A stretch of DNA of 64,000 nucleotides, from positions 141,998 to 205,997 of the forward strand of contig NZ_LDNB01000002.1 of assembly GCF_001026695.1 (NCBI RefSeq), written 5' to 3'. This document shows positions 1-64,000 of the stretch, piece after piece. Every line of letters begins with the position of its first letter. Position 1 is the stretch's first letter. The position numbers were made by a program, and so were the translations under genes. This stretch comes from Neobacillus vireti (GTDB lineage Bacteria > Bacillota > Bacilli > Bacillales > Cytobacillaceae). The notes under the pieces are model-generated. The model was not told the origin of the DNA, did no database searches, and was given only the letters and a program-made list of their open reading frames with translations.

Positions 1-76
1 GAATACGTTCGGCATGCTTGGCAACTGTATCCTTTCCTTGCTGGACAAAGCGTTTTGATTTGTTTGATTTACCCAT
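1..76 (-). CDS. 5' end of an uncharacterised small protein (partial)
   Basis: Reading on the minus strand, an ATG at 76 follows a GGAGGG ribosome binding site and stays open to the window edge. The visible 25 residues begin MGKSNQTKRF and are polar and lysine-rich, as in many small Bacillus spore or cytosolic proteins. The rest of the gene lies outside the window, so I cannot name it. The start is well supported by the binding site; the family is unknown. Confidence 0.5.
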   Translation of the reverse strand, partial: MGKSNKSKRFVQQGKDTVAKHAERI

Positions 77-187
77 TCGAATCCCTCCAATATGCTAAGA
101 AGCTCGTATTGAAACAGCAGCGCTGCCTCACATAATAGTATGTTCCAAAAGGGCAGGGTTCATTTAGAGAAACGTGCTGCTTTCGCT

Positions 188-1003
188 TTATAATTTTATA
201 TTTAACAATTCCGCCAAATATTGTCCAACGCCGTCTTCTTCATTCGTTAACGTGACTTCATTGGCAATACTTTTCACCTGATCAATCGCATTTCCCATTG
301 CAATTCCGCGGCCGGCATATTCAAGCATTTCCAGATCATTATCTTCATCACCAAATGCGACAATTCTTTCAGCTGGAATGCCAAAATATTCAGAAGCTTT
401 TTTCAGACCTACTGCCTTGTTTAAACCGACCTTAATAATTTCAATTACATGCCATGGAGCTGCCCAGCTGCGATGGTCAATTACTTCGGCATGCACCGCA
501 GATAAATGATCACGAATCGTTTTTAACTGATCTTCCTCGGTATGGATCAGCATGCTTGTTGGAGCATCCTGCAAGAAATTAGCTAAATCCCCTGTTGTAA
601 TTTTGGGGTTGCCATAGCTAAAAATATCTAAAAGCTTTTCATCGTGATAATGGAAATAGACATCATCAATCACTTCGGCAATAATATTATGAAACTGAAA
701 GCTTCTGCAGGCTTCAACGATATCTTTTGCTACCTTTACATCAAGAGGCTCGTGAAAATAGCCCCAATTAGGGTTTCGCGGATGGTGCATAAATGCCCCG
801 TTAAAATTGACAATCGGTGTGTCCAAATCCAGCTCGCGATAATACATTTCGCTGGAACGATAAGGCCTTCCCGTGGCAATCATAACGATGTGTCCATCTT
901 CTCTTGCTTTTTTTATTATTTCCTTTGTTTTGGAGGAAATTGTTTTATCGTCTTTTAATAACGTCCCGTCAAGGTCTAATGCGATTAAATGTCTCTCTGT
1001 CAT
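188..1003 (-). CDS. Cof-type HAD-superfamily phosphatase
   Basis: A 271-residue cytosolic HAD hydrolase of the Cof/YitU/YkrA type, expected to dephosphorylate small sugar or cofactor phosphates; the true substrate cannot be read from sequence. Motif I is DLDGT with D10 as nucleophile and D12 as acid/base. Motif II is TGR near residue 44. A lysine-containing motif III precedes the final GDEDNDLEML metal-binding motif. The large insert between motifs II and III is the C2-type cap. The frame is open upstream to 1072, but the ATG at 1003 has an AAGGGG binding site and starts right before the first beta strand, so I prefer it. It is a single gene with no obvious operon partner. Confidence 0.85.
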   Translation of the reverse strand: MTERHLIALDLDGTLLKDDKTISSKTKEIIKKAREDGHIVMIATGRPYRSSEMYYRELDLDTPIVNFNGAFMHHPRNPNWGYFHEPLDVKVAKDIVEACRSFQFHNIIAEVIDDVYFHYHDEKLLDIFSYGNPKITTGDLANFLQDAPTSMLIHTEEDQLKTIRDHLSAVHAEVIDHRSWAAPWHVIEIIKVGLNKAVGLKKASEYFGIPAERIVAFGDEDNDLEMLEYAGRGIAMGNAIDQVKSIANEVTLTNEEDGVGQYLAELLNIKL

Positions 1004-1237
1004 ATGAGGTCCCCTTCTTACTATTAATTTTTCTCTATCAATGCGTCGCTTTAGGAAAAAGTTTGTCTCCATGATACACTAACATTATGGGAAATTTTTT
1101 CTCTGTATTTACTATGTTAACAATTTAATATCTAACCTGTAAAAAAATTCACATCAAAAGCTTTAGAAAAAAGCTATATTAATTTTATATCAGGTTAATT
1201 TATTCTAGATAATATCAAAAATTAGGAGTGAATGGAA

Positions 1238-1546
1238 ATGAATGAAGAATTAAAAGAAAATATTATGGGTGCTATGGAGTTAGTTATCGATCCAGAACTT
1301 GGCGTAGATATTGTTAATTTAGGTTTAGTCTATGACGTTGAAATGGATGATCAAGGTCAAGTAACGGTTACGATGACATTAACCTCAATGGGCTGCCCGC
1401 TCGCTGGGACGATTGTAGATCAAGTGAAAAGAGCTTTGGCTGATATCCCTGAGGTCAAAGACACAGAAGTAAATATTGTTTGGAATCCGCCATGGAACAA
1501 AGAGATGATGTCCCGTTATGCGAAAATAGCATTAGGTATCCGTTAA
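1238..1546 (+). CDS. MIP18/DUF59-type Fe-S assembly protein (YitW-like)
   Basis: A 102-residue protein of the DUF59/MIP18 family, like B. subtilis YitW and the SufT/PaaD group, which help mature iron-sulfur proteins. The family signature is visible: DPELGVDIVNLGLVYDV near the N-terminus and the conserved cysteine in TSMGCPLAGT. Two in-frame ATGs occur. AGGAG at 1224-1228 lies only 3 bases from the ATG at 1232 but 9 bases from the ATG at 1238, so 1238 is the likely start. It is monocistronic, closed by a strong terminator, and sits beside Fe-S enzymes and Fe-S regulators, which fits a role in cluster supply. Confidence 0.85.
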   Translation: MNEELKENIMGAMELVIDPELGVDIVNLGLVYDVEMDDQGQVTVTMTLTSMGCPLAGTIVDQVKRALADIPEVKDTEVNIVWNPPWNKEMMSRYAKIALGIR

Positions 1547-1563
1547 AAGCAGTGGATTTCTTA

Positions 1564-1594
1564 AAAACAGCAGAGTTACTCTGCTGTTTTTTTT
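1564..1594 (+). terminator. Rho-independent terminator of the DUF59 gene
   Basis: A 12-bp perfect stem (AAAACAGCAGAG / CTCTGCTGTTTT) with a 3-base loop is followed by an unbroken T run. It separates the DUF59 gene from the Fnr-box promoter downstream. Confidence 0.9.
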
Positions 1595-1630
1595 GGGACT
1601 TCACAAAACGGACATATTCACACTAAAGGA

Positions 1631-1673
1631 TGTGAGATAGTTCACATTTTTCAACTATAAACACCTTTATAAT
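1631..1673 (+). promoter_or_regulatory. Fnr box and -10 element of the radical SAM gene
   Basis: The palindrome TGTGAGATAGTTCACA (1631-1646) matches the Bacillus Fnr consensus TGTGA-N6-TCACW in both half sites. A TATAAT -10 lies at 1668-1673, which places the transcription start near 1680 and the box centre at -41.5. That is the classic class II activator position, with no good -35 needed. I infer anaerobic activation of the gene starting at 1729. Confidence 0.85.
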
Positions 1674-1728
1674 ACAAGGTATTAAGGCTGTTTGAGTTTG
1701 AAATAGCTGTTTTCGGGAGGCGTTTCAT

Positions 1729-2853
1729 ATGGCTTTTAGTCGAGATTTTAATAAAGATCCATTTATCGTCATTTGGGAGCTTACACGCGCATGTCAGTTA
1801 AAGTGCTTGCATTGCCGCGCTGATGCCCAGTATAAAAGGGATCCTCGTGAGCTGTCGTTTGAAGAAGGGAAACATTTAATTGATCAAATATATGACATGA
1901 ACAACCCAATGCTTGTATTTACGGGCGGAGATCCGCTTATGCGGGAAGATGTTTTTGAAATTGCTAAATATGCAGTTGAAAAAGGCGTCCGAGTATCGAT
2001 GACACCAAGTGCGACACCGAATGTTACCAAAGAAGCAATTGAAAAGGCGAAGGAAGTGGGGCTTTCCCGTTGGGCATTTAGTATTGACGGTCCAACAGCA
2101 GAGATTCACGACCATTTCCGTGGTACGGCTGGTTCATTCGATCTCACCATGGAAAAAATTAAATATTTGCATGAAGTAGGATTGCCGATTCAGATTAATA
2201 CTGTTATTTCCAGATACAATATTGAATATCTAGAAGAAATGGCAAAAATGGTTGAAGATTTGAATTGTGTCTTGTGGAGTGTCTTTTTCCTAGTTCCAAC
2301 AGGAAGAGGCCAGGTCTCTGATATGATTTCTCCAGTTGAACATGAAAAAGTTTTCAGATGGCTTTATGATTTAAGCAAGCGGGTATCCTTTGATATTAAA
2401 ACAACAGAAGCAATGCATTATCGCCGTGTTGTAATTCAGCAAAAAATGCGCGAAGCGAAGGAAACCGCAGATGAAATTGATTATTTAAGTGCCTTAACGG
2501 AAAAAGGGCTAACGGGATCAATCGACGGACTTGGACGAGCGCCGAAGGGCGTTAATGACGGAAACGGATTTGTATTTATTTCGCATATTGGGGATGTGTA
2601 CCCAAGCGGATTATTACCTGTAAAGGCAGGCAATGTCCGTGAAACTCCTTTAGTTGAAATTTACCGTGAGTCACCAATCTTTCAATCGTTAAGAAATCAA
2701 GATCTTTATAAAGGGAAATGCGGCGTTTGTGAATTCCGTTATGTATGCGGCGGTTCAAGATCGCGTGCATATGCGATGACCGGCGACTACCTTGAAAGCG
2801 AACCATTCTGTGTCTATATTCCAAAGTCATTAAGAGAGAAACAAGCGCAATAA
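1729..2853 (+). CDS. Radical SAM/SPASM protein, TIGR04053/AhbD-NirJ-like
   Basis: A 374-residue radical SAM enzyme. The CxxxCxxC motif (C22, C26, C29) binds the catalytic [4Fe-4S] cluster that cleaves S-adenosylmethionine, and FTGGDPLM is the typical glycine-rich SAM contact. The C-terminus has a SPASM-like region (C-x2-C-x5-C followed by a distal cysteine, from about residue 335) that would hold auxiliary clusters. Overall it resembles the family I know as TIGR04053 (BA_1875 type), related to the haem-pathway enzymes AhbD/NirJ. The substrate is unknown; a tetrapyrrole or peptide role is inference. It begins at an ATG after GGGAGG, is transcribed alone from an Fnr-type promoter, and faces the fnr gene. 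Confidence 0.8.
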   Translation: MAFSRDFNKDPFIVIWELTRACQLKCLHCRADAQYKRDPRELSFEEGKHLIDQIYDMNNPMLVFTGGDPLMREDVFEIAKYAVEKGVRVSMTPSATPNVTKEAIEKAKEVGLSRWAFSIDGPTAEIHDHFRGTAGSFDLTMEKIKYLHEVGLPIQINTVISRYNIEYLEEMAKMVEDLNCVLWSVFFLVPTGRGQVSDMISPVEHEKVFRWLYDLSKRVSFDIKTTEAMHYRRVVIQQKMREAKETADEIDYLSALTEKGLTGSIDGLGRAPKGVNDGNGFVFISHIGDVYPSGLLPVKAGNVRETPLVEIYRESPIFQSLRNQDLYKGKCGVCEFRYVCGGSRSRAYAMTGDYLESEPFCVYIPKSLREKQAQ

Positions 2854-2859
2854 AAACGG

Positions 2860-2890
2860 GAGGCTGCCTCAAGATTATTGAGACAGCCTC
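2860..2890. terminator. Hairpin terminator between convergent genes
   Basis: GAGGCTGCCTCAA pairs with TTGAGACAGCCTC around a 5-base loop with one mismatch. The T run (CCGTTTTTATTG) is on the minus-strand side, so it mainly terminates fnr, but it probably also stops the radical SAM transcript. Confidence 0.75.
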
Positions 2891-2906
2891 GTAAACAATA
2901 CTAATT

Positions 2907-3608
2907 TTATTCTATATTACAGTAAACCGCTGAACAATTTTCACAGCCAATTTCGTCCTTTAAGTATTGTAAATCTAATATCGATATTTTTCCTTTTTTT
3001 ACAGAAATAATTTTATCACGCTTTAAATCACTAAGAATGCGGTTTGTACTTTCCCGAGAGGTTCCGCAGAAGTTTGCGAGTTCTTGATTGGTTAACGGTA
3101 AGTCTATTAAAATTTCGTTGTTTTTTGGGATTCCATAACTATTAGACATCCGAATAAGTGTTGAGAATAAGGCGCCGCGTTTTCCATTTAAGACTAGATC
3201 GCGAAATTTCGTCTGTGTTTTTCGAAAATGGTCGCTCATCCATTTCATAAATTCAAACGCTAGCTTACTATTTTGAAAAATTTCACTTTCAATCACTTCT
3301 TTTTTAATCGCGACAATTTCTCCTTCTTCAAGAACCTTGGCACTTAATAAATATCTTGGGTTGTCTGTAAAAAGAGTTAATTCGCCGCAAATATCGTTTT
3401 CTCCACAAATTCTTAAGGAAAGTTCACGACCATCTGATGTAATTTTGCTGATTTGAATTTTGCCGGAAACGATAATGTAAAGCTCTTCCGCCAGCATTCC
3501 CTCCTGAAACAGGAAGCTTCCTCTTTCACTTCTAAATCTCCGATCAGCAAATTTATGCAATTCTTTTATTTCAATTGAATGGGTTGGTTTCATTGTCATC
3601 ATCGTCAT
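2907..3608 (-). CDS. fnr: Fnr-type oxygen-sensing transcription regulator (copy 1)
   Basis: A 233-residue Crp/Fnr regulator: cyclic-nucleotide-like beta barrel (about 20-120), dimerisation helix (about 110-145) and winged HTH (about 165-225) with the recognition region TNQELANFCGTSRESTNR. The C-terminal tail has C-x2-C-x4-C (C222, C225, C230), matching the cluster ligands reported for B. subtilis Fnr (C227, C230, C235). The aspartate in FRDLVL (D137) fits the reported fourth ligand. Expected role: bind TGTGA-N6-TCACA sites when its [4Fe-4S] cluster is intact, that is without oxygen. The ATG at 3608 follows GAGGTGA. A second, very similar copy lies at 12871-13569. Confidence 0.9.
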   Translation of the reverse strand: MTMMTMKPTHSIEIKELHKFADRRFRSERGSFLFQEGMLAEELYIIVSGKIQISKITSDGRELSLRICGENDICGELTLFTDNPRYLLSAKVLEEGEIVAIKKEVIESEIFQNSKLAFEFMKWMSDHFRKTQTKFRDLVLNGKRGALFSTLIRMSNSYGIPKNNEILIDLPLTNQELANFCGTSRESTNRILSDLKRDKIISVKKGKISILDLQYLKDEIGCENCSAVYCNIE

Positions 3609-3884
3609 TTAATTCACCTCTAACTTCTTTTTTTAGCTAATCTATTTTTTGATTAATTTAAAGGATTCGTTAGTATTAGTTTAGCGTAATAATGGTCAAT
3701 GATGAGAGGTAAACAATGACAATATAGTGAAAACTTATACGGAATTTTTAAATGTAATTGTGATTATATGATTTGGAGTGTAAGTTGAATCGAACTAGGG
3801 TAAATAAAGATGTATCCAAAAACAAGCATTTATTCATTTGGGTACATCTGTTAAGATAAACATAAGATTAAAGAGTATAATGAT
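3609..3884. other. Divergent fnr/moaA intergenic region with a 13-bp hairpin
   Basis: This stretch separates the divergent fnr and moaA genes. It holds an inverted repeat at 3808-3849: AGATGTATCCAAA pairs with TTTGGGTACATCT (one G-T pair) around a 16-base loop. There is no T run, so it is not a simple terminator. A TATAAT-like element at 3876-3881 could be an upstream moaA promoter. I see no coding sequence in it. Confidence 0.55.
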
Positions 3885-3927
3885 AGTGAAAAAAGTAACA
3901 GCCATTTTTCTAATACACTGGTACACT
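3885..3927 (+). promoter_or_regulatory. Probable Fnr box and extended -10 of moaA
   Basis: AGTGAAAAAAGTAACA (3885-3900) matches TGTGA-N6-TCACA at 8 of 10 positions. An extended -10, TGgTACACT, ends at 3927, giving a start near 3934 and a box centre at -41.5, the same geometry as the better Fnr sites in this window. The match is imperfect, so this is an inference supported mainly by the spacing. Confidence 0.55.
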
Positions 3928-3966
3928 AATATAAAATAGCTTCTTAAAATAATGGAGTTGATATAA

Positions 3967-4983
3967 ATGGAAAAAACCATTATTAAAGATAAATTAAATA
4001 GACCATTACGTGACTTGAGAATTTCGGTGATTGACCGCTGTAATTTTCGTTGTCAGTATTGCATGCCGGCAGATCAATTTGGACCTGATTTTGAATTCCT
4101 GCCAAGAAGTGCGTTACTGACATATGAAGAAATTGAACGGCTGGCCAAAATCTTTGTCAGCTTAGGTGTGGAAAAAATCCGCTTAACCGGGGGCGAACCT
4201 CTATTACGAAAAGATATGCCCATTCTTGTTAAGAAGCTGTCTGCGATTGAAGGTTTAAGTGACATCGGCTTAACAACGAATGGTGTGCTGCTCCCAAAAT
4301 TGGCAAAGGATTTAAAAGCGGCAGGTCTAAAAAGGGTAAATGTAAGCCTCGATACCTTAAATGATGAGTTATTTGGGGAAATTAACGGGCGTGGGGTTGG
4401 TACTGGACCAGTACTTGAAGGTATTGATGCGGCGAAACAGGCAGGCCTTGGGGTCAAAATCAATATGGTGGTAAAAAAAGGTCTAAATGATTCAGAAATT
4501 ATTCCGATGGCAGAATACTGTAAAAATCATGGCCTTGAGCTTCGTTATATTGAATTCATGGATGTCGGCTCGACAAACGGCTGGAAAATGGATGATGTTG
4601 TTACGAAAAAGCAGATTTATCATTTATTAAAAGAACAATTTGAATTGGAGCCAGTTGATCCGGCTTATTATGGTGAGGTGGCAAAGCTTTACCGCTATAA
4701 GGATGCAGACGTGAATGTAGGGTTTATTACTTCCGTCTCAGAATCGTTCTGCACAAGCTGTACCCGTTCCCGGCTTTCCGCAAATGGACAAATTTTTACT
4801 TGTTTATTTAATGGAAATGGTCACGATATTCGTAATTTCATGAGAAACGGCGCCACTGACGAAGAAATTGTTGCGCGCATTACAGCCATTTGGAATGGCC
4901 GTGATGACCGATATTCCGACGAAAGAACAGCTGAGACAAATAAAAACCGTAAAAAAATTGAAATGTCCTATATTGGTGGATAA
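3967..4983 (+). CDS. moaA: GTP 3',8-cyclase MoaA
   Basis: A 338-residue radical SAM enzyme for the first step of molybdenum cofactor synthesis, GTP to 3',8-cH2GTP, working with MoaC. The N-terminal C-x3-C-x2-C (C25, C29, C32) binds the SAM cluster and the C-terminal C-x2-C-x13-C binds the second cluster that holds GTP. The protein ends in the GG dipeptide characteristic of MoaA. Length is typical. No moaC, moaD or moaE is in the window. It is a single gene with a good hairpin after it, and its upstream region carries an Fnr-like site, consistent with supplying cofactor to anaerobic nitrate reductase. Confidence 0.95.
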
Positions 4984-4986
4984 TAT

Positions 4987-5017
4987 AACAGCCCGCTAAA
5001 AAGATTAGCGGGCTGTT
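4987..5017. terminator. Bidirectional hairpin between moaA and ric
   Basis: AACAGCCCGCTAA and TTAGCGGGCTGTT form a perfect 13-bp stem around a 5-base loop, just after the moaA stop and 5 bases beyond the end of the convergent ric gene. The short AT-rich tails mean it may serve both genes. Confidence 0.8.
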
Positions 5018-5022
5018 AATTA

Positions 5023-5721
5023 TTAAGAAAGGTATCTTGGGAATAAAATATTGTTTTCAAGATGCACATGCATGAAGGTTAATCCTTCTAGTGCTTCTAA
5101 TCTGGCATAGACTAATCGATAGGTTCCACAAGCGTCAAGAGGAAGTTCATAATCAAATGTTACAGCACGGATTTGGCGTAAAATTTCACCAGCATGATCA
5201 TGCTCTTTCTCAAGTTCAACAATCATCGCGATTGCTTCTGTACGGTTATCAACTGTTCCGTCCGCAAGTTGTTTAATTAATGGGAAGACTATTGCTTCTT
5301 CTTTTGCCATATGCTCGATTAATTCCTTTTTGAATTCATAGAAGAGTTCATATACTTTAATTAGCTCTCGATGATTGTCGCCATGTACCCGTGAAACCTT
5401 CGTTACGTATGGGCTTAGCGCAGCTAATTCTTCTTCAGATACCCGATGGTAATTTGTAATCACATGATCGATAATTGTATTGGAGTCGGAATCAGTCCAA
5501 ACTTCTACATCTTTCTCTGCGTTTTCGTATTTTTCAAAAACGACATTTAATTCAGCAATCAAAGTGTCCATATTAAGGCCGTTTTGAGCAACCGCTTCTG
5601 ATAATGGGATATTGCCGCCGCAGCAAAAGTCGATGCGGTTCTTTTTGAATACATCACTTGTTTTCGGTAACTCGTTTACAATATCTTTTACTAATGAATT
5701 CGAAGTAATAGGGAAAGTCAT
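5023..5721 (-). CDS. ric: Iron-sulfur cluster repair di-iron protein (Ric/ScdA/YtfE)
   Basis: A 232-residue protein that repairs nitrosative or oxidative damage to Fe-S clusters by donating iron from a di-iron centre. The N-terminal ScdA_N (DUF542) domain has the DFCCGG motif near residue 30, and the following hemerythrin-like domain has the histidine/glutamate helices HGDNHRE, EHMAKEEAIVFP, EHDHAGE and HVHLENNILFP. An upstream open frame reaches 5772, but the ATG at 5721 has an ideal AAGGAGG site and defines the family-typical N-terminus. It is divergent from moeA and preceded by a strong Fnr box, so it is probably induced under anaerobic, nitrate- or NO-generating conditions. Confidence 0.93.
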   Translation of the reverse strand: MTFPITSNSLVKDIVNELPKTSDVFKKNRIDFCCGGNIPLSEAVAQNGLNMDTLIAELNVVFEKYENAEKDVEVWTDSDSNTIIDHVITNYHRVSEEELAALSPYVTKVSRVHGDNHRELIKVYELFYEFKKELIEHMAKEEAIVFPLIKQLADGTVDNRTEAIAMIVELEKEHDHAGEILRQIRAVTFDYELPLDACGTYRLVYARLEALEGLTFMHVHLENNILFPRYLS

Positions 5722-5767
5722 GTTAAATCCTCCTTGAATTTTTAAAAGGTAGTTTATTTCTGACTTA

Positions 5768-5810
5768 AGCATAATTGAAAATGAATCTTAATTAGGTGAC
5801 CTGCATCACA
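5768..5810 (-). promoter_or_regulatory. Fnr box and -10 element of ric
   Basis: On the minus strand TGTGATGCAGGTCACC (5810-5795) fits TGTGA-N6-TCACA in 9 of 10 positions. A TATGCT -10 lies at 5773-5768, so the start is near 5761 and the box centre is at -41.5. I infer class II activation by Fnr. Confidence 0.75.
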
Positions 5811-5856
5811 CATTCACTATGATTTTTAAACTTTTTGTGAAAGATTGATTTATTTT

Positions 5857-5899
5857 TGTGACATTTGATATGTCAGCAAATTATATGTAGGTTTATAAT
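5857..5899 (+). promoter_or_regulatory. Degenerate Fnr half-site and -10 of moeA
   Basis: A TATAAT -10 at 5894-5899 sets the start near 5906. Exactly 41.5 bp upstream is a window beginning with the half site TGTGA (5857-5861), but its second half is poor. Overlapping it is a different palindrome, TGACAT-N5-ATGTCA (5859-5875), which could be another regulator's operator. Fnr control is only suggested. Confidence 0.4.
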
Positions 5900-5967
5900 G
5901 AAGATTAGTCATTTAAATTTAGTACATATATGGGGAAGTTACCCGTTTTAGGCAGGAGCTGATTAGT

Positions 5968-7233
5968 TTGTTAGAAAGAAGAAAACCGATACAAGTTGGG
6001 GAAGCAGTCCAAAGGATTATGGAACACCAATTACCTGGTGCAACCGAACTTGTCTCGATAAATGAAAGCTTTGGCCGCTTTCTTTCCGAAGATATAATTG
6101 CAACCAGCGATGTACCGCACTTTGACAGGGCACCATATGATGGTTTTGCGGTTAGATCAGTTGACACAAGTGTTGCCTCTCAGTCCAATCCTGTTGAATT
6201 TGAAGTGGTTGATCATATTGGTGCTGGAGCAGTTTCAACTAAAGTGGTTGGTCAAAATCAAGCAGTGCGAATTATGACTGGTGCGATGATGCCTGAAGGT
6301 ACAGATGCAGTTGTCATGTTTGAAGTTGCACAAGACTATCAAAAAGATGGAAAGCCATTTATGTCGATTAAGCGCAGCTTTAAAAAGGGTGATAATGTTT
6401 CCTTTACTGGTGAAGATGCCAAACAAGGAGAAATCTTAGTGAACAAAGGAACCTTGATTAATCCCGGCATTCAAGCGATGCTCGCCACGTTCGGCTATAA
6501 ACGTGTACCTGTAGCTAAAAAACCGCTTGTTGGATTGTTTGCGACCGGTACAGAGCTTTTGGAAGTGGAGGAAGAGTTAGTTCCGGGAAAAATCCGCAAT
6601 AGTAATTCTCATATGATTGCTGCCCAAATCGAGAGGGCCGGGGGTATTGTTCATTACTTAGGTAAGCTGCCAGATGAATTCAATACATGCTTTGAAGCAG
6701 TCAAAAACGCCTTAAATGAGGTAGATGTTTTAATTACCACTGGTGGTGTTTCCGTAGGTGACTTTGATTACCTTCCTGCGATTTATGAAAAACTAGGTGC
6801 AGAAGTGTTTTTTAATAAAGTGGCGATGCGCCCTGGAAGTGTGACTACCGTCGCTAATAATAATGGAAAAATCTTATTCGGACTTTCAGGAAATCCTTCC
6901 GCATGCTATGTCGGTTTTGAATTATTTGCCAGACCGATTATTCGCAGGATGCTGTTTTCGGAAAAACCACACTTACGAAGAGAAAAAGCGGTTCTTGAGG
7001 TCGACTTTCTTAAGGCAAATCCATTCACGAGATTTGTTCGCAGCTCTGTATTTATCGAGGATGGCAGGTTAAAAGTTGCCCCAAGCGGACTGGATAAGTC
7101 CAATATCATTATGAGCCTTTCAGGTGCTAATTCCTTGACGATTCTTCCGGGAGGTACGAGGGGATTTACTGCCGGCAGCGAGGTAGCAGTGCTATTACTT
7201 GAGGACCAAACCGGCAGTGAGTGGCCTTGGTAA
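5968..7233 (+). CDS. moeA: Molybdopterin molybdenumtransferase MoeA
   Basis: A 421-residue enzyme that inserts molybdate into adenylylated molybdopterin. Family landmarks include FDRAPYDGFAVR near residue 55, VRIMTGAMMPEGTDAVV, the MPT-binding TTGGVSVGDFDY near 255 and FGLSGNPSACYVGFE near 310. The start is a TTG with AGGAG 8 bases upstream; no ATG gives a full N-terminus. The end overlaps the start of mobB by 13 bases, so the two are co-transcribed and probably translationally coupled. It pairs functionally with moaA in the same locus. Confidence 0.93.
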   Translation: MLERRKPIQVGEAVQRIMEHQLPGATELVSINESFGRFLSEDIIATSDVPHFDRAPYDGFAVRSVDTSVASQSNPVEFEVVDHIGAGAVSTKVVGQNQAVRIMTGAMMPEGTDAVVMFEVAQDYQKDGKPFMSIKRSFKKGDNVSFTGEDAKQGEILVNKGTLINPGIQAMLATFGYKRVPVAKKPLVGLFATGTELLEVEEELVPGKIRNSNSHMIAAQIERAGGIVHYLGKLPDEFNTCFEAVKNALNEVDVLITTGGVSVGDFDYLPAIYEKLGAEVFFNKVAMRPGSVTTVANNNGKILFGLSGNPSACYVGFELFARPIIRRMLFSEKPHLRREKAVLEVDFLKANPFTRFVRSSVFIEDGRLKVAPSGLDKSNIIMSLSGANSLTILPGGTRGFTAGSEVAVLLLEDQTGSEWPW

Positions 7234-7760
7234 AGCCAGTAGTTTTTCAGGTAGTTGGTTATCAAAATAGCGGCAAGACAACTGTAATGATAAAGCTTAT
7301 TCAGGCGTTAAAAGACCTGGGCTTAACAACTGTTACAATCAAGCATCACGGTCACGGTGGCAAACCAGAAGTAATAGAGCAAAAGGATTCTACGAGACAT
7401 CTTTCAGCAGGAGCATCCGCCTCTGTCGTTGAGGGGGATGGAAGACTGATTCTGCATGCAGAAAATATCCATAGCAGTTTAGAAGATCAAATTAGACTCA
7501 TGGAATATTTTCAACCTGATGTGCAATTGATTGAAGGGTATAAGTTTGAAAATTATCCGAAATTATTGCTGGTAAGGGATCATAAAGACCTTTCGCTGCT
7601 AGCAAGGGTGGACAATATTAAGGTAATCATGTATTGGGAAGAAACGCTGAGAGAACCTCTTAATGAGCAGACAAAAATCCCTTGTTTTCCTATTCATGAT
7701 CAAACAGCCATTCTTTGGACTGCTCGAACAATCAAAAAGCTTTTTCTTTCTAAAACCTAA
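7221..7760 (+). CDS. mobB: Molybdopterin-guanine dinucleotide biosynthesis protein MobB
   Basis: A 179-residue P-loop GTPase that assists formation of the MGD form of molybdenum cofactor together with MobA. The Walker A motif GYQNSGKTT is near residue 13, followed by the MobB signature TIKHHGHGG and the later LIEGYKFENYPKLLLVR. The GTG start at 7221 lies inside the moeA 3' end. MGD is the cofactor of dimethylsulfoxide-reductase-family enzymes such as NarG, which fits the Fnr context. mobA is not in the window. Confidence 0.9.
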   Translation: MALVKPVVFQVVGYQNSGKTTVMIKLIQALKDLGLTTVTIKHHGHGGKPEVIEQKDSTRHLSAGASASVVEGDGRLILHAENIHSSLEDQIRLMEYFQPDVQLIEGYKFENYPKLLLVRDHKDLSLLARVDNIKVIMYWEETLREPLNEQTKIPCFPIHDQTAILWTARTIKKLFLSKT

Positions 7761-7787
7761 AAAAGAAGGCCTTGGCCTTCTTTTTTA
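7759..7787. terminator. Bidirectional terminator between mobB and the germination operon
   Basis: GAAGGCC and GGCCTTC form a tight stem with a 2-base loop, flanked by A6 on one side and T6 on the other. It terminates moeA-mobB on the plus strand and the convergent germination operon on the minus strand. Confidence 0.9.
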
Positions 7788-8879
7788 TTATGCCTTTCTA
7801 AGTTTTTCTCTGATGACAGCGACAAATAAAAGTAGCATAGGAATGAGCAGCTGAATGGTAATAAAATAAAAAGGTGTGGTAGTCCCCATACTTCGAATCA
7901 TTTCTTGAAATGAGGATGCTGACCAAACAGAAAAAAGAATAATTAAAAATCCAAATGGTAAGATAATCGGCTTATGACTATGCAGTTTCAGCCATTGTGA
8001 AGTGCCAAGGACGAGCATATAAAAAAACGCTGAAAGCTGTACAAAACCACCAAGAACCCAAACAGCTATGACAATTGACTCGACATGTTCAAAAATTGAT
8101 CCAATGCTAATATATCTTGCCGCTTGAAACACTGGAAATTGAGTACTGGTAATAATTCCGCCAAATAGAAAAATATTCCCGAGATTGATATAGACCATTG
8201 TCATGACGCTCACAGATACAGACAATATACTCCATTTCATCCCTTTAGTTTCGTCCGATAAAAAAGGAAGCAGGAAAGACAATAATGAAAATTGGCTTAA
8301 CCAAGCATGTGGTGCAAGGGAACCTTTAATAGATGGTATCCAGCCATACTCCATGATTGGAAATATATTTTTTACGTTCAGGTCGGGAATTAGGAATAAA
8401 TAGATTATTAAGTAAAGAACCAAGACAATAGGCAGGAAAATAATAGCACATCTTCCTAATACCTCTATGCCCCCATGGACAGCAAATGCACAAGTTAGTG
8501 CAATACCTCCTGTAACTACAACTAATGGAGTTTTATGCAAAAAAGCACTTTCGACGAATTCCCCATACTCCCTAAAAGCTATGGCCGTATCATATAATAG
8601 GAAGAACAAGAAGATGAACCCGATGATTTTCCCCAAGGTTCGACCAAGAATGAGTTCACTATATTCGACAAGGGTCTTCTTCGGGTAAAGTTTATAAAGT
8701 TTAGTAATAATAAAAACAATCAAAAAACCGCTTAAAGCAGCCCAAATAGGAGAAAGCCATAAATCACGTTTTGCATGTTGTGCAGTAATAAATGGAATAT
8801 AAAGAATGGCCGTGCCAACAACGACCGCGTATATAATTAGAGCCATTTGGAAAGGGGAAATTTTTCCTTTTTCGATCAT
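7788..8879 (-). CDS. Spore germinant receptor B subunit (GerAB/GerKB family)
   Basis: A 363-residue integral membrane protein with about ten transmembrane segments and the amino-acid-permease-like layout of GerAB-family subunits (APC superfamily). In germinant receptors this subunit binds the nutrient in the spore inner membrane. The N-terminus IEKGKISPFQMALIIYAVVVGTAIL is typical. It is the last gene of the A-C-D-B operon and follows the D gene with a 24-base gap. The ligand cannot be predicted, so I do not choose among gerA, gerB and gerK names. Confidence 0.9.
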   Translation of the reverse strand: MIEKGKISPFQMALIIYAVVVGTAILYIPFITAQHAKRDLWLSPIWAALSGFLIVFIITKLYKLYPKKTLVEYSELILGRTLGKIIGFIFLFFLLYDTAIAFREYGEFVESAFLHKTPLVVVTGGIALTCAFAVHGGIEVLGRCAIIFLPIVLVLYLIIYLFLIPDLNVKNIFPIMEYGWIPSIKGSLAPHAWLSQFSLLSFLLPFLSDETKGMKWSILSVSVSVMTMVYINLGNIFLFGGIITSTQFPVFQAARYISIGSIFEHVESIVIAVWVLGGFVQLSAFFYMLVLGTSQWLKLHSHKPIILPFGFLIILFSVWSASSFQEMIRSMGTTTPFYFITIQLLIPMLLLFVAVIREKLRKA

Positions 8880-8903
8880 TTTGCTTCATTCCTTTATAAG
8901 AGA

Positions 8904-9134
8904 CTAACTAATTTCCCAATATCTGCCGATTGGTTTGAAGATAAAGTCAATTAATTGGCTTGGTCCAGGCATGTTTGGGAATAAAACGAGTAAAATAGCT
9001 AGCACCCATCCAATCGTGATTAAGGTAAAAAACACTACTATTATTTTCCGTCCATTTTTCTTAAGTTTTGGCCATTCCCATAAGTAGATAAGCACTATTA
9101 GAGCAGTTATCCCAAATATACCTCCCACCTTCAT
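8904..9134 (-). CDS. Germinant receptor small D subunit (two TM segments)
   Basis: A 76-residue protein with two predicted membrane helices (about 5-20 and 31-50), lying between the C and B genes. Its start overlaps the C gene stop by 4 bases (ATGA), so it is translationally coupled. Size, topology and position match the D subunits described in some Bacillus Ger operons, which tune germination rate. Sequence conservation in such proteins is low, so the call rests on context. Confidence 0.7.
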   Translation of the reverse strand: MKVGGIFGITALIVLIYLWEWPKLKKNGRKIIVVFFTLITIGWVLAILLVLFPNMPGPSQLIDFIFKPIGRYWEIS

Positions 9135-10339
9135 TTTTCTTCACCACCTTTTCTTGCTTCCTCATTCTCTAATCCTGTTCTAATAATATTTACTTTCGTT
9201 TCGAATGTAATATCTACTTTTGGGAATATCTCCTTCCATTCGCTGCTCTTCCTTCTCCATATTCTTGGGTATTTCCGTTGAAACGCTTCTGCAAACCCGA
9301 AAATGTCAGCATTTAATTTTTCTTGCGTTTTCGATAAAGCTAATTTCTCTCTATCTTCAATTTCTTGAACAACTTTCCGTTCTACTTCTTTTAACGATTT
9401 TGAATGTAATAAACTTAGATTTGATGTATTTTGGATAACTTCTAGATCCGCATCTGTCTTCACTCTAATGCTCCATTTTCCATTCATAATCTTAGGCATC
9501 AGCTGATTATTGCTTCTTAGCAAATTTAGAGATACATAACCCGTTTCGCCATTTGTACGAATGGTAATAATACCTGATTTCATTTCATTTCTCGGCCAAA
9601 GAATCCCTCGAGTTTCTTTATCGCTCAACCACCCGACCATCTTATCTCCTCTCAATACGGCTGCCCCTTGAATGAATGGAATGTTCTTCCCTTTGTTAAC
9701 TCCCAAATTGGACGGTGACAATTTTGCAACCCAAGGAATAACGGCTGCACCAGCTTCCCCTGATAACATTTCCGACAAATCTTTTACCGTTACTTTTACA
9801 CCAATCTGTGAGTCGACCAATTTGCGAAGCTGTTTAGCAGAGTCCCGCTCCAACTCAGGCATCGACTCCAAAACCTCCTTTGCTGAGTCCATAGAAACAA
9901 AAACATCAGCACGTTCGCGAGGCTCCGAATGCCGCATCCAAAAATCAATTTGATCCTCAATTCCTCTTTTTGCTAATTTCTCACCGATAACTAGCACCTC
10001 GTTTTGTCCCCAGAAAATCCGCCTTGTAAGTTTCTCTTGGAGCCTAGACATCGCATCAGCAATTGTTACTCCTTCGGCTGATCTGACTAAGGTTTGACTA
10101 CTATTAGTTCCGCTTGACACCCCTTCTTGTTGTCCGCCTTCTGCCGGTTTTGGTATAAATACTTGGACGGACAGTTCAATCGCCTCCTTTTTGCTTACAT
10201 CAACACCAGTTGCCAAAATGATTGCTAAGTCATTTACCTCTGTACGATCCCAGCATCCAGCAAGCAAAAGGATTATGAGGCAAAGAAGAAGGACTAGGGA
10301 AATATAGTTATTCTTCCTCCGTCTGGAAGAGTCCATCAT
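9131..10339 (-). CDS. Spore germinant receptor C subunit lipoprotein (GerAC/GerKC)
   Basis: A 402-residue Ger(x)C-family protein. A basic N-terminus and hydrophobic stretch end in the lipobox LLAGC, and the mature protein begins CWDRTEVND, the usual start of GerAC-type lipoproteins. It is anchored on the outer face of the spore inner membrane and supports assembly of the A and B subunits. Its ATG shares a base with the A gene stop (TAATG), and a good GGTGGTGA site lies within the A gene end. Confidence 0.92.
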   Translation of the reverse strand: MMDSSRRRKNNYISLVLLLCLIILLLAGCWDRTEVNDLAIILATGVDVSKKEAIELSVQVFIPKPAEGGQQEGVSSGTNSSQTLVRSAEGVTIADAMSRLQEKLTRRIFWGQNEVLVIGEKLAKRGIEDQIDFWMRHSEPRERADVFVSMDSAKEVLESMPELERDSAKQLRKLVDSQIGVKVTVKDLSEMLSGEAGAAVIPWVAKLSPSNLGVNKGKNIPFIQGAAVLRGDKMVGWLSDKETRGILWPRNEMKSGIITIRTNGETGYVSLNLLRSNNQLMPKIMNGKWSIRVKTDADLEVIQNTSNLSLLHSKSLKEVERKVVQEIEDREKLALSKTQEKLNADIFGFAEAFQRKYPRIWRRKSSEWKEIFPKVDITFETKVNIIRTGLENEEARKGGEEK

Positions 10340-11913
10340 TAATCACCACCTTTACTTGGACCGGGTTTCTGACCATGAGGCTGCCGCTGCAGGTTTCCTA
10401 ATTCAGTAGACAAGGAATCGGGACGTGTGTTCATTGCCCACCAAGGGGCGCGAATGAGTACATCCCTTAAATTGTGAATCTTAAGTGGGGCAATTGAATT
10501 TAAATACGGAACACCGAAAGAACGTATGGTGCAAAGATGGACGACAATAGCGATAACCCCAAGCATAACCCCTAATAAACCTAATATTCCGGATAATATC
10601 ATGATTGGAAAGCGTAGCATCCGAATCGCAATTCCTGCAGCATATCTTGGTAGTAAAAACGAGGCTACCCCCGTAATCGCCACCACCATTACCATCGCTG
10701 ATGAAACAAGACCAGCCGTGGTTGCTGCTTGTCCAATGACAAGTGCGCCAACGATACTTACTGCAGCACCTACTTGTTTCGGCAGTCTTATACCCGCTTC
10801 GCGCAATGCCTCAAATGTGATTTCCATAATGAATGCTTCAATCAATGCCGGGAATGGGATTTGCTCACGGCTTTGGGCAATGGTTAAGAGGAGAGATGCA
10901 GGGACCATTTCTTGGTGGTACGTAAGAATAGCAACATAAGCTGATGGAGCAAGCAATGCAATAAAAAAGAATAAATAACGCAGCCAACGGATGAATGTAC
11001 TGATTAAAAATCGGTTGTAGTAATCTTCTGGTGCTTGTAACAAACTTGCGAACGTACATGGAGCAATAAGGGTGAAGGGAGTCCCATCAATCAATATGAC
11101 AACCCGTCCTTCTAAAAGGCTGGAGGCAGCAACATCCGGCCGTTCGGTTGATAATACTTGCGGGAAAGGAGAAAAAGGATCATCCTCAATCATTTCCTCG
11201 ATATACCCGCTTTCTAAAATACCATCGATTTCAATTCGTTCTAACCGATTTGTTACTTCTTTGATTAATGTATTGCTTGCGATCCCTTCAATATAAGCAA
11301 TGATTACTTGCGTTTCTGTGAACTTACCGATTGTCATTTGTTTCATTTTTAAGGCGGGATGGCGAATTTTTCTTCGTAAAAGGGAAGTGTTTACTCTTAT
11401 TGTTTCAACAAAACCTTCCCTCGGACCGCGAATAACGGATTCGGCAACCGGATCCTCGATTCCCCGTTTCTCCCACTTTGGTAAACCTATAGAAATTCCT
11501 TTTATTTTATTGTTAATAAGAATCACGGGGTTTCCAATTGAAATTTGTTTAATAACATCAGTAATGGTTTTGATTACGCTTACATCAGAAACAGCTAATT
11601 TCTTACTTACATTTTCAATCGATATTCCTGGATCAAAGCTTTCCAACTGTACGAGCGGCATGAGAACCTGTTGATCAATTTCCTGAGTATTTGAAAGCCC
11701 ATCGATATAAATGAGAGCAGCCTTTGTCCGAGCACCGATGGTAAATTCACGAAATACGACATCGGAGCAATCGGTATAAGCAGATTTTAGTATTTCGATA
11801 TTTTGATTCATATCCTGATTGATTGGTATGTTGGGTAATATAGATAGTGTTTCCGTTATTTGCTGGCATGGAAAACGGTCTCCACTATTTTTTTTATGCT
11901 TAAAAAAATTCAT
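10339..11913 (-). CDS. Spore germinant receptor A subunit (GerAA/GerKA)
   Basis: A 524-residue germination protein of the GerAA/SpoVAF family: a large cytosolic N-terminal domain (about 1-290), several membrane helices (about 300-460) and a hydrophilic C-terminus. The family motifs GPREGFVET and SLLEGRVVILIDGTPF are visible. The frame is open upstream to 11976, but the ATG at 11913 has an AAGGGGA site. It is the first gene of the A-C-D-B operon. Ger operons are normally transcribed by sigma-G in the forespore; I could not find a convincing sigma-G promoter by eye. Confidence 0.92.
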   Translation of the reverse strand: MNFFKHKKNSGDRFPCQQITETLSILPNIPINQDMNQNIEILKSAYTDCSDVVFREFTIGARTKAALIYIDGLSNTQEIDQQVLMPLVQLESFDPGISIENVSKKLAVSDVSVIKTITDVIKQISIGNPVILINNKIKGISIGLPKWEKRGIEDPVAESVIRGPREGFVETIRVNTSLLRRKIRHPALKMKQMTIGKFTETQVIIAYIEGIASNTLIKEVTNRLERIEIDGILESGYIEEMIEDDPFSPFPQVLSTERPDVAASSLLEGRVVILIDGTPFTLIAPCTFASLLQAPEDYYNRFLISTFIRWLRYLFFFIALLAPSAYVAILTYHQEMVPASLLLTIAQSREQIPFPALIEAFIMEITFEALREAGIRLPKQVGAAVSIVGALVIGQAATTAGLVSSAMVMVVAITGVASFLLPRYAAGIAIRMLRFPIMILSGILGLLGVMLGVIAIVVHLCTIRSFGVPYLNSIAPLKIHNLRDVLIRAPWWAMNTRPDSLSTELGNLQRQPHGQKPGPSKGGD

Positions 11914-11976
11914 CACTTGGATCCCCTTTTCAATAATCAAGGTTATTCTTTCCAAAAAAAACGGGTTTATGAGCAT

Positions 11977-11997
11977 TTTCTAGATGTCTACTAGAAA
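11977..11997. repeat. Short palindrome in the ger/ywiC intergenic region
   Basis: TTTCTAG and CTAGAAA are separated by 7 bases in the divergent region upstream of the germination operon and the YwiC-like gene. It could be a small operator; there is no T run for termination. Confidence 0.35.
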
Positions 11998-12032
11998 GTG
12001 ATGAAATTTCTTCACAATTGAAGGTGTCATTA

Positions 12033-12075
12033 TGTGATATGTTTCACTTTTTTTTCTGCTTCGCTGCTTTATATT
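12033..12075 (+). promoter_or_regulatory. Fnr box and -10 element of the ywiC-like gene
   Basis: TGTGATATGTTTCACT (12033-12048) matches the Fnr consensus TGTGA-N6-TCACW at every conserved position. A TATATT -10 is at 12070-12075, placing the start near 12082 and the box centre at -41.5. This is the best Fnr site in the window together with the one at 1631. Confidence 0.85.
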
Positions 12076-12105
12076 AGAGGCAGTTAGGAATAAGGAGTGA
12101 CTAAG

Positions 12106-12834
12106 ATGAAGTTATTTTTACCAAAACAACATGGTGCGTGGGCAATGCTGATCATCCCTTTTTGGCTTGGGGTCATCAATGGGGGCTTTTTATGGCAGCA
12201 TATCCCGTTTTTTATCGGCTGGCTCTTATTGTACTTAGCAACCTATCCGATGCTCCTCTTATTTAAAAAGAAAAAAATCTCGTTTTATACAAAGTGGACA
12301 CTTATTTATATGGTACCGGCATTATTGCTTTTAGCCATTCCATTAGTTGTAAGACCAAGTATTGTTTATTTTGGACTTTTAATGCTCCCTTTTTTTATGA
12401 TAAATGCTTACTATACTTCAAAGAATCAAGACCGAGCCTTTATGAATGATATTAGCGCTATCTTCGCTTTTTCAATTGCTAGCTTGGCTAGCAGTTATTT
12501 GTTGGAAGGAAATGTGACCGTCACGGCGATTATTTTCGCCTTCATTACATCTGTGCTATTTTTTATTGGCTGTACCTTTTACGTAAAATCAATGATCAGG
12601 GAAAAGAAGAATACGAAGTTCAAATGGATTTCATGGGCATATCATTTCCTGCTCGTTCTAGTCTGGATCATGGGTGGTTTTTGGATTGTAGCACTCGCCT
12701 ATATTCCCAGCTTGCTCAGAGCTATCTTTTTTTACGGAAAGAAGTTATCTCCAAAGCAAATTGGTATTTACGAAATCCTAAACTCATGTTTGTTCTTCTT
12801 CATCATTGCTATCCAAATAATTTTACAAAAATAA
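12106..12834 (+). CDS. ywiC: YwiC-like integral membrane protein
   Basis: A 242-residue membrane protein with about eight hydrophobic segments, starting with the family signature PKQHGAWAMLIIPFW. In B. subtilis ywiC lies next to fnr and narK and its function is unknown; a prenyltransferase-like (UbiA) fold has been suggested to me only by the general pattern, not by clear motifs. The earlier GTG at 12097 sits inside the AAGGAG binding site, so the ATG at 12106 is the start. A perfect Fnr box upstream indicates anaerobic induction, and the second fnr gene is convergent with it. Confidence 0.85.
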   Translation: MKLFLPKQHGAWAMLIIPFWLGVINGGFLWQHIPFFIGWLLLYLATYPMLLLFKKKKISFYTKWTLIYMVPALLLLAIPLVVRPSIVYFGLLMLPFFMINAYYTSKNQDRAFMNDISAIFAFSIASLASSYLLEGNVTVTAIIFAFITSVLFFIGCTFYVKSMIREKKNTKFKWISWAYHFLLVLVWIMGGFWIVALAYIPSLLRAIFFYGKKLSPKQIGIYEILNSCLFFFIIAIQIILQK

Positions 12835-12859
12835 AAAAAGCCGATCCCGGCTTTTTTTT
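12833..12859. terminator. Terminator between ywiC and fnr copy 2
   Basis: AAAAAAGCCG and CGGCTTTTTT pair around a short loop, with A and T runs on both sides. It should work in both directions between the convergent genes. Confidence 0.85.
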
Positions 12860-12870
12860 CGTGGAAATTG

Positions 12871-13569
12871 CTAATCAACCTTACATATTTCGGTTGGACA
12901 ATCTTCGCAATCGATTTCCCTTTTTAAATACCCTAAATCATGAATTGTAATTGTGCCCTTATCTATCGAGATCGTGCCAGTTTTTCTAAGGTCGCTCAGT
13001 AACCGGTTTACCACTTCACGGGAGGTGCCGCAGAAATTAGCCAATTCTTGATTGGTTAACGGTAAACCAATCAATATCCCTTTATTTGTTTTAATACCAT
13101 AGCTATTGCTGATTCTAATCAGTGTGGAATACAAAGCGCCTTTTTTGCCGTGAAGAACTAAGTCACGAAATTTGGTTTGTGTTTTACGGTATTGCAAACT
13201 CATCCATTTTATGAATTCAAAGGAAAGCTGAAGGTCTTGCGAAAGTTTTTCTTCCAGAACGTCCTTCATAATGACGGCAACTTCACCACTTTCAACGACC
13301 CGAGCGCTTAATAAATACCTGGAAGCAGGGGAAAATAAATTTAATTCACCGACAAAATCACCGCTAGAGCACATTCTTAATGTAAGCTCTCTTCCGTCAG
13401 GAATAATTTTACTGATTTGAAGTATCCCGCTTTGGACTATATACAATTCATCGGCAATAGAACCTTCCTGAAAAAGAAACGTGCCTTTTTTTATTTTTCT
13501 TACATGGTGCACCGTATCAAATAGATGGGAAAATATTACGGGTAATTCTTTAACTGACTGCATGCTCAT
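12871..13569 (-). CDS. fnr: Fnr-type oxygen-sensing transcription regulator (copy 2)
   Basis: A 232-residue paralogue of the gene at 2907-3608, with the same barrel, dimer helix and HTH (TNQELANFCGTSREVVNR). The C-terminal C-x2-C-x4-C (C221, C224, C229) and the aspartate in FRDLVL are kept, so it should also carry a [4Fe-4S] cluster. The recognition helix differs from copy 1 only at SREVVNR versus SRESTNR, so both may read the same boxes. The frame is open to 13629, but the ATG at 13569 follows AAGGTGG and is preferred. Which copy is the functional orthologue of B. subtilis Fnr cannot be decided here; the ywiC neighbourhood favours this one. Confidence 0.88.
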   Translation of the reverse strand: MSMQSVKELPVIFSHLFDTVHHVRKIKKGTFLFQEGSIADELYIVQSGILQISKIIPDGRELTLRMCSSGDFVGELNLFSPASRYLLSARVVESGEVAVIMKDVLEEKLSQDLQLSFEFIKWMSLQYRKTQTKFRDLVLHGKKGALYSTLIRISNSYGIKTNKGILIGLPLTNQELANFCGTSREVVNRLLSDLRKTGTISIDKGTITIHDLGYLKREIDCEDCPTEICKVD

Positions 13570-13844
13570 AACCACCTTTAAAGGTGCGAAATAAATCGCA
13601 AATTTGATTTTAAAAAAAATGACAGTCATGATTGGATTTTACAAGATATTACTATAATTATATTGTTAACCAGGAATATTTAGCAATAAATGTGGAATAA
13701 GTTCATATAATCGTCAAAAGTTAAACGACATATAAATATTTCTCAGGAAATAACGTCGATGTTTGTTGAAATTTGAAAGAAATTCCTATAATGACAACAC
13801 TCAAAAAGGAAATAATAAAGAGTAGATGAAAAGGAGGGAAAACA

Positions 13845-14024
13845 ATGGGCCAAAACCGCCAGTTTAAATCCGGAAAAAAAGCACCAAATAACGGAATTTA
13901 TATTGAAGAAGGTGAAACGGGAAGCAATGTACTCCACCCCAAACAGATAAAGCTTAAAGCGGGAGATGCATTTCCTGAGACTTCGAATCATAATCGGGTT
14001 TGGACGTACCAAAGAAAGCCTTAA
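13845..14024 (+). CDS. yjzC: YjzC family small protein
   Basis: A 59-residue protein starting MGQNRQFKSGKKAPNNG and ending in SNHNRVWTYQRKP, which I recognise as the YjzC family of Bacillaceae. It has an excellent AAGGAGGG site before the ATG. It is basic, soluble and of unknown function. It marks the start of the stretch that follows the B. subtilis yjzC-yjcH gene order. A hairpin with a T run follows before clpB. Confidence 0.9.
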   Translation: MGQNRQFKSGKKAPNNGIYIEEGETGSNVLHPKQIKLKAGDAFPETSNHNRVWTYQRKP

Positions 14025-14039
14025 AATATATGAATCGAT

Positions 14040-14066
14040 AAAGTCATCCAAGCGGGTGGCTTTTTC
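14040..14066 (+). terminator. Probable terminator of yjzC
   Basis: AGTCATCC pairs with GGGTGGCT (including G-T pairs) around a 4-base loop, followed by TTTTTC. The stem is short and imperfect. Confidence 0.55.
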
Positions 14067-14077
14067 TGTTACAAAAT

Positions 14078-14133
14078 TTTACTTCATAATTGGATTGTTT
14101 TATAATTAATATAATAGGTCAAAAATGGTCAAA
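14078..14133 (+). promoter_or_regulatory. clpB promoter with CtsR operator
   Basis: TTTACT (14078-14083) and TATAAT (14101-14106) are 17 bp apart and form a sigma-A promoter. Just downstream, at 14117-14133, is the direct heptad repeat GGTCAAA-AAT-GGTCAAA, an exact match to the CtsR consensus RGTCAAA-NAN-RGTCAAA. This indicates heat-shock (class III) control of clpB by the repressor CtsR. Confidence 0.92.
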
Positions 14134-14148
14134 TGAGGAGTGGAGACA

Positions 14149-16743
14149 ATGGACTTAAATCGAATGACTGAACGATTGCAGAAAGGATTAATGGACGCAC
14201 AGTCATTAGCAGTGAAAAATAGTCATCAGGAGATTGACGAACCTCACTTACTTTTGGCGTTAATGGAGCAGGAGGACAGCCTTATTGCAGCTATTCTTGA
14301 AAGGGCCGGATTGCCTGCCGAAAAAATTAAAAACAGCCTTCTGGATTCATTGGCTAAATACCCTCAAGTTACAGGAGGCGGAGCCCAGCAAGGGAAACTT
14401 TATATCACGGCGAAGCTGCAAAAATTGCTGGTAAGTGCTGAGGAATTTGCGTCCAAGTTTTCCGATGAGTTTATCTCTGTTGAGCATATCCTCTTAGCTG
14501 CTTCGTATGCAAACGATACTGAGATGAGGGAGATTGTAAAGGCCTTTGGGAAAACAGCGGAGGAAATATTAAAAGCGATAAAGGAAATAAGGGGGAATCA
14601 ACGAGTGACATCACAAAATCCGGAAGCTGGATATGATGCTCTAAAAAAATACGGCAGGGACCTTGTTGCCGAGGTAAAGGCCGGAAAAATGGACCCGGTC
14701 ATTGGAAGGGACACAGAAATCCGCAATGTTATTCGGATTTTATCGCGGAAGACAAAAAACAACCCCGTACTTATTGGTGAACCTGGAGTAGGGAAAACAG
14801 CGATTGTAGAAGGTCTTGCTGAGCGGATTGTCAGAAAGGATGTTCCTGAAGGTTTGAAGGATAAAACGATTTTTTCACTAGATATGAGCGCGCTTATTGC
14901 CGGGGCGAAATTCAGGGGCGAGTTTGAAGAAAGACTGAAAGCAGTCCTAAATGAAATCAAAAAAAGTGATGGGCAAATATTGCTGTTCATCGATGAAATT
15001 CATACGATCGTTGGGGCTGGTAAGACCGAAGGAGCCATGGATGCTGGCAATATGTTAAAACCAATGCTTGCCCGCGGGGAGCTTCATTGTATCGGGGCAA
15101 CAACACTTGATGAGCATCGAAAATATATTGAAAAAGACCCGGCACTTGAGCGGAGGTTTCAGCAGGTACTTGTCCAAGAACCGAATGTTGAAGACACCAT
15201 TTACATTTTGCGCGGCCTAAAGGAACGGTATGAGGTATACCATGGGGTAAAAATTCATGATCATGCCCTGGTTGCCGCAGCAACACTTTCAGACCGTTAT
15301 ATTACTGACCGATTTTTACCAGATAAAGCTATTGACTTGGTTGACGAAGCCTGTGCTCTGATTCGTACAGAAATTGATTCCATGCCGACTGAATTGGATG
15401 AAGTGACACGTAGGGTGATGCAGCTTGAAATTGAAGAAGCTGCGTTAAGAAAAGAAAGCGATGAAGGAAGTAAACTGAGGCTTGAGGTTCTGTTAAAGGA
15501 ACTAGCAGATTTAAAAGAGCAGCTGGATTTAATGAAGACAAAATGGCTGAAAGAGAAACAAAGCATTCAGAAACTTCAAGAGAAACGGGAGAAACTTGAA
15601 AAACTCCGCAGAGAGCTGATTCAGGCCGAGGACAAATATGATTTAAACCGGGCAGCGGAACTTCGCCATGGGCAAATTCCATTAGCGGAAAAGGAACTTA
15701 AGGAATTGGAAGCAGAGGAAAAAATGGGGGAACGGTTACTTCGCGAAGAGGTTACCGGGGAAGAAATCTCAAATATTGTATCGAGATGGACAGGAATTCC
15801 TCTCTCTAAGCTTGTCGAAGGGGAAAGAGAAAAGTTGTTAAAATTAGATTCCATTCTACATGAGCGAGTAATCGGTCAAAACGAAGCCGTCCGCTTGGTA
15901 ACTGATGCCGTTCTCCGTGCACGGGCGGGAATTAAGGATCCTAACCGGCCGATTGGTTCATTTTTATTTCTAGGACCAACAGGCGTTGGAAAAACGGAGT
16001 TAGCGAAAGCATTGGCAGAATCACTATTTGACAGTGAAGAACAGATTATACGTATTGATATGTCCGAATATATGGAGAAGCATGCTGTTTCACGATTAAT
16101 TGGTGCACCGCCTGGCTATGTCGGCTATGAAGAAGGCGGACAACTGACTGAAGCGGTAAGAAGGAGACCTTACTCGGTTATATTAATGGATGAAATTGAA
16201 AAGGCTCATCCGGAAGTGTTTAATATTCTCCTGCAAGCACTTGATGATGGGCGAATAACGGATTCACAAGGCAGGGTTGTCGACTTTAAGAATACTGTTA
16301 TTATTATGACATCCAATATCGGATCGGATTTTTTATTAGAACGAGGAGAAAATGAGATTGAAATCTCTGAAGCGACAAGAGATAAGGTGATGAGTCAGCT
16401 TAGGGTCCATTTCCGTCCCGAATTCTTAAATCGAATTGATGAGACCATCCTATTTAAGCCACTGTCTTTAAGCGAAATTAAAAATATTGTTGTAAAGATG
16501 ATGAAGGAGCTTGAAGAAAGGTTGAAGATTCAGCGAATTGATATTTCCATACGTGAGGATGCAAAAGAATTTATTGCTGTAAATGGCTTTAACCCAATCT
16601 ATGGTGCAAGACCTTTGAAACGGTATATTCAAAGAAATATTGAAACCAAACTGGCTCGAGAAATCATTGCCGGGAGAGTAACTGACCAGTCAAAAGTTGA
16701 AATCACTATCGAAGATGGAGAAGTGGCATTAACGGTGTATTAA
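14149..16743 (+). CDS. clpB: ATP-dependent disaggregase ClpB
   Basis: An 864-residue Hsp100 chaperone that, with DnaK, pulls apart protein aggregates. Order of parts: Clp N domain (about 1-145), first AAA domain with Walker A GEPGVGKT near 205 and [10 protein letters not shown], the long coiled-coil M domain (about 400-530) that distinguishes ClpB from ClpC/ClpE, and second AAA domain with GPTGVGKTE near 610. It ends in EVALTVY without an IGF/ClpP-binding loop that I can see. The ATG at 14149 follows GAGGAG. B. subtilis itself lacks clpB, so this is a difference from that template. A CtsR operator overlaps its leader. Confidence 0.96.
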
Positions 16744-16758
16744 AGCAAGATCAATATA

Positions 16759-16799
16759 AGAAAAAAGGTCATCCATAACTTATGGAAGACCTTTTTCTT
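16759..16799. terminator. Bidirectional terminator between clpB and yjzD
   Basis: AAAAAAGGTC-TCCATA pairs with TATGGA-GACCTTTTTC with one mismatch, A and T runs flanking. It lies between the convergent clpB and yjzD. Confidence 0.85.
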
Positions 16800-16984
16800 C
16801 AATGATTTTCAACTGGCTCTTTAGGAATGACAGCGGTAGCAATGAATATCAAAATGGTTACCGCAACAGATACATAAGCACCAGGGAGAAAATCAAATTT
16901 CGCACCTGGGGTCATTGAACTTACCACATAGGAAAGCATTTGTACTAAAAGAAAAGTCCAGAAAAATGTCCAAAAGAATCGCAC
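16799..16984 (-). CDS. yjzD: YjzD-like small membrane protein (DUF2929)
   Basis: A 61-residue protein with two hydrophobic helices (about 5-25 and 34-53) and the aromatic N-terminus MRFFWTFFWTF typical of YjzD/DUF2929 proteins. Position next to yjzC and yjaU matches the B. subtilis order. Function is unknown; in B. subtilis it has been listed among genes of the ComK regulon, which I cannot test here. Confidence 0.75.
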   Translation of the reverse strand: MRFFWTFFWTFLLVQMLSYVVSSMTPGAKFDFLPGAYVSVAVTILIFIATAVIPKEPVENH

Positions 16985-17179
16985 TATTTTTCACCTCTAA
17001 CCTATTTTACATCTTCACTCATATTATCATATGTTTTCGAAATAATAAACGGTTTATCAACAATTCTAAAAAACCACCGGGACCATTTCAAATATACACA
17101 GGTAATAGGCAAACTCCCATTCATCTTTTGTGAAATGACATACAATATTTTGAGGAACTATGTAAAAGGAGATTTATCT

Positions 17180-17902
17180 ATGGAAAATCGCAATTTTCAG
17201 ATGAATACCCAATGGAATATTATTCATTACCCAGAAAAGCCCGCAGGATTTGGGGTTTTAATCATTGGAGATGAAAGGCATTTTGTCGATGAGAGTAAAT
17301 GCTTTTGGACACAAAATGAAGGCAAACTGGCCTTTATCGACCAACTAAAAGAAAAAGGGTACACCATTTTTTCCTCAAATCTTTATGGGCGAAACTGGGG
17401 CAGCGAAAGTGCTGTCGAGCTTGCGCAAAGGTTATACCAGTATGTCATTAGAAGTGAAATCCTTAATAATCAAATTCATATATTGGCTGAAGGAATGGGG
17501 GCTCTAGTTGCCGTACAATTAATGGAAAAGATGGAGGGGTGTATTAGGTCGGTGATCCTTCTTAATCCGATTCTTTCCTTAAAACATCATATTGAACAAG
17601 AAAAGGAGCATAAATTTTTTTATAAAAAATTGATGATGGAACTTACAGCAGCATATAAAATGGACCAAAAAGCGCTAGAAGGCAAAATATCCAGCATGGA
17701 GGATACCGTTAGTCTTGAGTTTGACTTTCCAGTTAAGATTATTCATGTCCTATCTGGCGGAAAATCGTATGCACAATCAAAACTATATCAACAAATAATT
17801 CGTACTCCAGAAATCCATCCTACCTTTATTCTTCCTGAAAAAAAACCACAGCTCGGCAAAATTTTTATTAAGTTTTTTAAAAGCCATGAAACAGTTCTGT
17901 AA
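17180..17902 (+). CDS. yjaU: YjaU-like alpha/beta-hydrolase-fold protein
   Basis: A 240-residue protein with an alpha/beta hydrolase pattern: strand FGVLIIGDE, then ILAEGMGALVAVQLME where a G-x-G-x-G replaces the usual nucleophile elbow G-x-S-x-G (the serine position is methionine here), and later VKIIHVLSGGKS. So it may be catalytically inactive. An open frame reaches 17135, but the ATG at 17180 follows AAAAGGAGAT. It sits upstream of yjaV, in the same order as B. subtilis. Function unknown. Confidence 0.75.
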   Translation: MENRNFQMNTQWNIIHYPEKPAGFGVLIIGDERHFVDESKCFWTQNEGKLAFIDQLKEKGYTIFSSNLYGRNWGSESAVELAQRLYQYVIRSEILNNQIHILAEGMGALVAVQLMEKMEGCIRSVILLNPILSLKHHIEQEKEHKFFYKKLMMELTAAYKMDQKALEGKISSMEDTVSLEFDFPVKIIHVLSGGKSYAQSKLYQQIIRTPEIHPTFILPEKKPQLGKIFIKFFKSHETVL

Positions 17903-17996
17903 GGCACCTACCTCCCCAAAACCAATACAATTAGAAATATTTCCTTCATGAACCGCATAGGATTCTATAAGGGCTAGATTTGGGGAGGAAGATTCA

Positions 17997-18842
17997 ATGG
18001 ACAAGGCTGTTATATTTGGTGTTTACGAATTTGTCAGTTTTCATGCTTGCAAAACACTGCTTGATAAGGGTGTAGAGGTTGTAGGCATTCATATAAATGA
18101 AATAGAAAATAATTTTTTTCTTGAGGACAAGAGACTTGAGATCGGCCGGAATGCAAACTTTAATGAACAAACATTAGCAGAGCTGGAAAATTACCGTGAG
18201 GAAGCCGATGTAAAAACTGCTTTTATTCTTTCAGTATACGATTTATATGTCCTCAACAAGGAAGCAATTTTACGAAAAGAAAAGGTAATAGAATCGATAT
18301 TTCACTTTTTGGAACGTAATCAAAACCATATTGAATTAATCCTTCTATTGCCAATTCAAATGCTTGGCACGAACAGGGAGATAGAATTAACTGATTTCTT
18401 AAATAAAGCGGGGAGCCGGGTGAAGAATAGCCAAATATTTTATTTGCCAGCCATCTATGGACCCTGGCAGCCAAAGGCATTTTTGTTTCAGCAGGCGATT
18501 ATTTCAAAATTCCAAAAGCAGGAACTCAGGATGGCAAACAGGGAATGGACTAATGATGTTCTTTTTGTGGAGGATGCTGCAGCATCCATTTTTGAAATCC
18601 TGGAAACAAGAAAATACGGGGGCCTTCGCAAAAGTTATCTGCTAATAAGCGGAAAGAAGAGTTATTGGACCAGTTGTGCCGCTTTTCTTCACATAGAAGA
18701 AGCTTTGGTAAAATCCAACACTTGTGAACCATTGAATGTGGATAATGAAATTGTCACAGTTTCCGTAAACGTAACTTCCATTGAAGATTCAATCACCAAA
18801 CAAATAGAACATGTAAACCGACTATTCCCAACCGATTTGTAA
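17997..18842 (+). CDS. yjaV: YjaV-like NAD-dependent epimerase-fold protein
   Basis: A 281-residue protein resembling a degenerate short-chain dehydrogenase/epimerase: N-terminal AVIFGVYEFVSFHACKTLLDKGVEVVGI in place of a canonical GxxGxxG, a central LPAIYGPWQPKAFLFQQAI that recalls the epimerase R-x-x-x-x-Y-G-P region, and VEDAAASIFEIL. The nucleotide-binding glycines are reduced, so activity is doubtful. GGGGAGGAAG precedes the ATG. It is 94 bp after yjaU and probably in one operon with it. Confidence 0.7.
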   Translation: MDKAVIFGVYEFVSFHACKTLLDKGVEVVGIHINEIENNFFLEDKRLEIGRNANFNEQTLAELENYREEADVKTAFILSVYDLYVLNKEAILRKEKVIESIFHFLERNQNHIELILLLPIQMLGTNREIELTDFLNKAGSRVKNSQIFYLPAIYGPWQPKAFLFQQAIISKFQKQELRMANREWTNDVLFVEDAAASIFEILETRKYGGLRKSYLLISGKKSYWTSCAAFLHIEEALVKSNTCEPLNVDNEIVTVSVNVTSIEDSITKQIEHVNRLFPTDL

Positions 18843-18906
18843 AGTCACCTGGATTTTGCTAATCGTAACCACTTTAAATAATCTCCAAAACCTAGGTTGG
18901 AGGAAA

Positions 18907-18943
18907 AGAAATAAGCTGCCGCCTTTGTGTGCAGCTTATTTCT
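18907..18943. terminator. Terminator between yjaV and the convergent small gene
   Basis: AAATAAGCTGC and GCAGCTTATTT form a perfect stem with T runs on the plus side. It overlaps the stop codon of the minus-strand gene at 18936. Confidence 0.85.
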
Positions 18944-19238
18944 TTTTCCAAATTTGTTGGATAAATGGATACACCTGTTGAAATAATGGCTTTAAACCTT
19001 GGATAGATTCCCAAAAGGTATCGATGTGCATCATGAGTTCCTCATAATCTAGATTGGATTGGTTGTAAACTTGCTCTTGATTCTCTACATGATGAGAATG
19101 TCCTCTCCTGCGGCCAAACATTAAAGCGGTGAACGGATCTAGTTCCATTTTATCTTCTGATTTATGTTCTTTCAGGTCATCAATTTCTAGTTCATCATCT
19201 CTTTCCAGACTTTCCCCTTCCTGCTCATCCATTATCAT
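18936..19238 (-). CDS. Uncharacterised acidic protein with aromatic C-terminus
   Basis: A 100-residue protein I do not recognise. The N-terminal half is very acidic (about residues 3-35), followed by DPFTALMFGRR, and the C-terminal 35 residues have hydrophobic and aromatic repeats ending QVYPFIQQIWKKK. The ATG at 19238 has an AAGGGG site and is preferred to the one at 19256. It lies where B. subtilis has med, comZ and yjzB, but no similarity to ComZ (two membrane helices) is visible. The YPFIQQIW-type tail recalls small spore-associated YppG-like proteins, a weak impression only. Confidence 0.6.
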   Translation of the reverse strand: MIMDEQEGESLERDDELEIDDLKEHKSEDKMELDPFTALMFGRRRGHSHHVENQEQVYNQSNLDYEELMMHIDTFWESIQGLKPLFQQVYPFIQQIWKKK

Positions 19239-19330
19239 AGCTTCCCCTTTCCGCATATGTCTTTTAATTATAATATGATAAAACGAATAAAAGGAATGTA
19301 CGTTAGCGGAGTATAAAAAGGAAGAAACAG

Positions 19331-19380
19331 TTGCCTAACTTGAGGTTCATTTGATAAAATTAGTACCAAGTCTTAATAAT
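19331..19380 (+). promoter_or_regulatory. fabH promoter with FapR operator
   Basis: TTGCCT (19331-19336) and TAAAAT (19355-19360) are 18 bp apart. Overlapping the -10 is TTAGTACCAAGTCTTAAT (19360-19377), matching the FapR operator core TTAGTAC-N3-GTACTAA with one arm changed. FapR repression released by malonyl-CoA is the known control of fab genes in Bacillus. Confidence 0.85.
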
Positions 19381-19423
19381 TGATATAAATCTAGTAGAGC
19401 CAAATAAAAAGGAGCTGGAACTT

Positions 19424-20356
19424 GTGAGAGCTGGCATTGTTGGAATTGGCAGGTATTTACCTGAAAAAATTGTCACCAATCATGATTTAGAAAAAATGAT
19501 GGATACCTCAGATGAGTGGATTCGTACTAGAACAGGAATTGAGGAAAGACGAATTGCAGCGGAAGATGTTGATACATCGGATATGGCATTTGCAGCAGCT
19601 CAAAAGGCTATTGAAGATGCAGGAATTACCGCAGAAGAGATTGATTTGATTTTGGTTGCTACGGTTACTCCAGATACCCCTTTTCCTTCTGTAGCCTGTA
19701 GAATTCAAGAAAGGTTAGGGGCCGTGAAAGCAGCGGCAATGGATGTCAGTGCGGCTTGTGCAGGGTTTATGTATGGAATTGTGACAGCCAAACAGTTTAT
19801 CGAGTCCGAAGTTTATAAAAATGTACTTGTAGTTGGTGTTGAAAAGCTATCCAAAATCACGGATTGGAATGACCGAAATACAGCCGTTTTATTTGGCGAC
19901 GGAGCTGGAGCTGCTATTATCGGACCTGTTTCAGGAAATAGGGGGATTTTATCCTTTGAGCTTGGTGCAGATGGAACAGGAGCTAAACACCTTTACCAAG
20001 ACGAGTATATCATTATGAATGGGCGGGAAGTATTCAAGTTTGCTGTCCGTCAAATGGGCGAAAGCTGTGTCCATGTGTTAGAAAAGGCTGGTTTAACAAA
20101 AGAGGATGTTGATTTCCTCATCCCGCACCAAGCCAATATACGAATCATGGAAGCATCTAGGCAAAGATTAGAGCTGCCTGCCGAGAAAATGTCGAAAACA
20201 GTGCAGAAATATGGCAATACCTCTTCGGCGTCCATACCAATTTCGATTGTCGAAGAAATAGAAGCTGGAAAAATAAAAGATGATGACGTTATCGTCATGG
20301 TTGGCTTTGGCGGCGGTCTTACCTGGGGTGCTATTGCGGTAAGATGGGGAAAATAA
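19424..20356 (+). CDS. fabH: Beta-ketoacyl-ACP synthase III FabH
   Basis: A 310-residue condensing enzyme that starts fatty-acid synthesis by joining an acyl-CoA primer (branched primers in Bacillus) to malonyl-ACP. The Cys-His-Asn triad is visible in [18 protein letters not shown] and GNTSSASIP. The start is GTG with AAAGGAGC upstream. It is followed 51 bp later by fabF, forming the FapR-controlled fabH-fabF operon found in B. subtilis (fabHA-fabF). Confidence 0.97.
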
Positions 20357-20407
20357 TTTTTGATATTATTTATATAGGGAAAGTTATAGAGAAAAGGAGA
20401 TGGAAAA

Positions 20408-21646
20408 ATGGAAAAGCGTAGAGTGGTTGTGACGGGTATCGGTGCGGTAACTCCGCTGGGACTCGATGCAGATACAACTTGGAAAGGTATTCTTGAAGGA
20501 AAATCAGGTGTAGGGCCGCTGACAAGGGTCAATGCAGATGAGTATCCGGCAAAGGTTGCAGCAGAAGTAACAGACTTTAATCCGGAAACGTTTATAGATA
20601 GAAAAGATGCCAGAAAAATGGACCGATTTACTCAGTTTGCTGTAGCATCCGCAATAATGGCAGTTAAAGATGCCGATTTAACGATCAATGAAGAAAACTC
20701 TCATCGTGTAGGTGTCTGGATTGGTTCTGGAATTGGCGGAATGGAAACATTTGAACAACAATATGAAATTTTTCAAAAAAGAGGGTACAAACGTGTCAGC
20801 CCATTCTTTGTACCAATGTTAATTCCGGATATGGCAACTGGCCAGGTTTCAATTACTCTTGGGGCAAGAGGCTTCAATTCTTGTACTGTTACAGCCTGTG
20901 CAACAGGAACGAATTCTATTGGTGATGCCTTTAAAGTAATTCAACGCGGCGATGCTGATGTCATGGTATCGGGGGGTGCTGAAGCACCTATTACCAAGAT
21001 GTCTGTGGCCGGGTTCTGTGCCAATACAGCTCTTTCTACCAATCCAGACCCGCAATCAGCTAGCAGACCATTTGATAAAAATCGCGATGGCTTTGTTATT
21101 GGTGAAGGTGCCGGAATTGTTATTTTGGAAGAATTAGAGCATGCCTTAGCTCGTGGCGCAAAAATTTATGCGGAAATCGTTGGCTATGGTGCAACAGGTG
21201 ATGCCTACCATATTACCGCACCGGCTCCAGGTGGAGAAGGCGGTGCGCGGGCGATGAAAATGGCGATTAATGATGGCGGATTAAAGCCTGAAGATATTGA
21301 CTATATTAATGCCCACGGTACAAGTACCGAATATAACGATAAATTCGAAACGCTGGCAGTGAAAGAAGTATTTGGCGAACATGCTTACAAGGTAGCAATG
21401 AGCTCTACGAAATCGATGACCGGTCATCTTCTTGGAGCAGCCGGCGGAGTGGAAGCCATCTTTACTGTGCTGGCAATGAGAGATAGTATGCTCCCGCCAA
21501 CCATTAATTATGAAACACCAGACCCGGATTGTGACTTGGATTATGTCGTAAATACAGCACGTCCAAAAGAAATTAAGGCAGCAATGAGCAATTCACTGGG
21601 CTTCGGAGGTCATAACGCAACGATTGTGTTTAAAAAATACGAATAA
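20408..21646 (+). CDS. fabF: Beta-ketoacyl-ACP synthase II FabF
   Basis: A 412-residue elongating condensing enzyme. Catalytic Cys in [12 protein letters not shown], His in [11 protein letters not shown] and His in [13 protein letters not shown] are all present, and the C-terminus [18 protein letters not shown] is canonical. AAAGGAGAT precedes the ATG. It is second in the fabH-fabF operon and is the target of platensimycin/cerulenin in other species. A dispersed repeat begins right at its stop codon. Confidence 0.97.
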
Positions 21647-21723
21647 GAAAAGCGCAAGCGACCTTTTAGCGGCGCTTGCGCTGGACAATTCTCATAGTTC
21701 AATGATAGCAATTCTGATATTAG
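21645..21723. repeat. Dispersed repeat family R1, short copy A
   Basis: A 79-bp copy with the family ends: AAGAAAAGCGCAAGCG at the left and CTGGACAATTCTCA ... TTCAATGATA ... TTCTGATATTA at the right. Its interior is only about 20 bp, and GCGCAAGCG pairs with CGCTTGCGC to make a hairpin. It overlaps the fabF stop codon by two bases. Confidence 0.8.
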
Positions 21724-21733
21724 TAAAAATTAG

Positions 21734-21768
21734 GCTCGGCCAGACAAATTTCTGGCCGAGCTTTTTAT
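21734..21768 (+). terminator. Terminator of fabH-fabF
   Basis: GCTCGGCCAGA and TCTGGCCGAGC form a perfect 11-bp stem with a 6-base loop, followed by TTTTTAT. Confidence 0.92.
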
Positions 21769-21857
21769 ATTTCTCATTCCTGCAAACCAAAGAACCTCTT
21801 TAAATAACATTCATAAAATGTTCAAGAGGGAGAACTTGCGGTGAATGGGGTGAAGCA

Positions 21858-22625
21858 ATGGGCATTATTCAAACGGATCAATGGCTGCAGAAGGAATTTG
21901 ACCGCCCAGTGAAACTATGCAAAAGGCTGCAGCCATATTTTAAAGACCAAACAGCGAATGGAATATATGATCAATTAGTGAGTTTTGGGATGTACCGGCC
22001 ATCACGGCCCGCTTTAAGCAATTTAAATTGGATGGTTGAACAAAAAGCATGGGATAAGGTGGGAAAGCTTTTTCAAAAGTATAAAACTAAATGGAATGGC
22101 CCAGACATTCCTGTATTCCTGTTTCCTTTGGCGCAGAATCGCGGTTTTTTTATAAGAGAAGAAAAAAGCAAAGCTGGAGTATCATTCCCGGATAAAATGT
22201 TCCTTTTTCTTTCGCAGTATGAAGATCCGAAAGAAATCGAAGCCCTTTTGGTGCATGAATACCACCATGTTTGCAGGCTCCGGATGCTCAATAAAAAAAT
22301 GCAAGACTACACATTGCTCGATTCTATTGTCATTGAGGGGCTGGCAGAATATGCCGTATTAAAAAACTGCGGCCAGGAATATTTAGCTAGCTGGTGCAAT
22401 ATGTATACAGAAAAAGAGATTTCAAGATTTTGGGAACAGTATTTGAAAAAACACTTAGGCAAGAAAAAGAATGAAAGAGCACACGACGAACTTCTATATG
22501 GAGGCGGGAGGATTCCCAAATTACTCGGTTATGCTGTCGGGTATAATATTATTGGAAAATTTTATGAAGAGCATAATTATTCTACAAAACTATCTTTTAA
22601 AATTCCAGCAGAGAAATATCTATAA
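21858..22625 (+). CDS. yjaZ: YjaZ-like putative Zn-dependent protease (DUF2268)
   Basis: A 255-residue protein of the YjaZ/DUF2268 family. A zinc-metalloprotease HEYHH motif occurs near residue 135 (LLVHEYHHVCRLR), followed about 25 residues later by IEGLAEYAV, whose glutamate is the likely third zinc ligand. No signal peptide is seen, so it is probably cytosolic. GGGGTGA precedes the ATG. Position after fabF matches B. subtilis. The substrate is unknown. Confidence 0.85.
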   Translation: MGIIQTDQWLQKEFDRPVKLCKRLQPYFKDQTANGIYDQLVSFGMYRPSRPALSNLNWMVEQKAWDKVGKLFQKYKTKWNGPDIPVFLFPLAQNRGFFIREEKSKAGVSFPDKMFLFLSQYEDPKEIEALLVHEYHHVCRLRMLNKKMQDYTLLDSIVIEGLAEYAVLKNCGQEYLASWCNMYTEKEISRFWEQYLKKHLGKKKNERAHDELLYGGGRIPKLLGYAVGYNIIGKFYEEHNYSTKLSFKIPAEKYL

Positions 22626-22798
22626 TTTAAAGAAAGTCAACAAAGAAAAGCCTATCATTTCGGGCTTTTTTTGTTTCTGATAGCATGAATGTTAACGAAT
22701 CTTTAAAAAAGTCTTGCAATTGTAACAATTCTGTAATAGAATTCTATTTAAATATAACAAATAAACAGAATAATTCAAAAAAAGTAAGAAGGTGTATT

Positions 22799-23821
22799 AT
22801 GAGCACAAAAAAAATGCTGCGTAATGAGGCACCATTGCTCGAAGTGAAAAATTTAGAGACTGCCTTTGATATTGAAGGAACCGATTATAATGCAGTAGAT
22901 AATGTTTCATTCAAAGTAAAGCCGCGGCAAATTGTTGGAATTGTAGGTGAGTCTGGCTGCGGAAAATCTGTTATGAGTTTATCGATTATGAAGCTGCTCC
23001 CAAAGGGAATTGGAAAGGTTAAGTCAGGTGAAATCATTTTTGATGGCATAAATCTCGAGAAAATGTCTGAATCGCAAATCAATAAAATTCGCGGAAAAGA
23101 TGTTTCGATGATTTTCCAAGAGCCAATGACCTCTTTAAATCCTGTATTCACAATTGGCTATCAACTGCAAGAAGTTCTTTTTAATCATATGAAGATTTCA
23201 AAACAGGAGGCGCGTCAGAAAGCAATTGCGCTATTAAAAAGTGTTGGAATCTCACGGCCTGAAAAACTTGTTGATGAATATCCGCATCAATTATCTGGCG
23301 GAATGAGGCAGCGGGTTATGATTGCGATTGCGATTGCCTGCCAGCCAAAATTATTAATCGCTGATGAGCCAACAACGGCTCTTGATGTAACGGTTCAAGC
23401 ACAAATTCTTGAGCTTTTAAAAGAAATTCAAGCCGTAAATGATATGTCAGTCATTCTAATCACCCATGATTTAGGGGTAGTAGCGGAAATGTGTGACGAA
23501 GTCATCGTAATGTATGCCGGGAAGATTGTCGAACGTGCCGACGTCGATACTCTATTCCATAACCCGAAACATCCATATACCACTTTACTCTTGGGAGCTA
23601 TCCCGAAAATGGATGAACAGGAAGAACGATTAAGCTCGATTAAGGGGATCGTTCCGTCTCTTACTAATATGCCAAAAGTCGGGTGTCGATTTGCCCATCG
23701 TTGTCCAAAAGCAATGCCAGAATGCTTTACAGTGACCCCAGTACTAGGAGATGTCGAACAGGACCATGAGGTTGCCTGTTTGCTCTATGAAACTAGTAAA
23801 CCTAGAGAAGGGGTGAAATAA
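22799..23821 (+). CDS. appD: Oligopeptide ABC transporter ATPase AppD
   Basis: A 340-residue ATP-binding subunit: Walker A GESGCGKS, signature LSGGMRQR, Walker B LLIADEPT and the H-loop THD. The C-terminal extension has a four-cysteine pattern ([14 protein letters not shown] and a distal C), like the reported Fe-S or metal site of DppD-type ATPases. The frame is open to 22685, but the ATG at 22799 follows AAGAAGGTG and gives the normal N-terminus. It is first of the appD-F-A-B-C operon; its stop overlaps the appF start by one base. Confidence 0.93.
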
Positions 23822-24831
23822 TGAGTACAACATCTGTACATAAAGGGAAAGAAAAAACTTCCACTGATTCCGAAAATCTATTAGAGATTAAAAATCTTAA
23901 AACCTATTATCCTGTTAAAGGCGGTTTTTTCAAACGCACCGTGGGCAATGTAAAAGCAGTTGATAACGTTTCTTTTGAAATAAAGAAAGGTGAAACGCTT
24001 GGACTAGTAGGTGAATCAGGCTGCGGGAAATCAACTGCAGGCCGGACGATTTTACGGTTATTAAGACCAACTGATGGAAAGATTATCTTTGATGGTAAAG
24101 ATATTACCAAAGTATCTGGGAAATCACTGCGGGAGATTCGTAAAGATATGCAAATGGTCTTCCAAGATCCATATGCTTCCTTGAACCCGATGCAAATGGT
24201 AGGAGATATTATCGCTGAGCCGATTTACAACTTTTCTAAGAAAAGCAAGGCTGAACTTAAGAATGAGGTCATGGATTTACTAGATAAAGTTGGGTTGCCG
24301 CCTGATGCTTATTACAAATATGCACATGAATTTTCCGGCGGTCAGCGTCAGAGAATCGGGATAGCCAGGTCTCTGGCATTACGACCGAAATTAATTATAG
24401 CCGATGAACCTGTTTCAGCACTCGATGTATCCGTGCAATCACAGGTCTTAAATCTATTAAAAGATTTACAAAAAGAATTTGATTTAACATTTTTATTTAT
24501 CGCACATGACTTAAGCGTTGTTAAACATATGAGTGATCGAATAGGAGTAATGTACCTAGGTAATATGGTTGAGGTAGCGGATAAAGGCCTCCTTTATGCA
24601 GAACCTCTCCACCCATATACACAGGCTTTAATATCGGCGATTCCATCTCCGGACCCAAGGATAAAGAAGGAAAGAATTATTTTAAAAGGTGATGTGCCGA
24701 GCCCGATCAATCCGCCTTCTGGATGCCCGTTCCATCCGCGCTGTCCAATGGCAATGGAGGAGTGTTCGAAGACAAAACCTGTATTAAAGGAGGTGAAGCC
24801 ATCTCATCGAGTAGCTTGCCACCTTTATTAA
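23821..24831 (+). CDS. appF: Oligopeptide ABC transporter ATPase AppF
   Basis: A 336-residue partner ATPase of AppD. Walker [10 protein letters not shown], signature FSGGQRQRIG, Walker B LIIADEPVSALD and HDLSVV are present, and the tail repeats the cysteine pattern (CPFHPRCPMAMEEC ... C). Two different ATPases power one transporter in this family. It overlaps appD by one base and is followed by the binding protein gene after 77 bp. Confidence 0.94.
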   Translation: MSTTSVHKGKEKTSTDSENLLEIKNLKTYYPVKGGFFKRTVGNVKAVDNVSFEIKKGETLGLVGESGCGKSTAGRTILRLLRPTDGKIIFDGKDITKVSGKSLREIRKDMQMVFQDPYASLNPMQMVGDIIAEPIYNFSKKSKAELKNEVMDLLDKVGLPPDAYYKYAHEFSGGQRQRIGIARSLALRPKLIIADEPVSALDVSVQSQVLNLLKDLQKEFDLTFLFIAHDLSVVKHMSDRIGVMYLGNMVEVADKGLLYAEPLHPYTQALISAIPSPDPRIKKERIILKGDVPSPINPPSGCPFHPRCPMAMEECSKTKPVLKEVKPSHRVACHLY

Positions 24832-24908
24832 AAAAGCGGAGATGCCAAGGCGCTTCTGCTAGTCAGTAATCAAATTTATCCAAACAAAATTTTATAGGGG
24901 GGAAACAA

Positions 24909-26630
24909 ATGAAGAAGAGAAGTATGTTAATGCTTGCTGCATTAATGCTTGTCCTGTCAGCTTTTTTGGCAGCTTGCAGCGGCGGCGGCGAAAAAGCAAA
25001 TACGAAGGATAAGGAAAAAGATAAGCCATCAAGTGGTGAAACAGCTGATAAAGTACAGGATGGCGGGACATTAGTGTACGCGTTAGACTCTGCGCCGGAA
25101 GGGAAATTTAACTTTTCATTCCTTGGAAATGTTACTGACGAAGAAGTAGTTGACTTCTTTGACGAGAACTTAATTAAATTTGATGACAAACTGAAGCCGC
25201 AGCCTCATATTGCATCATGGACAACGGATGACAATAAGGTTTATAAGTTTGAAATTAAAAAAGGTGTTAAATGGCACAATGGCGATGAATTATCCGTTAA
25301 AGACTGGGAATTCGCGTTAAAAGTAGTTGCTGATAAGGACTATGAGGGTCCACGTTTTGAGAACGTTGTAAATATTGAAGGTGCTCAAGATTATCACGAT
25401 GGTAAAGCAACAGAAATCTCTGGTATTAAAGTAGACGATGATTACCATATCCAAATTACATTTGATAAAGCACGTGTAAACAACTTAGAAAACCTACACA
25501 CATATCCAATGAACCGTAATGCATTTAAAGGTATCGCTGTAAAGGACATGATGGCTTCTGAAACAGTCCGTACTAAGCCTGTTGGTTTAGGACCATTTAA
25601 AGTAGCAAAAATTGTTCCTGGGGAATCAGTAGAAATGGAACGTTTCGATGAGTACTTCGGCGGAAAGCCGCATATGGATAAAGTTGTCATAAAAGTAATC
25701 GATCCATCTTTATCTGTTGGTGAACTTAAAAACGGTACGCTTGATATGACTTCTTTCCACCCAAGTATTATTGATCAAGTTAAAGCGCTCGATAATGTAG
25801 AAGCAGTAACATATCCTGGCTTAAGCTATTACTATGTTGGCTTCAGATTAGGTACATGGGATGGCAGCAAAAACGTAATGAATGAACAAAAATATCAAAA
25901 TGTAAAATTACGTGAAGCGATGTATTATGCAATTAACCGGGAAGAGTGGGTTAAAGCGTTCTTCTTCGGAGTGGGTAAACCAGTTAACCGTCCAGTACCA
26001 ACAAATCACTGGATTGCAGCTGATAATAAAGATCTTGAACAATTCGAGTATAATCCTGAAAAGGCGAAACAATTGTTAGACGAGGCTGGGTATAAAGATA
26101 TTGACGGCGATGGTTTCCGTGAAGATCCAAACGGCAAGAAATTTGTTGTAAACTTCTCACACTACGCAACACAAAACCCAACATTCGAATCTCGTGCTAA
26201 AGCATTGACGCAATATTGGGAAGAAGTTGGCTTGAAAACAAAGCTTACGATGACTGATGCAAACCTTTACTATGACATGCTTGAAAAAGCTGATAAGTCA
26301 ATGGAAGTATTCTTCGGCGGCTGGTCAACTGGTGCAGATCCAGATCCAACTGCACTTTGGAGTTCTAAAGCACTATGGAACTATCCTCGCTGGGTAAATG
26401 CTGATAGCGACAAATTCCTAAGTGATGCTATCGATATGGACGTTGTTGGGACAGATGCCGATAAACGTAAACAACTTTATGTTGATTGGCAAAAACTATT
26501 CATGAAAGAACTTCCTGCATTACCGATTGCTGAGCTTGAAGAAACAATGGCAGTAAGCAAGCGTGTTCAAGGTGTGACATTTGACGTGTCAGGTAAGAAC
26601 CGTCCAAATGAATGGTGGATTAAGCAATAA
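24909..26630 (+). CDS. appA: Oligopeptide-binding lipoprotein AppA
   Basis: A 573-residue SBP_bac_5 family lipoprotein. The signal peptide ends in the lipobox FLAAC, with the acylated cysteine followed by a Gly/Lys/Asp-rich linker. The mature domain has the family motif near residue 100 (KKGVKWHNGDELSVKDWEFA). It captures oligopeptides at the outer membrane face and passes them to AppB/AppC. Intact App can replace Opp for sporulation and competence signalling in B. subtilis; this copy is full-length with no frameshift. Confidence 0.93.
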   Translation: MKKRSMLMLAALMLVLSAFLAACSGGGEKANTKDKEKDKPSSGETADKVQDGGTLVYALDSAPEGKFNFSFLGNVTDEEVVDFFDENLIKFDDKLKPQPHIASWTTDDNKVYKFEIKKGVKWHNGDELSVKDWEFALKVVADKDYEGPRFENVVNIEGAQDYHDGKATEISGIKVDDDYHIQITFDKARVNNLENLHTYPMNRNAFKGIAVKDMMASETVRTKPVGLGPFKVAKIVPGESVEMERFDEYFGGKPHMDKVVIKVIDPSLSVGELKNGTLDMTSFHPSIIDQVKALDNVEAVTYPGLSYYYVGFRLGTWDGSKNVMNEQKYQNVKLREAMYYAINREEWVKAFFFGVGKPVNRPVPTNHWIAADNKDLEQFEYNPEKAKQLLDEAGYKDIDGDGFREDPNGKKFVVNFSHYATQNPTFESRAKALTQYWEEVGLKTKLTMTDANLYYDMLEKADKSMEVFFGGWSTGADPDPTALWSSKALWNYPRWVNADSDKFLSDAIDMDVVGTDADKRKQLYVDWQKLFMKELPALPIAELEETMAVSKRVQGVTFDVSGKNRPNEWWIKQ

Positions 26631-26688
26631 CTGAAGCAGACTAATATGTAATGGACTTGTGTTAAATGCTTCATATGATTTAATTTAT

Positions 26689-26767
26689 AACTCATGCAAG
26701 TTCAATTGGGGTGAGTTTGAAGGAGCATTCTTTCAATACTTCTCCCAATTGGACTGAGCCTTGAGTT
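26689..26767 (+). other. Hairpin between appA and appB
   Basis: AACTCA ... AAGTTCAATTGGG pairs with CCCAATTGGACT ... TGAGTT across a 33-base loop. There is no T run, so it is likely an mRNA-stabilising or processing structure that keeps binding-protein mRNA more abundant than permease mRNA. That role is inference. Confidence 0.5.
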
Positions 26768-26813
26768 ACATACACCACTGTGAAACACAAGTTTATAGAC
26801 AAGGAGAATGCAC

Positions 26814-27779
26814 ATGCTAAAGTATGCATTTCGAAGAATTTTGGGCATGATTCCGATGTTATTTTTAATCTCCATTGTAGTCTTTACCTTGGCAAAATTA
26901 ATGCCGGGGGATTCTTTTTCAGGAGAAATCGACCCAACAAAAACAAACCCACAATATATCGCTGAGATGCGTGAAAAATTAGGCTATAATGACCCATTAC
27001 CGCAACAATATTTTCGCTGGATTGGCAAATTCGTTGAAGGTGATTTTGGCAAGTCAACACGTTATAAAATAAAAGTATCAGAGGTAATTAGTGAAAAACT
27101 ACCAAATACCTTATTACTAGGCTTTTCTTCCATCATCATTACATATATCCTTGCCTTCTTTATGGGATTATATTCTGGCCGAAAACCATATACAGTTGCA
27201 GATAACTTAATCGGAGGGTTAAATTATTTAGGGTTATCGATTCCATCCTTTATCGCCGGGGTATTTGCTATCTTTCTATTTTCCTTTACGCTTGGATGGT
27301 TTCCGTCCAATGGCTCTATTGATATCGGCATGACAGAGGGTACATTTGAATATTGGTTAAGCCGTCTTCACCATGTATTTTTACCAGCCGTCGTCTTAGG
27401 ATTATTAAGTACGGCAAGTTACACCCAATTTTTACGCAATGATATTATTGAAAATAGCCGAAAAGATTTTGTCCGCACAGCCCGTGCTAAAGGGACAACA
27501 GAAAAAAAGATCTACAATGTTCATATTTTAAGGAATTCAATTATTCCACTTATTACATTTTTAGGGTTTGATTTAGTAGCTATTATTAGCGGTGCAATCA
27601 TAACTGAAACGATTTTTACTTATCCAGGTCTAGGACAACTATTCTTACAATCCGTGGGCACTAGGGATTATCCAGTTTTAATGACGTTGACAATGTTATT
27701 CTCCTTCTTAACACTGATCGGCAACCTTTTAGCTGATATTTTATATGGTGTTGTAGATCCGAGAATTAGGTTAGATTAG
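26814..27779 (+). CDS. appB: Oligopeptide ABC transporter permease AppB
   Basis: A 321-residue permease with six predicted helices and the BPD_transp_1 EAA-type loop (RTARAKGTTEKKIYNVHILRNS). AAGGAG (26801-26806) is 1 base from the ATG at 26808 but 7 bases from the ATG at 26814, so the latter is the start. It pairs with AppC to form the channel and follows the hairpin after appA. Confidence 0.92.
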   Translation: MLKYAFRRILGMIPMLFLISIVVFTLAKLMPGDSFSGEIDPTKTNPQYIAEMREKLGYNDPLPQQYFRWIGKFVEGDFGKSTRYKIKVSEVISEKLPNTLLLGFSSIIITYILAFFMGLYSGRKPYTVADNLIGGLNYLGLSIPSFIAGVFAIFLFSFTLGWFPSNGSIDIGMTEGTFEYWLSRLHHVFLPAVVLGLLSTASYTQFLRNDIIENSRKDFVRTARAKGTTEKKIYNVHILRNSIIPLITFLGFDLVAIISGAIITETIFTYPGLGQLFLQSVGTRDYPVLMTLTMLFSFLTLIGNLLADILYGVVDPRIRLD

Positions 27780-27790
27780 GGGGAATAGAG

Positions 27791-28702
27791 ATGGAAATTT
27801 TGACAGAAAAGGATACAAATATTAGTGCAGCACCCCCGAAAAAAAGCTCATCACAATGGGCAATTGCCCGTAAAAAATTCTTAAAGAATAAACTTGCTTT
27901 GACAAGTCTCATCTTTTTAATATTTGTTGCGATTATTTCATTCTTGGCACCGTATATAACCACCGCAGACGTTACAAGAATTAATATTGGCGAAATGTCG
28001 CTTGAGCCATCAAGTCAGCATTGGCTTGGAACAGATAAAGCAGGCCGTGATGTTTTTACAAGATTATTGTATGGCGGCCGAATCTCATTGCTAGTTGGTA
28101 TGAGCTGTACGCTATTTGTTATATTGCTTGGGACTTTAATCGGCGCTGTTGCTGGGTATTTTGGTGGTACAGTTGATAGTTTATTAATGAGATTTACTGA
28201 TTTTATCTTGAACTTCCCTTTTCTAGTGTTTGTAATAGTCTTAAATGCAATTCTTTTTGGGAAAGTGAATGGACTATGGGTTTTAATTGGTGTCATCAGC
28301 TTGCTTAGCTGGGGTGGAATTGCCAGGATTGTCCGCAGTAAAATCCTTGCTGAAAAAGAAAATGAATATATTATTGCTGCCGTTTCAATTGGCTGTTCAC
28401 CGGCAAAGATAATTGTCAAACACCTATTACCGAATGTTTTATCGACAATTATTGTCCAAGCTACGATTACTTTTGCATCAATGATTGTAATTGAATCAGC
28501 TTTAAGCTTTCTTGGCTTTGGTGTACCACAAGAGATTCCAAGCTGGGGGAATATGCTTGATTCTGCAATTGAACCAGATGTACTGCAGTTTAAATTATGG
28601 ATTTGGATGCCGCCGGCTATCCTGATCACCATCACCATTTTATCGATTAACTTCATTGGTGAAGGTTTAAAAGATGCCTTTAATCCTAAATCAAGAAGAT
28701 AA
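27791..28702 (+). CDS. appC: Oligopeptide ABC transporter permease AppC
   Basis: A 303-residue permease. After a soluble N-terminus and first helix comes the OppC-type LGTDKAGRDVFTRLLYG segment and the coupling loop AAVSIGCSPAKIIVKHLLPN. A GGGGGAAT site lies 11 bp upstream of the ATG. It is the last gene of the app operon and is closed by a strong terminator. Confidence 0.92.
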   Translation: MEILTEKDTNISAAPPKKSSSQWAIARKKFLKNKLALTSLIFLIFVAIISFLAPYITTADVTRINIGEMSLEPSSQHWLGTDKAGRDVFTRLLYGGRISLLVGMSCTLFVILLGTLIGAVAGYFGGTVDSLLMRFTDFILNFPFLVFVIVLNAILFGKVNGLWVLIGVISLLSWGGIARIVRSKILAEKENEYIIAAVSIGCSPAKIIVKHLLPNVLSTIIVQATITFASMIVIESALSFLGFGVPQEIPSWGNMLDSAIEPDVLQFKLWIWMPPAILITITILSINFIGEGLKDAFNPKSRR

Positions 28703-28736
28703 AAATCTACCATGACAAAATGGTAGATTTTTTTTG
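28703..28736 (+). terminator. Terminator of the app operon
   Basis: AAATCTACCAT and ATGGTAGATTT form a perfect 11-bp stem with a 6-base loop, followed by TTTTTTTT. Confidence 0.92.
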
Positions 28737-28738
28737 CT

Positions 28739-28940
28739 TTAAATTTAGTTGTGTTAAAGCACATTGTTGATTTTGAGCACAATGTTGATTGGAGTGGAAG
28801 GAGCGAGACTCCTGCGGGAGCAGCGGGACAGGTGAGACCCCGCTTATCTCTTAGCGCCGAGGAGGCTCACCGCCCGCCCCGCGGAAAGCTCGCTCCTGGA
28901 ACGGAAATCAACATTCACTTTTAACACAGTCTAAAATTTA
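28739..28940. repeat. MITE-like dispersed repeat with terminal inverted repeats (R2)
   Basis: About 200 bp, much more GC-rich than its surroundings. Its ends are inverted repeats: TTAAATTTAG-TGTGTTAAA on the left and TTTAACACA-CTAAAATTTA on the right. Inside these, TGTTGATT and AATCAACA form a second inverted pair. The core (GGAGTGGAAGGAGCGAGACTC, GAGACCCCGC, GAGGAGGCTCACCGC) is one I recognise as occurring many times in Bacillus genomes. It has no plausible protein. Its single copy here cannot prove mobility. It occupies the gap between appC and yjbA. Confidence 0.75.
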
Positions 28941-29055
28941 AACATAATAATCCTGAATCATTTACGATTGGAGCAAAATATATATTAAGGAATAATTTAA
29001 CTTACCTCTGCCCATACTGATTGACAAACAGTTTCTTGAAGTGAGGGGTTGTCCA

Positions 29056-29802
29056 ATGTTGTATCTTCATGATGTTTGGGTAAATTGGTTTGAAGGGGAA
29101 GAAAACGGTTATAATGTCTGTCACTTTCATGAATGGCGGAAGGACGATGGTGTGGAGCTACTAGACCAAGTACCGCTAATTAAAATTGAACCGGTTTTAT
29201 TTAACTATATTGAGAATGATTTATCTGAGTTGCCGGAACAGCTGCTTGCTGATATTTATCAGAAAGCCTATTTAAGAAAAAACCATGAAAGAGTCCAACT
29301 TGACTATTGCTTTGTTGTGACAGATGGAATTGGAATTTTAGCAATTGATACGATTGGATACACCATTCCGATTCGAAAAAGCAGGCTTATCCCAAGACAA
29401 GAACAGCTTGTTTACGAAATGATTAGTCAGCATGATGCTAAACAGTACCTTTATTACGACCAGCCAAAAATGAAAAATTTCCATATTCTATCGCCTGAGC
29501 CGGAACTGATGAGAGGATTAACAAGGAAGGAACGGCAATTAAAACAGCTGTTATTTATGGCCCTTGATCAATTGCTCTCATCAAATAATCAAGCAGAAGT
29601 GCGGTATTGGTATACCGAATGGTGTCCAGAGCAATATTCAACAATCCAAGAAATGGATTTCGAAGATGCTAGGGAACAACTGTTCGAGGAAATCAAATAT
29701 GGCTGGTCGAACCGGCATGAGTCATTCTGTGAGAATCTAATTAAAGGGCAGCCATTTTTTGAAAAGCTCTGGGAAATGGAGCATGGTCCTAAAGTAAACT
29801 AA
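29056..29802 (+). CDS. yjbA: YjbA family protein (DUF3603)
   Basis: A 248-residue soluble protein, recognised as YjbA/DUF3603 by its start [20 protein letters not shown] and its position before trpS, as in B. subtilis. It is rich in aromatic and charged residues and has no membrane segment. An earlier in-frame start at 29041 exists, but GTGAGGGG lies just upstream of the ATG at 29056. Function is unknown. Confidence 0.85.
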
Positions 29803-29854
29803 AAGCCTGACCCAAAAGGTATTAACTACATACCTTTTGCGGACAGGCTTTTTA
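29801..29854. terminator. Bidirectional terminator between yjbA and trpS
   Basis: A two-part stem: AAAAGCCTG with CAGGCTTTTT outside and AAAAGGTAT with ATACCTTTT inside, with a small internal bulge. It separates the convergent yjbA and trpS. Confidence 0.85.
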
Positions 29855-29866
29855 TTTGCAATAAGA

Positions 29867-31178
<1,312 letters not shown>

Positions 31179-31184
31179 ATTCAC

Positions 31185-31214
31185 ATTATATATGAATTCC
31201 ATATTTAATTTCAA
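31185..31214 (-). promoter_or_regulatory. trpS leader promoter
   Basis: On the minus strand TTGAAA (31214-31209) and TATAAT (31190-31185) are 18 bp apart, giving a start near 31178 at the T-box 5' end. Confidence 0.75.
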
Positions 31215-31219
31215 GTGAG

Positions 31220-31576
31220 TTAGAAATAATAAGCAAGTAGGGCAACCATCATGAGTAATCCAGTGACTAAACCATAAAACAAAAGCGGCCTTTGATTTAC
31301 CGTTATAAGTTGAGATAATCCTGGGACTTCATCGAATCTCCTTTTATCCTTCCCTCTTGAAAAGGCAAGATTTAAGGACCGAGAGAATACATCATAGAAC
31401 CCACTTTGAATGGTATAAATTAATAATGCTAATAATAGAAAAATTGCCGTAAAGTAAAAAGATATATTGATATAGCTAACTAGAGAAATATTACGATAAA
31501 AGAGAAAAGAAATAATAAAAATCGCAACCTGTGTAAGCGTTACCGCGAATAATCTTTTCTTGAGCACATTTTTCAC
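31220..31576 (-). CDS. DUF3899 family membrane protein
   Basis: A 118-residue protein with three hydrophobic helices (about 10-27, 35-58 and 97-117) and the loop SGFYDVFSRSLNLAFSRGK, which I associate with DUF3899 proteins of Bacillaceae. It starts at GTG after GGAGG. It lies divergently next to oppA; no functional link is evident. Confidence 0.65.
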   Translation of the reverse strand: MKNVLKKRLFAVTLTQVAIFIISFLFYRNISLVSYINISFYFTAIFLLLALLIYTIQSGFYDVFSRSLNLAFSRGKDKRRFDEVPGLSQLITVNQRPLLFYGLVTGLLMMVALLAYYF

Positions 31577-31723
31577 GAAAAAACCTCCGAAACATTGATG
31601 GACTAAGGATTGCCTTATATATATTATACCCGAAAATCTGTATAAGTCTAAATTATATCACAGGAAAATGTAATGATAACGTAAGAATTGTATCTTTTCT
31701 GTAAATTAAATTTGAAAAAGTAA

Positions 31724-31751
31724 TGTACAATTTCTAAAAAATATGTATAAT
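31724..31751 (+). promoter_or_regulatory. Probable opp operon promoter
   Basis: TGTACA (31724-31729) and TATAAT (31746-31751) are 16 bp apart, about 48 bp before the oppA start. The -35 is imperfect. Confidence 0.55.
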
Positions 31752-31798
31752 AGGAAATGTAGTAATTTTTCAGAATAATAGAAAAGGGAGGTCTACAA

Positions 31799-33514
31799 GT
31801 GAAGAAATCAAAACTTTCACTACTTTTAGTACTATCTCTAGTTCTTAGCATGTTCCTTGCAGCATGTTCAGGCGGAGATAAGAATGAAGGCAAAGACACT
31901 GGTAAAAATGAAGGCAAAGATAAGCCTGTTACAGAGGAAAGCAAATTAGCTGATAAACAAGAACTTAATGTTTTTGAATCTGCTGAAATTCCTACAATGG
32001 ACAGCGTTTTAGGAACTGACGTTATGAGTTTCACAACGTTGAACGCTGTAAACGAAGGTATGTATCGTTTAGACCAAGATCAAAAGGTAGTACCTGCTGG
32101 CGCTGAAGCAATGCCAGAATACAATGCTGACAAAACAGAATTAACTGTTAAATTACGAAAAGATGCAAAATGGTCTAATGGTGACCCTGTAACTGCTCAT
32201 GATTATGTATATGCATGGCAGCGTGCAATCGATCCAAAAACAGCATCAGAATACGGTCCATACTTCATGGAAGGTAAAGTTAAAAACGCTGATGCAATTA
32301 TCGCAAAGAAAGATAAAGCAACTGCTGAAGATATCAAGTCTCTAGGAATTGTAGCTGAAGATGATTATACTTTAAAAATCACTTTAGAAAGACCAATTCC
32401 ATATATTGAATCTTTCATTACATTCCAATTGTTCTATCCACAAAATCAAAAATATGTTGAAGCACAAGGTAAAGACTATGCCAAAGATGCCGCTCATATT
32501 CTTTATAATGGTCCATTCAAAATGACCAAATGGGATGGCCCTACTGCAACTGAATGGGTTTTAGAGAAAAACGAATCGTATCATAGTGCTAAAGATGTAA
32601 CGTTAACAAAAATTAACTTTAACGTATCTAAAGATCCACAAGCATCTGCGAACGCATTTACTGCGGGCGAAGTTGATATTACACCAAAGCTTGGCCAAGC
32701 TGCGATTATTTCACAATTTGAAGGTTCTAAAGAGCTAATCCAATATCAAGAACCATCTCTTTTCTGGATTAAAATGAACGAGAAGAATAAAGCATTGAAA
32801 AACATTAATATTCGTAAAGCAATTGCTTTATCTATCGATAAACAAGCCTTAGTTGATGATGTATTAGCTAACGGATCAATTGCTGCTGATTTCCTAGTAC
32901 CTAAAGGATTTGCTTTCCTTGATGGTAAAGATTTCCGTGAAGGTACAAAACCATACCTAGCGATGAATAAAGAAGAAGCTAAAAAACTTTGGGAAAAAGG
33001 CTTATCTGAGCTAGGTGTTAAAGAATTAGCGCTTAATTATGTAGGTGGCGATACCGAAACATCTAAAGTTTCTGATTCATTCATCAAAAATCAGTTAGAA
33101 ACGAACCTTCCTGGGTTAAAGCTTACAATTCAACCGGTACCATTTAAAATCCGTATCGACCGTGAACAAAAAATGGATTATGATTTATTATTCACTGGAT
33201 GGGGTCCAGACTATGCTGACCCAATGACATTTATGGATTTAATGCTTACTGGCGGAGATCACAACAAAATGGATTACAGCAGTGCTGAATATGATAAGCT
33301 AGTTAGAGCTGCTCAAACAGATTTAGCTGCTAAAGACGAAGAACGTTGGAAAGCTCTTCAAGACGCTGAAAAAATCTTAATTGAAGATGACGCAGCAATC
33401 GCTCCAGTGTATCAACGTACAGTTAACCTTTTAATTAATGAAAAGGTTCAAGGCTTTGCTCACCATGCATTTGGTCCTGATTATAGTTACCAATGGATTA
33501 AAATCCTTAAATAG
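31799..33514 (+). CDS. oppA: Oligopeptide-binding lipoprotein OppA
   Basis: A 571-residue SBP_bac_5 lipoprotein with signal peptide ending in the lipobox FLAAC, then an Asp/Glu/Lys/Gly linker. It starts at GTG after AAAGGGAGGT. The motif VKLRKDAKWSNGDPVTAHDYVYAW marks the OppA subgroup. It binds oligopeptides, including signalling peptides, for uptake by OppBCDF. A hairpin follows before oppB. It is only distantly alike to AppA in this window. Confidence 0.95.
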   Translation: MKKSKLSLLLVLSLVLSMFLAACSGGDKNEGKDTGKNEGKDKPVTEESKLADKQELNVFESAEIPTMDSVLGTDVMSFTTLNAVNEGMYRLDQDQKVVPAGAEAMPEYNADKTELTVKLRKDAKWSNGDPVTAHDYVYAWQRAIDPKTASEYGPYFMEGKVKNADAIIAKKDKATAEDIKSLGIVAEDDYTLKITLERPIPYIESFITFQLFYPQNQKYVEAQGKDYAKDAAHILYNGPFKMTKWDGPTATEWVLEKNESYHSAKDVTLTKINFNVSKDPQASANAFTAGEVDITPKLGQAAIISQFEGSKELIQYQEPSLFWIKMNEKNKALKNINIRKAIALSIDKQALVDDVLANGSIAADFLVPKGFAFLDGKDFREGTKPYLAMNKEEAKKLWEKGLSELGVKELALNYVGGDTETSKVSDSFIKNQLETNLPGLKLTIQPVPFKIRIDREQKMDYDLLFTGWGPDYADPMTFMDLMLTGGDHNKMDYSSAEYDKLVRAAQTDLAAKDEERWKALQDAEKILIEDDAAIAPVYQRTVNLLINEKVQGFAHHAFGPDYSYQWIKILK

Positions 33515-33535
33515 TAGCTATACTAATCAAATAGG

Positions 33536-33570
33536 AAGAGAGTATATTAAAAAAAATATACTCTCTTTTT
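33536..33570 (+). terminator. Terminator-like hairpin between oppA and oppB
   Basis: AAGAGAGTATATT and AATATACTCTCTT form a perfect stem followed by TTTTT. Because oppBCDF have no other promoter that I can see, it is probably a partial terminator that makes oppA mRNA more abundant. Confidence 0.75.
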
Positions 33571-33627
33571 ACCTGTGATGGAATTGTCGAAAAATGTCGA
33601 AAATTAAACCAATTAGGAGGTGTAGGC

Positions 33628-34560
33628 ATGGCGAAATACTTATTGCAACGATTTCTCTATATGATTCTTACGCTGTTCATTGTTGCATCGATTACTTTTT
33701 TCCTCATGAAGCTAATTCCAGGAAGTCCATTTAATACTTTCCAAAAACTCTCAGTAGCCCAACAGAACATTCTGCTGGAAAAGTATGGATTAAAGGACCC
33801 ATTGCCTGTTCAATATTTTAATTATATGAAGAATTTGGTAAAGGGTGATTTGGGAGTCTCCTTTCAATTCAATAATACCCCTGTAACGGAACTGCTTGGA
33901 AATCGAATTGGACCATCGGCGATTTTAGGTTTGCAGGCTATGGTTTTGGGCGCAATAGCTGGGATCTTTTTAGGTACCATTTCTGCGCTTAAGCAAAATA
34001 CTTGGATAGATTATGGCTCTACTTTTATTGCTGTAATTGGTAAATCAATCCCTTCATTTATTTTTGCGGGATTGCTGCAGTATTACATTGCTGTTAAATT
34101 AGGCTGGCTACCTGTTATGTTGTGGAAAGGGCCGGAATACACGATCCTGCCTACAATTGCCTTAGCAATGTTCCCAATTTCAATTGCGGCTCGTTTTATG
34201 CGAACAGAAATGATTGATGTATTGGGGTCTGATTATATTACTTTGGCAAAAGCAAAGGGTGCAAGCTTTTGGCAAATTAGCTTTAAGCACGCAATAAGAA
34301 ACGCATTAATACCTGTAGTTACGGTTATGGGTCCCTTGGCCATTAGCTTAATGACAGGTTCACTAGTAATTGAAAAGATTTTTGGAATTCCTGGACTGGG
34401 AGAGCAGTTTGTTAAATCAATCGGTACCAATGATTATCCAGTCATTATGGGAACCAACCTTTTATTTGCTACTTTATTCGTAGTCATTATTTTAGTTGTT
34501 GATATTCTTTATGGAATTATCGACCCACGTATTCGTATTTCGGGGGGGAAAGCAAAATGA
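33628..34560 (+). CDS. oppB: Oligopeptide ABC transporter permease OppB
   Basis: A 310-residue permease with six predicted helices and the cytosolic coupling loop LAKAKGASFWQISFKHAIRNAL. TTAGGAGGTG precedes the ATG. Its stop overlaps the oppC start by 4 bases (ATGA), showing tight translational coupling. Confidence 0.94.
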   Translation: MAKYLLQRFLYMILTLFIVASITFFLMKLIPGSPFNTFQKLSVAQQNILLEKYGLKDPLPVQYFNYMKNLVKGDLGVSFQFNNTPVTELLGNRIGPSAILGLQAMVLGAIAGIFLGTISALKQNTWIDYGSTFIAVIGKSIPSFIFAGLLQYYIAVKLGWLPVMLWKGPEYTILPTIALAMFPISIAARFMRTEMIDVLGSDYITLAKAKGASFWQISFKHAIRNALIPVVTVMGPLAISLMTGSLVIEKIFGIPGLGEQFVKSIGTNDYPVIMGTNLLFATLFVVIILVVDILYGIIDPRIRISGGKAK

Positions 34561-35585
34561 TCAATAAAGAAGATACCATTTCTAAGGATATGTTTGCACC
34601 CGCCCATGTTGATCCATCTAAAAGTGAAAAAATTGCTAAGCCAAGTTTGAACTTCTGGCAGGATTCTTGGTTCCGGGTAAGGAAAAATAAGGCTGCAGTC
34701 GTAAGTATGGTAATACTCGTTATTCTCATTATTATGGCTTTTGTGGGTCCATTATTAACACCGTATGCTTACGATACCCAAAATACGAAACACAATAACC
34801 TGCCACCAAGAATTCAAGGCTTAGAGAATGTACATTGGCTTCCTTTTGACGGGACACTAACCAGAAGAGACGGGAATGTATATAACGCTTATGAAGTGCG
34901 TAAAATTGATGCTTATTATTGGTTTGGAACTGATAACTTAGGTCGTGACCTTTTCGCACGGACTTGGGAAGGTACACAGGTTTCATTATTTATTGCTTTC
35001 ATGGCGGCATTGATTGATATGCTAGTTGGGGTATCATATGGAGCCATATCTGGTTATTTAGGTGGTAGAACAGATAGTTTCATGCAGCGGATTATCGAGG
35101 TTATTGTCGGCATACCGAACTTGATTGTTGTTGTATTAATGATCTTAGTCTTAAAGCCGGGAATAATGCCGATTATCATAGCCTTGTCCATTACTGGATG
35201 GACAAGCATGGCACGTGTTGTCCGCGGGCAAGTATTAAAATATAAAGGCCAGGAATTTGTTTTGGCGGCTAAAACATTAGGGGCATCGGATACATCGATT
35301 ATTTTCAAGCATATGATTCCTAACATGTTTGGGGTTATTATCATAAATACGATGTTTTCAATTCCGAGTGCCATTTTCTTCGAAGCGTTTTTAAGTTTTA
35401 TTGGCTTAGGTCTTCAAGACCCACACGCATCTTTAGGAACATTAGTTAATGATGGATTTGTATCGATGATTGCTTTTCCATATCAAATGATTATTCCTTC
35501 CATTATGATTGCGTTAATAATGATATGCTTTAACTTGGTAGCTGACGGATTACGAGACGCATTAGATCCAAAAATGCGAGATTAA
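34557..35585 (+). CDS. oppC: Oligopeptide ABC transporter permease OppC
   Basis: A 342-residue permease. The N-terminal OppC_N region precedes the first helix; a periplasm-equivalent insert with FGTDNLGRDLFART follows, and the coupling loop is LAAKTLGASDTSIIFKHMIPN. It forms the channel with OppB. The ATG lies inside the oppB end. Confidence 0.94.
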   Translation: MINKEDTISKDMFAPAHVDPSKSEKIAKPSLNFWQDSWFRVRKNKAAVVSMVILVILIIMAFVGPLLTPYAYDTQNTKHNNLPPRIQGLENVHWLPFDGTLTRRDGNVYNAYEVRKIDAYYWFGTDNLGRDLFARTWEGTQVSLFIAFMAALIDMLVGVSYGAISGYLGGRTDSFMQRIIEVIVGIPNLIVVVLMILVLKPGIMPIIIALSITGWTSMARVVRGQVLKYKGQEFVLAAKTLGASDTSIIFKHMIPNMFGVIIINTMFSIPSAIFFEAFLSFIGLGLQDPHASLGTLVNDGFVSMIAFPYQMIIPSIMIALIMICFNLVADGLRDALDPKMRD

Positions 35586-35602
35586 AAGGCAGGTGAATGG
35601 TA

Positions 35603-36706
35603 GTGGAGAAAATTTTACAAGTAAAAGATTTAAATATTTCGTTCCATACGTTTTCCGGTGAAGTAAAAGCCATCCGCGGTGTTAACTTTGATCTGTATAA
35701 AGGGGAAACGTTAGCGATTGTTGGTGAATCAGGCTCCGGTAAATCGGTAACCACGAAATCAATTATGCGCTTACTTCCCGAGCACAATTCGGAAATAAAA
35801 AGCGGGGAAATTCTGTTTAACGGAAAAGATTTAGCGAAATTAAAAGATAGAGAAATGCAAAAAATTAGGGGTCATGATATTTCGATGATCTTTCAAGATC
35901 CGATGACATCGCTTAATCCAACCATGAAAATTGGCAACCAGATTACCGAACCTTTAATTAAGCATCAAAACATGAGTAGACATGATGCAAAGGAAAGAGC
36001 ACTTGACTTATTAAAGCTTGTGGGAATTCCAAAACCGGAAATTCGGATCAACCAATATCCGCACCAGTTTTCTGGGGGGATGAGACAAAGGGTTGTTATT
36101 GCCATTGCCTTGGCATGTAATCCGAAAATTCTAATCGCTGATGAGCCGACAACGGCACTTGACGTGACGATTCAAGCGCAAATCCTTGAATTAATGAAAG
36201 ACCTGCAAAAGAAAATTGACACATCAATTATTTTCATTACTCATGACCTTGGTGTTGTAGCCAATGTAGCGGATCGTGTCGCGGTCATGTATGGCGGTAA
36301 GATTGTTGAAATTGGAACGGCTGATGAAATTTTTTATAATCCAAAGCATCCATACACATGGGGATTAATTAGCTCTATGCCAGATATGGATACAGAAGAA
36401 GAGGAATTATTCTCGATTCCAGGAACACCACCCGATTTATTGGACCCTCCAAAGGGCGATGCGTTTGCACCTCGTAATCCATTTGTCATGAAAATCGATT
36501 TAGAGCAAGAACCACCGTTCTTTAAAGTGTCTGAAACGCATTATGCAGCTACATGGTTATTACATCCGGATGCACCGCCAGTTGATCCGCCTGATGCCGT
36601 TAAGAGACGTCAAAGTCAATACTTAGAGATGACAGGTGTAAACTCTGGGGCTGTTGGATTAGATAAAGGAAATAGTCAATTCCCTGGAAAAAAGGAGGGG
36701 AAATAA
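35603..36706 (+). CDS. oppD: Oligopeptide ABC transporter ATPase OppD
   Basis: An ATPase of about 367 residues: Walker A GESGSGKS, signature FSGGMRQR, Walker B ILIADEPT and ITHDLGVV. The C-terminal extension is long (from about 265) but lacks the cysteine cluster found in AppD, having FAPRNPFVMKIDLEQEPPF instead. AGGTG is too close to the ATG at 35597 and well spaced from the GTG at 35603, so I prefer the GTG; the alternative adds two residues. It ends one base before oppF. Confidence 0.93.
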   Translation: MEKILQVKDLNISFHTFSGEVKAIRGVNFDLYKGETLAIVGESGSGKSVTTKSIMRLLPEHNSEIKSGEILFNGKDLAKLKDREMQKIRGHDISMIFQDPMTSLNPTMKIGNQITEPLIKHQNMSRHDAKERALDLLKLVGIPKPEIRINQYPHQFSGGMRQRVVIAIALACNPKILIADEPTTALDVTIQAQILELMKDLQKKIDTSIIFITHDLGVVANVADRVAVMYGGKIVEIGTADEIFYNPKHPYTWGLISSMPDMDTEEEELFSIPGTPPDLLDPPKGDAFAPRNPFVMKIDLEQEPPFFKVSETHYAATWLLHPDAPPVDPPDAVKRRQSQYLEMTGVNSGAVGLDKGNSQFPGKKEGK

Positions 36707-37645
36707 ATGGCTGAAAGAAAGAAGTTACTAGAAATAAAAAATTTAAAGCAATATTTTAATGAAGGAAGACCTAACGAAGTTAAAGCAGTCGATGATGTTT
36801 CCTTCGATATTTATCAAGGTGAAGTCATGGGGCTTGTGGGTGAGTCAGGCTGTGGGAAGTCGACAACAGGCCGGACAATCATCCGTTTGTATGATGCTAC
36901 TGGCGGCGAGGTTCTGTATGACGGAATCAACGTCCATGGCAATAAATCAAAAAAGCAATTAAAAGCTTTTAACCGGAAAATGCAAATGATTTTCCAAGAT
37001 CCATACGCGTCTCTTAATCCAAGATTAAAGATTGCCGATGTTATTGCCGAGGGAATTGACATACACGGCTTAGCAAAATCAAAGCAAGAACGGATGGAAA
37101 GAGTTTATGAGCTTTTGGAGACCGTTGGATTGAACAAAGAGCACGCTAACCGCTACCCGCATGAATTTAGCGGCGGTCAGCGTCAGCGGATTGGAATTGC
37201 TCGTGCATTAGCAGTTGAACCAGAATTTATTATTGCTGACGAACCGATTTCTGCGTTGGATGTTTCCATTCAAGCTCAGGTTGTTAACTTAATGAAAAAG
37301 CTGCAAAAAGATAAAGGGTTAACGTATCTTTTCATTGCCCACGATCTTTCAATGGTTAAATATATTAGTGATCGGATTGGTGTAATGTATTTCGGCAGGA
37401 TGGTTGAGCTGGCATCCGCGGATGATCTTTATCGAAATCCACTTCACCCATATACACAGTCACTCTTATCGGCGATTCCAGCTCCTGATCCAATCAGTGA
37501 ACGGACTCGCAAACGTAAATCCTATGATCCTGCGAGTCATAACTACGGGGACAATGAATCCGTTGAATTTAGAGAAGTTACTCCTGGCCATTTCGTACTT
37601 TGTTCTGAAAAGGAATTTAAGCAATATCAAGCACAATCAAAATAA
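36707..37645 (+). CDS. oppF: Oligopeptide ABC transporter ATPase OppF
   Basis: A 312-residue ATPase with Walker [10 protein letters not shown], signature FSGGQRQRIG, Walker B FIIADEPISALD and HDLSMV. Like OppD here, its C-terminus lacks the four-cysteine motif. It starts directly after oppD with AAAGGAGGGG in the oppD end. It closes the oppABCDF operon, and a strong terminator follows. Confidence 0.94.
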   Translation: MAERKKLLEIKNLKQYFNEGRPNEVKAVDDVSFDIYQGEVMGLVGESGCGKSTTGRTIIRLYDATGGEVLYDGINVHGNKSKKQLKAFNRKMQMIFQDPYASLNPRLKIADVIAEGIDIHGLAKSKQERMERVYELLETVGLNKEHANRYPHEFSGGQRQRIGIARALAVEPEFIIADEPISALDVSIQAQVVNLMKKLQKDKGLTYLFIAHDLSMVKYISDRIGVMYFGRMVELASADDLYRNPLHPYTQSLLSAIPAPDPISERTRKRKSYDPASHNYGDNESVEFREVTPGHFVLCSEKEFKQYQAQSK

Positions 37646-37649
37646 TAGA

Positions 37650-37686
37650 AAAAACGATCTCAAATTTTTGAGATCGTTTTTTTTTA
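37650..37686 (+). terminator. Terminator of the opp operon
   Basis: AAAAACGATCTCAAA and TTTGAGATCGTTTTT form a long perfect stem with a tiny loop, followed by more T. Confidence 0.92.
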
Positions 37687-37872
37687 AATATCAGAATTAA
37701 TATCATTCGACTTTGAGAATTGTCCAGCTCCAGCGCCCTAGCGGCTAATGTCCTTCGCACTCCGCCCTACGATAAGTCAACATCGGATCGCTAACGCTCT
37801 CCGTGTTTCCTTTATCTCAGTTGGAGTGCTCCAGGCCATACGCCGCTGAACAGGGCGCTTGCGCTTTTCTTT
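37687..37872. repeat. Dispersed repeat family R1, copy B (reverse orientation)
   Basis: About 186 bp running from TATCAGAATTAATATCATT and GAGAATTGTCCAGCTCCAGC to GGGCGCTTGCGCTTTTCTT. The interior (from CCCTAGCGGCTAATGTCC to GGCCATACGCCGCTGA) is nearly the same as in copy C at 50314-50537 but lacks that copy's extra 61-bp module. The GCGCTTTTCTT end abuts the stop codon of the small gene at 37874. Confidence 0.85.
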
Positions 37873-37873
37873 A

Positions 37874-38059
37874 TTATTTACGTTTCCCGCCGACAGTTTT
37901 CCAGCCAGTCTGGTATTTAGCACTCTCATCGACAAATTCACTGCGATGTTTGCCGCCGAATACTTTTTCACCAAAACTGTTTGTTATAACACCCATTAAT
38001 GCTGTAATCCCAACGATTAATAAAGCAACAATGGCCAAATCTGTTATGTAAGCACCCAT
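37874..38059 (-). CDS. Uncharacterised small membrane protein
   Basis: A 61-residue protein with one N-terminal hydrophobic segment (about 4-26) and a basic soluble tail ending GWKTVGGKRK. The ATG at 38059 has an excellent GGAGGGG site 8 bases upstream, so it is likely real. I do not recognise the family. Its stop is immediately next to repeat copy B. Confidence 0.65.
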   Translation of the reverse strand: MGAYITDLAIVALLIVGITALMGVITNSFGEKVFGGKHRSEFVDESAKYQTGWKTVGGKRK

Positions 38060-38645
38060 GCTAACACCCCTCCATTATAAGCTTACCAGAATATTCATAT
38101 AGACATATTAAATATCCCCTACTGTATAGTTTATAAGAACTTGCTAGTTATTGAAAGAGGAAAGTAAATAATCAATATTAAATTTAGTTATTAAATGAAT
38201 GCGTTTTCATTTTGAAGTGTTAATTGAGAATCAAACTTAATAAAATAGTAAGGTTGGCACATTATAATTTGATTAGAGGGACTCTATTATTAGCATTTTT
38301 GAACGACCCTCATAAAATGCACGAAAGGAGGCGAACATTCTAATAAGAAATATTAAAAGGTATGAAAAAAATCAATTTGATTTTGTATTATTTTGAAACT
38401 TTTAAGGGAATTATTCGTCTAATATAATGTATCAAGTTATTTGAGTTTAATTTTTGTCCGGTTAATTATTTTTGAAAAAAGGATACCTTTATTAGGAACA
38501 GTGGTGTATAATTATTAATATAAATTACTTATTTATAATTATTTTAATTAGGTATATGTAATATTTCCACTTAAAAGAGTTTAAACTTCACTATAGAGGG
38601 TATTATTAAAACGAATCGTAAATAAAAGAGGAGTGTGAAATACAG
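38060..38645 (+). other. Long AT-rich spxA upstream region
   Basis: A 586-bp stretch without a clear gene. A TATAAT at 38507-38512 about 135 bp before spxA is the best -10; GGATAC (38481-38486) and GGAACA (38495-38500) lie upstream, so an alternative sigma factor is possible, as reported for B. subtilis spxA. At 38323-38331 an isolated AAAGGAGGC precedes a 19-codon open frame at 38337-38396 that would need an ATT start. No terminator-like structure was seen. Confidence 0.4.
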
Positions 38646-39041
38646 ATGGTAACATTATACACTTCACCAAGTTGTACATCATGCAGAAAAGCTAAATCAT
38701 GGTTAGAAGAGCATGAAATCCCATACACTGAAAGAAATATTTTTTCTGAACCATTATCAATGGAAGAGATAAAAGAAATTCTTCGAATGACCGAAGATGG
38801 AACTGATGAAATAATTTCTACAAGATCCAAAACATTTCAAAAGTTAGATGTGAACTTAGATGCAATGCCGCTTCAAGATTTGTTTGGACTTATTAAAGAG
38901 AACCCTGGTCTGCTGCGCCGACCAATTATTATCGATGAGAAACGATTGCAGGTCGGTTACAATGAAGATGAGATTAGAAGGTTCTTGCCAAGAAGAGTTA
39001 GAACGTTCCAATTGCGTGAAGCACAACGGATGGTAAACTAA
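38646..39041 (+). CDS. spxA: Redox-sensing transcription regulator Spx
   Basis: A 131-residue ArsC-family regulator that binds the RNA polymerase alpha C-terminal domain and controls the thiol stress response. The redox switch CxxC is C10-C13 ([10 protein letters not shown]). The C-terminus ends in RMVN, the ClpXP-recognised type of tail. In this window its turnover factors mecA (general adaptor) and yjbH (specific Spx adaptor) are also present. GAGGAGTG precedes the ATG. Confidence 0.97.
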
Positions 39042-39042
39042 T

Positions 39043-39075
39043 AAAAAGGCCTTCTTAACTGAAGGCCTTTTTTTG
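39043..39075 (+). terminator. Terminator of spxA
   Basis: AAAAAGGCCTTC and GAAGGCCTTTTT form a stem with a 6-base loop, followed by T. Confidence 0.92.
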
Positions 39076-39296
39076 TTTATTGAGCCCAATGTTTGAGGTT
39101 TCGAATACATTTTGCTACAATAAATGAAATCGACAAATAGGCGTTATAATGGATTTTTTGATTTTTGGTTTTTTTATTTCCCTTATTAGTACTTTTGTCA
39201 TAAAATGAGAGTACAGGAATATTTACTTTTTTATTGGCATGATCTGCTGGGGGTATTTAGTCCCTTCAATATGGAAAATGGAAGGGAGAGGTTATG

Positions 39297-39968
39297 ATGG
39301 AGATTGAACGCATTAATGAAAATACAGTTAAATTCTATATTTCCTATGGTGATATAGAAGAAAGAGGCTTTGACCGCGAAGAAATTTGGTACAATCGCGA
39401 GCGCAGTGAAGAACTTTTCTGGGAAATGATGGATGAAGTTCACGGTGATGAAGAATTTGTCGTTGAAGGTCCACTATGGATTCAAGTCCAAGCTCTTGAT
39501 AAAGGGTTAGAGGTTCTGGTGACGAAAGCGCAGCTTTCAAAGGATGGACAAAAGTTTGAACTCCCTATTCCAAATGATAAAATAAAAGACATTCCTGTTG
39601 ATGAAAAAATTGAAGAGCTATTGGATCAGCATTTTAATCCAAATCATTCTGATGAGGAGGATATTTTGCTTGAGGAAGAAACATTGGAATTTCTTCTTGT
39701 CTTTAAGGATTTTGAAGATGTCATCAGCTTATCACATCGTACAGGATTAGATGATTTAGTGACAATGCTCTATCACTTTGAAGGAAAGTATTATTTATAT
39801 ACTGAATTTCCCGAGGATTTATTTGAGGAAGACGAAATTGATGATATCTTAAGCGTCTTACTCGAATACGGCTATGAGACACAGCTGACGATTCATCGGA
39901 TTCAAGAATATGGTAAAGAAATAATTTCAGAAAACGTTTTTGCAGAGTTACGAAAGCATTTTAGCTGA
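39297..39968 (+). CDS. mecA: ClpC adaptor protein MecA
   Basis: A 223-residue adaptor that delivers ComK/ComS and other substrates to ClpCP. The N-terminal substrate domain begins MEIERINENTVKFYIS and contains REEIWYNRERSEELFWEMMDEV; an acidic linker (about 95-115) leads to the C-terminal ClpC-binding domain. Two ATGs are adjacent (39294 and 39297); the second has better spacing from AGGGAGAGG and matches the family start. It is monocistronic or leaky into cls. Confidence 0.95.
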   Translation: MEIERINENTVKFYISYGDIEERGFDREEIWYNRERSEELFWEMMDEVHGDEEFVVEGPLWIQVQALDKGLEVLVTKAQLSKDGQKFELPIPNDKIKDIPVDEKIEELLDQHFNPNHSDEEDILLEEETLEFLLVFKDFEDVISLSHRTGLDDLVTMLYHFEGKYYLYTEFPEDLFEEDEIDDILSVLLEYGYETQLTIHRIQEYGKEIISENVFAELRKHFS

Positions 39969-39974
39969 TAACAG

Positions 39975-40005
39975 TACCGATTTCAAATTGAAATCGGTAT
40001 TTTTT
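39975..40005 (+). terminator. Terminator of mecA, overlapping the cls leader
   Basis: TACCGATTTCAA and TTGAAATCGGTA form a perfect stem followed by T6. It ends 2 bases before the apparent start codon of cls. Confidence 0.85.
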
Positions 40006-40007
40006 AA

Positions 40008-41543
40008 ATGATGTTCTGGCAGGTGAGGTTTCTGAAAAATACAGTAAGGGTTGTCATATTTTTAGCGGTATTATCCGTACTATTGTTTTTCTTTAAGGGT
40101 CGATTGGAAAGTGGGATTTTTGGTTTCTTAAGCGTGTTAATTTCGCTGTCAGTCATATTTATTGGATTTGTCATTTTCCTTGAAAACCGCCATCCTACGC
40201 AAACGATTACATGGTTAGTAGTGTTAGGGAGTTTTCCGCTTGTGGGATTTATTTTTTATCTTCTTTTTGGCCGCAATTACCGGAAAGAGAAGATGTTTAG
40301 AAAGAAATATTTTCTTGATAAGCAGGCATTTCTAACGGTTGAAGGGGAAGATGACCCAAGGAATGAGGAAAAGCTTAGCTTAATGGGGGAGCACCAAGGA
40401 AAATTATTTAATTTGGCGCAAAAACTAGGGAACAGTCCAATTTCTTTTGATACAGCTACCAAAGTATTGTCCAATGGAGATGAAACGTTCCAGCATATTA
40501 TTGAACAATTAAAAAGGGCAAGGCACCATATTCATCTTGAATATTATATAGTCCGCCATGATCATATAGGCCGGGAAATCAAGGATATTCTCATAGAAAA
40601 GGCAAATCAAGGGGTTAAAGTCCGCTTTCTATTTGATGCTGTTGGTTCATGGCAGCTTTCAAAGAGGTATATTCATGAGTTGAAAAATGCTGGCATAGAA
40701 ACAGTTCCGTTTGGACCAGTAAAATTGCCCTTTTTAAATAATAAATTTAATTTCAGGAATCATCGAAAAATAATTGTGATTGATGGAACAGTTGGTTTTG
40801 TGGGCGGATTAAACATCGGTGATGAATATTTAGGAAGAGACAAGACGATAGGCTTTTGGCGCGATACCCATTTAATGCTTAAAGGAGAAGCAGTTCGGAC
40901 ACTGCAGCTTATTTTTTTGCAAGATTGGTATTATATGACGAACCATAGTTTTTTAACTGCTGAATATTTATCACCGCAAATTGATCACAAAAGTCATGGT
41001 GGTGTGCAGCTCATTGCCGGAGGACCTGATACTGAATGGAGCGTCATTAAAAATATTTTTTTCTCGATGATTGGATCTGCAAAAAAATCAGTTTGGATTG
41101 CCTCTCCGTATTTTATACCTGATGAAGATATTTTTTCCGCGATTAAAGTTGCTGCCCTAAGCGGAATTGATGTCAGGTTGCTCGTACCTAACCGTCCTGA
41201 TAAACGTATTGTTTTTCATGCATCGAGATCTTATTTTCCTGAACTTTTGGAAGCTGGGGTAAAGGTGTACGAATATGAGCGAGGTTTTATGCATAGCAAG
41301 ATCGTTATTGTTGATGAAGAACTTGCCTCGATTGGAACTTCGAACATGGATATGAGAAGCTTTCATTTAAATTTCGAAGTAAATGCGTTCTTGTTCAGGA
41401 CAAAAAGTACAGAGAAGCTCGTCGTGGAATATTTAAATGATCTTAAATTTACCAAACAATTAGAGTTTTCAACTTTTCAAGAACGGCATTTGGGACTAAG
41501 ACTACTAGAATCAACAGCGCGGTTACTTTCACCACTATTATAA
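40008..41543 (+). CDS. cls: Cardiolipin synthase
   Basis: A 511-residue membrane phospholipase-D-family enzyme that joins two phosphatidylglycerols to cardiolipin. Hydrophobic helices at about 10-30, 35-55 and 62-85 precede the catalytic part. Two HKD motifs are present: HRKIIVIDG near 250 and HSKIVIVDEE near 430. The start is uncertain: the ATGs at 40008/40011 lie directly after the mecA terminator and lack a good binding site, while AGGTGAGG occurs a few codons inside. The true start may be a nearby rare codon, or the gene relies on mecA read-through. B. subtilis has no cls at this place as I recall. Confidence 0.88.
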   Translation: MMFWQVRFLKNTVRVVIFLAVLSVLLFFFKGRLESGIFGFLSVLISLSVIFIGFVIFLENRHPTQTITWLVVLGSFPLVGFIFYLLFGRNYRKEKMFRKKYFLDKQAFLTVEGEDDPRNEEKLSLMGEHQGKLFNLAQKLGNSPISFDTATKVLSNGDETFQHIIEQLKRARHHIHLEYYIVRHDHIGREIKDILIEKANQGVKVRFLFDAVGSWQLSKRYIHELKNAGIETVPFGPVKLPFLNNKFNFRNHRKIIVIDGTVGFVGGLNIGDEYLGRDKTIGFWRDTHLMLKGEAVRTLQLIFLQDWYYMTNHSFLTAEYLSPQIDHKSHGGVQLIAGGPDTEWSVIKNIFFSMIGSAKKSVWIASPYFIPDEDIFSAIKVAALSGIDVRLLVPNRPDKRIVFHASRSYFPELLEAGVKVYEYERGFMHSKIVIVDEELASIGTSNMDMRSFHLNFEVNAFLFRTKSTEKLVVEYLNDLKFTKQLEFSTFQERHLGLRLLESTARLLSPLL

Positions 41544-41588
41544 AAAGAGGAAATTCGTCAAAATAATGACGAGTTTTCTTTTTTTTTA
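41543..41588 (+). terminator. Terminator of cls
   Basis: AAAAGAGGAAA-TCGTCA pairs with TGACGA-TTTTCTTTT with one bulge, followed by a T run. Confidence 0.8.
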
Positions 41589-41645
41589 TAAAGGATTACA
41601 TAGAAATTTGTCGAATTAATAATCGTGAAAGGTGGAGAGAATGAA

Positions 41646-42842
41646 ATGTTAAGCGCACAAACTAAATCTGGAAAAAGGATTTGTCTTGGGTTAGATTACA
41701 AAAAGGAAACTCTTTTGTATCTACGAAGCAAAGAAGAATTTATTTGTCCAATTTGCGGAGAAGAAGTTTCGCTTAAATTGGGCGATCAGCGGATTTTTCA
41801 TTTTGCCCATAAGCAGGGAGGACAATGCCGCGATTTTTATGAAAATGAATCACAGTATCACATGGAAGGGAAAAAACAGCTGTATCAATGGCTAATCCGG
41901 CAAAAAATCCCATCAGTTCTAGAGTATTATGATAAGGAAATGCAGCAGCGTCCGGACATTATGTTCGAGCATAAGGGTAAGAAATATGCCTTAGAGTATC
42001 AGTGCTCCACGTTACCGGAAAAGGTTTTTATCAAAAGAACCCATAGGTATCTTGAGAAAGATTATATTCCGTTATGGATTATTTCGAGCAGCCATATCCA
42101 TGCAAAAAAGAGAAATACCATTGCATTATCTAACTTTCATTATTTCTTTTTGCGGAGTACTTCTACCGGTTATCTTTATATTCCTTCATACTGCCCCGAA
42201 AAACATCTATTTCAATTGGTAGAACCGATTACTTCCTACTCTATAAAAAACGTATTCGCACACTTTTCCTTCTATCGTCCAAATGATTTGAAACTTGATG
42301 GTTTAATGGAGCCAAGTAGAAAACAACAGCTTAATCTATCAAGCTGGAATAGAGAAATTGAAAAATCCAATTTGAACTTGACACTGTACCCAGGGAAAGC
42401 ACAACAACCATTTCTACATGAGATATATAACAAAAATCTTAATCTGTTCTTATTACCGCCAGAAATTGGCCTTCCAGTACCTCACTCAATATCCATCCAA
42501 ACTGCTCCGATAATTTGGCAAACGTATTTATTTCTTGATGTTTTAGCCAACAAAAATCCCAACGATTTGATTACGCTTCAGGAAATTAAAGCTCACTTTA
42601 AAAAAAGGCTGATTAGGAAGGATATTATTTTGCGAAAATTACCTCAGCTAGAAGAAATCAATCCTTTAGGTGCCTTAATTGAATATTTACAACACCTTGT
42701 ACGATTAGGAATTTTAAGCCGGAATGGAGAAAATCACTTTCAATTGCAGCAGAAAATTATCATTCCAAGGTCCAATCGAGAGAAGGAAGAGGCTAAAATC
42801 CTTTTTTATCAAAAAAACCAGTTAATACTTTCAGGAAAATAA
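41646..42842 (+). CDS. coiA: Competence protein CoiA
   Basis: A 398-residue CoiA-family protein needed for processing transforming DNA in related bacteria. The N-terminal module has CPICGEEVSLKLGDQRIFHFAH with a later cysteine, a zinc-finger-like arrangement. It is followed by a nuclease-like core RPDIMFEHKGKKYALEYQCS, consistent with a PD-(D/E)xK fold (D, then E-x-Q). The frame is open from 41625, but the ATG at 41646 is best spaced from GGTGGAGAG. The gene is intact. Its N-terminal module is similar to that of the helicase at 59076-61376. Confidence 0.9.
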   Translation: MLSAQTKSGKRICLGLDYKKETLLYLRSKEEFICPICGEEVSLKLGDQRIFHFAHKQGGQCRDFYENESQYHMEGKKQLYQWLIRQKIPSVLEYYDKEMQQRPDIMFEHKGKKYALEYQCSTLPEKVFIKRTHRYLEKDYIPLWIISSSHIHAKKRNTIALSNFHYFFLRSTSTGYLYIPSYCPEKHLFQLVEPITSYSIKNVFAHFSFYRPNDLKLDGLMEPSRKQQLNLSSWNREIEKSNLNLTLYPGKAQQPFLHEIYNKNLNLFLLPPEIGLPVPHSISIQTAPIIWQTYLFLDVLANKNPNDLITLQEIKAHFKKRLIRKDIILRKLPQLEEINPLGALIEYLQHLVRLGILSRNGENHFQLQQKIIIPRSNREKEEAKILFYQKNQLILSGK

Positions 42843-42860
42843 ATAAAAACGGGGTATAAT

Positions 42861-42971
42861 ATGGAGGATAGCACACTTTTTAAAAGGAAATTAGAACATT
42901 TAGGAGAATATACTTATTTAGGGGTCTCCCCGCAATCCGAATTTGAATGGAGGAAGAATGATGACAAATGA
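42861..42971 (+). CDS. Candidate 36-residue upstream ORF overlapping pepF
   Basis: An ATG at 42861 opens a 36-codon frame (MEDSTLFKRK start) that ends at 42971, overlapping the first codons of pepF in another frame. It is preceded by GGGG, but the intervening TATAAT could equally be a pepF -10 element. If translated, it would couple translation to pepF. A frame this short can arise by chance, so confidence is low. Confidence 0.3.
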   Translation: MEDSTLFKRKLEHLGEYTYLGVSPQSEFEWRKNDDK

Positions 42972-44781
42972 AACGGCTGTAAAGTCTTTGCCAGCTAGAA
43001 GTGAGATTTCAGTGGATGACACTTGGAAACTAGAGGACATTTTTGCGACTGATAAGGAATGGGAAAAAGAATTCCAAGAGGTAAAAAAACAAATTCCCGG
43101 CATTAAAGCGTTTGAAGGGAAGTTAGGAGAAAGTGCGGAGACACTTTATAATGCTCTTCAGTTCCAGGATCAACTGTTGGAGCGAATTGGAAAGCTTTAT
43201 ACATATTCGCATATGCGCTATGACCAGGATACAACGAACTCTTTTTACCAAGGCTTGGATGACAGAATGAAGAATTTGTATTCGCAAGCAGCCAGCCAAT
43301 TGGCCTTTATTGTTCCGGAAATTCTTTCGATTGATGAAGTCAAGGTGACAAGCTTTTTGAATGAAAAGCAAGAATTAAAGCTATATGAACACGCCATCGA
43401 AGAAATTAATCTGCAAAGACCGCATGTGCTGACAGCTGAGCAGGAATCTTTATTAGCGGAAGCAAGCGAAGTAATGGATGCTTCTAGTAATACCTTCGGA
43501 ATGTTAAATAATGCTGATTTGGAGTTCCCATCCATTAAAGATGAAAATGGGGAAGATGTTGAAATTACTCACGGCCGATATAGCCGTTTCTTAGAAAGCG
43601 GAGATCAGCGGGTAAGACGCGATGCCTTTAAAGCAGTTTATAAAACATATGGAGCATTTAAAAATACATTCTCAAGCACATTAAGCGGCAATGTGAAAAA
43701 GGATAATTTTAATGCAAGAGTGAGAAAGTATGATTCAGCAAGGCATGCAGCCCTTTCTGCCAACAATATTCCGGAGAGTGTGTACGATAACCTAGTCAAT
43801 ACTGTCACAGAAAATCTTCCATTATTACATCGCTATGTGAAGCTTCGAAAGAAAGTGCTGGGGCTTGATGAGCTTCATATGTATGATTTGTACACGCCAC
43901 TTGTAAAAGATGTGAAAATGGAAATTAAATATGAGGAAGCAAAGGATTTAGTCATTAAAGGGCTGGCCCCGTTAGGTGAGGAATATGCAAAAATTCTAAA
44001 AGAGGGCTTTGATAATCGTTGGGTCGATGTTCATGAGAATAAAGGGAAGCGGAGCGGCGCTTACTCTTCTGGCGCATATGGAACACATCCGTATATTCTT
44101 ATGAACTGGCAGGATAACGTGAATAATTTATTTACCTTGGCCCACGAATTCGGTCACTCTGTGCATAGCTATTATACACGGAAATCACAGCCATATCCGT
44201 ATGGAAACTACTCGATTTTTGTTGCTGAAGTGGCTTCGACCTGTAATGAAGCATTATTAAATGATTATTTATTGAAAACGATTGATGATGAACAGAAACG
44301 TATCTACCTCCTTAATCACTATTTAGAAGGGTTTAGAGGAACGGTATTCAGGCAGACGATGTTTGCGGAGTTTGAGCATTTAATTCATCAAAAAGCTCAA
44401 AATAATGAGGCATTAACCGCTGATGCTTTAACAGAGGCCTATTATGAATTGAATAAGAAGTATTTTGGTGAAGAGGATATTGTAATCGATGAGGAAATCG
44501 GCTTAGAGTGGGCGAGAATTCCGCATTTTTATTACAATTATTATGTGTACCAGTACGCTACCGGCTTCAGTGCTGCAACTGCTTTAAGCAAGCAAATTTT
44601 AGAAGAAGGCGAGCCAGCAGTAAAACGCTATATTCAGGAGTTCTTAAGTGCTGGAAGCTCTGACTATCCAATTGAAGTGCTAAAGAAAGCTGGAGTCGAC
44701 ATGACGAGTGCAGATCCTGTTAAGAATGCTTGTAAGGTATTTGAAGAAAAACTGAATGAATTAGAGCGATTATTATCATAA
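42961..44781 (+). CDS. pepF: Oligoendopeptidase F
   Basis: An M3-family zinc metallopeptidase of about 606 residues that degrades oligopeptides in the cytosol. The HEFGHSVHSYY zinc motif (HExxH) is near residue 390, with the third ligand in VAEVASTCNEALLN. Adjacent ATGs at 42958 and 42961 follow GGAGG; spacing favours 42961. It lies after coiA as in B. subtilis, where the pair is linked. It would process peptides imported by the App and Opp systems nearby. Confidence 0.95.
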   Translation: MTNETAVKSLPARSEISVDDTWKLEDIFATDKEWEKEFQEVKKQIPGIKAFEGKLGESAETLYNALQFQDQLLERIGKLYTYSHMRYDQDTTNSFYQGLDDRMKNLYSQAASQLAFIVPEILSIDEVKVTSFLNEKQELKLYEHAIEEINLQRPHVLTAEQESLLAEASEVMDASSNTFGMLNNADLEFPSIKDENGEDVEITHGRYSRFLESGDQRVRRDAFKAVYKTYGAFKNTFSSTLSGNVKKDNFNARVRKYDSARHAALSANNIPESVYDNLVNTVTENLPLLHRYVKLRKKVLGLDELHMYDLYTPLVKDVKMEIKYEEAKDLVIKGLAPLGEEYAKILKEGFDNRWVDVHENKGKRSGAYSSGAYGTHPYILMNWQDNVNNLFTLAHEFGHSVHSYYTRKSQPYPYGNYSIFVAEVASTCNEALLNDYLLKTIDDEQKRIYLLNHYLEGFRGTVFRQTMFAEFEHLIHQKAQNNEALTADALTEAYYELNKKYFGEEDIVIDEEIGLEWARIPHFYYNYYVYQYATGFSAATALSKQILEEGEPAVKRYIQEFLSAGSSDYPIEVLKKAGVDMTSADPVKNACKVFEEKLNELERLLS

Positions 44782-44789
44782 GCGCAGCA

Positions 44790-44823
44790 AAAAGGATGGT
44801 TTCTTTACGAAGCCATCCTTTTA
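44790..44823. terminator. Bidirectional terminator after pepF
   Basis: AAAAGGATGG and CCATCCTTTT pair around a 12- to 13-base loop. It covers the 3' end of the small minus-strand gene at 44821. Confidence 0.8.
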
Positions 44824-44994
44824 AAACCCTTTAAATCGTTTTCGATTATTCAGGTAAATGATGAAAAGTAAAATTGAAATAAACAGAATTGGCGTACTTA
44901 ATAATAACGGGAAAATCTTCATCAAAGCTAGGATATGAAGAAAAAAAGCAATCAGGATGAAGACAATCATGCTGATAAGAGATAATTTGCCCAT
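44821..44994 (-). CDS. Small two-helix membrane protein
   Basis: A 57-residue protein starting MGKLSLISMIVF and ending YLNNRKRFKGF. It has two hydrophobic stretches (about 4-24 and 29-48) and a basic C-terminus. The ATG at 44994 follows AAGGTGG by about 10 bases. It is convergent with pepF and divergent from roxS. I do not recognise it; size, binding site and membrane pattern support it being real. Confidence 0.55.
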   Translation of the reverse strand: MGKLSLISMIVFILIAFFLHILALMKIFPLLLSTPILFISILLFIIYLNNRKRFKGF

Positions 44995-45066
44995 TCTAAA
45001 ACTCCACCTTTTTCACGGTTACTTCCTTTTATGTTTATTGTCCCATTCATGAAAATATGACAATTA

Positions 45067-45137
45067 TGTGAAATTAAGCACAAACTATTGTCATGTATTC
45101 AAAGGCATGCTATATTATATATGTGAAGTTAATCACA
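45067..45137 (+). promoter_or_regulatory. roxS promoter with two Rex/Fnr-like palindromes
   Basis: TTGTCA (45088-45093) and TATATT (45111-45116) are 17 bp apart, giving a start near 45123. Upstream at 45067-45082 is TGTGAAATTAAGCACA (centre -48.5), and across the start at 45122-45137 is TGTGAAGTTAATCACA. Both resemble the Rex operator TTGTGAA-N4-TTCACAA, and the second also fits the Fnr consensus fully. roxS is known to be controlled by ResD and by the NADH-sensing repressor Rex in B. subtilis; the site over the start fits repression. Confidence 0.75.
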
Positions 45138-45246
45138 ACAAACATATACCCCTTTTGTTTGACCGTGAAAAATTTCTCCCATCCCCTTTGTTCGTATAAA
45201 TAGAAAAATGCCTTGCAACTTTTAAGCTGCAAGGCATTTTCGTTTT
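45122..45246 (+). ncRNA. roxS: RoxS/RsaE redox-responsive small regulatory RNA
   Basis: About 120 nt between pepF and yjbH. It carries the C-rich, single-stranded motifs typical of RoxS/RsaE: ATACCCCTTTTGTTTGACCGTG and, further on, TTTCTCCCATCCCCTTTGTT, which pair with Shine-Dalgarno regions of target mRNAs. It ends in the terminator stem AAAATGCCTTGCA / TGCAAGGCATTTT (45205-45240) with a T tail. The sequence resembles what I remember of S. aureus RsaE, and the location matches B. subtilis roxS. Known targets are TCA-cycle and redox genes. No open frame explains the conservation. Confidence 0.9.
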
Positions 45247-45322
45247 TATGAAATGAAGGCTGACGTAGCTAGCAGGAAGAAAATAGACAAATGACCAGAA
45301 TATTTTTATTCCAGCGATTTGC

Positions 45323-46186
45323 CTATTCATCAATATACCTCCAAAATGTTCCGTATTTCGCGGGGATCTGTTCCACGACCTGTTTTAAAAGTAGTTTTTT
45401 CATTTCCCGTTCAATTTGCGCAATGGGCATATTATAAACAACGGAAATTTCCTTTGAGGCGACAAATTTAAAAAACTTCATAAATGTTTCTAATGGAGGC
45501 GGCGGCGATTTCATTGGTTTCTTTGGAAGCATTTCCTCTAAAATTTGTACATAGACCTCATAGGGATAGCTCCCGGTAATTTTGATGCCTTCATCCTCGG
45601 CATTTTCATTAAAAAATACCAATGTTGGAATTTCGATTACTTCCATTTCCGCTGTTATTTTCAAATCACATTGGAATGCTTTTGCAGCACTTTCAGAATG
45701 AATATCAATCATAAATTCTTCAACATCCAATCCGGAACGGCCGGCGCAATCCTTTAACACCTCTAGATTAGAAATGTTTTGCTTTTCTAAAAATAACATC
45801 TCTTGAATTTTCCGAAGAAAACGAAACCCAGCACGTCTTCCCTGTAATTCAGCTGCTTTAAGCGCAATTGAAACGGTAGACGGAGTATCCACCGGATTCT
45901 CTAACCAAAGACTTCCATCGCATGACATTCCTGATTTGCTTGCTATTTTCTCCCAGACTTGAGCGATATTCTCATAGTTTTTCTTTTTACTCAAATTTAA
46001 ATTGGCCAGCCGTCCGCTTAAAACATTTTTAATGGAAAAATACTGTCCATATTCAATTCTTAGTTTTTTTAGAATGGGTTCAAGTCCCCAACATTCAGGG
46101 CATAAAGGATCAATAAACATGTAAATTTCAATGGGTTTTTTATCAATGCCGCTGCACTTAGAGCCATGTAATGTAAAATTATTCAC
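45323..46186 (-). CDS. yjbH: Spx proteolysis adaptor YjbH (SpxH)
   Basis: A 287-residue DsbA/FrnE-like thioredoxin-fold adaptor that presents Spx to ClpXP. The CxxC is in [11 protein letters not shown], and the C-terminal winged part begins after the polyproline PPPPLETF. A longer frame begins at 46213, but the GTG at 46186 is 6 bases after AGGTGA and yields the usual N-terminus [11 protein letters not shown]. It then overlaps the yjbI end by 8 bases, indicating coupled translation in a yjbI-yjbH operon. With spxA nearby it forms the Spx control circuit. Confidence 0.93.
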
Positions 46187-46589
46187 GATTTTCACCTGAT
46201 AAATCGCCGCCATCTGGAGTATTAATCATATGTTGCGCCGTAAGGTACAGTCGTGAGAAAAATTCCTCTCGTATCGGGCCTTCCAGTTCAACCTTGTCCA
46301 TTGCTTGTTCCATGCAGGATAACCAGGCTTTCGAACGTGTTGGTGTAACAGGGAAGGGCAAATGGCGCGCACGCATCATTGGATGACCATGCTCTTCGGT
46401 ATAAATGGGCGGACCACCTAAATATTGAGTCAAAAATTGCTTTTGTTTTCGGGCAATTTCTGTGAATTTATTTGGAAAAATTGGAGCAAGATCAGGATGT
46501 TGTGCAACAAGGCCATAAAAGGTATCCACAAGCCGGTTTAAATTATCTTCACCAATGACCTCAAATGGTGTAAGCTTTTTCTCAATCAT
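46179..46589 (-). CDS. yjbI: Group II truncated haemoglobin YjbI
   Basis: A 136-residue truncated haemoglobin. Motifs include [33 protein letters not shown] and [15 protein letters not shown], whose histidine is the proximal haem ligand. The Trp in SKAWLSCM is the group II distal-pocket residue. Such globins bind O2 or NO. AAGGAGTTG precedes the ATG. It is upstream of, and overlaps, yjbH; the pairing with YjbH is conserved in Bacillaceae and Staphylococcus-like relatives and hints at a shared nitrosative/thiol-stress role. Confidence 0.95.
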
Positions 46590-46768
46590 GTTGACAACTC
46601 CTTAAATGTCTTTCGTTGTTCTTATTTTATCAATGACCCTTTCATATCTCAAATTAATTGCCTTAAGAAAGAGGTGTAATCACTTGAATACAGTCTTAAT
46701 GTATACAAAGTTGTTGTTTATTGGTAAAAACAGGAGAAAATTGGCGGTTGAGAGCCTTCCTTGAATCG

Positions 46769-56074: not shown

Positions 56075-56542
56075 ATGAGAGCTAGGTATCGACTGATATT
56101 ATTCACTTGTGTATTTTTCTTGGCCGCCTGTAGTCATAATCAACCGGCCAAGGATAGTCAATTAGCCCTGATGAAAACGACGAATCCTAAACCAGTTGTT
56201 ACGGATAAAAGTAAAAATCGTAATCGTATTGAAGAAATAAAAAAAGAAGTAAGCTCATTTCCTCAAATTTATGATGTTGCCGTAGTGAAAGGGAAAAAAG
56301 ATACACTCGTTGCCTATAAGGTAAAGCATTTGCACCGATTTAGCATGAAAAAAATTGAAAAGAATCTAACCAAAATGCTTGAAGAAAAATATCCGAAAGA
56401 GAAGTTTACTGTTTCAAGTGATTATAAAATTTTTCTTGAAACGATTAGGTTGGATGAGCGAATGAAATCCCCTAAATTTTCTCACCGGGAAGCTGAAAAA
56501 CGCTTTAAAGAAATCGTTAAGATGACAGAAGCTACGAAGTAG
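56075..56542 (+). CDS. YhcN/YlaJ-like sporulation lipoprotein
   Basis: A 155-residue protein with a signal peptide ending in the lipobox FLAAC and a C-terminal region (about 50-110) of the YhcN/YlaJ type, RIEEIKKEVSSFPQIYDVAVVKGKKDTLVAYKV. It is probably a forespore inner-membrane lipoprotein. It stands 10 bp before spoVAC and is likely the first gene of that operon, an arrangement like that of spoVA2-type loci. CATTGTA at 56028-56034 resembles a sigma-G -10, but no convincing -35 is seen. Confidence 0.8.
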   Translation: MRARYRLILFTCVFFLAACSHNQPAKDSQLALMKTTNPKPVVTDKSKNRNRIEEIKKEVSSFPQIYDVAVVKGKKDTLVAYKVKHLHRFSMKKIEKNLTKMLEEKYPKEKFTVSSDYKIFLETIRLDERMKSPKFSHREAEKRFKEIVKMTEATK

Positions 56543-56552
56543 GAAAGGGCGA

Positions 56553-57041
56553 ATGAGAATGGAAAGCAAGCAAAAAAAGCAAAACACGACGCTCCAGCAG
56601 CGGAACTATCAACAGCTGCAGCAAAAGCATGAAATAAAAAGACCAGTACTGAAGAATTGTATCAAAGCATTTTTTGTTGGCGGCCTCATTTGTTTTATTG
56701 GCCAAGCAGTCAGTTATTTTTACATATATTTTTTTAATTTTACTGAGCAAAGTGTCGGAAATCCGACAGTGGCGACAATGGTCTTCTTCTCCATGCTATT
56801 AACCGGGTTTGGAGTCTACGATCGGATTGGACAATTTGGAGGAGCAGGAAGTGCTGTGCCTGTTACTGGGTTTGGTAACGCTGTTATCTCTGCTGCTATT
56901 GAACATCGGACAGAAGGGTTTGTTCTAGGTGTTGGCGGGAATATGTTCAAGCTTGCCGGATCGGTGATTCTCTTCGGTGTGTTCTCAGCGTTTGTTGTGG
57001 CGTTGGTTAAAACGCTTCTTGTTATTTGGGGGGTTTTGTAA
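56553..57041 (+). CDS. spoVAC: Stage V sporulation protein AC
   Basis: A 162-residue membrane protein with about four helices after a polar N-terminal 30 residues. The family hallmark FGGAGSAVPVTGFGNAV is near residue 95. SpoVAC is a mechanosensitive part of the channel that takes up and releases dipicolinic acid in spores. ATGs at 56553 and 56559 are both possible. It is followed directly by spoVAD. Confidence 0.93.
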   Translation: MRMESKQKKQNTTLQQRNYQQLQQKHEIKRPVLKNCIKAFFVGGLICFIGQAVSYFYIYFFNFTEQSVGNPTVATMVFFSMLLTGFGVYDRIGQFGGAGSAVPVTGFGNAVISAAIEHRTEGFVLGVGGNMFKLAGSVILFGVFSAFVVALVKTLLVIWGVL

Positions 57042-58067
57042 TTGTTAAAAGGGCATCAATCATGGGTATTCGCTAACCGGCCAATGATTTCAGCAACGGG
57101 AGTAACAGGAGGGCCATTTGAAGCAAATGGGAAACTGGCGAATGATTTTGATTTATTATATGAAGATTTATGGATGGGAAAAGAGTCCTACGAAAAAGCC
57201 CATCGTTTATTGCTTGAAGAAGCAATTAAAATGGCCTTAAAAAAAGGAGAAGTCCAAAAAGAACAGGTACAATTTTTATTTGCCGGAGATCTAATTAATC
57301 AGATTACCCCTACAAGCTTTGCGGCTAGAACGATGCAGATTCCTTATTTCGGTCTTTTCGGGGCCTGCTCTACTTCTATGGAGGGCTTAGCACTCTCCTC
57401 ATTTGTTGTTAATTACCAAGGAGCGAAATACGTGCTGACAGGTGCCTCAAGCCATAATGCAGCGGTAGAAAAGCAGTTTCGCTACCCAACAGAATATGGC
57501 GGTCAAAAACCGCCAACAGCACAATGGACCATTACAGGTGCGGGGGTTGCTCTTGTTCAGCCTAATGAGCCTGAGAAGTTGCACCCTGTAACAACATCAG
57601 CAACGATCGGAAAAGTTATCGATATGGGATTAACAGATCCGTTTAATATGGGTGGTGCAATGGCTCCGGCGGCAGCAGATACAATAATGGCTCATTTTCG
57701 TGACCTGAAATTAGACCCTTCGCACTATGATTTAATTGTTACGGGTGACCTAGGGAGAGTCGGTCACGATACGGCATTCGAATTGCTCAACAAAAGTGGT
57801 CTTAAAATGGAAAGGAAACAATTTCAGGATTGTGGCTTATTAATGTATAAAGATGATCAGCCGGTTCAATCCGGCGGCAGCGGTGCAGGGTGCTCTGCGA
57901 CTGTCCTTTATGGACATCTACTAAACCAAATGAAGAAGGGTACATATCAACGGATGTTGGTAGTTGCGACCGGGGCATTGTTATCACCGCTCAGTTTTCA
58001 GCAAAGCGAATCAATTCCTTGTATTGCCCATGCTGTCGCCATAGAGATGAATGGAGAAAAGGGGTGA
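57042..58067 (+). CDS. spoVAD: Stage V sporulation protein AD
   Basis: A 341-residue thiolase-fold protein that binds dipicolinic acid. [13 protein letters not shown] near residue 108 mirrors the thiolase cysteine region, and the C-terminal half has [11 protein letters not shown]. It starts at a TTG immediately after the spoVAC stop, with GGGGGG 10 bases upstream inside spoVAC. No ATG fits the family length, so the TTG start is well supported. Confidence 0.94.
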
Positions 58068-58071
58068 ACCA

Positions 58072-58428
58072 ATGCTAGCGATGTTTTTCTGGTCCTTTGT
58101 GATTGGCGGTTTGATTTGTGTCATCGGACAGTTATTATTTGATGTAGCTAAACTGACACCAGGGCACACCTTAAGTTTGCTCGTGGTCACAGGTGCGGTG
58201 CTGGATGGGTTTGGATTGTACGAGCCACTGGTTGATTTTGCTGGTGCGGGAGCGACCATTCCGATTACCAGCTTTGGCAATTCCTTAGTTCACGGGGCGC
58301 TTCAGGATGCCAAGGCACATGGAATCATTGGCGTGCTAACTGGTATGTTTCAGGTAACAAGTTCTGGAATCTCAGCAGCGATTGTTTTCGGGTTTATTGG
58401 CGCCCTTATTTTTAAACCTAAAGGGTAA
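58072..58428 (+). CDS. spoVAE: Stage V sporulation protein AE (SpoVAEb)
   Basis: A 118-residue membrane protein related to SpoVAC, with the same type of motif ([20 protein letters not shown] near residue 63). AGGGGTGA overlaps the spoVAD stop and sets the ATG at 58072; the open frame from 58051 is not needed. It completes the C-D-Eb trio. No spoVAA, AB, AEa or AF, and no DUF1657 or DUF421 genes, are present here. Confidence 0.92.
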
Positions 58429-58535
58429 AATGCACATTTTTCATGCTGGCTTTTGAATAGGTGGTCATGCCTGCACACACTAAAAAGTAATTTCATATGT
58501 TATTAATGAGATTACTTAAGTGAGGTGACTATTTT

Positions 58536-58664
58536 ATGTGCTTTGGATATGGCGGCTGCGGTTACGGCTACGGCGGTGGCTACGGCTACGGCTACGGCTC
58601 AACATTTGTATTAATCGTTGTATTGTTCATCCTTTTAATCATTGTTGGTGCAAGCTTCTATTAA
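58536..58664 (+). CDS. yjcZ: YjcZ family tiny sporulation protein
   Basis: A 42-residue protein: an N-terminal Gly/Tyr-rich half ([18 protein letters not shown]) and a C-terminal hydrophobic helix ([19 protein letters not shown]). This is the tiny transmembrane YjcZ/TIGR01732 pattern. GTGAGGTG precedes the ATG. Location matches B. subtilis yjcZ. Function unknown, expressed in sporulation in relatives. Confidence 0.9.
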
Positions 58665-58688
58665 TAAATAATATGCTTGTTTCAGGTG

Positions 58689-58713
58689 GAAGGGGTTGGC
58701 TCAAAAAGTGGCC
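58689..58713 (+). terminator. Terminator of the YjcZ-like gene
   Basis: AAGGGGTTGGC and GCCAGCCCCTT pair around a short loop with one mismatch, followed by TCTTGTT. Confidence 0.75.
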
Positions 58714-58790
58714 AGCCCCTTTCTTGTTCCGACATTCACCATTTTCCTCTTCCATCATACAATAAAGTAGTTTATGAAGGAGTGTGATTT

Positions 58791-59051
58791 TTGAAAATGG
58801 ATAATGGATTCTTTAAAAACATAGAAAAGAAAACGGGCGTTAATATGAAAGAAATATTTGAGTTAGCAAATTCACTGCAAAATGCCAATTTTAAAGATGA
58901 AAAAACGGTCCGTAATGTGATCAAAAGAGTTTCGCAAATTGCTAATAAACCGGTAAGTAAAGAAATGGAAGATCAAATTGTAAGATCGATCATTAATGAC
59001 GGCAAGCAGCTTGACTTCAATACAATCTCGAAAATGATGAATAAAAAGTAA
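58791..59051 (+). CDS. spoVIF: Stage VI sporulation protein F
   Basis: An 86-residue soluble protein recognised as SpoVIF (YjcC): FFKNIEKKTGVNMKEIFELANSLQNANFKDE and DFNTISKMMNKK. In B. subtilis it is needed for spore coat assembly and works with GerE. The TTG at 58791 is 8 bases from AAGGAG, while the ATG at 58797 is 14 bases away, so the TTG is preferred. Confidence 0.93.
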   Translation: MKMDNGFFKNIEKKTGVNMKEIFELANSLQNANFKDEKTVRNVIKRVSQIANKPVSKEMEDQIVRSIINDGKQLDFNTISKMMNKK

Positions 59052-59058
59052 GAAAAGA

Positions 59059-59099
59059 AAGACCAACTCCTTTTTTTAGGAATCGGTCTTCTTTTTTTT
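59059..59099. terminator. Terminator of spoVIF
   Basis: AAGACC-CTCC pairs with AGGA-GGTCTT, with a small internal loop, followed by T8. It reaches into the last codons of the convergent helicase gene. Confidence 0.75.
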
Positions 59100-61376
59100 A
59101 TTTAAAGGAGCTAAAAACCGTGAGGGATTTGCTTTCTTTCCTCGCCTCTGTTGAGGTACTGAGATATAAAGCTGGTTCCGCGCGCGTGTCATCGCTACGT
59201 AAAATAATCTTCGCTCCTCTTCAATGGCAGTAAAATCACCATTTCGCTGCGCTTCTAAGGCAAAATCATGTGGCAGGCTGCCATCGACAGTCCCGATTAT
59301 ATAAACAGTTTTATATTCAAGCCCTTTAGCCCGGTGAATGGTGCTTAAGCTGATTGCATCTATAAAATGCTTACTTAGCTTCTTTATTTCTTTGTTCATT
59401 GCTGACATATGCTCGGAATGTGCAAGCAATGCCTCGATGGTTTCAAAGCTTTTTGCGGCAACTTTTAGGTCCTTAAGATCGTCCGAGCCTTTTTCGAGCT
59501 TGCTTGATTCGTTTCCCCGCTTCTTGAGGAAATCAAGAAAACCAAGATCTTTTTCGATTTTCTCAATCGCTATAATAGGGGACATATGCTTTAGTCCCCG
59601 AATAAGCGTCACAGCCTTTTTTAATTTTTTTTCTTGAAAGGCATGTGCCGTCTTTAAGTGTGATAATGCCTCAAGAAAACTGCAATCTTTCAGGATGCTC
59701 TGTGCTTTTAATTCTTTCAGTACCGCCTGCTTTAAAAATAAGAACGGCAGGATATCGGATAAGGCATGCGGGTCATCTTCATTCAAGCTAACCTTAAGAA
59801 AGGAGAGGGCACTTCTGACAATATACCGCTGATAAAAGCTTTCAGCATCTTGATCCATCTTAAAAGGAAGATTTGAACTTGCTAAGCGCTCAAAAATAGC
59901 ACGGGAGCCAGCATTAGTCCGATAAAGAACCGCAAAGTCTGAGGGATTTTCCCCATTAGAAATTCGTTCCTGAATATCTGTGACAATCATTGTTGCTTCT
60001 TCCTCTTCATCAAAGGGAAAAAATAAGAGCGGCAGCAAGCCTGATGAAAATTGGGCCTTCATTCGCTTCATTCTTCTGACTTTATTAGCAGCAATCATTT
60101 GTGTGGATGCAGCGACAATTTCATGGGAAGAACGGTAATTTTGTTCAAGAATGACCAATTTGGCAGCAGGGAAGTCTTTTTCAAATTCCAGCAAATAGCT
60201 GGGGTCACTCCCTCGGAATGAATAAATCGCTTGGTCATCATCGCCGACTGCACAAACGTTTTGATGCTTTCCTGATAGGAGTTTGATGAGTTCATACTGC
60301 ACCTTGTTTACATCCTGAAATTCATCAATTAAAAAATATTGAAAGCGGTCCTGATAGTGTGCTAGCAGGTCAGGGGAGGAATTCAAAAGTTGATAACAGC
60401 CAAGCAGCATGTCATCAAAGTCAAAAAGACCTTCTCGAAGCTTATATTCCTCATATTTTTTATATAGAAATACTGCCGTTTCATCCCACTCCGATGCGGG
60501 TCTCACTTCGTTTGGCATGAGGAGTGAGTTTTTCCAAAATCCAATTTGCTGTAGCGCCAGGTCAAAGGCAAATTCCTTTTCAGATAAGTTGATCTCTTTA
60601 CCAGCTTCTTTAAGGATTTTATCCCGCTGCCATTCTTTCTTTAATAATTTGTCAGCAGACCAATTGGCTCCATCATGAAACATAAGTATCCGATAAAAAA
60701 TACTGTGAAACGTACCCGTAACAAGTTGATTGATTTTTTCCCGTTTCATTTGTGGGTAGGAGAGCAATCGATCCTTCATTTCAGCGGCAGCTTTTGTCGT
60801 GAAGGTAACAAGCATAATCGTACGCGGATCAATCTGTTTATCATGGAGCATAAAAGCTGTTCGTACGGTTAACACTCGTGTTTTACCGCTCCCCGCACCA
60901 GCAAGGACTAGTACTGATCCTTCTGTATCCAGGACAGCCGCTGTTTGGCTTCGATCCAGGACAACTCCGCTTTCCGCTAGATCTAAGAGATAGGGCGGTC
61001 GTTTTTGCTGACAGCCTTCTGTTACCTGTTTAAATGGGATCAGGTATTCAATCGTTTTTGATGGTCTGAATAGTTCTACATTATTTGGGGTTTCTGTAAT
61101 CGTTCTGCCTTTTGGCAATTTAAATCCGTTCTGAACGCTAAAGCTTGCTGAACCCTCGGTAACTGTGGTTACCGCAGGATCTGGGCAATGTATTTCCGGT
61201 TCTTGGGTATGAAAAAAATAAGGGCTCTCGTGAATTCCCAGTAACAATCGAACTTTCTGGGCGCATGTAGGGCAGTGGAGTTCACCATTTTTCCCAGCAA
61301 GAAAGATTTTTTGATATTGTTCTCTAGCTAAGTTGTCAAGAACAATATTTTGATGTTGATAGATAGCTGTTTTCAT
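59076..61376 (-). CDS. yjcD: UvrD/PcrA-type helicase with CoiA-like zinc module (YjcD)
   Basis: A 766-residue superfamily 1A helicase. The N-terminal about 70 residues hold CPTCAQKVRLLLGIHESPYFFH and a later cysteine, the same spacing of residues as in CoiA. Helicase motifs follow: Walker A AGAGSGKT near 160, DEFQDVNKVQ near 350, VGDDDQAIYSFRG near 375, LEQNYRSS, and TIHRAKGLEYKTVYIIG near 690. It translocates on single-stranded DNA; role presumably repair or recombination. It is similar in size and location to B. subtilis YjcD. No strong binding site is seen before the ATG. Confidence 0.9.
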   Translation of the reverse strand: MKTAIYQHQNIVLDNLAREQYQKIFLAGKNGELHCPTCAQKVRLLLGIHESPYFFHTQEPEIHCPDPAVTTVTEGSASFSVQNGFKLPKGRTITETPNNVELFRPSKTIEYLIPFKQVTEGCQQKRPPYLLDLAESGVVLDRSQTAAVLDTEGSVLVLAGAGSGKTRVLTVRTAFMLHDKQIDPRTIMLVTFTTKAAAEMKDRLLSYPQMKREKINQLVTGTFHSIFYRILMFHDGANWSADKLLKKEWQRDKILKEAGKEINLSEKEFAFDLALQQIGFWKNSLLMPNEVRPASEWDETAVFLYKKYEEYKLREGLFDFDDMLLGCYQLLNSSPDLLAHYQDRFQYFLIDEFQDVNKVQYELIKLLSGKHQNVCAVGDDDQAIYSFRGSDPSYLLEFEKDFPAAKLVILEQNYRSSHEIVAASTQMIAANKVRRMKRMKAQFSSGLLPLLFFPFDEEEEATMIVTDIQERISNGENPSDFAVLYRTNAGSRAIFERLASSNLPFKMDQDAESFYQRYIVRSALSFLKVSLNEDDPHALSDILPFLFLKQAVLKELKAQSILKDCSFLEALSHLKTAHAFQEKKLKKAVTLIRGLKHMSPIIAIEKIEKDLGFLDFLKKRGNESSKLEKGSDDLKDLKVAAKSFETIEALLAHSEHMSAMNKEIKKLSKHFIDAISLSTIHRAKGLEYKTVYIIGTVDGSLPHDFALEAQRNGDFTAIEEERRLFYVAMTRARNQLYISVPQQRRGKKANPSRFLAPLNKKKKTDS

Positions 61377-61463
61377 ATATATAAACCTCTATTTCAATAG
61401 ATAAGACATGTTCAATCATAACAAAACCAGCCGGGATCTGAAAGTGTTTTAATCTAGGAAGAT

Positions 61464-61504
61464 AAAGAAGCACTTGCCAGGTTAACGGCAAGTGCTTCTT
61501 TTAA
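61464..61504 (-). terminator. Terminator of the yjcG-yjcF operon
   Basis: AAAGAAGCACTTGCC and GGCAAGTGCTTCTTT form a 15-bp perfect stem with T residues on the minus side. It overlaps the yjcF stop. Confidence 0.9.
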
Positions 61505-61929
61505 GTTAGTATTTCTTTAATCATTGTTTTATGAGGAATACCTGCATCCAAAAACTCGTCTGAGACGACCTCGTAACCAAGACCTTCATAGAAGGGAATG
61601 GCTTGTGTCTGGGCATTTAACTTTAATTTCTGTAACGAACAAGTTTGGGCGTGGTTCTCAATAGCATTCATGATCGATTTCCCTGCACCAGTTTTTCTTG
61701 CTTCTTTTAAAACACAAATGCGTTCAATCTTCCCGTATCCATCCACGACCCGGAATCTGCCAGCCCCGATAGGCGCATCTTCAAGATATAGGACAAAATG
61801 GGCGGCTTCATCTTCGTATTGGTCGATTTCCTCTTCAAGCGGGACGTTTTGCTCCTCCACGAAAACAATTTTTCTAATTGAAAAAGCATCTTCAAGTTCT
61901 TTTTGATTTTCTACAACTTTTACTTTCAC
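61501..61929 (-). CDS. yjcF: GNAT family acetyltransferase YjcF
   Basis: A 142-residue N-acetyltransferase. The N-terminal FVEEQNVPLEEEID and GKIERICVLKEARKTGAGKSIMNAIE (acetyl-CoA pyrophosphate loop) are as in the ElaA/YjcF group. It starts at GTG with AAAGGAATAGG that overlaps the yjcG stop region, so it is second in the yjcG-yjcF operon. The acceptor molecule is unknown. Confidence 0.9.
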   Translation of the reverse strand: MKVKVVENQKELEDAFSIRKIVFVEEQNVPLEEEIDQYEDEAAHFVLYLEDAPIGAGRFRVVDGYGKIERICVLKEARKTGAGKSIMNAIENHAQTCSLQKLKLNAQTQAIPFYEGLGYEVVSDEFLDAGIPHKTMIKEILT

Positions 61930-61935
61930 GTAAAC

Positions 61936-62448
61936 CTATTCCTTTCCAAGACGAAATGTTTCATAAACGGTCCAAGAACCATTTTCTAATTGATATAAAA
62001 GGTGGAAGCGGTCAATTGTTTCTTCATGATCAAGTTTGGTCATTCTAAGTGAACCTAAGACATCTGAGTGCTCGTCATCGGAAAGCTTTTGACCAATCGT
62101 AATATGTGGAACAAAGGCATAATCCGGGTTTTGTTCGCTATATTCTTGATTGACTTCGGAATGAAGGGCTGTAAGTTCTTCCGTTTTGTCCACTTTGAAA
62201 TAGATGACATTATTTACAGGCTGAAACGAGCTGACTTTGGAAGTTTTTAATGCGAATGGGTTGGTATTTTTAGCGATTTGCTGTAATTTGTCTGCTAAAT
62301 TCTTCGCATCCTCTTCTGTTGCTTCAAAGGCATTCTTTATCGTTAGGTGTGGAGGAATTAGAGCATAATGCGGATCATAGCGTTTGCGATAAGAATTCAC
62401 CAGGTCTTGAAGCTTTTTTGACGGGAAAATAACAACTCCAAATTTCAT
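61936..62448 (-). CDS. yjcG: 2H phosphoesterase family protein YjcG
   Basis: A 170-residue 2'-5' RNA ligase-like protein. The two HxT motifs are HLTIKNAF near residue 33 and HITIGQKL near 115, giving the two catalytic histidines and threonines of 2H phosphoesterases. Role in Bacillus unknown. GGAGGT precedes the ATG, and yjcF follows 6 bp later. Confidence 0.92.
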
Positions 62449-62588
62449 ACGTTTACCTCCGTTTATATAAAATTATTTTATTGGAAAACAAAGACTAATA
62501 AAAATCCTTCCTGCTATTATAGCAAATTTTCAAAATATATTAAATCACTTAAATCACACTTATGAAACTTGTGACAATAGTTGTAAGA

Positions 62589-63311
62589 CTAAAATAACAG
62601 TTTAAGTGCTCGTCTTAAATCTGGCTGCCAGTATGTCCAGGTATGATTTCCGTTAAATTCTTCATAAAAATATGTAAAAGGTTTTGCTGAAATTACTTTT
62701 GAAAGTTCGCGGTTTGGACCAATGAAATCACTCACTTTTCCGTTAGTCATGTGTACTTCCGTTTCTTGATTGCCAATGACGTGATAAATTTCTAAAAGCT
62801 GCTCTTCAGTAAAGTTTCTTATTATTTCCACTACCTGGTTGTCAACGTAAGGCGACTGCAACAGCACTTTTCCAAATGTGTGCGGATATTGAATTGCCGT
62901 CATTAATGAGACGGTCGCGGCAAGCGAGTCGCCAATAAGTGCTCTCGTCGAACCCATATGATAAGTAGGAAACTCTTTGTCAAGAAAAGGAACTAACTCA
63001 TGGGCAAGGAAGCGAATGTATTTTTGGTTTTCTGATCCTTTGGGATGGTATTTCCTGCGACGGTCCTCCACATCTTTATAGGGCACCCCAACAATTATTA
63101 AATTTTCAATTTCCCTTTTAGAAAGAAACTCGTCTGCTACTCGACCAATTCGGCCAAGCTGGAAATAATCGCGGCCATCCTGTGCGATTAACAACGAGTA
63201 TTTATATAACGGCGAAAAGTTTGCTGGCAGATAAATAAGGAGCTGGATTTCTTCCCCTAGCTCAACGCTTTGAAAGGTAAGTTCTTTAATCGTGCCCTTT
63301 GGAAACTCCAT
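62589..63311 (-). CDS. yjcH: Esterase family protein YjcH
   Basis: A 240-residue alpha/beta hydrolase of the enterochelin-esterase (esterase D-like) group. The nucleophile elbow is GDSLAA (G-x-S-x-A) near residue 120, and the C-terminal GNHTWTYWQPDL supplies the histidine. No signal peptide is seen. It is the first gene of a run with yjcG and yjcF, with a 140-bp gap that probably has its own yjcG promoter. Confidence 0.88.
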   Translation of the reverse strand: MEFPKGTIKELTFQSVELGEEIQLLIYLPANFSPLYKYSLLIAQDGRDYFQLGRIGRVADEFLSKREIENLIIVGVPYKDVEDRRRKYHPKGSENQKYIRFLAHELVPFLDKEFPTYHMGSTRALIGDSLAATVSLMTAIQYPHTFGKVLLQSPYVDNQVVEIIRNFTEEQLLEIYHVIGNQETEVHMTNGKVSDFIGPNRELSKVISAKPFTYFYEEFNGNHTWTYWQPDLRRALKLLF

Positions 63312-63366
63312 ACGACAAAACCCCCAATATTTCGATTAATACAACTGCATTTTATCATATATTAAC

Positions 63367-63600
63367 AAGAAAAGCGCAAGCGCCTTGCTCAGCCCCGATA
63401 TAGGGAGACTTAGTCGATTGGAAATCGGCTTAGTTTCCCTTAATGCGTACAGAAAGCGATAGCTTTCTGTAGCCAAGCACAAGACGAGCCGGCCGAAAGG
63501 TTGTTTTTTAACCTTTTGGACGGATTGGCTTGTGACCTCGAGGGGCGCTGGAGCTGGACAATTCTCAAATTTCAATGATATAAATTCTGATATTATTAGA
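63367..63600. repeat. Dispersed repeat family R1, long copy D
   Basis: About 234 bp with the left end AAGAAAAGCGCAAGCGCC and the right end GGCGCTGGAGCTGGACAATTCTCA ... TTCAATGATA ... TTCTGATATTA. Its interior is different from copies B and C and contains two small hairpins (AGAAAGC-GATA-GCTTTCT and AAAGGTT-N6-AACCTTT). It fills most of the 339-bp gap upstream of yjcH. Confidence 0.85.
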
Positions 63601-63650
63601 AATGCTTTTCACAATAGGAAGGGAGGTTGGGGGTATCGGAAATTAGGGGT

Positions 63651-63875
63651 TTAGTGAAGGTATCGTTTTTTTAAACGGGTTTCTGGCATGATGGATAAAA
63701 TGTTTTCCCGCTTAAAGGTGCGGACTTGTTTTCGAAGAAGACAATAGGCACGAATAAATTCTTCATTCACTTCCAGCACAATCAATTTCCGCTGAGATAA
63801 CTCATGGTTATCGGCAAGATAAATTATTTCTAAGGGCATATTTTCTTCTATGGAACGGATAAAAAGCCCATCCAT
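63651..63875 (-). CDS. Small WYL-like domain protein under a LexA box
   Basis: A 74-residue protein whose body (PLEIIYLADNHELSQRKLIVLEVNEEFIRAYCLLRKQVRTFKRENILSIMP) follows the beta-barrel pattern of a WYL domain, with the final RxFxxxxIL typical of that fold. WYL domains sense nucleotide or DNA-damage signals in larger regulators; here it stands alone. AAAGGAGGG precedes the ATG. A LexA-type box lies about 40 bp upstream, so SOS induction is likely. Confidence 0.6.
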   Translation of the reverse strand: MDGLFIRSIEENMPLEIIYLADNHELSQRKLIVLEVNEEFIRAYCLLRKQVRTFKRENILSIMPETRLKKRYLH

Positions 63876-63895
63876 GTAAAATCCCTCCTTTCATT

Positions 63896-63927
63896 ATTAT
63901 AATATTATTATATCCGAACATTCGTTC
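63896..63927 (-). promoter_or_regulatory. LexA (SOS) box and -10 elements
   Basis: CGAACATTCGTTC at 63915-63927 fits the Gram-positive LexA consensus CGAAC-N4-GTTC. Two minus-strand TATAAT elements (63912-63907 and 63901-63896) lie right next to it, so the box is placed to block RNA polymerase at the promoter of the gene starting at 63875. Confidence 0.8.
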
Positions 63928-64000
63928 TTTATTCGAAAAAAGTAGAACATCCATTCCTTTTTAGTGTTAAATGATTTATCGGTTTGAATGAATGGTAAGG

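Follow-up and report, generated by a model that had tools for sequence, protein, structure and literature searches.

Fnr-type promoters and a candidate oxygen-independent coproheme decarboxylase in Neobacillus vireti

The promoters of a radical SAM gene, ric and ywiC look, from their sequence, like Fnr-activated promoters of the class II type. All three lie in the 64,000-nucleotide stretch of Neobacillus vireti DNA analyzed here (hereafter the window). The radical SAM protein itself is, as judged by sequence comparison, an AhbD-like relative of heme synthases, and the evidence on its gene points to oxygen-independent heme synthesis. It is probably the enzyme that performs the missing last step of oxygen-free heme making in Bacillus relatives. 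The spacing is already ordinary for Fnr, and the heme role of the TIGR04053 radical SAM protein is the new point. We consider it fairly probable that Fnr activates this gene set from class II promoters and that the type 1 TIGR04053 protein would serve as an anaerobic coproheme decarboxylase.

Promoter geometry and its conservation

The elements of the three promoters were read directly from the sequence.

1631-1646, + strand: Fnr site of the radical SAM gene, TGTGAGATAGTTCACA, centre at -41.5
1668-1673, + strand: -10 box TATAAT of the radical SAM gene, implied +1 at 1680
1729-2853, + strand: radical SAM/SPASM protein, TIGR04053 type 1 by model score (537 bits, cut-off 395) and tree; proposed oxygen-independent coproheme decarboxylase
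5810-5795, - strand: Fnr site of ric, TGTGATGCAGGTCACC, centre at -41.5
5773-5768, - strand: -10 box TATGCT of ric, implied +1 at 5761
12033-12048, + strand: Fnr site of ywiC, TGTGATATGTTTCACT, centre at -41.5
12070-12075, + strand: -10 box TATATT of ywiC, implied +1 at 12082

Each site is a TGTGA-N6-TCACA-type palindrome with zero or one mismatch, and the gap to the -10 box is 21 nt at all three promoters. The original prediction that the palindromes lie exactly 41.5 bp from the starts is borne out, the value being exact relative to +1 positions inferred from the -10 boxes. The mechanical start of the ric reading frame (5772) falls within the promoter; the likely start is the ATG at 5721, which follows AAGGAGG. 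For ywiC, the likely start is the ATG at 12106.

Loose palindromes with up to two mismatches are not enriched in the window, which contains 32 matches versus 25.7 expected; 13 of 100 shuffles reach 32. The joint pattern TGTGAN6TCAC-N22-TATNNT occurs three times in the window and in none of 300 first-order Markov windows. The claim that a tripled spacing is hard to obtain by chance holds in this respect, but identical spacing is unremarkable for Fnr: FNR-activated promoters usually have their site at -41.5 (PMC3688515). The promoter geometry is in itself ordinary. Across the whole genome, TGTGAN6TCAC is followed by TATNNT within 6-36 nt in 24 cases, compared with five for a reversed-pattern control. 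Exactly this spacing is found in seven of the 24 (binomial p = 7.7e-6, or 0.004 without the three window sites, under a null in which all 31 spacings are equally likely). The genome also has 20 perfect palindromes, and most of the 15 examined with their surroundings are off this spacing, several resembling Rex operators. Because palindromes alone are no commoner than in shuffles and several are Rex-like, spacing and conservation are used as evidence here.

Both features are retained in relatives. At the radical SAM gene, the site and -10 spacing are kept at 110 of 110 loci, a set that takes in the window itself and duplicates and holds 97 distinct upstream sequences. All of the latter except one (L128) are within two mismatches, the distance from site to gene is 69 to 144 nt in 96 of the 97, and the relatives' -10 box at equal spacing reads TATAAT or TATACT. 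Site and spacing are likewise kept at all 64 usable ric loci and at 10 of 12 ywiC loci. For the latter, 20 regions were fetched, eight of them without a match; the two misses are L216, where a match occurs only 294 nt upstream, and L224, which is truncated by the edge of its region. From the 80 named loci, rows were dropped for ric (16), moaA (three), fnrA (six) and moeA (14), because the match was absent or fell short of the set identity, its start lay more than 15 residues off, or fewer than 120 nt of upstream sequence remained. The moaA and moeA genes were originally proposed as part of the set, and their placement agrees with weaker Fnr-like sites in relatives that favor the same spacing (51 of 77 within four mismatches for moaA). 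Upstream of fnrA in relatives the same spacing is not preferred, and upstream of fnrB there is no Fnr site, all 19 sequences having five or more mismatches.

The TIGR04053 protein and heme synthesis

TIGR04053 and AhbD are the closest models for the radical SAM protein. It scores 386 bits on the AhbD model TIGR04545, under the cut-off of 500, which is reached by none of 219 phylum genomes, including those with NirJ2. In our tree, TIGR04053 forms a clade separate from NirJ2. The protein carries CQLKCLHC (CX3CX2C) and the auxiliary-cluster cysteines CX2CX5CX20C, all invariant in A1, and shares these motifs and near-invariant residues with AhbD/NirJ2, the oxygen-independent coproheme decarboxylase of the siroheme pathway; the near-invariant residues are absent from NirJ1. 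None of the solved structures is named AhbD or NirJ. The nearest by sequence and by model fold are PqqE, SuiB, SkfB and BlsE, and this comparison, made with a predicted model (pLDDT 80, pTM 0.83), suggests a SPASM-type radical SAM protein and nothing more specific.

Heme is indicated by two natural settings. The first is archaeal: deletion of ahbD (HVO_2144) in Haloferax volcanii blocks anaerobic growth only, and heme relieves the defect, according to the published account. A Haloferax larsenii gene in the neighborhood that corresponds to this locus scores 501.6 bits on TIGR04053, the H. larsenii protein standing for H. volcanii ahbD by neighborhood. H. volcanii also has the ChdC-type PitA and thus one aerobic and one anaerobic heme enzyme, and the promoter palindrome of its ahbD is common to denitrification genes (same source). 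The haloarchaeal system differs in being archaeal, in having another regulator motif, and in that coproheme is there thought to be siroheme-derived. The second setting is a Firmicutes genus, two genomes of which (G241 and G123) have nirJ2 deleted in place with the rest of the heme operon retained. Both genomes carry a TIGR04053 gene, at another location than the heme operon. The gene is of type 2, which the tree places as the sister paralogue of the window's type 1. In the sister genus, G218 has an intact nirJ2 and is outside the eight of 219 genomes with TIGR04053. The type 2 paralogue is His-rich and has a different promoter; nine conserved flanking clusters of type 2, viewed by eye, include no heme gene.

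Unlike the typical setting of AhbD/NirJ2, the host genome here has ChdC; hence, the TIGR04053 enzyme is probably fed by the coproporphyrin pathway. AhbD can serve this pathway in some organisms, and ahbD can be located close to hemY/hemH/hemQ (PMC7242693 and PMC10548856). In the 219-genome phylum sample, ChdC is found in six of the eight TIGR04053 genomes (three of the six from one genus) versus 13 of 211 others; the two without it are G241 and G123. ChdC is reported to need H2O2, and a 2024 paper calls the anaerobic enzyme of these bacteria "yet unknown". The B. subtilis control has no TIGR04053 match at 1e-90; as this species is reported to grow on nitrate, another solution must exist there. 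Among the papers searched, we found none that names TIGR04053 and none that assigns the gene in Bacillaceae.

The strongest competing explanation is an ordinary Fnr regulon and nothing else, with class II promoters and a radical SAM protein of other or unknown function. The -41.5 position, usual for FNR, and a TIGR04053 model name that carries no function would fit it, as would the fact that TIGR04053 presence does not track narG. Nevertheless, the displacement of nirJ2, the haloarchaeal neighborhood together with the ahbD phenotype, and the residues common to NirJ2 and not NirJ1 all point to heme, making this explanation rather unlikely. As a candidate marker of nitrate reduction, TIGR04053 was rejected: of the 97 genomes that carry TIGR04053, 34 have a narG above its cut-off and 63 lack one, and of the 24 without TIGR04053, five have narG (p = 0.23).

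It is very doubtful that the protein is a NirJ-type enzyme making heme d1 for cytochrome cd1 nitrite reductase. The gene does come after nirS in Thermus plasmid pTF24b, and the Thermus protein is named NirJ in published papers. On the NirJ model TIGR04051, however, the window's protein reaches only 163 bits against a cut-off of 515, the pHB5018d gene adjoins a multicopper oxidase with no nirS within the stretch viewed, and heme relieves the haloarchaeal phenotype. The Thermus nirJ genes of denitrification regions also encode a TIGR04053 protein, and on pHB5018d the TIGR04053 gene has YwiC-like and DUF542 genes nearby, so that counterparts of all three promoters' targets in the window recur together there. 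They differ in their assignment to heme d1 or NirS maturation and in their regulators, as stated in those papers.

Fnr proteins and the wider gene set

The remaining genes and the weak moaA site are as follows.

2907-3608, - strand: fnrA, Crp/Fnr regulator ending CENCSAVYC (CX2CX4C), by Pfam and sequence
3885-3900, + strand: weak Fnr-like site of moaA, AGTGAAAAAAGTAACA, with TACACT at 3922-3927 giving the same spacing, read directly
3967-4983, + strand: moaA, GTP 3',8-cyclase (TIGR02666 398.6 bits, cut-off 284)
5023-5721, - strand: ric, di-iron Fe-S cluster repair protein of the RIC/ScdA family (TIGR03652 245.5 bits, cut-off 204.7)
5968-7233, + strand: moeA, by Pfam MoeA domains
7221-7760, + strand: mobB (Pfam PF03205)
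12106-12834, + strand: ywiC, membrane protein of unknown function (PF14256 140 bits, cut-off 25)
12871-13629, - strand: fnrB, Crp/Fnr regulator ending CEDCPTEIC (CX2CX4C), by NCBIfam Crp/Fnr-family matches; the true start may be further in

The C-terminal CX2CX4C motif is present in 76 of 76 relatives' frames for fnrA and 18 of 19 for fnrB, the frames having been chosen by pattern. By analogy with B. subtilis Fnr, this motif would bind the cluster. The B. subtilis Fnr regulon was reportedly described by Reents et al. in 2006. Among 121 family genomes, 94 have both a strong Fnr match and TIGR04053 (either paralogue), 21 have neither, and three have only the one and three only the other; the Fisher tests of this study ignore relatedness. 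The original proposal of Fnr regulation is thus supported by the conserved site and spacing, by two CX2CX4C Fnr proteins in the window and by this co-occurrence.

Use of the sites by some other Crp/Fnr-family regulator has little probability. The genome encodes a third protein of this family next to hcp, one that lacks C-terminal cysteines, and two genomes (G028 and G045) keep the site with no Fnr match at 1e-40, but the genes of the CX2CX4C proteins neighbor the targets and tend to be found in the same genomes as TIGR04053. Least probable of all is that the palindromes are operators of Rex, the NADH/NAD+ sensing repressor: its consensus TTGTGAAW4TTCACAA (PMC2883068) is similar and is fitted by several perfect palindromes of the genome, including a tandem pair before an ndh-like gene, but none of our three sites fits the 18-bp consensus by eye, and a fixed -10 spacing is expected of an activator, not a repressor.

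A whole-genome scan of the kind suggested with the original prediction, run with TGTGAN6TCAC and TATNNT, adds members at the same geometry upstream of truncated hemoglobin, hcp and hemerythrin genes. One of the seven exact-spacing matches precedes an ndh-like gene and looks like a Rex operator. A coding-strand scan of the 660 nt that precede narG finds no Fnr site at up to two mismatches. The regulon is not compact as first described; spore-germination genes sit between its parts and more members lie elsewhere in the genome. The proposed functions, anaerobic respiration and Fe-S protection, are retained in part: Fe-S protection is reasonable for ric given its TIGR03652 score, but truncated hemoglobin, hcp and hemerythrin look more like NO defense than respiration itself. 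E. coli FNR class II promoters are alike in having one palindrome per promoter near -41.5 and anaerobic targets (PMC3688515). They differ from the present set, whose targets include the TIGR04053 gene, ric, ywiC, truncated hemoglobin and hemerythrin and whose Fnr proteins have CX2CX4C at the C-terminus.

A proposed switch in heme synthesis

Fnr binding, the oxygen response and the enzyme reaction are what we infer from sequence. When oxygen is absent, an Fnr dimer with a [4Fe-4S] cluster would bind the TGTGA-N6-TCAC sites at -41.5 and activate transcription in class II fashion. Its targets would be the radical SAM, ric and ywiC genes in the window and, at other places in the genome, the truncated hemoglobin, hcp and hemerythrin genes. 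The type 1 TIGR04053 enzyme would most likely turn coproheme into heme b with SAM in place of H2O2, replacing ChdC, which depends on peroxide, and keeping up the heme supply without oxygen. Ric would meanwhile repair Fe-S clusters.

On balance, we lean toward the view that the Fnr-driven TIGR04053 protein fills the gap for an oxygen-independent coproheme decarboxylase in Neobacillus, Mesobacillus, Cytobacillus and their relatives. Fnr would swap the ChdC step for the radical SAM step, paralleling Haloferax. The type 2 paralogue would perform the same chemistry and would have taken the place of NirJ2 in a distantly related genus of Firmicutes. A candidate gene can now be named, along with the regulator and site that likely control it and a displacement in nature from which its reaction is predicted, so that the anaerobic heme question becomes testable by deletions and one assay.

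Fnr-type promoters in the window and the host genome

The palindromes (TGTGA-N6-TCAC) and their -10 boxes occupy the positions given in the original prediction, and direct reading of the sequence puts the centre of each site at exactly -41.5 relative to the transcription start that its -10 box implies. Profile matches identify the genes behind them as a TIGR04053 radical SAM/SPASM protein, ric (TIGR03652) and ywiC (PF14256).

1631-1646 (+): palindrome upstream of the radical SAM gene
5795-5810 (-): palindrome upstream of ric
12033-12048 (+): palindrome upstream of ywiC
1729-2853 (+): radical SAM gene
2907-3608 (-): fnrA
12871-13629 (-): fnrB

These targets had been described as a compact regulon; fnrA, moaA, moeA, mobB and spore-germination genes separate them, and they therefore do not form a single compact cluster. 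The palindrome alone, allowing two mismatches, shows no enrichment: the window has 32 where 25.7 are expected. Paired with a -10 box at 21-nt spacing, it occurs three times, compared with none in 300 first-order Markov windows. The repeated spacing is indeed hard to explain by chance, but it is ordinary for Fnr. FNR-activated promoters in E. coli usually have their site centred near -41.5 (19 of 23 within 4 nt; PMC3688515), so this repetition is what Fnr predicts.

Across the 5.31-Mb host genome, TGTGAN6TCAC is followed by TATNNT within 6-36 nt at 24 places (five for the reversed-pattern control), and seven of these have the exact window spacing (p = 7.7e-6; p = 0.004 without the window's three). 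The remaining four lie upstream of genes for truncated hemoglobin, Hcp and a hemerythrin-domain protein, all assigned by family profiles, and of an ndh-like gene named by eye from sequence, where tandem Rex-like palindromes are also present.

Contig C4, 411904-413469: hcp with an Fnr-geometry promoter

A third Crp/Fnr protein, lacking C-terminal cysteines, adjoins hcp. The window has two more TGTGA palindromes (45067-45082 and 45122-45137), set 55 bp apart. They lie between two long ORFs that run towards each other, at 42943-44781 (+) and 45323-46213 (-); no -10 box stands at Fnr spacing from either, as far as the second was checked.

Conservation of the promoters and their regulators

All 110 compared radical SAM loci, which represent 97 distinct upstream sequences, carry the site, followed 21 nt later by TATAAT or TATACT. 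Site-to-gene distance varies from 69 to 144 nt in 96 of these 97, and the spacing from site to -10 box stays constant. When the spacing was slid as a control, 109 of 110 loci matched at 21 and at most 35 at each of 17 other spacings. The promoter lies within 300 nt of the gene in 109 loci, the exception being L128 at -364. There the promoter (about 4637) is separated from the gene by a GC-rich stretch that looks like an insertion.

For ric, all 64 usable loci match site and -10 box together within four mismatches, 63 of them within three; for ywiC, site and spacing are found in 10 of 12 loci. Weaker sites before moaA and moeA also prefer spacing 21 within three mismatches (22 of 77 loci against 19 at the next best spacing, and 33 of 66 against 16, respectively). 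In the compared relatives no such preference was found upstream of fnrA, and no site upstream of fnrB.

Both Fnr proteins of the window carry a C-terminal CX2CX4C, as do 76/76 fnrA-type and 18/19 fnrB-type frames of relatives, selected by sequence pattern. Among 121 family genomes, TIGR04053 (either paralogue) exceeds its cut-off in 97 and a strong Fnr match (<1e-70) is found in 97; 94 have both and 21 neither. Three have Fnr only (G015, G022, G093) and three TIGR04053 only (G013, G028, G045). G028 and G045 (loci L256 and L257) give no Fnr match at 1e-40, yet have a perfect palindrome before the radical SAM gene, with TACAAT at Fnr spacing.

The radical SAM protein and its proposed link to heme synthesis

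The radical SAM protein shows 95% identity to its counterparts in Neobacillus drentensis and N. soli, which makes the host a Neobacillus or a near relative. On TIGR04053 it reaches 537 bits (cut-off 395); on TIGR04545, the model for the AhbD heme synthase, its 386 bits fall short of the cut-off, 500. It contains CX3CX2C and CX2CX5CX20C, the latter given as the auxiliary-cluster motif of NirJ in PMC10548856. A 43-protein tree with long branches splits 26 TIGR04053 rows from NirJ2 and NirJ1 (100/99). Residues including H127, Q155, T158, E206, K224, T226, R233 and Y363 are near-invariant in TIGR04053 and NirJ2 and not in NirJ1 (4 rows). PMC10991733 gives the name AhbD to NirJ2, which decarboxylates coproheme independently of oxygen, and AhbC to NirJ1. 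On a 2.9-kb 'Campylobacter jejuni plasmid' (NZ_CP029056.1, L170) lie a gene for a molybdenum cofactor guanylyltransferase and a TIGR04053 gene with 84% identity to that of the window; this record is likely contamination from a Bacillaceae genome.

Three lines point towards a function in heme synthesis: gene displacement, the genes found in company with TIGR04053, and Haloferax. Genomes G241 and G123 of the 219-genome phylum sample keep a heme operon of hemA, hemC, cobA/hemD, nirJ1, hemB, a siroheme-decarboxylase-like gene and hemL (three identified by family profiles in G241, the others by eye). Their nirJ2 is reduced to remnants, and each has a TIGR04053 gene elsewhere.

L225, 7782-7955: nirJ2 remnant of G241, approximately residues 1-22 joined directly to 308-344
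L226, 7991-8050: nirJ2 remnant of G123, approximately 20 C-terminal residues
Contig C5, 73602: ChdC gene of the window's own genome
Contig C12, 757881-758957 (L152): type 2 TIGR04053 paralogue of the same genome, with a His-rich N-terminus

Sister genus G218 has the identical gene order with nirJ2 intact, and is not among the eight of 219 genomes with TIGR04053. The gene that displaces nirJ2 in G241 and G123 falls into type 2, which in the tree is the sister clade of type 1, where the window's protein lies; type 1 is thus bracketed by type 2 and the haloarchaeal proteins. ChdC occurs in 6/8 TIGR04053 genomes of the phylum sample versus 13/211 others, and the two without it are G241 and G123. 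Thermus plasmid pHB5018d (NZ_AP024273.1, L169), from another phylum, has relatives of all three window targets in one stretch: TIGR04053, YwiC-like and DUF542 genes, accompanied by genes for a multicopper oxidase and a subunit of a cbb3-type oxidase. Type 2 copies (L132-L152) have no Fnr site upstream, and many share an upstream AATATTGTAACAA element with TATAAT, which suggests another regulator.

In Haloferax, the defect of a mutant lacking ahbD (HVO_2144) is confined to anaerobic growth. Supplying heme relieves this defect, partly under denitrification and fully under DMSO respiration; ChdC-type PitA serves aerobic growth (PMC5746218). The likeness of this ahbD to TIGR04053 is drawn through its H. 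larsenii counterpart (501.6 on TIGR04053, 342.8 on TIGR04545), HVO_2144 being matched by neighbourhood (halocyanin, cbb3-type oxidase subunit, multicopper oxidase). Three control genomes, H. volcanii among them, match TIGR04053 at 1e-115, and two of the three exceed the cut-off.

A proposed role in anaerobic heme supply

Several observations count against a role in heme b synthesis. In Thermus papers the TIGR04053 protein is assigned a part in heme d1 or NirS maturation, and on Thermus pTF24b the gene follows nirS. Among the family genomes, 5/39 with narG lack TIGR04053 and 63/97 with TIGR04053 lack narG. The B. subtilis control genome has no TIGR04053 match at 1e-90 despite the species' growth on nitrate (PMC10991733); another solution must therefore exist there.

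The Fnr-type promoters are of a kind already known. The predicted AhbD-like enzyme is likewise of a known kind, placed where a heme step was reported missing. Our literature search found no mention of 'TIGR04053' and, in the text available, no assignment of this gene in Bacillaceae.

ChdC reportedly requires H2O2 for the coproheme-to-heme step. From sequence, we infer Fnr binding, an oxygen response and catalysis at these loci. Once oxygen is gone, Fnr would activate the class II promoters of the window; Ric would meanwhile repair Fe-S clusters, and Hcp and truncated hemoglobin would deal with NO in parallel. The Fnr-driven radical SAM enzyme would then supply the oxygen-independent coproheme-to-heme step that had been reported missing.
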